Shown: positions 1 through 23,355 of the stretch, in pieces
How the letters are laid out: each line of letters begins with the position of its first letter
How positions within the stretch are numbered: position 1 is the stretch's first letter
Origin: a virus
DNA: 23,355 bases
Virus record (IMG/VR): IMGVR_UViG_3300031227_010065
Span: 1-23,355 of that record
Reading direction: 5' to 3' (one strand)
Program-made: the position numbers and the translations under genes
Notes under the pieces: generated by a model
Databases searched by the model: none
Seen by the model: the letters and a program-made list of their open reading frames with translations, nothing else
Told to the model about the DNA's origin: nothing

Positions 1-1357
1 CGGCGGCTTGTCCAAGGAACGAGGCTGCCTCATTGTCATCCTCGGTGCAAGCCAGATAATACGCCCGCTTTGCCTGTATCGGACCGGCGACTCCAACAGT
101 CTCCCATCCGGTTGCTACGAGGGTGTCGGCCCTCTGCAATCTGTCTATCCGCCCGGAACCAAACAGAGCGTCCGTGGGCGGAGTACGCCCTTCGAACGTG
201 TGCACGGTAGTCTTCTGGCCGCAGGACACCAGCCGGTTGGCGATCAACATTACCAGCCTGCATCGCTCGGAATCATCATAGCGTGGTAATAGGAACCTGA
301 CGGTTTCTTCAGCACACCGATCAACGACGTCGCCCCAGCGTTCACGGAACACCCCTTCGCCCTTTGTCGTTTCTGTTTGAGCCCACGCAGCAGTGCGCGC
401 AGATGACTTCCGCACCCCGTTGTCGATGTGCGTCACGACACAACCCGGAACATACCAGACTTCCCAGCCATGCAGCATCGCACGGAAACAGAAATCGGTG
501 TCCTCGTTCCCGAAGACGTATGCCGTATCAAAGCCCCGCAGTTCCTCATACACGGAACGACGAAGCGCAAACACCGCGCCCGTCACGGCCGGGACCAGTT
601 CGTAATCGCCCGCATCCACAGCAGATAGTTCAGCACGCTTGTAGCGATGAATCCCACAGGAACCCTTCGGGAACTCCAACCCTACGTGCTGGATCTTTCC
701 ATCCGGGTAGAGCAGTTTGGCTCCCGCGACCCCACATTGAGGCCGTAATTGCATCCAACTCATCAACGCCGTCAGCCACCCGGCATCGCACACCTCGCAA
801 TCTTGATTGAAAAGCACGTAGTGGCTCGCATCTGCACACTCGATCCCCCGGTTGACCGCAGCGGCAAAGCCCATCCGCTTGTCCAGTCTCAATACTCTGC
901 CTGGCGCGTCTTTCAGGAGGGCTCGTGTGGCATCGTTGGTGCTGCCATTGTCCACCCACACGAAGACGACGTTGCCCGCGTAGGATGTCTTTCTGAGCCC
1001 GTCGATACATCTACTTAACAGATCCGGGCAGTTATAAACAGGAACGACGACAGCGACAGAAGGCCAAGTGCCCACATTCCGGTAAGCTACGCTCCGCGCT
1101 GGAATGCGATAACCGTAGGCCAGTCCCCCGCAACGAACCTCTGTGTCACTCTGGCAACCTGTCTGATAGCCGGCATTGTCCGCAATCAGCCGTTCGGCCA
1201 AACTCGACGGAATCGGCGTGTATTGATCGGCCGGCAGCGTATAGACCCCGTGCACCTGTGTTCGCCCGGTCATGTTCAACACAGGAACCATTGCCTCGGT
1301 TGCCGTTGGCTGCTTTGCCTTGCGCATCCTACTACGCCTTCGAATCGCGTTTACCAT
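1..1357 (-). CDS. GT2 family glycosyltransferase with N-terminal phage module (3' end cut by window)
   Basis: The frame is open from an ATG at 1357 to the window edge (452 codons, no stop), so the C-terminus is missing. Residues ~24-66 hold the module shared with neighbouring genes (VPVLNMTGRTQVHG, then an A-x2-L helix). A GT-A glycosyltransferase domain follows: VVVPVYN at ~103-109, VDNGST at ~135-140, the DXD-like NQDCEV at ~184-189, GAKLLYPDGKIQHVGL at ~212, and further on GNEDTDFCFR with the acidic catalytic-base pair typical of rhamnosyl-type GT2 enzymes. It should transfer a sugar from a nucleotide donor; donor and acceptor are unknown. The 1357 ATG overlaps the SDR stop as ATGA. ATGs at 1327 and 1291 are alternatives, and 1291 begins exactly at the shared module. 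The enzyme family is secure; the start is not. Confidence 0.88.
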   Translation of the reverse strand, partial: MVNAIRRRSRMRKAKQPTATEAMVPVLNMTGRTQVHGVYTLPADQYTPIPSSLAERLIADNAGYQTGCQSDTEVRCGGLAYGYRIPARSVAYRNVGTWPSVAVVVPVYNCPDLLSRCIDGLRKTSYAGNVVFVWVDNGSTNDATRALLKDAPGRVLRLDKRMGFAAAVNRGIECADASHYVLFNQDCEVCDAGWLTALMSWMQLRPQCGVAGAKLLYPDGKIQHVGLEFPKGSCGIHRYKRAELSAVDAGDYELVPAVTGAVFALRRSVYEELRGFDTAYVFGNEDTDFCFRAMLHGWEVWYVPGCVVTHIDNGVRKSSARTAAWAQTETTKGEGVFRERWGDVVDRCAEETVRFLLPRYDDSERCRLVMLIANRLVSCGQKTTVHTFEGRTPPTDALFGSGRIDRLQRADTLVATGWETVGVAGPIQAKRAYYLACTEDDNEAASFLGQAA

Positions 1358-2337
1358 CAGTCTCGATCGACCTCCGTAATCTGCCAGCCGACCATTTCTT
1401 TGATCGTGTCCTCGATCTTAAATCGCGGTTCCCAGTCGATTGCAATGCGGAGTTTCGAGGCATCGCCGATAAGCGTGGGGACATCGGACGGCCGCATCTT
1501 GTCCGCGTCACGATTGATCTTGGCTTCTGGGATCGAAGCGCACTCTGATGCAATCGTCACGATTCGGCTGATCGGGCAACCCTTGCCACTACAGATGTTA
1601 AACACATCGCCGTTCTTGATAACGCCCTCGTTATGCGCCTCCACGAGAAGTCGGTAGGCACGAACGGTGTCCCTGACATCTGTATAATCCCGAACCGCTC
1701 CCGTGTTGCCAAGGGAATACTGCTCTCGCTTCCCGAGCACTATTTCCGCGGTCTGACGCGCAATTGCCGCTTCGACGAAAGCCAACCCACGACCCACGCC
1801 CGTATGATTAAACGCTCGCGTCCGCACAACACTCATGCCGAACGACTGCGCATACTGATAACCCAACAGATCCGCCGCGATTTTCGAGACGCCATAGGGC
1901 GACCTCGGTCGAAGCGGGTTGGATTCGGTAATCGGGATCTCCGCCTCGTGCACCAGCCCGTATTCCTCGCTGGAACCGCACACGTGCACAACGCAGTCGG
2001 GCACGTGCCGCTTCGCCATCTCCAACACGTTCAGTGTGCCGTTCAGGTTAGTACGTAGTGTCGCTTCCGGCTCGTGCCAACTGGCCGGGACAAACGACTG
2101 AGCCGCCAGATTGAAGATCGCATCCGGTTGCGACTCTAGGATCGTCGCCGATACACTGAGCACGTCCGTCACATCGCCCGGGATGCAATGGACGCCCTTG
2201 CGCTTCAGTCGATCGACAACTGCATCGTTCGACCGCACCCGCGTTAGCGCGCAGACCTGATAATCGCCGGAGTTCAGTAGTTCGTCAATGAGGTATTGCC
2301 CTACAAACCCGGTCGCTCCCGTTACAAGAACCCGCAT
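1357..2337 (-). CDS. NAD(P)-dependent nucleotide-sugar dehydratase/reductase (GMD/RMD-like SDR)
   Basis: This 326-residue extended short-chain dehydrogenase has the Rossmann loop TGATGFVG at 6-13, NLAAQSFV at ~76-83, GSSEEYG at ~121-127, the catalytic Y148-x3-K152 (YGVSK) and RAFNHTG at 174-180. GDP-mannose 4,6-dehydratases usually read T-S-E-x-Y-G at the active site. The S-S-E-E-Y-G here, together with RDYTDVRD, looks more like GDP-4-keto-6-deoxymannose reductases (RMD), so reductase is slightly favoured over dehydratase. The ATG directly abuts the TAG stop of the GT4 gene, and the stop overlaps the GT2 start, giving one translationally coupled glycosylation operon. The likely role is making or finishing a GDP-6-deoxy sugar for the flanking glycosyltransferases. 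The substrate could be a hexose or a heptose. Confidence 0.9.
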   Translation of the reverse strand: MRVLVTGATGFVGQYLIDELLNSGDYQVCALTRVRSNDAVVDRLKRKGVHCIPGDVTDVLSVSATILESQPDAIFNLAAQSFVPASWHEPEATLRTNLNGTLNVLEMAKRHVPDCVVHVCGSSEEYGLVHEAEIPITESNPLRPRSPYGVSKIAADLLGYQYAQSFGMSVVRTRAFNHTGVGRGLAFVEAAIARQTAEIVLGKREQYSLGNTGAVRDYTDVRDTVRAYRLLVEAHNEGVIKNGDVFNICSGKGCPISRIVTIASECASIPEAKINRDADKMRPSDVPTLIGDASKLRIAIDWEPRFKIEDTIKEMVGWQITEVDRD

Positions 2338-3648
2338 CTATGCCCCTCCCGCATCATTCATCACGACCCGCAACAGCGACTCGCACGTTCGTTTGACTGT
2401 CCACTGCTCGCGCACCCACTTCGCCGCGGCAAGCCCAGTCTTTCGCGCGCTCTCCCTCTTCTCGTAAACCTGCCGATAGCGGGCAACCAGTTCATCGAAG
2501 TTGGGCTCCCACCAGTTTCCGACATCGCCCCAGTCTGGGGGGTAGCCGCCTTTGGAAACGTGCGGCACTTTCGTTTCGAAGCACGACACCGGATAGTTGT
2601 AGCGCGGGTCGCAATACTCGCTCATCCCGGAGTTGTTGCTCACGATCACCGGCAGGCCCGTGGACATTGCCTGCAACGGTGTCAGTCCGAACCCCTCGCC
2701 GCGCGAGGGGAACACGAACGCGTCGGCGTCGTGCATCCACTGCACCATCTGCGCGGGCGTCGATTCCTCGGCCACAAATCGAATCCGATCATCGGACGGC
2801 AGGCGTTTGTTCCAGTCCCAGAACCCGCCCGAAGTCTGTTCACCCCGTGTCTTCAACACGAATCGCACGTCCGGATACTGCGCACGTGGAAACGCGGCTA
2901 CAAATGCCCTTGCCGCTCCCACGGGGTTCTTGCGATGCGTGAGTCCGGCCGCCATCAGGAACGTGAAATATGGCCGATACTCCGTTCGCTTGAGTTCCGG
3001 AACCGGCCACTTGTCGGGATCTACGCCCAGACACACGACATCGATTGGGGTAGTAACCCCCTGCCTCTCGAACGCCTCTTTGTTCTGGCGACACGGCACG
3101 ATTATCCGCCGGCACTTGTTCATCTCGATCGACCATGCCGCCGGGGGCGTGGTAGTCTCGAACATCGTCAGTCCGATCCCGCGCAGGAACGGATGATGGT
3201 GGATGTCCCGAGGCCAGGTCATGTTGATTCCGTAGCAGCACTCGGGCTGTTGCGGTCGGCGCAGGCATTCGACGATCGCTTTCGGCACGAACGCTCTCTC
3301 GCTCCATTGGTCGAGAGGAATCCCGCCGAACTGCGGCTTGCCGGGGTCGTAGTCTCGCGTGTAGATCGAGAGATTGACGCCGGATTCGATCAGAGTCCGC
3401 GCGATCTCCTGCGCAACACTGCCGTAGCCGTCACAGTAGTGGAACGGACTGCTCCACCCAAGAAATATGTGTCCGCCGTCTTCCAGGAACAGAAAGTCCT
3501 CGGCCAGATCGTTGCTGTCGATGCGGTAGTCGGGATTTGTCGCCAACTGCCGCGCCAACGCTCGCGGGACTTCCGTCCATTCGCCCGGCCGCAGGTAGTG
3601 ATGCCCAAACACCTGCGGGACACGAGTAAGGTTCAAAACCGGTATCAT
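2338..3648 (-). CDS. GT4 family glycosyltransferase with N-terminal phage module
   Basis: This is a 436-residue protein. Residues 1-45 (MIPVLNLTRVPQVFG, LRPGE, then an A-x2-L helix) form the same module as at the start of the GT2 enzyme and in the small head-region proteins. The rest is a GT-B glycosyltransferase. It has an N-terminal Rossmann half with FLGWSSPFHYCDGYG at ~62-76, a linker VVCLGVDPDKW at ~204-214, and a C-terminal half with AAGLTHRKNP at ~233-242. The nucleotide-sugar motif SRGEGFGLTPLQAMSTGLPV (~315-334) is an E-x7-E-like site in which the second Glu appears to be Gln. ATG at 3648 follows GGGAG. It lies immediately upstream of the SDR and 90 nt after the capsid gene, so it probably acts on a phage product. 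Acceptor unknown. Confidence 0.9.
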   Translation of the reverse strand: MIPVLNLTRVPQVFGHHYLRPGEWTEVPRALARQLATNPDYRIDSNDLAEDFLFLEDGGHIFLGWSSPFHYCDGYGSVAQEIARTLIESGVNLSIYTRDYDPGKPQFGGIPLDQWSERAFVPKAIVECLRRPQQPECCYGINMTWPRDIHHHPFLRGIGLTMFETTTPPAAWSIEMNKCRRIIVPCRQNKEAFERQGVTTPIDVVCLGVDPDKWPVPELKRTEYRPYFTFLMAAGLTHRKNPVGAARAFVAAFPRAQYPDVRFVLKTRGEQTSGGFWDWNKRLPSDDRIRFVAEESTPAQMVQWMHDADAFVFPSRGEGFGLTPLQAMSTGLPVIVSNNSGMSEYCDPRYNYPVSCFETKVPHVSKGGYPPDWGDVGNWWEPNFDELVARYRQVYEKRESARKTGLAAAKWVREQWTVKRTCESLLRVVMNDAGGA

Positions 3649-3698
3649 GTGCTCCCGTATGCCTCATGCAATCGGCGGAGGAACGACTCGGATGCCAT
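3645..3698 (-). CDS. possible 17-codon leader peptide
   Basis: A short ORF starts at an ATG directly after GGCGGAGGG and ends with a TGA that overlaps the ATG of the GT4 gene (ACATGATA). It would encode MASESFLRRLHEAYGST. Its start region lies within the hairpin at 3674-3707, so its translation could open the stem and couple to the glycosyltransferase. Spacing between the purine-rich stretch and the ATG is very short, so it may not be translated at all. There is no homology argument for it. Confidence 0.25.
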   Translation of the reverse strand: MASESFLRRLHEAYGST

Positions 3699-3707
3699 CC
3701 CTCCGCC
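3674..3707 (-). promoter_or_regulatory. inverted repeat between capsid and GT4 genes
   Basis: GGCGGAGG at 3674-3681 and CCTCCGCC at 3700-3707 form a perfect 8-bp stem with an 18-nt loop in the only gap (3649-3738) of the left operon. No U-run follows on the minus strand, so it is not a standard intrinsic terminator. It could be an mRNA-processing or stability hairpin, or a partial attenuator that lowers glycosyltransferase expression relative to capsid. Confidence 0.5.
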
Positions 3708-3738
3708 AGTGTTAGTTATCGTAGTTGATCCGTCTGTT

Positions 3739-5448
3739 CTACGGATCTGAGCCGGCCACACCAGGCTGCATCGTGACGGTCGCGAAATACTTACCGTCAA
3801 GCATCTGATGCGCGACCTCGCTCTGGAGGGATTGCTCGACATCCTGTGTGCCGGGGTCGATCCAGATCGGAGTCACGAACAGACCGAGATACGGCGCAAT
3901 GACGTAGCCCGTCTGCGGCCACTGCTTACCCTTGGCGCCGACCAGCAAGGTGTTTGTCTGGAGGCTGTCCCACCAGCCGACCTTGACCAGCCGCTCGCCA
4001 GTGCTCAGAGAACCGGCGATGTCGATTCCCTCGGCGACTCGCCCCTGGCCATCGCCCTTGTAGTCGCCGGCGGCCTGAGCCAGCCAAACGATGCGATCGA
4101 TCGAATCCGGGTCACCGATGATCCACACCGTGTCCGCGAACCTCGACTTGTAGATCAGGTTGCGGGCTTTCTTGATGTGGGTGATGATCTGCTTCTGCCA
4201 CTGCTCGCCGTCGTAGTTCCCGGTAGCGGGCGGCAGAGTGCCGTAGTTGACGTTGCCGGCGGTCGCGCCGCTGACCATCTCCGCGAGAATGTTGTAGTTC
4301 CATTCCCGCGCAACCTGGTCGGCGCACGCGGAGATCATCGTGCCGGTGCCGTCGATGCCGAAGTCGGAGTGCAGGTGCCGCATCACCTCGACCGACAGGT
4401 CGTAACCGAGCTTTTTGATGAGGCAGGTGACATTGGTCGAAGTCAAGCTGCCCTTGAGCCGCTTGATCTCTTCCTTCTCACCCGGGTCGTTGGCATACGA
4501 GCCAGTGAAGTTCGCGACGGCCGACATATCGGCGTCGTCCTCGTCGGTGATCTTCCAGTGGTAGACGCGGCCGGTCGACTGCTTCAACGGCTGAAGCGTT
4601 CCGAGTTGGGTCGCGATCAACTGCGGGAAGATGTCGACCATCAGCGGCATCACATACGGGATCGCCGCCGCGACGTCGCCGGTCGTGGTGGCGCCGGTGG
4701 GAATCGCCTGTCCCCTCGCGCCCTGCCGCAGCACGGACATCCGGTCGCGGCTGAACTGCTCGGCATCCTCGACTCTCTTCATCATGCCGTTGCGCATCAT
4801 CAGCCACGCATCGGCCAGTTCCGGCTTCTCCTTGACGAAGTTCTGGAGCATGATCCGCATGCACAGACGCGTGTCGGAGAAGTCGGGAAGAGCGCCGGGC
4901 ACCCACGAGCTATTCCCCTCGTGCAGTATTCCGCGTTCGGTCGCCGACTGGATCAATTCCTCGACGGCCGCTTCGTAACTCTGCGGGGCGTCCACCGAAG
5001 TACCGTCGTCCTTGTACTCCGGGGTATACATCCCCTTGCTCGCAAGGCGAGCGTGACTATCGAGGAACGGCTGTATCGACTGCCGCAGCGCCGGCATCAC
5101 CGCCTCGATCCCCTCGTCCGTAGCGCACATGTTCTGCAACATCGTCCGAGCGGAGTCACTGAACTGCTCGGGCAGTTCCTTGTCCGTTACCATCTGCGCG
5201 ATCCGTGCGCTCACAGCGGCGTTGCGCTTCTGAACCAGTTCACGCGACGCGTCTCTGTCGATGATCGCCTGCGCCTGCGCCGTTACTCCACGGGCCTGAT
5301 CGAGCACTGCCCGATCATCGTCCGTCAGTCCCGCGGGCGCCGCCACGGGCGCCGCCTGCGGCAATACCTGCGGTGGCGTCGCCGTTCCATCCGGGCCGCC
5401 GCCATCGACATCGGCGTTCTGCTTGTTTGTGACCTCATCGGGGTCCAT
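3739..5448 (-). CDS. nested in-frame scaffold-capsid product from an internal start
   Basis: Inside the protease-capsid frame, the ATG at 5448 (Met 378 of the long product) is preceded by AAGGAGA with 6-7 nt spacing, as good a ribosome site as any in the window. The product would be 569 residues: it begins MDPDEVTNKQ, has an acidic and Ala/Pro-rich ~180-residue N-terminal region, then the capsid fold. The site sits exactly where protease homology ends. This mirrors the nested lambda C/Nu3 arrangement and would allow many capsid copies per protease copy. Whether the N-terminal region is a scaffold that is later cleaved off is inferred. Confidence 0.6.
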   Translation of the reverse strand: MDPDEVTNKQNADVDGGGPDGTATPPQVLPQAAPVAAPAGLTDDDRAVLDQARGVTAQAQAIIDRDASRELVQKRNAAVSARIAQMVTDKELPEQFSDSARTMLQNMCATDEGIEAVMPALRQSIQPFLDSHARLASKGMYTPEYKDDGTSVDAPQSYEAAVEELIQSATERGILHEGNSSWVPGALPDFSDTRLCMRIMLQNFVKEKPELADAWLMMRNGMMKRVEDAEQFSRDRMSVLRQGARGQAIPTGATTTGDVAAAIPYVMPLMVDIFPQLIATQLGTLQPLKQSTGRVYHWKITDEDDADMSAVANFTGSYANDPGEKEEIKRLKGSLTSTNVTCLIKKLGYDLSVEVMRHLHSDFGIDGTGTMISACADQVAREWNYNILAEMVSGATAGNVNYGTLPPATGNYDGEQWQKQIITHIKKARNLIYKSRFADTVWIIGDPDSIDRIVWLAQAAGDYKGDGQGRVAEGIDIAGSLSTGERLVKVGWWDSLQTNTLLVGAKGKQWPQTGYVIAPYLGLFVTPIWIDPGTQDVEQSLQSEVAHQMLDGKYFATVTMQPGVAGSDP

Positions 5449-6579
5449 TGATGTCTCCTTTCGCGGCTCCGGATGTTTGTTGGCCTGGAGCCGGGCGTAT
5501 TCAACGGCGGAGCCTGGACTCGCACCGTTCAGAACAACATCGATAGAGATGAGGCGGAACCCATCCGCCTGCACAATATCGACTTTCTGTCCCTGGAACT
5601 CTCCCGGCTTCGTTGTGGCGATTACCAGCGTGCTCATGTCGAACCCGATACCGGCAATCAGCGTTGCGGCCAAGTCGTTGCCCTCTCGCGTCTTGGTCGT
5701 GACAGCTTCAAATGCGACTTGGTTGCCTCGCATTTCCAGCTTCGTGAACTTCTGGGATACTTCATGCGGATCAGGCGGACGGGGAAAGCCCTGTCCGTCG
5801 GCCTTGTGACCTGATGCGCCGATCACCCTGCCCATGGGAAGGCTGATTTGCGCCAGATCAACCTGTTGGCACCACAGTTCAGCGGGGTACACCTGTCCTT
5901 GCGTATTGACAACATCACCGACCGTGGCCACGCCGCCAAAGCGCACAGTCCCATCTTTCTGTGCTTTGCCTTGATCGAGTAGCCGTATCGGAGCACGGAC
6001 CTGCTGCATCAAAAAAGGCGGCTTTTCGCCGCCTTGTTCGATCACCGCCCCGACCGGGGTTTCTTGTAGTTCAATGTCTGGCGGCGTATGTTCCGCGTTC
6101 GCCAACCCGCCGATCGCCTGCTGAACGATCGTGATGATCTGCTTGATCTCGACCTCGCGGACATCGGAGAACGTGAACGCATCCCCATCGCGAGTCCAAT
6201 CGGCCTGATAGTAGCGAGATTCCCACTTGCCGGACTGGTTCCGGATCTCGCTTGAGATAACAACCGACTCCGGCATGGTGAATACGGTCCACTTGTATTC
6301 GCCCGGAATCGAGTCGTTCGCTTGAATCGCCCGATTCAGACGGCGGATCAACTTCTCATACGCATCGTCCGTGCTTTCGCCCGAGATCACCGCCCCTTGC
6401 AGAAGTGCCGACATGCTCTCTTCCAGGGCGGATTCGTCGATCTTGTCGTCCTGCGCCAGTTTTTCGAGCCCAACCATAGTCGTGCGGATAGGTTCGACCA
6501 GTTCGGACGGCAGTATCTCCCGTGTTTGCCCTAGAAACGAATCAAGCCCGGATATCCGGGCTTTGAGCAGGTCAATCAT
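3739..6579 (-). CDS. prohead protease fused to major capsid protein
   Basis: This is a single 946-residue frame. The chosen ATG follows AGGAGG by 5 nt; an in-frame GTG 36 nt upstream lacks such a site. Residues ~1-180 form an uncharacterised N-terminal region. Residues ~195-365 resemble phage prohead serine proteases: GRVIGASGHKADG with candidate catalytic His ~258, GIGFDMS with candidate Ser ~316, and VVLNGASPGSA. Residues ~380-480 are rich in Ala, Pro and Gln with a helical, scaffold- or delta-like look. The remainder (~560-946) resembles an HK97-fold capsid subunit: a long N-arm, VMPLMVDIFPQLIATQLG, many acidic and aromatic strands, and DTVWIIGDPDSIDRI. No frameshift is visible. An internal RBS and ATG at 5448 probably supplies most of the capsid protein. 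Protease and capsid are usually separate genes, so the fusion is notable. Confidence 0.8.
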   Translation of the reverse strand: MIDLLKARISGLDSFLGQTREILPSELVEPIRTTMVGLEKLAQDDKIDESALEESMSALLQGAVISGESTDDAYEKLIRRLNRAIQANDSIPGEYKWTVFTMPESVVISSEIRNQSGKWESRYYQADWTRDGDAFTFSDVREVEIKQIITIVQQAIGGLANAEHTPPDIELQETPVGAVIEQGGEKPPFLMQQVRAPIRLLDQGKAQKDGTVRFGGVATVGDVVNTQGQVYPAELWCQQVDLAQISLPMGRVIGASGHKADGQGFPRPPDPHEVSQKFTKLEMRGNQVAFEAVTTKTREGNDLAATLIAGIGFDMSTLVIATTKPGEFQGQKVDIVQADGFRLISIDVVLNGASPGSAVEYARLQANKHPEPRKETSMDPDEVTNKQNADVDGGGPDGTATPPQVLPQAAPVAAPAGLTDDDRAVLDQARGVTAQAQAIIDRDASRELVQKRNAAVSARIAQMVTDKELPEQFSDSARTMLQNMCATDEGIEAVMPALRQSIQPFLDSHARLASKGMYTPEYKDDGTSVDAPQSYEAAVEELIQSATERGILHEGNSSWVPGALPDFSDTRLCMRIMLQNFVKEKPELADAWLMMRNGMMKRVEDAEQFSRDRMSVLRQGARGQAIPTGATTTGDVAAAIPYVMPLMVDIFPQLIATQLGTLQPLKQSTGRVYHWKITDEDDADMSAVANFTGSYANDPGEKEEIKRLKGSLTSTNVTCLIKKLGYDLSVEVMRHLHSDFGIDGTGTMISACADQVAREWNYNILAEMVSGATAGNVNYGTLPPATGNYDGEQWQKQIITHIKKARNLIYKSRFADTVWIIGDPDSIDRIVWLAQAAGDYKGDGQGRVAEGIDIAGSLSTGERLVKVGWWDSLQTNTLLVGAKGKQWPQTGYVIAPYLGLFVTPIWIDPGTQDVEQSLQSEVAHQMLDGKYFATVTMQPGVAGSDP

Positions 6580-6595
6580 ATCGGCCTCCTGTCGA

Positions 6596-7036
6596 TCAGA
6601 GTGCAGCTCCTTCACCTGTCATCGCGCGCACTTCTTCTGCGGCCGCCATATCCGTTGCGACCTTGTTGACCGCCGCCACATGCGTGTCCGCCAGGTGCAG
6701 AACCAGACCTTCGGCCTGTTCGAATACCTCCTGGCAGAACGGGCATTGATATTGCTTCGTCGGTTGCGAAGAGTCGTATTGTACCGGTGCCGGTACGCGC
6801 CCTTCGAGCATGTCCAGTCCGGGAGTTTCGCTCGCAATTTCAAGCACGCCCGTTTGCACCAGCCGTTCGCCCAGTGTGCCCTTGGCGCAGTCAATCACGT
6901 CCGACGCGCCGGGCCGCAGCATCCCCCGCCCGACGCTTTGGGGAACGCGGGTTACGTTTTGAACCATCTTCAAGACCGGTTCGTGCTCGGGTTTTTCTTC
7001 CTTTTGCTTTCGTTTCTTGTCGGCTAGTCCCACCAT
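6596..7036 (-). CDS. module plus C2H2 zinc-finger small protein
   Basis: The protein has 146 residues, with ATG at 7036 after AGGAGGT. A basic leader (KKRKQKEEK) is followed at ~25-69 by the recurrent module (NVTRVPQSVGRGMLRPG, then L-x2-R-L and GVLEIA). At 96-119 there is a classical C2H2 finger: C98-x2-C101-x12-H114-x4-H119 with F105 and L111. It lies 16 nt upstream of the protease-capsid start and downstream of the portal, a position often held by minor head or accessory proteins. It may be a virion component or a DNA-binding factor. The finger predicts zinc binding but not its partner. It is a probable paralogue of the next upstream gene. Confidence 0.75.
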   Translation of the reverse strand: MVGLADKKRKQKEEKPEHEPVLKMVQNVTRVPQSVGRGMLRPGASDVIDCAKGTLGERLVQTGVLEIASETPGLDMLEGRVPAPVQYDSSQPTKQYQCPFCQEVFEQAEGLVLHLADTHVAAVNKVATDMAAAEEVRAMTGEGAAL

Positions 7037-7397
7037 TTGACCTCCTGTAGTTGCCGTGCGCGTGCATGATGTGTCCGTGCCGTGCGAGCTTCGTGGGGAA
7101 CGCCCTAGCAACCCCTTGCACAAGACACTTCTGACAGAAAAACCCCGGCAGATCCGGGATGTTCTCGACACGCGCGTTCGAACACATCTCGTCTACCAGG
7201 GTTCGTTCGTATTCCAGTATTTCAATCCGGCCCAGATCACGAAGCCGTTGGGCCATCCCCCAGCTAATCCAGCCAGTCCCGCCCGGCTCCAGAACAGTCT
7301 CGCCGACCACTTCGATCAGATGATATGTGGATCTCGCAAGCACCCTGCGTTCCGGGGGCGAAGCGGGGTGTGCCCGGCGAAAGACCCTGCTAACCAC
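6891..7397 (-). CDS. second module plus C2H2-like finger protein
   Basis: The frame starts at a GTG (7397) preceded by GGAGG at 11 nt and overlaps the upstream stop by 8 nt, giving 168 residues. Residues ~24-62 show the recurrent module in diverged form (VVGETVLEPGG, then A-x-R-L and GRIEIL). Residues 86-114 (FFCQKC, F100, L104, H107, H112, H114) look like a C2H2-type finger with a longer C-to-H spacing. The last ~48 residues are Arg/Lys-rich and overlap the next gene out of frame by 146 nt, so the true C-terminus or start could differ. No function can be assigned beyond a likely role in or near the head. The module and finger order matches its downstream neighbour, suggesting duplication. 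Confidence 0.6.
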   Translation of the reverse strand: MVSRVFRRAHPASPPERRVLARSTYHLIEVVGETVLEPGGTGWISWGMAQRLRDLGRIEILEYERTLVDEMCSNARVENIPDLPGFFCQKCLVQGVARAFPTKLARHGHIMHAHGNYRRSNGGTSRQETKAKGRKTRARTGLEDGSKRNPRSPKRRAGDAAARRVGRD

Positions 7398-7866
7398 GCG
7401 GCTTGTGGCCTCCGCGCGGGCGACCGGGCTTTCGTCCCTTTCTGGATTTGGGCTTCTTCTCTGGCTTGGGCGGCTCGACTTCAGCATCTTCCGATTCGGA
7501 GTCGTCCGACTCGGCACCGATCACCGACTCGATGTGCGCATCGATCTGCTCATCGGCTTCCGCGTCCGGGTCATAGCGAGTAACCAGCGGCACGCCTCTC
7601 GGAACGGGCGGCGGCGCGGACTCTTCCGCGGCGTCAGCAGCCTCGGGCTCGTCGTAATCTGTCTCCGTGGGCACCTCGTCGATGATCGTGATTTGTGCAA
7701 CCGGCACCGGCAATATCTCCACGACCCCGCGTGCCGCAAGGAACGTCGCGCATCCATTCGGCATCATTGCGACTTCGTGCGTCTGGTAGGTGTAATGCCC
7801 CACGACCTGCGGCCCTTTCAGGCAGCGGATTTGCACAAGTTCTTCCTGACCCGGCTCGTCAACCAT
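7390..7866 (-). CDS. module protein with acidic middle and basic tail
   Basis: The protein has 158 residues; ATG at 7866 is preceded by GAGGAGG with 8 nt spacing. Residues ~8-52 contain the recurrent module (QIRCLKGPQVVGHYTY, then A-x2-L-A and GVVEILPVP). Residues ~65-128 are strongly acidic and Pro/Ala-rich, and the last ~28 residues are Lys/Arg/Gly-rich (KSRKGRKPGRPRGG). The basic tail could bind nucleic acid or an acidic capsid surface. It follows the portal gene by 13 nt. It lacks the Cys/His finger of the two downstream relatives. Function unknown; a minor head or head-completion protein is the best guess from position. Confidence 0.7.
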   Translation of the reverse strand: MVDEPGQEELVQIRCLKGPQVVGHYTYQTHEVAMMPNGCATFLAARGVVEILPVPVAQITIIDEVPTETDYDEPEAADAAEESAPPPVPRGVPLVTRYDPDAEADEQIDAHIESVIGAESDDSESEDAEVEPPKPEKKPKSRKGRKPGRPRGGHKPRG

Positions 7867-7879
7867 CTGGTTTTCCTCC

Positions 7880-9373
7880 TCAGACCTTCTCTCGGGCGTC
7901 TTTATTGCCCGCGCCCGGCAATTGGATTCGATCGTCCTTCCCGTCCCCGTTCTTGCCGGGTTCCTCCGGCGGTTGCTCTTCGCTGATCGTAATCCCGGAG
8001 ATCAGCGTATTCTTGGACGCATCGCTCATCCTTGTGAACTCGCGCAACACGACTTCGAGGTGCGGTCGCATCTCGGGGTAGCGCTCAAGAAGCGTGTCCA
8101 TTGTCTTTGCAAGCGCCATCTGCGTCTGAGCGCCCCGAAGCGCGTCGGTCGTGTTGATGTCAGCCATCCGAATCACGTAGCGAACGGAGTTGGGGTCTAT
8201 GCCCTTGAGGACAAGCTGACGATCGAAAAGTGTCGATAGCCCTTCCTTGAGGATCTGCTGACAGAACATCAACGTGCAGGCATAATGCTTGTCTTCCGCC
8301 TGCCCGCCGCCCTCGGACAGCTTCGGGATAGATCCCTCGAACGGGAAATACCGCTTCGGGATGCTGGTCGCGGTTATCAGACGGTCGATGAAATGCTCGA
8401 TATCCTTGATGTTCTGGAGTTGCGCGTTTTCGGGGTCGATCATTTCCACGCCGCCCCGCCCGGAACCATCATCCGGAATGTAGTAATCCGTGTTGATGCT
8501 CGTCGGGTCGTTCACCAGGTCAACGGTCGAGAGGTCCTGGTTAAACACAGGGCGCTTTGCCATCGCGTCCTTATACATGTTGATCGCGGACAACTGCTGA
8601 GGGACATTCCAGTCGGATCTCGTGGGCACCTTGTGGATTAGCTTTGCAAACGCGCGCACTATCCGCGCCGCGGCGGTCGAGTCCTCCGCCATATTGATTC
8701 GCTTCCAGTTGTGCCGCGCACAGCCCAGAAGCGGAGTCCCGATATACCCGTCGAGTTCCCCGAAAGGAAAGTGCAATACCTCCCATTCAGCGAACTGGAT
8801 CTGGTTTTTCGTGTCAGCCGGCGTGTTCTCGGGCCGTTGGAAGTAGCCGGGGAGCTTGTTTCCCTTGTCGTCCGTCATGGGCCACAGCGTATGCTCGGGC
8901 AACTCTTTCAAGCCCACGATATCCATCGTCTTGGAGTCGATGAGCACTTCGCGGAACTCGTTTCCCCATTTGACGAACCGCCGGACTATTTGCCATGCCT
9001 CTCCGCGCAGCTTCAGACGCCGCACCAGATCGTCGATCTCGCGTTGGGCGGTCTTGAGTGCGCGCTTGCCGGCATCACCTTCCGCCTGAACTGTCACCTC
9101 AAACGCATCGAGGGTGGGATCTTCCATCCCCACAGCACGATTAGCGATCGTGTTGAACGCGAACGACACAATCTCGTCCGCCCTATCCATCCGATGCAAA
9201 TCCTTGTGTATTTGAGTCCGCGCATACGACACCTGGAACTGCCTGGCGAGGATGGTTTCCAGCGTTGCCGCCGTTGCGCCCCGCCCGACCTCGGTGGTCT
9301 GTACGGGGTTTCTCCCCAGCAGTGCCGCGACTGCCGCCCGCGTTCTTGTTCGCGCCTGGCTAACTAGACTCAT
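7880..9373 (-). CDS. phage portal protein
   Basis: This 497-residue protein lies directly after the terminase/sigma block, the classical portal position. Portal-like features include the early segment DRADEIVSFAFNTIANRAV, a DUF-like hydrophobic core (EVLHFPFGELDGYIGTPLLG at ~210-230), a helical stem region, and SIPKRYFPFEG followed by QAEDKHYACTLMFCQQI at ~370-405, typical of the portal crown/wing region. The portal is the dodecameric vertex through which DNA is packaged by TerL. ATG at 9373 follows GGCGGGG; an in-frame GTG lies 3 nt upstream. It overlaps the sigma-factor stop by 14 nt. The C-terminus is charged (DDRIQLPGAG). Subfamily assignment is not possible by eye. Confidence 0.85.
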   Translation of the reverse strand: MSLVSQARTRTRAAVAALLGRNPVQTTEVGRGATAATLETILARQFQVSYARTQIHKDLHRMDRADEIVSFAFNTIANRAVGMEDPTLDAFEVTVQAEGDAGKRALKTAQREIDDLVRRLKLRGEAWQIVRRFVKWGNEFREVLIDSKTMDIVGLKELPEHTLWPMTDDKGNKLPGYFQRPENTPADTKNQIQFAEWEVLHFPFGELDGYIGTPLLGCARHNWKRINMAEDSTAAARIVRAFAKLIHKVPTRSDWNVPQQLSAINMYKDAMAKRPVFNQDLSTVDLVNDPTSINTDYYIPDDGSGRGGVEMIDPENAQLQNIKDIEHFIDRLITATSIPKRYFPFEGSIPKLSEGGGQAEDKHYACTLMFCQQILKEGLSTLFDRQLVLKGIDPNSVRYVIRMADINTTDALRGAQTQMALAKTMDTLLERYPEMRPHLEVVLREFTRMSDASKNTLISGITISEEQPPEEPGKNGDGKDDRIQLPGAGNKDAREKV

Positions 9374-10004
9374 CACACCCCGCCATACGTGCCATCTTTT
9401 CTATGATCTGCTCATGCCGTCGGCCTGCCCACGCTCCCGTGTAATTGTGCATCCGCCCGATGTCAACAAACCGCATCCTGCGCCGATAGCGCTGCTCGAT
9501 CAACTCCGCCTCGTCTTCCGGCAACTTTCCAATCAGGTCGCTCACCATAACGCGGTCAAGGCAAGCGTCCACATCGAATGTTTCGCTGAGTTTGTCGTCT
9601 AACTGTAGCGCGTCGAAGGACACAAGTTCGGGCGGATCGACGGCACCGCGCTGACACCGCCTGTAGTTGCTGCCCCCGTGGGTTCCGTGGTCCCGGATGT
9701 AATTCTTGATTGTGCCGTCAATCCGCGTGCATGCGTAGGTCGCGAAAGACGATTTGCCTCGGCATGGATCGTAGAGATCGACCGCGCTCACAAGCGCAGC
9801 CCACGCCGCCCCTGTGATGTCTCCCTCCTCCAACCCAACCGCCCTTACCACATCGCTCAGTTTTCGGGACCGGCTATATACAAGACCCTTGTAGCTCATA
9901 ATGAGCAGGTCGCGTGATTCCGGCGTGCGTAGTTGCCAATACCGCATCCACAGCGCCCGTTGGCCGGCATTTGTCGAGACTTTCTCCCAATCGATATCAG
10001 GCAT
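9360..10004 (-). CDS. phage-encoded sigma-70 family RNA polymerase sigma factor
   Basis: The protein has 214 residues. Residues ~30-106 match sigma region 2: RDLLIMSYKGLVYSRSRKL, a DI-x2-AAWAALVSAVDLYDP helix, then RGKSSFATYACTRIDGTI and NYIRD, the core-binding and -10-melting segment of FliA/SigD-like factors. After a linker, residues ~148-205 look like region 4: VSDLIGKLPEDEAELIEQRY followed by a candidate helix-turn-helix (FVDIGRMHNYTGAWAGRRHEQI). Region 3 is short or missing. It would redirect host RNA polymerase to phage promoters. The ATG overlaps the terL stop (TGATG), with GGAGG ~11 nt upstream. Position between terL and portal is unusual for a sigma factor. A catalytically unrelated head-assembly role is unlikely given both regions. 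Confidence 0.82.
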   Translation of the reverse strand: MPDIDWEKVSTNAGQRALWMRYWQLRTPESRDLLIMSYKGLVYSRSRKLSDVVRAVGLEEGDITGAAWAALVSAVDLYDPCRGKSSFATYACTRIDGTIKNYIRDHGTHGGSNYRRCQRGAVDPPELVSFDALQLDDKLSETFDVDACLDRVMVSDLIGKLPEDEAELIEQRYRRRMRFVDIGRMHNYTGAWAGRRHEQIIEKMARMAGCDESS

Positions 10005-11632
10005 CAGGCAGCGGCCTCCATGACGGCGGCGTAGTTCTCCGCGAACGCATCGGCCGTGTCGACGAAGCACAGACACATGGCGTCGAAGTCGTCCGGAGAC
10101 AAGCCGATCCTGGCGCGGATTTTGTCTTTGGATTCAATGCGATACCGTCCGTTTCTGGAGTAGTCCCACTTGATAAGCGGCGCCTGGTTCTCGAAATCTT
10201 CCCCGGCCTCGCCAAGTCGCGTCATGTCGATGCTGCCTTGGGCAAACCGTTCCGCTAGAGCGAATGCGAGTTCGGCGCGCTGATTCTCGTATTTCTCGAC
10301 GCTGACGGCCTTCTCGCTGACCTGGATAGCAAGCACCCGCCCCACGGAGAGTTCGCCGTCGTTCTGTAGTCCCTGGAGTCCAGCCGCCACGCCCGATCCA
10401 ATACCGATCGCATCGACCGCGACCGTGCCGACCCGATACCCCTGTATGTGCAGCTTCCTGCAAAACGCCGCCGTGCGCCTGATCGTAAACTCGGTGTCGC
10501 GCCCATACCACTTCTCGCGCGCGATCACACACGGGCCGCGCCGCGCAAACAGCACGCAGGCATCCCCGCCTTGATAGGCAACGTCCAGTCCTATATCAAC
10601 GCTTGAAAGTTCGTCGATGGGTATCGGCGCGCGCGTCCGGGCATAGACAACCTGCGCGAATGTGATGAGGACGTCCGGGCCTTCCTGCGGAAACTCGCCC
10701 AAAACTCGGCACATGAACGTAGCAGACGGCCGATACCATTGGCCGCTCTGTTTGGGATACTCGAAATCGACAGCGGGATCTACATCAGCCGCCGTGATCG
10801 GCGTGCAATACTTCGCTATCCGTTTCTCGACCCATTGGCGAGACACCGCACCCGGGAATATCTGCTTGCCGTGCACGACGTTCGGGTGATCGAGACAACT
10901 GATCTTCAGTTGAGCCCAGCCGGAACCGGACTTGAATGCGTCGTAGAAGTCACCGGAGGGATTGATCGGGTTGCCAAGCGCGAGGATCTTGTTGCCCGGC
11001 ACGGTGCACATGTTCTCGGTTTCCTCCCACACAAAGGGAGGAATGCCGGTCGCCTCATCGAAAACGAAGAGCATGTTCGGGCCGTGCTTGCCACGAAACC
11101 GGTCGCCCTTGTCTGTTGAAAACCCGGTCGCATACCAGTGGGGAGACACCCGCCAGAAAGGTTTCGCCGGAAGCAGACCCTTGAACAAGGGCACCTTGGC
11201 GCCCGCCGCCTGCTTGCGGATCTCCATCCAGATCTCGTTTATGACCTGCTCGGTAGACGGAGCGGTCGTAACGATTATCGCCGGATCAAATGCATGCAGA
11301 AACCATATAACGGCGCCCGCCACACCGTGCGTTTTCCCTACCGAGTGCCCTGCTTTTGCGGCAACTCTATCATAGTCCCGGATCAGGTGGCACAACTGGA
11401 TCTGCTTGCTCCACCAGGTCACTCCCAGCACTTCGCTCGCAAACTTTTCCGGGCAGTTCCGGTATTTCCTGAACGGGTTGTGTTGATCCGTCTTCGCTTC
11501 CGAGCGGAATGTCGAAACATACTTCTTTTTCAGTTGCTCGTATAGTTCCGCGAGCGCTTCCTCGGGCATCTCCTCCCAATTGGGCGGTAATAGATCCGAG
11601 AAGTCTTGTAATGCCGGATTTGAGTTCGTCAC
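10004..11632 (-). CDS. terL: terminase large subunit
   Basis: This 542-residue DNA-packaging motor has both expected domains. The N-terminal ATPase has Walker A AKAGHSVGKT (92-101) and Walker B MLFVFDEAT (187-195, catalytic Glu following Asp), then a coupling segment ILALGNPINPSG at ~216-227. The C-terminal RNase H-like nuclease has acidic residues in VDIGLDVAYQGGD (D346, D350), VAVDAIGIGSGV (D407) and SPDDFDAM (~516-523). It binds the portal and cleaves and translocates DNA. The start is GTG with only a weak purine-rich site, and the first ~263 nt overlap the small-subunit candidate in another frame; translational coupling is plausible. Confidence 0.95.
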   Translation of the reverse strand: MTNSNPALQDFSDLLPPNWEEMPEEALAELYEQLKKKYVSTFRSEAKTDQHNPFRKYRNCPEKFASEVLGVTWWSKQIQLCHLIRDYDRVAAKAGHSVGKTHGVAGAVIWFLHAFDPAIIVTTAPSTEQVINEIWMEIRKQAAGAKVPLFKGLLPAKPFWRVSPHWYATGFSTDKGDRFRGKHGPNMLFVFDEATGIPPFVWEETENMCTVPGNKILALGNPINPSGDFYDAFKSGSGWAQLKISCLDHPNVVHGKQIFPGAVSRQWVEKRIAKYCTPITAADVDPAVDFEYPKQSGQWYRPSATFMCRVLGEFPQEGPDVLITFAQVVYARTRAPIPIDELSSVDIGLDVAYQGGDACVLFARRGPCVIAREKWYGRDTEFTIRRTAAFCRKLHIQGYRVGTVAVDAIGIGSGVAAGLQGLQNDGELSVGRVLAIQVSEKAVSVEKYENQRAELAFALAERFAQGSIDMTRLGEAGEDFENQAPLIKWDYSRNGRYRIESKDKIRARIGLSPDDFDAMCLCFVDTADAFAENYAAVMEAAA

Positions 11633-12080
11633 GTTTGCTCTCTAGCGCCGGTGCCTCGATCTCTTCGGCCTGCTTCTCAAGGTCCATCCCGAGCTTGTAT
11701 AGCTTTATGGCGTTGTCGACCGTGATATCTTTGGCGCCGTCAAGTGCCTTGGCTGCCGCTACTCGGAACTTGTTGGCCGCATCTCGGATCTCGCGCACGA
11801 AGTCCTTCCGCGCGTCGAGTTCGGCGATGGGTTGGATGCCGGCGGACATGAACTTGTCGTAGGCTTGGGCACGTCCGACCCAGTTATACTTGCGATACCA
11901 GCCCTCGATCGTCGGGGTCTTGATCCCACGCAGACGCGCAAGATCAGACTTGAACCTGCGCCCGCCGGGTTTGCCGTGATCGTGGCTCTTGCCGCATTTG
12001 GGTAGTTCGAGGTATTGACTGAAGGCTTCGTAGGCGGTGTCGGTTTCGTTGTCGAGTCTTTCCCAGGGTTGCCGATCCAT
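11370..12080 (-). CDS. probable terminase small subunit
   Basis: This is a 236-residue protein. Its N-terminus reads MDRQPWERLDNETDTAYEAF, then FKSDLARLRGIKTPTIEGWY and a RKYNWVGRAQAYD segment. In phage genomes the pattern PWER..ET..AY.AF plus W-x3-Y-x-W-x2-R-x3-Y-D marks a DNA-binding helix-turn-helix protein found just before terL. A long helical region (~85-155) would serve oligomerisation. It would recognise packaging sites and load TerL. ATG at 12080 overlaps the upstream stop as TAATG. From ~residue 150 onward the frame overlaps the terL reading frame and looks low in family character; there is simply no earlier stop. Confidence 0.75.
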   Translation of the reverse strand: MDRQPWERLDNETDTAYEAFSQYLELPKCGKSHDHGKPGGRRFKSDLARLRGIKTPTIEGWYRKYNWVGRAQAYDKFMSAGIQPIAELDARKDFVREIRDAANKFRVAAAKALDGAKDITVDNAIKLYKLGMDLEKQAEEIEAPALESKRDELKSGITRLLGSITAQLGGDARGSARGTIRATEKEVCFDIPLGSEDGSTQPVQEIPELPGKVCERSAGSDLVEQADPVVPPDPGL

Positions 12081-12298
12081 TATTGAGTCATCATCCCGGC
12101 TTTGCGTTCTACCAGGCGCAGAAAGCAATATTCCACTACGCGACCACGCTGTGTGTCCGTCTGGACAATAGCTCTATCGGACGTATGGTCGCGCAATGTG
12201 CCCTGCAACCTCTCGTGAGGCCCGGCCGTAACGACCACGGTGTCCCCATCCTGGAGTTTGTTGCCCTCGCAGTCGACGCCGACCCATCTTTCCTCCAT
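12080..12298 (-). CDS. small KOW-like protein
   Basis: This is a 72-residue protein (MEERWVGVDC...). Residues ~16-60 resemble a KOW/SH3-like barrel: LQDGDTVVVTAGPHERLQG, with Gly-rich turn, then RAIVQTD and YCFLRLVE strands. KOW folds bind RNA or RNA polymerase in NusG and ribosomal proteins; here the link is only structural resemblance. ATG at 12298 lies 11 nt after a perfect AGGAGG (12310-12315); an in-frame TTG at 12307 is too close to it. It is the second gene of the packaging operon. The 119-nt gap upstream shows an AT-rich TATATATA run but no convincing -35. Confidence 0.55.
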   Translation of the reverse strand: MEERWVGVDCEGNKLQDGDTVVVTAGPHERLQGTLRDHTSDRAIVQTDTQRGRVVEYCFLRLVERKAGMMTQ

Positions 12299-12417
12299 TA
12301 CACGCAAAGCCTCCTATATATACACGGTAAAGAGGCCGGTTTTGAGCGTGGAGCGAAGATACAGGGTGACGAAAGTCATAAAAGAAACATAGAGTAGTGG
12401 GGAATAGTGGTAAAGAG

Positions 12418-12594
12418 TTACCGGGTCTTGTCGGGGGTTACATCGAGAAGACGACCGCATTCCGCGCACACGGCGGCGATCTTGGTGCCGGGCTTGCCGT
12501 CCCGCTTCTTGGTGAGGATCTGTGTCCTACGCTTCCGAGCAGTGGAGTGTAGTGGGCAGGGGTTGTGACGTTCAAGGAATCCGGGGGCAGACAT
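12418..12594 (-). CDS. 58-residue zinc-ribbon-like protein
   Basis: This small ORF begins at ATG 12594, preceded by GGGAGGT with 5-nt spacing, and ends with TAA at 12418. The protein begins MSAPGFLERHNPCPLHSTA, continues with a basic stretch (RKRRTQILTKKRDGKPGTK) and ends with AAVCAECGRLLDV. Cys13-x2-His16 and Cys43-x2-Cys46 could bind one zinc. It is the first gene downstream of the strong promoter, so it is likely highly transcribed. Nucleic-acid binding is a guess from the basic centre. Confidence 0.65.
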   Translation of the reverse strand: MSAPGFLERHNPCPLHSTARKRRTQILTKKRDGKPGTKIAAVCAECGRLLDVTPDKTR

Positions 12595-12617
12595 AGTTAC
12601 CTCCCGTACAAGCTAAT

Positions 12618-12640
12618 GGGGGCGGTAACGAGCCGCCCCC
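12618..12640 (-). promoter_or_regulatory. GC-rich hairpin in the 5' leader
   Basis: GGGGGCGG (12618-12625) pairs with CCGCCCCC (12633-12640) around a 7-nt loop. It sits 24 nt above the 58-residue gene and ~70 nt below the predicted transcription start. No U-run follows, so it is more likely an mRNA-stabilising or attenuating stem than a terminator. A weaker 5-bp stem lies at 12668-12683. Confidence 0.55.
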
Positions 12641-12706
12641 CACACAAACGGAGAACTCACACAATTCCCGGCTAAGGCGCCGGAGTTGAGGGGTTCATCC
12701 GCCAAT

Positions 12707-12736
12707 ATCATACACCAAATCCGGGTCATTTGTCAA
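12707..12736 (-). promoter_or_regulatory. sigma-70 promoter for packaging/head operon
   Basis: On the minus strand a perfect -35 TTGACA (12731-12736) is followed by an 18-nt spacer and -10 TATGAT (12707-12712, five of six to consensus). The -35 contains the TGA stop of the upstream gene. Transcription would start near 12700 and enter the 58-residue gene, TerS, TerL, sigma factor, portal and capsid. The match is to the host housekeeping sigma, not to an evident phage-specific class. Confidence 0.8.
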
Positions 12737-13503
12737 TACTCCAACGCCCCTTCTCTCCGCGCCAGCGCTATCCCTTCGATCTTCCCCGGCGCAAAGCAAC
12801 ACGGGTGCGCCGATACGTGCCCTGATTCCTCGTGCGGCGGGCCACCCTCCAGGAAAACACAGTCGGAAACGCCGGTCAACAACCAATCGGCAGTGAAACC
12901 CATGCCCTCGCCGTGCTTGTCCCTTACAGCATCCGCGAGCCGCCGCGTGCGCTGTAACACGAGGTGCATCCAGGCGAGCACCTGTCCGTCGCAATCCTGA
13001 AACGTGAGCGGCCGTTGCGGGTAGTAGTTACTAATGCCAATGATCCCGTACCTATAGTCTACAAACACCCGACACTCTACGGGATAATCGTCAGCTCGCG
13101 GAGTATCCATCCACGGCCTCACGCAAAGCCGCGTCGTAGTAGTGTTGCCCGCGGTACAATCCATTACGCGCGAATCATCACAGGTAAGCTCATAGTAGTC
13201 AGAATCCCACTCCCAGCCATTCCCCGCTGCTTCCTTCGCCATCGAGTTCGAGCAGCACTCCCATCTCGCGCTGAACCTGTGTCCCGCTTTGAGTCGTTTG
13301 AGCTTTTCGGACTCATACCACCTGAACGCCGCATCCAACTGACGCGTAGGACCGGAACCCGGGCCATTCAACGCTATGTATATCTGCTCGATCGGAAACT
13401 CGGGCGAGAACATCGCGGACACATGCGGAATACCCGCATTCTTGCATAACTCCAACCACGGCCCCAGCGGAACCATCATCTGTCGTTTCTCAAGATCGGT
13501 CAT
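12733..13503 (-). CDS. conserved phage protein, possibly ATP-grasp-like, unknown function
   Basis: The protein has 256 residues. The pattern WLELCKNAGIPHVSAMFS near the start, then W-x-CCS, a DDSRVMD segment, VRPWMDTP, PVECRVFVDYRYGIIGISNY and YPQRPL is one I associate with an uncharacterised family recurring in phage genomes. The RPW...E-RVFV...G-I-S-YY layout is reminiscent of CDC123/ATP-grasp-type folds, but I do not see a clear nucleotide-binding signature. ATG overlaps the nucleotidyltransferase stop as ATGA, so the two genes are coupled. It is the last gene before the strong promoter. Confidence 0.75.
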   Translation of the reverse strand: MTDLEKRQMMVPLGPWLELCKNAGIPHVSAMFSPEFPIEQIYIALNGPGSGPTRQLDAAFRWYESEKLKRLKAGHRFSARWECCSNSMAKEAAGNGWEWDSDYYELTCDDSRVMDCTAGNTTTTRLCVRPWMDTPRADDYPVECRVFVDYRYGIIGISNYYPQRPLTFQDCDGQVLAWMHLVLQRTRRLADAVRDKHGEGMGFTADWLLTGVSDCVFLEGGPPHEESGHVSAHPCCFAPGKIEGIALARREGALEY

Positions 13504-14285
13504 GGAAACCTCCGTTTGGCCTCTTCGTAAGCCTCTACTGTCCCGATGTCAATCATCGATTCGTTTCTGTCTATCGGCAGGCACCAGATATCCCGCTTGT
13601 CTTGCAGCATCAGGCCGATTGTATCCGTGATCTGGCGCTCGCCGCCTGCCCCGGGCGCGGTGCGTTCGATATAATCGAAAACGGATGGGTCAAACACATA
13701 GCGTCCGGCGATCGCAAAGTCGCTCGGGGCGTTCGCGGGATCTGGCTTCTCGACAATCGCTTCGGCCCGAAACACCGGGAACGTCTCCAAGTTCGGCTTC
13801 ACGACGCCATAGCGAAACAGTTCCTCGCGCGGCTTCTTTTCGACCATCACCATGCCGAACACACTTGCGGACACATCTATCATCCGGCGCAACGGCACGT
13901 AGTCCCGACCCGTGTCGATTATCGTGTCACCCAGCGCCACGGCAAACGGCTCTACCTTGCCAACATACTCCTTCGCGCGGTAGATAGCGCCCGCCAGCCC
14001 GTTCTGCTTCCGCTGAAGAATATAGCCAACCGTCATTCCAAGCACCGACCTGCCGAAGCGCTCGCGGAACCCGTCTATCTTGTCGCGCGATAGCACCAAC
14101 AGGACATCATGAATCCCAGACGCGGCAAGCTCTTCCATCACGTGTTCGATAACCGGCTTTCCGCCCAACGGCAGCATTTCCTTGGCCTTGCCCGGTTCCA
14201 ACAGCGATGCCAACCTGGTTCCACGCCCGGCCGCGGGAACCACGGCAGTTGTGACTCTATGGCGATGCTTATACCTCATCGCCAT
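13500..14285 (-). CDS. sugar-1-phosphate nucleotidyltransferase (GalU/HddC-like)
   Basis: This enzyme of ~261 residues has the GT-A pyrophosphorylase signature: AVVPAAGRGTRL followed by GKAKEMLPLGGKPVIEHV (~15-48). The Lys of KEMLP is the phosphate-binding residue. Further features are QNGLAGAI at ~94-101, the metal site ALGDT at ~117-121, GVV (~160), VEKPDP (~178) and GRYVF...PGAGGERQITDTI (~194-223), which is close to bacterial GalU. It would join a sugar-1-phosphate to a nucleotide. GalU makes UDP-glucose, but pairing with a heptose-type kinase and a GDP-sugar-type SDR leaves a GDP- or other NDP-heptose/hexose possible. The start is ATG 14285 or 14279 after GAGAGGG. It overlaps the upstream gene by 17 nt. 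Confidence 0.9.
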   Translation of the reverse strand: MAMRYKHRHRVTTAVVPAAGRGTRLASLLEPGKAKEMLPLGGKPVIEHVMEELAASGIHDVLLVLSRDKIDGFRERFGRSVLGMTVGYILQRKQNGLAGAIYRAKEYVGKVEPFAVALGDTIIDTGRDYVPLRRMIDVSASVFGMVMVEKKPREELFRYGVVKPNLETFPVFRAEAIVEKPDPANAPSDFAIAGRYVFDPSVFDYIERTAPGAGGERQITDTIGLMLQDKRDIWCLPIDRNESMIDIGTVEAYEEAKRRFP

Positions 14286-15018
14286 TCGCCCTCTCGCACT
14301 CAGCTTTGTGCTCGCACTCATCGCAGTCCGAGAACGGGTATTCCTTGCACCGCTCGATCAGTGTGCTGATATGCTCATTTCTTATCGGCACATGCCCGAT
14401 CGGAATCGCATTGGACTCCAGTTTCCGGATCGCCTTCGCGACGGGCGCCAGGCAACCATCGTTGGGCACTTTGGGCATCGGCAGACCGTAGTTCTCCCAC
14501 ACCTGCTTGATCTCATCGAACTTCGCCGCGGGTAGAGCCTTTTGCCCTTCGGAAACACGCAGGTCCGAAACCGCGCGCCGAAGCTCTTTCGTGTTCCAGC
14601 CCTCTTCCTCTGCCTGCGTCAGCAACGCATCCTGCTGATCGGGTTCGCACGCCGCCACTTCCATGTGATGACTGAAACTGAGGCTTTCCCTGCGTCTCTT
14701 CATCGGGATCGCGGCGCACACCCAGGCGTAGTTCCGTAGCGTCTGATACTCAAACTCAGTGCTGTCGCCATCGAACGCCTGGGAATACTTCTCTCCATAC
14801 GTCTCCTCACCCCAGTTCAGCCAATCACCAAGCACAAACCCGATCGCGCGGTTCATCTCACGCATGTAGGTCCCGACCTGCTCCCATTCATCGAAATCGA
14901 GTTTCTTCTTGACCACCAACCCGGTCCGCCGGCACGAAATCTTGCTCCATGCGGTACCTGTGCTCGCGGGCACATGGGTCTGCGCCTCTTCGTTTTCAAC
15001 TATCGCATTCTCAGACAT
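14269..15018 (-). CDS. conserved phage protein with LSFSHH motif, possible regulator
   Basis: The protein has 249 residues; ATG at 15018 follows GGAGGCGAGG. Residues ~33-170 contain LDFDEWEQVGTYMREMNRAI, then FVLGDWLNWGEETYG, YQTLRNYAWVC, SLSFSHHMEVA, DALLTQAEEEGW and ELRRAV. I recall this series of motifs from uncharacterised phage and actinobacterial genes resembling ParB-associated or DNA-binding proteins; the LSFSHH-x-EVA plus W-x2-[KR]-ELR pattern is typical. The C-terminal end holds a Cys cluster (DCDECEHKAEC) that could bind metal. No catalytic site is evident. It overlaps the nucleotidyltransferase start, but functional linkage is not implied. Confidence 0.7.
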   Translation of the reverse strand: MSENAIVENEEAQTHVPASTGTAWSKISCRRTGLVVKKKLDFDEWEQVGTYMREMNRAIGFVLGDWLNWGEETYGEKYSQAFDGDSTEFEYQTLRNYAWVCAAIPMKRRRESLSFSHHMEVAACEPDQQDALLTQAEEEGWNTKELRRAVSDLRVSEGQKALPAAKFDEIKQVWENYGLPMPKVPNDGCLAPVAKAIRKLESNAIPIGHVPIRNEHISTLIERCKEYPFSDCDECEHKAECERANGDEV

Positions 15019-15202
15019 CCTCGCCTCCTGCTATGTGTCTCCTCCTATAAGCCTTCGACTTACATCCAGATCCGCAGTATTTCTTGTCCACGCGCCCGGA
15101 AACCGCCCGGCCGCAGACCGGGCAAGTCCGAGTGCCGACCGCCTTCTTCAGCGCCGCTACATCCGTTTCAAGCGCATCCACGCGCTCCACAACCTCGTTC
15201 AT
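15011..15202 (-). CDS. small coiled-coil plus zinc-finger protein
   Basis: The protein has 63 residues; ATG at 15202 follows GAGG. The first ~28 residues form an amphipathic helix or coiled coil (VVERVDALETDVAALKKAV). A finger CPVCGR-x9-YCGSGCKSKAYRRR follows, with four Cys and a basic tail resembling FCS-type or YacG-like treble-clef fingers. Likely a DNA- or RNA-binding accessory protein; exact role unknown. The stop overlaps the downstream start by 8 nt. Confidence 0.65.
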   Translation of the reverse strand: MNEVVERVDALETDVAALKKAVGTRTCPVCGRAVSGRVDKKYCGSGCKSKAYRRRHIAGGEDV

Positions 15203-15209
15203 CGTAACC

Positions 15210-15785
15210 TCACTGCATCGCCAGCATTGGCGTAGTCTCGGGTAGTTGTCCCACTTGATCTCCCCAGGCTTCCCAGCCGGCGACCCGGTGCCGCGCAAAC
15301 AGTTCGATCCGCGGCACATCGCCATACATCTTCTCGATTCGCTCCCGCACGACCGCCGGCTTCTCCGAGTGTTGCGATCGCGGATACATCACAAGCGACG
15401 GCACCATCTTGTTCTCGGGCGGCATCGATCCCTTGACCCCGAGCAGGCAGAGTTCGGCGTTGCTCGAAGTGTAGTAGCCAGGCCCGAATATCGGCAGTCC
15501 GTTCGGCCGCGTCTTCACCCAATGGAACGCAACGGTGCAGTAACGAAACCCCCACGCTTCGATCACGCGTATGCCGACATCCAGCCGCGGGCACGTCGTC
15601 CAGAGGAAAAGCGCACAGTTCTCGTCCGCGATCGACTGCACAAACTCTCCCATCCCGACGATCTCTTTATCGCGCATCAGCTTATAGTGCGCGCATGCCC
15701 CGCCGCCGAACCGAGTCCGTTTCCCGGACATCCGGCGGTTGTTATACCACCACGGCGGATCAGCGTAGATGATCTTGTGCTTCAT
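15210..15785 (-). CDS. MT-A70 family adenine methyltransferase
   Basis: This 191-residue enzyme has DPPW (9-12) inside IIYADPPWWYNN, the S-adenosylmethionine/adenine catalytic motif, then LFLWTTCPRLD, VIEAWGFRY, SSNAELCLLGVKG and HSEKPAVVRERIEKMYG followed by RIELFAR and GWEAWG. This is the full MT-A70 set seen in phage N6-adenine DNA methyltransferases. It would methylate adenine in phage DNA, probably protecting it from host restriction. ATG at 15785 overlaps the upstream gene by 26 nt. Substrate sequence and whether it acts on DNA or RNA are not visible. Confidence 0.9.
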   Translation of the reverse strand: MKHKIIYADPPWWYNNRRMSGKRTRFGGGACAHYKLMRDKEIVGMGEFVQSIADENCALFLWTTCPRLDVGIRVIEAWGFRYCTVAFHWVKTRPNGLPIFGPGYYTSSNAELCLLGVKGSMPPENKMVPSLVMYPRSQHSEKPAVVRERIEKMYGDVPRIELFARHRVAGWEAWGDQVGQLPETTPMLAMQ

Positions 15786-16191
15786 TGCGAAATCCAGTGT
15801 CCAGCAATCCGTTCAGTATCTCGAGTTCTATGTATTCTCTCCACTTGGACGCCAATTCTGAGGCCACCGCCATCAGAATGTGCTGCTCCTTTGCATCGAC
15901 ACAGGCATAATAGAGTGCTTTATGCAAATGATCTAATGCCGATGGCGGGGTTTCAAAACCATCATTATATTGCCGTTGCAGACTGCCTTGTGCGTACTCT
16001 ACCAGTTCCCGGTATCGCGCTAGTGGGCAATCGTTACTGCGCCTACACGATCTGCAAAACTCAGGGCCACCTATCAGTGATGATGGACCACGGGCCTGGT
16101 TGCATATCTCATTAGCAATATCCAGCCAATGCACTTCCACGCACCCACGCGAGATGAGAATGGTAGTGTCTTCCGGACATTCGTCACTCAT
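15760..16191 (-). CDS. hypothetical protein with CxxC-type cluster, AT-richer than neighbours
   Basis: This 143-residue protein is one I do not recognise. It holds FCRSCRRSNDCPLARY around residues 45-60 (C-x2-C-x5-C), which may bind metal, followed by an all-helical C-terminal half (ALDHLHKALYYACVDAKEQH, then ASELASKWREYIELEILNGL). The DNA is visibly richer in A and T than flanking genes, suggesting recent acquisition. ATG at 16191 overlaps the upstream stop. Confidence 0.65.
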   Translation of the reverse strand: MSDECPEDTTILISRGCVEVHWLDIANEICNQARGPSSLIGGPEFCRSCRRSNDCPLARYRELVEYAQGSLQRQYNDGFETPPSALDHLHKALYYACVDAKEQHILMAVASELASKWREYIELEILNGLLDTGFRNEAQDHLR

Positions 16192-16345
16192 CGGGTGTCT
16201 CCTCTGCCTCTTTCAGTGATCGTGAGTCCGGCGGCTTCCCGTTAGGCTCGTAGTGCGGGCAGTCCACATTACAGGTGTTAAATGCCGGTTGGCACGGGTA
16301 TGTATCGTCCGCATAGTGCGTGCAGCTCCGCTCACCCCAGCTCAT
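16184..16345 (-). CDS. 53-residue Cys-rich protein
   Basis: Starting at ATG 16345 within the end of the DUF5131 gene, it reads MSWGERSCTHYADDTYPCQP followed by NTCNVDCPHYEPNG. Four Cys and two His within 29 residues suggest a small zinc or metal-binding knuckle. The C-terminus is charged and probably disordered. Function unknown. The in-frame upstream Met codons lie deep inside the previous gene and are not used here. Confidence 0.5.
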   Translation of the reverse strand: MSWGERSCTHYADDTYPCQPAFNTCNVDCPHYEPNGKPPDSRSLKEAEETPDE

Positions 16346-17426
16346 CGGTTTCCACCTCCGGCCTTTCCCTGTGCTCGCGCCCGTCGAGGAGATGACCGGC
16401 GCGCTTCTTGCCGACGCGGTACATGTCATGCGGGTACTCGCCGACACGCTCGGGGTCGTTCACCACGAACGCAGAACCATCCCATCGCGTAAACGTGTGC
16501 CTCTGCTTACTGCCTCCATTGTTGGATATCATTCCGACGCCGCCGCCAGCGACCGGCATCCACTCCCCCCACTGCTTGAAAAAGAACGGCACGGACGCAT
16601 CTTGGCACTGATCTCTCAGGCTCCTCGCCCAGTCCGGGTGCATAGGTCGCGCGCCGGGGCCAGTTTCGCCGCCACAGATCACCCAGTCGAGGCGTTCATT
16701 GGCAGTCGCGAGGTAATCATCATCCTCGTGAACATCGCGCCCGCGCAACGCGTCGGTATACATGCAGCCGGGGAAATGATTCGGGTTGCGAATCTCGGTC
16801 AAATCAACCGGCCCCAACATCGGCTCTATCGAGACACCTCTGGTTACCGCCGGGGTATCCAGCAGGATCGGCACATTTTCGTTGACCTCTTTCTGGTTGC
16901 AGGCAGTGACCATCGGCACAACGTTTGGAAGCGGCCATTGCAGCACCATGCCTGACGGTATTGGATTGCCCATCTGCCGCGCAATCTGCTTTGCTCGCCC
17001 GTCGACATACCCGACCCGCTTCATGTGATCGCGTTGCCGCTCTGCTCGCTTCGTAAGCAGCAGGAATGTGTGTCGTGAGCAGAGCGCCGCGATAGCCAAC
17101 GCCCTATCAATGAAATCGTCCGGCACATCCTCGTGGAACAGATCGCCGGTCGGGGAGACAAACACCGTGCGCGGTTTGCGCCAACGCAGCGGCTTGTCCA
17201 GCTCGTCTTCGTTACAGCGCACCTCGCCCGTCCAGTTGTAGGTGTCGCCGTCACGCACGGCAAGTCCCGCGTAGTGCGGATGGTTCCTGAGCCGCGTGGC
17301 TGCCAGTTTCGCGGCAAAACACCTCTGGCAACCGGGACTGCATTTCGTGCAGCCCGTTACGACCGGCCAACCGACCCCTAGTGTTCCGTCTGGGTTCAAT
17401 ACCCACTCGATCTTGCTCTTGCTCAA
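16332..17426 (-). CDS. DUF5131 / phage Gp37-Gp68 family protein
   Basis: This 364-residue protein has a TTG start (TTGA overlap with the previous stop, AGGTG upstream). Family marks are SKIEW near the start, VTGCTKCSPGCQRCFA at ~23-38, TVFVSPTGDLFHEDVP, HTFLLLTKRAERQ, GVSIEPMLGPVDL, WVICGGETGPGARPMHPDW, and FFFKQWGEW. C29-x3-C33-x2-C36 has radical-SAM spacing; many relatives have Val in place of the second Cys, so the fit here is better than usual. Members are common in phages and linked to radical-SAM/photoproduct-lyase-like chemistry, but the reaction is not established. It sits among DNA methyltransferases, so a role in DNA modification is possible. Confidence 0.88.
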   Translation of the reverse strand: MSKSKIEWVLNPDGTLGVGWPVVTGCTKCSPGCQRCFAAKLAATRLRNHPHYAGLAVRDGDTYNWTGEVRCNEDELDKPLRWRKPRTVFVSPTGDLFHEDVPDDFIDRALAIAALCSRHTFLLLTKRAERQRDHMKRVGYVDGRAKQIARQMGNPIPSGMVLQWPLPNVVPMVTACNQKEVNENVPILLDTPAVTRGVSIEPMLGPVDLTEIRNPNHFPGCMYTDALRGRDVHEDDDYLATANERLDWVICGGETGPGARPMHPDWARSLRDQCQDASVPFFFKQWGEWMPVAGGGVGMISNNGGSKQRHTFTRWDGSAFVVNDPERVGEYPHDMYRVGKKRAGHLLDGREHRERPEVETDELG

Positions 17427-17902
17427 GTTTTCACCTCAAACTTCGGCAACAGTGCCAACATAGTCCCGCCCGACGGTAACCCATCCAGTTTCGGCCCGAT
17501 CTCCTCGCTGACCGTCAATCCGTTCGGCAACACACGATACGCCAGAAACTCATCGCCGAATGTCGCTATGCCCGACTCAACAGCTTCCAGCTTCGCCTTG
17601 ACCACGAGCGCGAGCGCCCGCCAGGATTGCTTACACGCTTGCTCCCACGCCTCTTGAGCGCCCTCGTCGGTTCGCTTCTTGCGCCTGGATGGTGTCCACT
17701 GGAACTTCTCCGCATTGGGGTCGGGCAGGGGAAGCACGAGCCGAAACGTGATGTCGCGGAACTCAAACTCGGTCGAAGCGCGATTGCCCTTCCGTCTGTA
17801 GGCAAACCCATCCTCCGGAGATCCGTATCTCTGCAATATCCTCTCGATCTCCGCCCGCGACTTGTCGACGCTCACTTCCGTGTCCGCTGCGTATCGACTC
17901 AA
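17423..17902 (-). CDS. conserved phage hypothetical protein (SRYAADT family)
   Basis: The protein has 159 residues from a TTG at 17902, which is preceded by GGAGGTGGGGG and yields a SRYAADTEVSVDKSRAEIER N-terminus. I recall this as the usual beginning of a phage-encoded family with VKAKLEAVESGI and EFLAYRVLPNGLTV, both present here. A middle stretch RLVLPLPDPNAEKF and WEQACKQSWRALALVVKAKL complete the pattern. Its function is not known; it commonly sits among small replication or nuclease-region genes. The ATG-like extension upstream of the TTG has no RBS. Stop overlaps the DUF5131 start. Confidence 0.75.
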   Translation of the reverse strand: MSRYAADTEVSVDKSRAEIERILQRYGSPEDGFAYRRKGNRASTEFEFRDITFRLVLPLPDPNAEKFQWTPSRRKKRTDEGAQEAWEQACKQSWRALALVVKAKLEAVESGIATFGDEFLAYRVLPNGLTVSEEIGPKLDGLPSGGTMLALLPKFEVKT

Positions 17903-17916
17903 ACCCCCACCTCCAT
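17903..17916 (-). repeat. copy 1 of 14-nt junction/RBS repeat
   Basis: On the minus strand ATGGAGGTGGGGGT precedes the TTG start of the SRYAADT gene. The same 14 bases precede the next upstream gene start (18468-18481). It supplies the ribosome site at two consecutive gene junctions. Confidence 0.7.
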
Positions 17917-18464
17917 CAGTAGTTCCGCACTTCCCAGATAATCGTGTTGCGATGCGGAAACACACCTACATCGCGGTCGAACACGGTGAACTCGATCACC
18001 GATCCGTCGTATTCACTCAGTAACGCCCGGATGTCGTCGTAGCTGCACGGGTCGCAATAATGCCGCATGATCTCTACCGACACAATGCCGGCAACAGTCC
18101 TGCCGCCCCTGGCCAACGACCGTCTCATCACATCCTGCACTGTCGAGTAGTGCAGCTCTACGCCTATTTCAGACCACTGCACCTCCGCGTTGATTACGGG
18201 CTGTATGCCGATAGGCATCGTGACCACACTGATCTGCGATTTGGCGCAGCCATAGGTGTTGTAGTTCGCGGCAACCAAAGCCTTGTGATAAGACAGGTGG
18301 TATTCCCAAGGCGCGTTCAGTTGCAGTCCGAAACGTAGCGAGTACTCCGCATCCTCATGCAGCTCATGTAGCCACTCTTCGTAACTCACCCATGGGAAAT
18401 GGTTGCCGAACTTGTCGGCACGCAAAAGTTCATACATCTGGCTCTTGTTGCGCACGACGGCCAT
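17916..18464 (-). CDS. hypothetical protein
   Basis: This 182-residue protein starts at an ATG overlapping the methyltransferase stop (TAATG) after GGAGGTGGGGG. I do not recognise the family. Notable segments are FPWVSYEEWLHELHEDAEYS, a Tyr-rich HLSYHKALVAANYNTYG, MRHYCDPCSYDDIRALL and a C-terminal VIEFTVFDRDVGVFPHRNT followed by IIWEVRNY, suggesting an alpha/beta fold with a closing beta strand. The CDPC motif could bind metal with the nearby His. No signal peptide or membrane segment. Its coupling to the methyltransferase may mean a related role. Confidence 0.7.
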   Translation of the reverse strand: MAVVRNKSQMYELLRADKFGNHFPWVSYEEWLHELHEDAEYSLRFGLQLNAPWEYHLSYHKALVAANYNTYGCAKSQISVVTMPIGIQPVINAEVQWSEIGVELHYSTVQDVMRRSLARGGRTVAGIVSVEIMRHYCDPCSYDDIRALLSEYDGSVIEFTVFDRDVGVFPHRNTIIWEVRNY

Positions 18465-19858
18465 TACACCCCCACCTCCATTGGCAACTTCACCTGCGAA
18501 ACGGCCTCTTCCAGCCTCGCGATGCTCATATCCAGATAGTCCCGGTTGATGTCGACCCCGATATACCTGCGACCCTCGTCGATCGCCACGAGCATCGTTT
18601 GTCCGCTCCCGTGGAACGGATCGATCACCACGCACGATCGGATCTTGTCAGTCTCGCACTTGCACGTCCGCTTCCAGTCGACAGTCTCGACTTCCCGCAT
18701 CCCCTCGAGCACACGAGCTTTCACATCGCTGGGGTTCTGCACTTTCGCGCCCACATAGTCCTTACGCCCCGAACCGTGATATGAAGCCGTCTTCCCGCCC
18801 CCGCAAGCCTTGCCCCAGGCAATCACCTTTCCGCCTTTCTCTACAACCCGTTCCAGGGGCGACTCGCACTCGAAGCAGCATCCCATCCAACTCGTGCCCG
18901 CCCGGATCGCCCGCCTCGGCACTTCCCGCGGGAACGTCGCGAAGTGATCTATCCACTCGTTCGAATCGCACAATGGGCAGACCCGCACCTTTTCGCCGTC
19001 GATGATCCTCGTTGGGATCTTGTGATACGCGCGCCCGACAAACAGCTTCCGGCAGTGCCCACAGAACGCATACTGCTCATATCCCGGCTTCAGAACCCAG
19101 TAGTTCCGCATGTTCCGGCCGGTTTCCGCGAAGTCGCAGTTGCTCATCCCGTGCTGTTTGAGTTTGAGATCATGCGTGCCGTTACGATACGCCGATCTGT
19201 CCCGCTTGCCCCAGTCTTGCGCGGACTCCATCACCGCATAGCGGTCGTAGTAGTAGTCTTTCGACTGCGCCAACAGATAGATCTTCTCGACTGCGTTCGT
19301 TGGTCGATCCTCGACGGATTCACACATCGGCACGCGTTTGCACCAGCTTATCTCGCTCCGGACCCACCAGCCGTTTTCCTGAAGGGCAATCGCGACCCGC
19401 GCGGGGATCATGCACATGTCCTTCGGTTTCAATCCCTCGATCGGCATCCGGTTCGGCTGCATCGTCGGGCCGACGGCCGCCGTCTTATACTTCACCCGCT
19501 TCGAGCTCGGTTCGTTGACCCCACGAAATCCAGCCCAGCGCTCGCCCTGTTCGCCTCCGCCCGGGCAGTCCCCGACTTTTCCCGCGCCCGTTGCATAAGT
19601 CTCACCGAGGTTCAGCCAGAACGTGCCTTCGGGTCGCAGGACCCGTCGCAACTCACCGAACACTCCCACCAGATTGCCGACAAACTCATCCGGGGTCTTC
19701 TCCAAACCGAGTTGACCGTCGGTCGAATAATCTCTCAAGCCCCAGTAGGGTGGGGATGTCACCGCGCAGTGCGCACATGCGTCCGGCAGCGCCGAAAGCA
19801 CCTCCCGCGCATCTCCGTGATAGAGCGTGACCCCATGTCCCTCGTAGTAAGGCGTCAT
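18464..19858 (-). CDS. beta-class DNA methyltransferase (N6-A or N4-C) with zinc ribbon
   Basis: The protein has 464 residues. The ATG overlaps the upstream stop as ATGA and gives the family-typical MTPYYEGHGVTLYHGDAREV start. Motif IV TSPPYWG is at 34-40. Motif I lies near the C-terminus (DPFHGSGQT at 413-421, GVDIN at 434-438), the permuted beta-class order. Between them, C266-x2-C269 and C294-x2-C297 form a zinc ribbon, then HFATFPREVPRR, and more Cys at 327, 328, 331, 352, 399 and 401. This middle block is the likely target-recognition region. The product would methylate the exocyclic amino group of A or C. The SPPY form is seen in both N4-C and N6-A enzymes, so the base is undecided. A longer frame to 20071 exists but reads like a shadow. 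Confidence 0.92.
   Translation of the reverse strand: MTPYYEGHGVTLYHGDAREVLSALPDACAHCAVTSPPYWGLRDYSTDGQLGLEKTPDEFVGNLVGVFGELRRVLRPEGTFWLNLGETYATGAGKVGDCPGGGEQGERWAGFRGVNEPSSKRVKYKTAAVGPTMQPNRMPIEGLKPKDMCMIPARVAIALQENGWWVRSEISWCKRVPMCESVEDRPTNAVEKIYLLAQSKDYYYDRYAVMESAQDWGKRDRSAYRNGTHDLKLKQHGMSNCDFAETGRNMRNYWVLKPGYEQYAFCGHCRKLFVGRAYHKIPTRIIDGEKVRVCPLCDSNEWIDHFATFPREVPRRAIRAGTSWMGCCFECESPLERVVEKGGKVIAWGKACGGGKTASYHGSGRKDYVGAKVQNPSDVKARVLEGMREVETVDWKRTCKCETDKIRSCVVIDPFHGSGQTMLVAIDEGRRYIGVDINRDYLDMSIARLEEAVSQVKLPMEVGV
18468..18481 (-). repeat. copy 2 of 14-nt junction/RBS repeat
   Basis: Exact copy of ATGGAGGTGGGGGT; here it also encodes the last residues of the beta-class methyltransferase (MEVG) and precedes the ATG at 18464. 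Confidence 0.7.
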
Positions 19859-20190
19859 TCGGCGCACTCGTGAATCCGTATATACGCGCATCCGTCTGGC
19901 ACCTTGAACTGAGTTGCGATTAGTCCCACCTTGAGCAGTTGTTCGGGCATCAGAACCTTGCCGGCGATATCCACAACACGCTTGGCTGAGGCATTGCGGC
20001 CTTTGTTCTTCACCGCATACTGCCAATCCTTGTCGGTCAGCGTCTTGGCGTGCTCGAGCGCATCGGGGCACAGCTCACTCCAATTGGCCTCGATCTCCTC
20101 GATCAAGGCCGCTACGGTCCCACATCTCGTGACAGCCTCTATATATGGCCTCACAATGTCCGTCTGGTGTCCGATCTTACTGGGCTTCAT
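19855..20190 (-). CDS. hypothetical protein behind a structured leader
   Basis: This 111-residue protein starts at ATG 20190 with GAGG 5 nt upstream; an in-frame GTG at 20196 overlaps that site and is rejected. It is predominantly helical (PYIEAVTRCGTVAALIEEIE, HAKTLTDKDWQYAVKNKG) and ends with two likely beta strands (LIATQFKVPDGCAYIRIHE). No family is recognised. It is translationally coupled to the methyltransferase (ATGA). Its ribosome site can be paired in a short stem, and a longer nested structure lies just upstream, so its expression may be controlled at the RNA level. Confidence 0.7.
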   Translation of the reverse strand: MKPSKIGHQTDIVRPYIEAVTRCGTVAALIEEIEANWSELCPDALEHAKTLTDKDWQYAVKNKGRNASAKRVVDIAGKVLMPEQLLKVGLIATQFKVPDGCAYIRIHECAE

Positions 20191-20196
20191 AAGCAC

Positions 20197-20300
20197 CTCG
20201 CTTTGGAAGTGCCGTCCGGAGCCTGATGAGTCCCGTGTCCTGCCTGGACTTGAAAGGAATCAGGAGGATATTAACGGGGAACCCCGGACGGCAAACCTAT
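20197..20300 (-). promoter_or_regulatory. structured intergenic RNA element, candidate cis-regulator
   Basis: This 104-nt gap contains nested complementarities: GCCGTCCGG (20211-20219) with CCGGACGGC (20284-20292), CCTGAT (20222-20227) with ATCAGG (20259-20264), and AGTCC (20229-20233) with GGACT (20246-20250). On the minus-strand RNA the outer stem is followed directly by GCACUU, which can pair with AGGUGC and cover the ribosome site of the downstream gene; the two stems share two bases, so they compete. No terminator U-run or promoter is seen. It may be a riboswitch-like or protein-binding leader. Confidence 0.5.
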
Positions 20301-21278
20301 CTATCGTCTTCCGTTGAATATGATCTTCGACCCGTCGCATCCGATCCGTATCGGCAACTCCGTAAGCTCCGCCAGTTCCTCCCGCACCGCCGCCCGTCTC
20401 TCCGGCGGGGCGACCACAAGAAAGAATCCGCCACCGCCCGCCCCTGTTATCTTGCCGCCAACGGCGCCCACACACATTGCACGATCATACATCTCGTCTA
20501 TCTGCGGGTTTGTGATCCCGCTTGCAAGCGTCTTCTTGTGCAACCACCCCGTCGCCAGGATGTGACCCAGATCCTCAACCCTGCCGGTCGCGAGCTCCCA
20601 GGCTGCCGCACGAGCCTGTTGCCGGATCGCCTTGAGTGCCGACATGTTCCCGCCGACCATCGCTCTCTGTTCGCCAAGTATGGACGCCGACTGACGGGTT
20701 ACGCCAGTATAGAACAGCATCAGGCTATCGCATAGATTCTGTTGTGCCGCTTGGTTCAGCTTGATGGGCTCAGTCTCTACCGTGCCGTTTCCGATAAACG
20801 TGAACGATCTCAACCCGCCGTAGGCCGCGATATACTGATCCTGTTTACCGATCGGCTTCCCGAGGATTTCTATCTCGATCTCACACGCTTCCCGCGCAAC
20901 CGCCTCGGTCGATACACTTATCCCCCTGTGTGCGTATAGGGCGTTCAGGAGCCCGACCGTGAGTGCGCTCGACGACCCCAGTCCGGAGCCCTCCGACGAG
21001 ATGTCGGCCAGCGTTACAATCTCGATCCCCTTGTCCACGCCAACCAATCGAAGAGCCTCGCGCACGAGATCATGCTGGATCTCGTCCACCTCATCGACAA
21101 TCTCGGTCTTCGTGTAGCTCACCCGGATCTTGTCGTCAAACCGTTCCTTGACAACCACGAAGACATACTTGTCGATCGCCGTCGAGACAACCATCCCGTG
21201 TGTTTCTCGGTAGAACTCCTTGAAATCCGTCCCGCCGCCGGCGAAACTGATCCGCAATGGGGTCTGAACTATAATCAC
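20301..21278 (-). CDS. hddA: GHMP-family sugar kinase (heptose-7-phosphate kinase-like)
   Basis: This 325-residue kinase has the GHMP layout: N-terminal TPLRISFAGGGTDF, ATP-binding motif 2 SEGSGLGSSSAL (95-106), the catalytic-region KQDQY at ~145-149, and motif 3 GGKITGAGGGGFF at ~274-286. TPLRISFAGGGTD and the KPIGKQDQYIAAYGG stretch are characteristic of D-glycero-D-manno-heptose 7-phosphate kinases (HddA) and related fucose/GDP-sugar kinases. It would phosphorylate the anomeric carbon of a sugar, feeding a nucleotidyltransferase. Start is GTG after AGAGG (8 nt). It lies 10 nt after the small membrane gene. Exact sugar unproven; gene symbol is by similarity. Confidence 0.9.
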   Translation of the reverse strand: MIIVQTPLRISFAGGGTDFKEFYRETHGMVVSTAIDKYVFVVVKERFDDKIRVSYTKTEIVDEVDEIQHDLVREALRLVGVDKGIEIVTLADISSEGSGLGSSSALTVGLLNALYAHRGISVSTEAVAREACEIEIEILGKPIGKQDQYIAAYGGLRSFTFIGNGTVETEPIKLNQAAQQNLCDSLMLFYTGVTRQSASILGEQRAMVGGNMSALKAIRQQARAAAWELATGRVEDLGHILATGWLHKKTLASGITNPQIDEMYDRAMCVGAVGGKITGAGGGGFFLVVAPPERRAAVREELAELTELPIRIGCDGSKIIFNGRR

Positions 21279-21288
21279 TACTAAACCT

Positions 21289-21519
21289 CTATGTCACATT
21301 CGACCCGCCAGTCGGCGGATTCTGCCCCTCGCTAGTGCCGTTGCCCCGCGGCTGATATCCGTACCGAGGCTCCATCGCGGCCGTTCCGCCAGTCGGCGGA
21401 TTATCTCTGTCTACAGTGCCAGTCGCCTCATAGCCGCCCCCTGTCGCGCGACACTTCGACCCCACCAGCACAACCAGCACAATGCCAACAACCACTCCCA
21501 CCACGAACCAATCAATCAT
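21289..21519 (-). CDS. small single-pass membrane protein with two NPPTGG repeats
   Basis: This 76-residue protein uses ATG 21519 (a TTG 3 nt upstream is possible) after GGCGGGG. Residues ~4-20 (WFVVGVVVGIVLVVLVG) are a transmembrane helix; the rest is a polar, Gly/Pro/Thr-rich, likely disordered tail carrying NPPTGG twice. No cleavable signal or lipobox is convincing. It overlaps the end of the C5 methyltransferase by 8 nt. It could be a small envelope or lysis-associated protein, but nothing in the sequence decides this. Confidence 0.6.
   Translation of the reverse strand: MIDWFVVGVVVGIVLVVLVGSKCRATGGGYEATGTVDRDNPPTGGTAAMEPRYGYQPRGNGTSEGQNPPTGGSNVT
21305..21321 (-). repeat. palindromic direct repeat, copy 1
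   Basis: CCGCCAGTCGGCGGATT occurs here and again at 21386-21402. Each copy encodes the NPPTGG motif and is itself a CCGCC/GGCGG hairpin, so the pair is a repeat of a palindrome inside a coding region. Confidence 0.7.
21386..21402 (-). repeat. palindromic direct repeat, copy 2
   Basis: Identical 17-nt copy of the element at 21305-21321, 64 nt away edge to edge, within the small membrane-protein gene. Confidence 0.7.
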
Positions 21520-22609
21520 CAATACCTATCCCCGCCCTCTCCGCAAGAGCGACAAATGCTTTCGCCGCCACGATTGGAACGACTGCGTTCCCGCCGGCCC
21601 GGAGTCGATCGGTGCGAGAGAAGTCCACCCCGGCGGGAACCCCATCAGCCACATCACAAATCGCGGGTTCAAGCGTCGGGTCGAGTTCGAGCACTCCTCC
21701 CCAGGCATCGGTGTCCGTGGGGCCTGGCGGGAAAGGTGGGAGTTCGTCGGCGCATTGCCGTTCCCGTCCTTCGAGTCCCTGCCCAGAGGCGTTGCCCAAG
21801 TCTTCGCCGTCGCCTGCAAGTCCTCTCCGCCGCTCCCGCGTGTCGCGAGCGACACGCGGCCCTCTGGTCCGCCCGTCGGTGTCTTCGGCGTCGGCCAGAA
21901 CCGAGTCTGCGATTCGAGGCCCACTTGCCGCTTGCCCACCGATGTCGCACCCTTGCGTTCCACATCCTCCGCAGACATTGACCGCCCGCCGTTGGGAGTA
22001 TTCGGAGTCATCCACATCCGGGATACACCCGTCAACGTCCGCTGTGTCGTTCCGTCCCTCTGCTTCTGGTAGTCCCCGACCTCGTGCGCCCGCACTGTAG
22101 GCCAGGATGAAGAGCCGTTCCCGTTTGTGTGGCGCGCCACATTCGGCAGCCGAAACGAGATCCCATTCCGCATCGAACCCCGCTTCGGCCAGGTCGCCAA
22201 GAACGTGTCCAACCCCGCCATTGGCAAGACCGGGCACGTTTTCCAAGAAGACGATTCCGGGTTCCACCTCGCGAATGATACGTGCAATCTCCGGCCAGAC
22301 CCACCGCTCATCTTCGGTTCCCCGCCGCTCTCCGGCAACGGACCATGGCTGACACGGAAACCCCGCAGTGATGATATCCACGACTCCACTCCATCTTCGG
22401 CCATCGAATGTCGTGAGATCGTCCCATACAGGAGCCGAATCCAGGGCCGCGTCCGCCATCCTCGCCACGAGCATGCACGCGGCTGAGACTTCCCGTTCGA
22501 CGTAGCACACAGTTCGATACCGAGCGCCGAGAGCGAGCCTAAGTCCCAGTTCGAGCCCGCCAATTCCGGCACAAAGAGAAAGGCCATTCAAATGAGTCTC
22601 CCCGTCCAT
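21512..22609 (-). CDS. C5-cytosine DNA methyltransferase (Dcm-type)
   Basis: The protein has up to 365 residues. Motif I LSLCAGIGGLELGL (10-23), motif IV GFPCQPWSVAG (83-93, catalytic C86), motif VI FLENVPG (121-127), motif VIII APHKRERLFILA (159-170) and motif X RLRAGGNAVVP (335-345) are all present, so it should be active. The section 171-310 (target-recognition and linker) is Gly/Asp/Arg-rich with recurring LADA-like words and looks low in complexity; it overlaps a second open frame. The start is ATG 22609 or, more in line with relatives, TTG 22591 beginning LNGLSLCAGIGG, with GGGGAG 6 nt upstream. It would protect phage DNA from host endonucleases. Recognition sequence unknown. Confidence 0.92.
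   Translation of the reverse strand: MDGETHLNGLSLCAGIGGLELGLRLALGARYRTVCYVEREVSAACMLVARMADAALDSAPVWDDLTTFDGRRWSGVVDIITAGFPCQPWSVAGERRGTEDERWVWPEIARIIREVEPGIVFLENVPGLANGGVGHVLGDLAEAGFDAEWDLVSAAECGAPHKRERLFILAYSAGARGRGLPEAEGRNDTADVDGCIPDVDDSEYSQRRAVNVCGGCGTQGCDIGGQAASGPRIADSVLADAEDTDGRTRGPRVARDTRERRRGLAGDGEDLGNASGQGLEGRERQCADELPPFPPGPTDTDAWGGVLELDPTLEPAICDVADGVPAGVDFSRTDRLRAGGNAVVPIVAAKAFVALAERAGIGIDD
21526..22587 (-). CDS. possible overlapping ORF in the methyltransferase gene (WPTP-type protein)
   Basis: A complete 353-codon frame lies within the methyltransferase, shifted relative to it. Its ATG directly follows the TGA of the upstream gene. The protein shows ESSSWKTC (~111-118), FLATWPKRGSMRNGISF (~129-145), four W-x-T-P-like repeats near 162, 192, 231 and 264 (SWPT, WMTP, WPTP, WATP) and LNPRFVMWLMGFPPGWT (306-322). 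From memory, the series SSSWRT, TWPRSGM..NG, WPTP..D and LNP.FVEWLMGFP.GWT defines a widespread stand-alone phage protein group near C5 methyltransferases. It may therefore be translated, or be a by-product of that gene's composition. No function can be stated. Confidence 0.4.
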   Translation of the reverse strand: MAFLFVPELAGSNWDLGSLSALGIELCATSNGKSQPRACSWRGWRTRPWIRLLYGTISRHSMAEDGVESWISSLRGFRVSHGPLPESGGEPKMSGGSGRRLHVSFARWNPESSSWKTCPVLPMAGLDTFLATWPKRGSMRNGISFRLPNVARHTNGNGSSSWPTVRAHEVGDYQKQRDGTTQRTLTGVSRMWMTPNTPNGGRSMSAEDVERKGATSVGKRQVGLESQTRFWPTPKTPTGGPEGRVSLATRGSGGEDLQATAKTWATPLGRDSKDGNGNAPTNSHLSRQAPRTPMPGEECSNSTRRLNPRFVMWLMGFPPGWTSLAPIDSGPAGTQSFQSWRRKHLSLLRRGRG

Positions 22610-22968
22610 GGGTAGAGTGTCTGCCCCACCAACACTACCTTCCTCGGCGTATCCATCAGCGGCTTGAGCATGGAATAGAACAGGACCGCAGGGTTGAGAC
22701 TGGAATACTTGTACATCTCATAGGACACCACGTGTGTCCGTTTCCCCTGCATCCAGATCTCCAGGCAATACCACTCCGGCTTCCGAAACACCCCATTCCT
22801 CAATGCCGGAGGCCCGGACACAATGGGGATATCCTGGATCGGAATCCGCTTGCAGGAGGCGGACAACACCAATGCGTCCAGAGCATCCTTGCGCGTCGGA
22901 TAGACCGGCGATTCAGGGCCACAACTCATGTTTTCGGCAATATTAGCAACCGTAAGTTCGTTCTTCAT
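22588..22968 (-). CDS. hypothetical protein
   Basis: The protein has 126 residues; ATG at 22968 lies 4 nt after the clamp stop, so it is coupled to it. No family recognised. The sequence has a helical N-terminus (VANIAENMSCG, KDALDALVLSASCKRIPIQD) and a beta-rich C-terminal half (YCLEIWMQGKRTHVVSYEMY, then KVVLVGQTLYPWTG). The stop TGA is embedded between the two candidate starts of the downstream methyltransferase locus (TTGAATG). Adjacent placement to the sliding clamp hints at replication or DNA metabolism, but this is only positional. Confidence 0.7.
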   Translation of the reverse strand: MKNELTVANIAENMSCGPESPVYPTRKDALDALVLSASCKRIPIQDIPIVSGPPALRNGVFRKPEWYCLEIWMQGKRTHVVSYEMYKYSSLNPAVLFYSMLKPLMDTPRKVVLVGQTLYPWTGRLI

Positions 22969-22972
22969 TACA

Positions 22973-23355
22973 TCACTCCGCTATCTGCATCGGCATCACG
23001 ACCGCCATGTAGTCCCGGTTCTCGGGCGCGGTCACAAACGCCTGGTCCTGCTTCCCTTTCAGCGAGATCCGGATCTGCTTGCTGCCCAGAAGCGGTTGCA
23101 TGGCATCCCGCAAATACCTATAGCTGAACTTGGTGCGCATGCCCTCGCCGATGCCGCCGGCTTCCAGCAGATCGACCTCGCACTCGCTTTCGCCGAACAC
23201 TGGTGAGCGCGTAGTCAGTATCAGCTTTTGGCCCTTTGCGACAAACTCGACACCATCGCTGTTGCCGCGGGCGATCACAGACAGACCCATCAAGGCACCT
23301 GTGAGTTCGCAGGGATCGACAATCCAGTGTCCGGGCGTCTGCATCACGCCCTCGA
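22973..23355 (-). CDS. dnaN: DNA polymerase sliding clamp (DnaN-like), C-terminal domain, 5' end cut by window
   Basis: The frame remains open at the right edge (Glu-Gly before the first internal Met pair), so only the last ~127 residues are seen. They align by eye with domain III of bacterial beta clamps: DPCELTGALMGLSVIARGNS, VEFVAKGQKLILTT, an acidic ESECEVDL strand, FSYRYLRDAMQPLLGSK, IRISLKG, then the terminal YMAVVMPMQI, matching the canonical Y-VVMPMR-type end. It would form a ring on DNA that tethers the replicative polymerase. A phage-encoded clamp suggests a substantial replication module beyond the window. Confidence 0.85.
   Translation of the reverse strand, partial: EGVMQTPGHWIVDPCELTGALMGLSVIARGNSDGVEFVAKGQKLILTTRSPVFGESECEVDLLEAGGIGEGMRTKFSYRYLRDAMQPLLGSKQIRISLKGKQDQAFVTAPENRDYMAVVMPMQIAE

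Follow-up and report, generated by a model that had tools for sequence, protein, structure and literature searches.

A module shared by head-operon proteins and two glycosyltransferases of a phage, with a possible role in docking on the capsid

The protein gpFI of phage lambda is bound to the gpE lattice of the prohead, as described in excerpts of PMC4856287. Virion glycosylation by phages is also a known phenomenon, described in excerpts of PMC11256854 and PMC12363180; Popovic et al. (2012) and Freeman et al. (2023) are cited here through excerpts of these three articles and of PMC4493119. The gpFI gene of lambda, the gp35 gene of Mu, which encodes a FluMu_N domain, and an HI1506-like gene of Vibrio phage ZX4290 each directly follow the capsid gene. 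The head-binding part of gpFI is its C-terminal domain, and YqbF and HI1506 have reportedly been pointed out as relatives.

The window analyzed here, the whole stretch of 23,355 nucleotides from the IMG/VR virus record IMGVR_UViG_3300031227_010065, contains a module of about 45 residues that inspection of the open reading frames (ORFs) showed to be present, in one copy each, in five proteins of a single head operon of an uncultured phage, at the places where a sequence-only reading had marked it. All of the genes concerned lie on the minus strand. Next to a gene for a T4-type portal protein (7880..9376; PF07230, 9.4e-26) lies that of a 158-aa protein, p158 (7390..7866), in which the module (residues ~8-52; 7711..7845), identified by shuffles, leave-one-out HMM and hhalign, was seen in the ORF to be followed by an acidic stretch and a basic C-terminal tail. 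The 168-aa protein p168 (6891..7397) carries the weakest copy by sequence (residues ~19-62; 7212..7343) and then a C2H2-like motif noticed by eye. The 146-aa protein p146 (6596..7036), with AGGAGGT preceding its ATG, consists of a basic tail, the module (residues ~21-69; 6830..6976; shuffles, profiles and hhalign) and a C2H2-like zinc finger, whose Pfam matches are below the cut-offs. A T4-type prohead protease and major capsid protein are encoded by a single 958-aa ORF (3739..6615; phrog_207, phrog_138, PF07068), and immediately downstream of it lies the gene of a GT4-family glycosyltransferase (2338..3648; PF13692 9.2e-15, phrog_2170 1.8e-28), hereafter GT4, with the module at residues 1-45 (3514..3648; shuffles and leave-one-out HMM). 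The adjoining gene encodes an NAD-dependent sugar-nucleotide dehydratase/epimerase of the GDP-mannose 4,6-dehydratase family (1357..2337; PF16363 1.9e-76), whose matches shown are under the NCBIfam cut-offs for any single enzyme. The fifth copy was located by shuffles, leave-one-out HMM and hhalign at residues 23-66 (1160..1291) of a GT2-family glycosyltransferase (GT2; 2..1357; Pfam Glycos_transf_2 2.8e-17), behind a basic N-terminal tail, itself conserved in the related lineage L021; this gene is truncated by the window end, and the full-length protein has 504 aa in L004 (8292-9806). Since the Pfam domains of both enzymes score above their gathering cut-offs in a virus record (PF00535 in GT2, 63.6 bits against 23.3; PF13692 in GT4, 55.6 bits against 27), they are classed by sequence as phage-encoded glycosyltransferases. 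Sugar nucleotides could be supplied by a sugar-phosphate nucleotidyltransferase (13500..14321; PF00483 4.6e-34) and by a GHMP kinase (20301..21278; PF00288, PF08544) resembling the heptose-7-phosphate kinase HddA, whose model it matched at 1e-46, yet under the model cut-off. A search of the 52-kb record with the module profile yielded no sixth copy.

The similarity of the five segments was assessed for all 10 pairs by Smith-Waterman alignment with 3000 shuffles per pair. No shuffle was as good as GT2-GT4 (score 76) or GT4-p146 (57); the counts were 1/3000 for GT4-p158 (41), 18/3000 for p146-p168 (35) and 52/3000 for GT2-p158 (32), and the remaining five pairs had between 123 and 2059 shuffles as good. 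Leave-one-out HMMs were then searched against the 265 stop-to-stop ORFs of at least 50 aa in the window, and in all five runs the held-out copy ranked first among the untrained ORFs (GT4 9e-10, GT2 0.0042, p146 0.0029, p158 0.0037 and p168 0.10). Profiles built only from glycosyltransferase copies provided a stricter test. A three-copy profile from L021 and L027 detected GT4 at 7e-16 and GT2 at 1e-9, and ranked p146 (E 0.51) under a spurious ORF (0.27). With five copies, p146 was detected at 0.0013 and p158 at 1.1, p168 being absent; with seven, p146 was found at 0.0044, and p158, p168 and p161, a protein of L044, were all unlisted at E <= 3. This p161 is the ortholog of p168 (0/2000 shuffles as good); it also showed a resemblance to p158 (18/2000), but none to p146 (389/2000).

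The mutual HMM similarity expected from the sequence-only reading was obtained in hhalign for GT4 against GT2 (96.7%) and for p146 against the glycosyltransferase profile (49%); p158 gave 5.0% and p168 0.6%, the best of 130 decoy segments reaching 4.6%; the seven-copy profile gave 42.7, 3.0 and 0.7%, respectively. Shuffles, leave-one-out HMMs, glycosyltransferase-only profiles and hhalign hence make the GT4, GT2 and p146 copies secure at the sequence level. The resemblance is strong for these three, marginal for p158 and weakest for p168, and the same grading, with the two enzymes and p146 closest, had been given beforehand. The p158 and p168 copies are candidates with weaker sequence links and a predicted fold, p168 alone of the two having been modelled. 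Paralogy of p146 and p168 through their zinc fingers was rejected: the C-terminal parts alone were at chance level (518/2000 shuffles as good) and the whole proteins gave 51/2000. A C-terminal piece of a glycosyltransferase in L006, alike by eye, was discarded as a copy; the module profile did not match it at E <= 3, hhalign gave 0.3% against all copies and 6.7% against the small-protein profile, and its score against all copies was 10.3, the best of 60 shuffles being 16.2.

AlphaFold models were obtained separately for the GT4 copy (pLDDT 92-94 at residues 1-40) and for the p168 copy, the latter with an input alignment restricted to the three small proteins, without glycosyltransferase sequences. 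Both models had the same β-β-β-β-α-β element order, which points to a predicted fold common to the two copies. The PDB matches of this predicted fold were weak. The best match for the GT4 model was YqbF (Foldseek E 0.23, Z 6.5, rmsd 6.1 over 54; statistically weak), and the gpFI C-terminal domain aligned weakly with it over 44 residues (Z 4.0). For the p168 model, the weak matches included the gpFI domain (Z 5.0, 50 aligned, Foldseek rank 2, E 0.30) and YqbF (Z 5.4, third by Z), a GINS-type domain being ranked above both. Unrelated folds (GINS, ArsM-type, ribosomal L9) scored in the same range as YqbF and gpFI, and neither model had a PDB match at E <= 0.001 or Z >= 8.

Sequence searches with the module gave nothing credible or above cut-off in Pfam, PHROGs or the PDB sequences. 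The five segments had no Pfam match at E <= 10, FluMu_N and Packaging_FI included, and membership in FluMu_N was not supported by sequence, with hhalign values of only 0.2% and 0.3% against a 3-row alignment of this family. The sub-threshold matches (phrog_29929, E 0.3, on the GT4 module; PFV_capsid, 0.022, on p168 residues 46-86; RNA_polI_A34, 8.6e-5, on the charged p158) were unhelpful. In 50,697 phage records, tblastn gave chance-level matches only: 4 records for the GT4 copy (best E 2), 9 for the L021 GT2 copy (best E 4) and 12 for whole p146 (E 5 or more). A genome scan with the GT4 alignment detected two distant bacterial GT4 enzymes matching outside the module, and the module profile found no copy in their stretches. 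Among the matches listed from the open-access literature, no title or abstract start mentioned a phage glycosyltransferase equipped with a docking module.

GT4 starts with the module in all four lineages found (the window, L021, L027 and L044), and GT2 does so in the three that reach this gene (the window, L021 and L044). The records of the window lineage were identical over the compared proteins and were therefore counted once. The capsid ORF is directly upstream of GT4 in the window, L021 and L044, and L027 has a possible 101-aa ORF between the two; the genes of GT2, p146, p158 and p168 do not directly follow the capsid gene. Leave-one-out HMMs, models and the lineages L021, L027 and L044 support the earlier claim of a small beta fold present in enzymes and head-region proteins and kept in related phages.

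The retention of the module in front of the enzymes in related phages suggests that it brings them to the virus shell for sugar coating. The reading tentatively preferred here, at slightly below even odds, is that a capsid-docking module recruits the two glycosyltransferases, which would then glycosylate the virion. The module may be a small docking domain, broadly similar in shape to YqbF and the C-terminal domain of gpFI, that was copied within this phage family into several proteins of the head operon and to the N-terminal end of both enzymes. It would probably keep the two enzymes at the lattice of the prohead or capsid, bound either directly or through a partner located there; the phage sugar-nucleotide enzymes would make sugars to be added to a virion protein, and GT4 and GT2 may act in succession. 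Capsid binding, the virion as acceptor, the order of action and the sugar identity are what we infer from these data. Docking on a common virion partner, as previously proposed, is plausible because the gpFI C-terminal domain is among the nearest solved phage folds and GT4 directly follows the capsid gene, but the fold scores are weak and those of unrelated folds fall in the same range. The capsid C-termini, inspected by eye, did not show a Ser/Thr-rich tail. More doubtful is the fuller version in which a capsid-docking family is mixed as a targeting tag on small head proteins, with their zinc fingers or basic tails, and on the glycosyltransferases, so that the enzymes would be addressed to the growing head and the virion glycosylated during assembly. 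To our knowledge, how glycosyltransferases choose virion proteins is not settled; if true, a docking domain that head proteins have in common with glycosyltransferases would answer the question of target choice in a directly testable way and offer a portable means of bringing an enzyme to the capsid.

It is rather unlikely that the module is instead an assembly domain that joins GT4, GT2 and the small proteins in an enzyme complex and has no capsid contact of its own. In favor of this reading, no two copies in the window are closer than those of GT4 and GT2, and all three lineages covering both genes retain the two. Furthermore, the small module proteins, located upstream of the capsid gene in the window, are missing in L021, which has both module-headed enzymes and only about 110 bases between its portal and capsid genes; for this reason, the proposal that the module was borrowed from one of the structural genes of this operon is not established. 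The copies in head-region proteins beside the portal and capsid genes, for which an enzyme complex offers no obvious role, speak against such an assembly domain.

It is also unlikely that the module is no more than a small phage domain (FluMu_N/DUF7210/YqbF-like) that is common and readily duplicated, with a different partner in each protein. The GT4 model had 390 matches in BFVD at E <= 10, none of them at E <= 0.001 (the best, at 0.0039, was an uncharacterised Xanthomonas phage protein); the best 50 of the 390 were mostly small uncharacterised phage proteins, one of them named DUF7210. The strong divergence of the p158 and p168 copies agrees with such a domain, but the first halves are similar in GT4, GT2 and p146, and the GT2 module is preserved while the catalytic part diverges. 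Between the window and L021, 23/44 residues of this module are identical, with 48.6% identity over 70 columns for N-terminal tail plus module (E 2e-16) and 21.5% over 205 for the catalytic part (E 2e-6), so that in this one comparison the module is conserved better. The module is less conserved than the remainder in the L027 GT4 (16/45 and 107/184) and slightly less in the L044 GT2 (18/44 and 80/163).

Targets outside the virion, either hypermodified phage DNA bases or host surface glycans, with the module docking to a DNA-processing or membrane partner, are improbable. They would fit the three DNA methylase genes in the window, the radical SAM gene behind GT2 in L004, the zinc-finger-like end of p146 and a weak match of GT2 to the GtrB-like O-antigen-conversion family phrog_841 (E 0.012); nevertheless, related phages encode the enzymes immediately after the capsid gene, and none of the 18 window proteins scanned against Pfam matched a base-hydroxymethylating enzyme. 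Finally, a chance or compositional likeness picked by eye is hardly credible: the segments were preselected by the reader, half of the pairs had at least 123 of 3000 shuffles as good, and p158 and p168, to which it could still apply, were missed by glycosyltransferase-only profiles, but it is contradicted for GT4, GT2 and p146, and the held-out ranks, the decoy comparison, the module-keeping orthologs and the two concordant models oppose it.

Among known systems, the lambda gpFI C-terminal domain (PDB 2LSM, Packaging_FI PF14000) resembles the module in its small fold, as far as the weak matches of the predicted models show (Z 4.0 and 5.0), and the gpFI gene, like that of GT4, directly follows the capsid gene. 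Another shared trait is that gpFI is a small head protein. No sequence similarity to gpFI was found; gpFI carries no enzyme, and it is encoded downstream of the capsid gene, whereas the small module proteins are encoded upstream. YqbF of Bacillus subtilis (PDB 2HJQ), the structure in the PDB to which the GT4 module matched best, has 9-20% identity in structural alignments and, unlike GT4 and GT2, is not joined to a glycosyltransferase. FluMu_N (PF17891), the small domain of Mu gp35 and HI1506-like proteins, is encoded directly after a Mu-type capsid gene and is not fused to an enzyme. The GT4 enzymes of Arthrobacter phages KellEzio (gene 28) and DanielleIgnace (gene 21) are related (21.7% and 24.5% identity) and lie inside the head-tail operon; their matches begin past the module, at residue 66 or 67, and the module profile found no credible copy in these stretches. 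In mycobacteriophages Che8, Corndog and Myrna (Freeman et al. 2023), phage glycosyltransferases glycosylate capsid and tail proteins, and the descriptions in excerpts of PMC11256854 and PMC12363180 do not include a shared docking module. Since virion glycosylation is already known, the novelty of this locus lies in the shared module.

Transcription on the minus strand of the 23,355-base IMG/VR virus record runs from the terminase large subunit through a sigma-factor-like gene, the portal, the 158-, 168- and 146-aa proteins (p158, p168 and p146), a 958-aa protease-capsid ORF, GT4 and a sugar-nucleotide dehydratase to GT2. The last gene is cut by the window end and was completed (504 aa) from L004, part of a 52-kb record identical to the window over the proteins compared. 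Downstream of GT2 in L004 (9793-13142), a B12-binding/radical SAM enzyme was detected with Pfam and, by eye, a second ORF resembling another such enzyme and a further GT2-like ORF; therefore, the operon extends past GT2. The 958-aa ORF (3739-6615) fuses a T4-type prohead protease with a gp23-like capsid protein, and long ORFs of this type were likewise present in three related records, L021, L027 and L044. The genes for p168 and p146 share 146 nt (6891-7036). Since the codon-position GC pattern of the overlap matched the 146-aa frame, while that upstream of the 146-aa ATG matched the 168-aa frame, the 3' end of the latter could represent either a by-product or a site of frameshifting. Elsewhere, the window carries three DNA methylase genes (15210-15785, 18464-19897 and 21512-22609; MT-A70, N6_N4_Mtase and C5 methylase) and a DUF5131 protein (16332-17426, 5.5e-75).

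The five-copy recurring segment proposed in the sequence-only reading was borne out by shuffle tests, leave-one-out searches and hhalign decoys, with a strength that differed by copy. The GT2-GT4 and GT4-p146 similarities were beyond all 3000 shuffles; as good a score was reached by 1 of 3000 for GT4-p158, 18 for p146-p168 and 52 for GT2-p158, the remaining five pairs being weaker. When profiles of four copies were searched against the 265 window ORFs, the held-out copy was the top untrained ORF in all five runs (E 9e-10 to 0.10). Stricter profiles, built solely from glycosyltransferase copies, found p146 at E 0.0013 (five copies) and 0.0044 (seven copies); a three-copy profile from the other lineages alone placed it at E 0.51, under a spurious ORF. 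No significant match to glycosyltransferase-only profiles was obtained for p158, p168 or p161, a 161-aa protein of L044. Against 130 decoy segments in hhalign with the glycosyltransferase profile, p146 was clear, p158 just above the best decoy and p168 not above it.

Four IMG/VR lineages were found: that of the window, L021 (terminase 43%, portal 53% and capsid 40% identical to the window), L044 (portal 55%, capsid 47%) and L027 (capsid segment 46%). The module was present on GT4 in all four and on GT2 in the three whose sequence reaches it, the L027 contig ending inside GT4. In L044 the GT2 copy begins four residues later, and a stop (8032-8034) closes the ORF about 20 bases short of the contig end, with homology seemingly continuing. 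In L021 the GT2 homolog (18252-20687) is 811 aa long and carries both GT2 and GT4 domains. In the window GT4 (2338-3648), the second Glu of the GT4 E-x7-E motif, at residues ~318-326, is replaced by Gln, as in L044; it is Glu in L021.

Between portal and capsid, L044 encodes p161, which combines the module with a C2H2-like motif. This protein is orthologous to p168 (none of 2000 shuffles as good), and its module match (E 0.00039 among 40 ORFs) is partly circular because the search profile includes p168. In L021 the portal-capsid gap is too short for such a gene, and the 37.9-kb L021 record holds only two module copies; L027 is uninformative on the small proteins, since its contig starts inside the capsid ORF.

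The module was retained throughout; in one comparison out of five its conservation exceeded that of the enzyme. For GT2 against L021, 23/44 module residues were identical versus 104/380 in the rest; the catalytic part is the fairer comparison because the second half of the L021 protein has a GT4 domain, and it gave 21.5% over 205 columns, against which tail plus module reached 48.6% over 70. Against L044, the GT2 values were 18/44 and 80/163. For GT4, module and rest were about equally conserved against L044 (27/45, 246/387) and L021 (23/45, 211/384), and the module was less conserved against L027 (16/45, 107/184).

AlphaFold2 modelled the GT4 copy from an eight-row alignment at a mean pLDDT of 83.5, with 92-94 across residues 1-40; the model has strands at 2-6, 12-14, 17-19 and 24-27, a helix at 29-36 and a strand at 41-43. 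The p168 copy, modelled from p168, p158 and p146 only (mean pLDDT 83.5), gave strands 7-12, 18-20, 23-25 and 30-34, helix 35-43 and strand 47-52, an identical element order with near-equal spacing. This predicted agreement is the main support for p168 membership, and the two models lend p158 less direct support.

The module was not recognised by the sequence libraries searched, and membership of FluMu_N or Packaging_FI was rejected by sequence. The PDB fold search returned YqbF first for GT4 (E 0.23; Z 6.5, rmsd 6.1 over 54), with the lambda gpFI C-terminal domain at Z 4.0, and for p168 a GINS-type replication protein first (Z 6.3), then YqbF (Z 5.4) and gpFI (Z 5.0), all under the tool's own trusted-match level. 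A possible kinship with gpFI/FluMu_N is favoured despite these scores because of gene context. The genes for lambda gpFI and Mu gp35, with its FluMu_N domain, and a Vibrio phage HI1506-like gene lie directly 3' of the capsid gene, the position held here by GT4, and by our reading two prophage stretches show the same order; these records were picked for carrying such genes. The module is thus a possible relative of FluMu_N/Packaging_FI by modelled fold and gene position. According to a passage of PMC4856287, gpFI binds the gpE lattice of the prohead.

The sequence-only reading had also proposed that the module serves docking and hence targeted glycosylation; a shared module and predicted fold are supported, and docking and targeted glycosylation are plausible only. 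Under this proposal the module would tether both glycosyltransferases to the head, or to a partner located there, and sugars would be transferred onto virion protein. The window genes for a dehydratase, a nucleotidyltransferase and an HddA-like kinase are consistent, as annotated, with a phage-supplied sugar, and so is an HddA-like kinase gene that L021 carries between its two glycosyltransferase genes; the sugar is left unnamed since the NCBIfam matches listed fall below their cut-offs. Related GT4s in head-tail operons of Arthrobacter phages lack a credible copy of the module, which suggests that it is an addition. For mycobacteriophages, passages of PMC12363180 and PMC11256854 describe phages that glycosylate their capsid and tail proteins. 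Phage virion glycosylation is thus already known, and the novelty lies in the shared module, an as yet unnamed family.

Follow-up and report, generated by a model that had tools for sequence, protein, structure and literature searches.

The locus at positions 21512-22609 (minus strand) of a virus fragment raises the question of whether DNA that reads as a cytosine methyltransferase in one frame also encodes a protein in a second frame and, if so, what that protein is. The fragment, IMGVR_UViG_3300031227_010065, is 23,355 bases long and is here called the window; its G+C content at the locus is 62%. The first frame, alpha, is a C5-cytosine methyltransferase ORF on the minus strand, running from a TTG start at 22591 to position 21512 (359 codons), or from an alternative ATG at 22609 (21512-22609, 365 codons). 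The second frame, beta, lies in the +1 frame of alpha on the same strand and extends over 21526-22587 with 353 codons, so that the uninterrupted 353-codon ORF reported in the initial annotation is confirmed and the overlap is almost complete. As also stated there, both starts sit in a single heptamer, TTGAATG (22591-22585), which contains the alpha TTG, the beta ATG and the TGA of the upstream gene, and which is preceded by the candidate Shine-Dalgarno sequence GGGGAG (22603-22598). By sequence inspection, this element lies 6 nt before the TTG and 10 nt before the ATG, and it could serve both starts.

The alpha frame carries, in the order already described for it, motif I (LSLCAGIGG, 22556-22582), motif IV with the catalytic cysteine (GFPCQPWS, 22340-22363), motif VI (LENVP, 22232-22246), motif VIII (HKRERLFI, 22106-22129) and motif X (DRLRAGGNAVVP, 21575-21610), all on the minus strand. 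Alpha matches the phage family PHROG 363, named DNA methyltransferase (E 5e-61), and all 20 positions that are invariant in the alpha alignment are kept in the window. The match to PF00145 (E 9e-36) covers only residues 8-175, that is, up to motif VIII. Specifically, the similarity of alpha to PF00145, to NCBIfam dcm and to M.HhaI ends at this motif (residue about 171-175), and the sequence that follows bears no resemblance to these families until motif X. Motif IX is absent from the alpha frame of the window and sits in the +1 frame instead.

The corresponding features of beta begin with the N-terminus MAFLFVP and continue, on the same strand, with W-x-T-P words at 22003-22014, 21886-21897 and 21787-21798. 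Three of the four such words claimed earlier are exact (WMTP, WPTP and WATP), whereas the fourth reads WPTV and lies within 22093-22110, directly before the region between motifs VIII and IX (21622-22092) in which beta is the conserved frame and alpha only stays open. One and the same DNA does read LADA in alpha (21881-21901) and WPTP in beta (21886-21897). Motif IX of beta (LNPRFVMWLMGFPPGWT) occupies 21622-21672, and its DNA, read in the alpha frame, gives VADGVPAGVD (21623-21652).

A second open frame in a G+C-rich gene may be trivial, and the openness of beta was measured over 209 loci, which came from phages, bacterial genomes and viral contigs. The frame of beta relative to the overlapping alpha is the same in 208 loci; the remaining one, L174, overlaps in the other frame. 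When the synonymous codons of alpha were permuted and the stops in the other frames counted, 243 stops were expected between motifs VIII and IX in the +1 frame of 205 loci, and none was observed. The third frame, with 1243 stops against 1208 expected, stays near expectation, which indicates that the shuffle test is calibrated. The depletion is equally complete (0 against 38 expected) in the 39 loci fetched by alpha alone, and it does not occur in 28 ordinary Dcm genes (325 stops against 334 expected); the control was a bacterial sample taken by class and consisting almost entirely of such genes. Along the gene, +1 stops are near expectation until about 30 codons before motif IV, where they thin out, and they cease abruptly about 10 codons upstream of this motif (0 against 69.5 in that bin), with only two in total from there to motif VIII. 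The stops are thus gone well before the W-x-T-P region, which fits an independent initiation of beta. The openness extends to loci with a G+C content as low as 47%.

The distribution of substitutions, analysed in 50 independent pairs aligned at the DNA level, adds that the constrained protein changes along the gene. The differences at alpha codon positions 1/2/3 amount to 298/158/700 before motif IV and 440/223/886 between motifs IV and VIII, then to 626/191/173 between motifs VIII and IX, and again to 115/57/259 after motif IX. Pairwise sign counts from 45 pairs give the same picture, the pairs with more changes at position 1 and those with more at position 3 being 0:44 before motif IV, 1:44 from IV to VIII, 43:0 from VIII to IX and 1:37 after IX. 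Since the first position of an alpha codon is the third of a beta codon, the conserved protein is alpha until motif VIII, beta from VIII to IX, and alpha once more after IX. Accordingly, changes between VIII and IX that are silent in beta and not in alpha are found at 2.6 times expectation, and those silent in alpha and not in beta at 0.56 times. The codon-position-specific comparison of both frames, proposed at the outset as a check, therefore places the constraint on the second frame between these two motifs, and neither frequent stops nor a lack of constraint is found there among the homologues. Judging from stop counts and substitutions together, beta is a real coding frame under purifying selection.

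Over the same region alpha behaves differently. With beta-synonymous shuffling, 694 alpha stops were expected between VIII and IX and 46 were observed, confined to 10 of 194 loci; alpha is kept open here because it must be read through to motif X. By these criteria, alpha between VIII and IX changes like an unconstrained frame and is, as far as can be judged, maintained as a linker to motif X. The repeated words illustrate the point: in 380 cases of W/L-P-T-P the codons follow TGG CCN ACN CCN, with all four bases found at each N. The free third bases of beta let alpha read D, Y, H or N, and the LADA-type words of alpha, mostly [V/L/M]-A-[D/Y/H/N]-[A/T/P/S], are what such third bases give. In the window itself, where constraint is judged against a single fairly close relative (L051), identity from IV to VIII is 51% in alpha and 33% in beta, and from VIII to IX it is 39% in alpha and 58% in beta.

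What beta contributes is suggested by its C-terminal end and by relatives in which the two frames are arranged otherwise. Beta has no match in Pfam or NCBIfam, nor in the PDB by sequence search; it does match the phage family PHROG 1008, also named DNA methyltransferase (E 2e-28). The end of beta reads LNPxFVEWLMGFPxGWT, and hhalign comparisons started from two alignments both rank canonical motif IX (R-x-LTxRExARLQGFP) first for this stretch, with weak E values of 0.09-0.14. A PDB search with the IX-X profile returned 4onq, an entry named DNA methyltransferase, as the best methyltransferase match (E 0.23, suggestive only), and an AlphaFold model of the C-terminal part of beta alone, built with 61 homologues, was poor (pLDDT 61, pTM 0.28). 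The relatives are more informative. Alpha terminates directly behind motif VIII in loci L121, L142, L163 and L166, and near motif IX in L063 and L019; at each of these six loci only the beta frame spans the W-x-T-P words, motif IX and motif X. The same layout, with alpha ending early and beta continuing through IX and X, is found in Streptomyces and Embleya plasmids and in Arthrobacter phage Eesa. Mycobacteriophage Fancypants, for its part, has LPTP words, motif IX and motif X in a single frame with motifs I-VIII (gp73), and this in-frame module is 54% identical over 52 amino acids to a +1-frame module of Gordonia phage CheeseTouch. The alpha-truncated relatives and the single-frame gene of Fancypants indicate that beta corresponds to the variable region and motif IX of a methyltransferase; taken with its position and the weak hhalign match, its end is, by homology, motif IX.

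These comparisons also bear on the idea that overprinting had created a new phage gene family here. Second frames without an overlapping alpha do exist among the relatives, and beta is coding and constrained; a separate new function, however, does not stand, beta being a homologue of the C-terminal half that unsplit relatives carry in frame, and the frame is not restricted to phages, as it also occurs in bacterial genomes.

Further variants of the layout were noted. Alpha of L059, L133 and L138 has a stop directly behind motif VIII, preceded by AYRHSN, AYRRSD or AYRHSD, yet far downstream its frame still contains motif X; this could reflect a third piece, read-through or decay. In L047 (2215-2720, approximate) a LAGLIDADG-type homing endonuclease-like sequence (YAAGLIDGEGCISI...) lies within the alpha gene, where it is read in the frame of beta, and both frames are still open. 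Salmonella phage SEN5 (L255, 618-1607) shows WPTP words and LNPELALWLMGLP in the +1 frame of a Dcm gene of a very different type, so that the overlap is not restricted to one Dcm lineage. In Mycobacterium phage Ochi17 (L253, 833-1592) a frame change interrupts alpha downstream of motif VI; two methyltransferase pieces are annotated (gp73/gp74), and motif IX can still be read in another frame.

As for the origin of the second polypeptide, the TTG of the window aligns with the ATG start of alpha in L051, the nearest relative. In a subfamily of 36 loci that includes L051, beta begins with M-x-W-[LIV]-[YHI]-[VIL]-P near the alpha start, the window having MAFLFVP with F replacing W and Y. In these 36 loci beta contains no stop between the N-terminal word and motif IV, the third bases of the word are free, and its distance to alpha motif I varies; the free third bases and the variable distance imply that the word is conserved as beta protein. 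As in the window, both starts fall within NTGAATG at 14 of these 36 loci, the background of this sequence being 0.0002 per base. In most relatives beta is short and open only from just before motif IV, and their internal start region is modestly enriched in ATG (71 against 51 expected) and in ATG preceded by a Shine-Dalgarno sequence (26 against 12).

Four other explanations must be weighed against a two-subunit enzyme. An untranslated frame that stays open owing to high G+C, the codon usage and a conserved alpha would suit the 62% G+C of the locus, and the conservation of alpha alone does yield similar +1 peptides in motifs I-VIII; the shuffle test with its third-frame and canonical Dcm controls, the loci of 47% G+C and the flip in substitution position nevertheless leave it very improbable. 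The repeats might instead act on the level of DNA, for example as recombination sites for the shuffling of recognition modules, as the recurrence of the W-x-T-P words and the shuffled look of the modules between phages would allow. Their variation falls at the third codon positions of beta, as expected for a protein word, which makes such a role scarcely credible. That beta is a separate new protein, overprinted on alpha and with a function unrelated to methylation, agrees with its being coding and conserved, yet it is a poor prospect, given that the beta-like frame overlaps an alpha, always in the one relative frame, at 208 of the 209 loci, that beta contains motif IX and sometimes X, and that the methyltransferase frame of Fancypants includes homologous modules. 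The G+C artefact, the DNA-level repeat and the unrelated new gene were rejected on the shuffle tests, the substitution pattern, the third-base variation and the in-frame module homology.

Programmed ribosomal frameshifting, by which one polypeptide would leave the alpha frame after motif VIII, take its target region and motif IX from the beta frame and return to alpha for motif X, would account for a constraint that changes frame at VIII and again after IX, and Fancypants does carry the target region, IX and X in one frame. Such a mechanism would, however, demand two opposite shifts; a shift at VIII would not need beta to be open from upstream of motif IV, where it is open, nor does it sit well with an alpha kept open through VIII-IX or with the conserved beta N-terminus, with its own ATG, in the subfamily of the window. 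We regard it as improbable.

The reading that we prefer, with a probability of roughly 0.86, is that the overlapping frames of the locus encode the two subunits of a C5-cytosine DNA methyltransferase, with alpha as the catalytic polypeptide and beta supplying the target region and motif IX. Alpha would provide motifs I-VIII, which form the AdoMet-binding and catalytic domain, together with motif X. Beta, initiated from the same ribosome site at a start four bases further on, would provide motif IX and the target-recognition region, which consists of W-x-T-P modules. Both polypeptides are presumably made and would assemble into one active enzyme, which would modify the phage DNA, probably to guard it against host restriction. 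From their position and variability, the W-x-T-P modules may read the target, possibly several per enzyme. Several recognition units per enzyme are a feature of the multispecific methyltransferases of Bacillus phages. A broader proposal, which we put forward tentatively and at slightly less than even odds, is that overlapping alpha/beta cytosine methyltransferases form a large class, present in phages and bacteria and so far mostly unrecognised, whose target recognition would reside entirely in the second frame as interchangeable W-x-T-P modules of a multispecific enzyme. The modules would have moved between frames, being in frame in some actinophages and in +1 in most others, and the twin NTGAATG starts would set the subunit ratio.

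The overlapping arrangement turns out to be common in phages and to occur also in bacteria, usually with one frame annotated. Phage records (OP131590.1, OR075997.1, KP296795.1) are inconsistent in this respect, some giving only beta, called once methyltransferase and once hypothetical, and some only alpha; several Paenibacillus phage records give both. As mostly one frame is annotated, and either may be called hypothetical, the target-recognition half is missing from most records, and predictions of specificity from alpha alone would be wrong. The locus is also a very long same-strand overlap, with about two hundred homologues behind it, in which constraint switches frame twice within one gene, and, as its relatives include unsplit, overlapping and separated forms, the step from a single-chain enzyme to one of two overlapping chains can be tested on them.

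The fragment contains three DNA methyltransferase genes, the further two being of the MT-A70 and N6/N4 types (15210-15785 and 18464-20071), together with terminase, portal and head genes. A 958-codon ORF (3739-6615), with a head maturation protease in its N-terminal part and a major head protein in its C-terminal part, is by its sequence a predicted fused protease-capsid gene. A sliding clamp gene, represented by its C-terminal domain (22973-23353), continues past the end of the window, and the small gene between it and the methyltransferase (22588-22968) has no family match.

The principle of such an overlap is already known, from one enzyme. M.EcoHK31I, reportedly described by Lee, Kam and Shaw in 1995, has its beta polypeptide coded within alpha in another reading frame. 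In this E. coli enzyme, which recognises YGGCCR, the larger subunit carries motifs I-VIII and X and the smaller one motif IX, with the target domain predicted on alpha (PMC3404938). As described, the likeness to the window is close: here, too, alpha has I-VIII and X, motif IX is on a second predicted polypeptide, and this is coded in another frame within alpha. Beta of the window differs in starting at the alpha start and in being about as long as alpha, and its family in having the amino-acid constraint between VIII and IX on beta, not on alpha, and in carrying the W-x-T-P words on beta. The predicted location of the M.EcoHK31I target domain is the reverse of this constraint pattern and counts against the two-subunit reading with target recognition on beta.

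In the searchable literature, with most subscription papers outside reach, such overlaps are mentioned only for M.EcoHK31I and M.AquI; nothing was found there on how widely the arrangement occurs across unrelated phages and bacteria, on a constraint that switches frame, on twin starts with full-length overlap or on a target region carried by beta. PHROG 363 and PHROG 1008 match alpha and beta, respectively, and the library output is silent on their being two frames of one gene. Paenibacillus larvae phage Shelly has an internal frame recorded in a Dcm gene of 47% G+C (gp55/gp56, 'g55 internal gene'), an arrangement comparable to that of the window, but there it is called hypothetical, is given no function and is a short beta from just upstream of motif IV. 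Ordinary Dcm genes, unlike the window family, have no conserved +1 frame. Alpha of the window aligns to M.HhaI and M.HaeIII up to motif VIII; these, in contrast, are single-chain enzymes, with all motifs and the target domain in one frame. M.AquI (CYCGRG), finally, is split after motif VIII, its alpha having I-VIII and its beta the distal variable region and IX-X (PMC3404938), which is the layout of L121, L142, L163, L166 and the Streptomyces and Embleya loci. The window departs from M.AquI in its almost complete overlap and in keeping motif X in the alpha frame, whereas motif X on the second polypeptide, the M.AquI trait, is present in L121, L142, L163 and L166.
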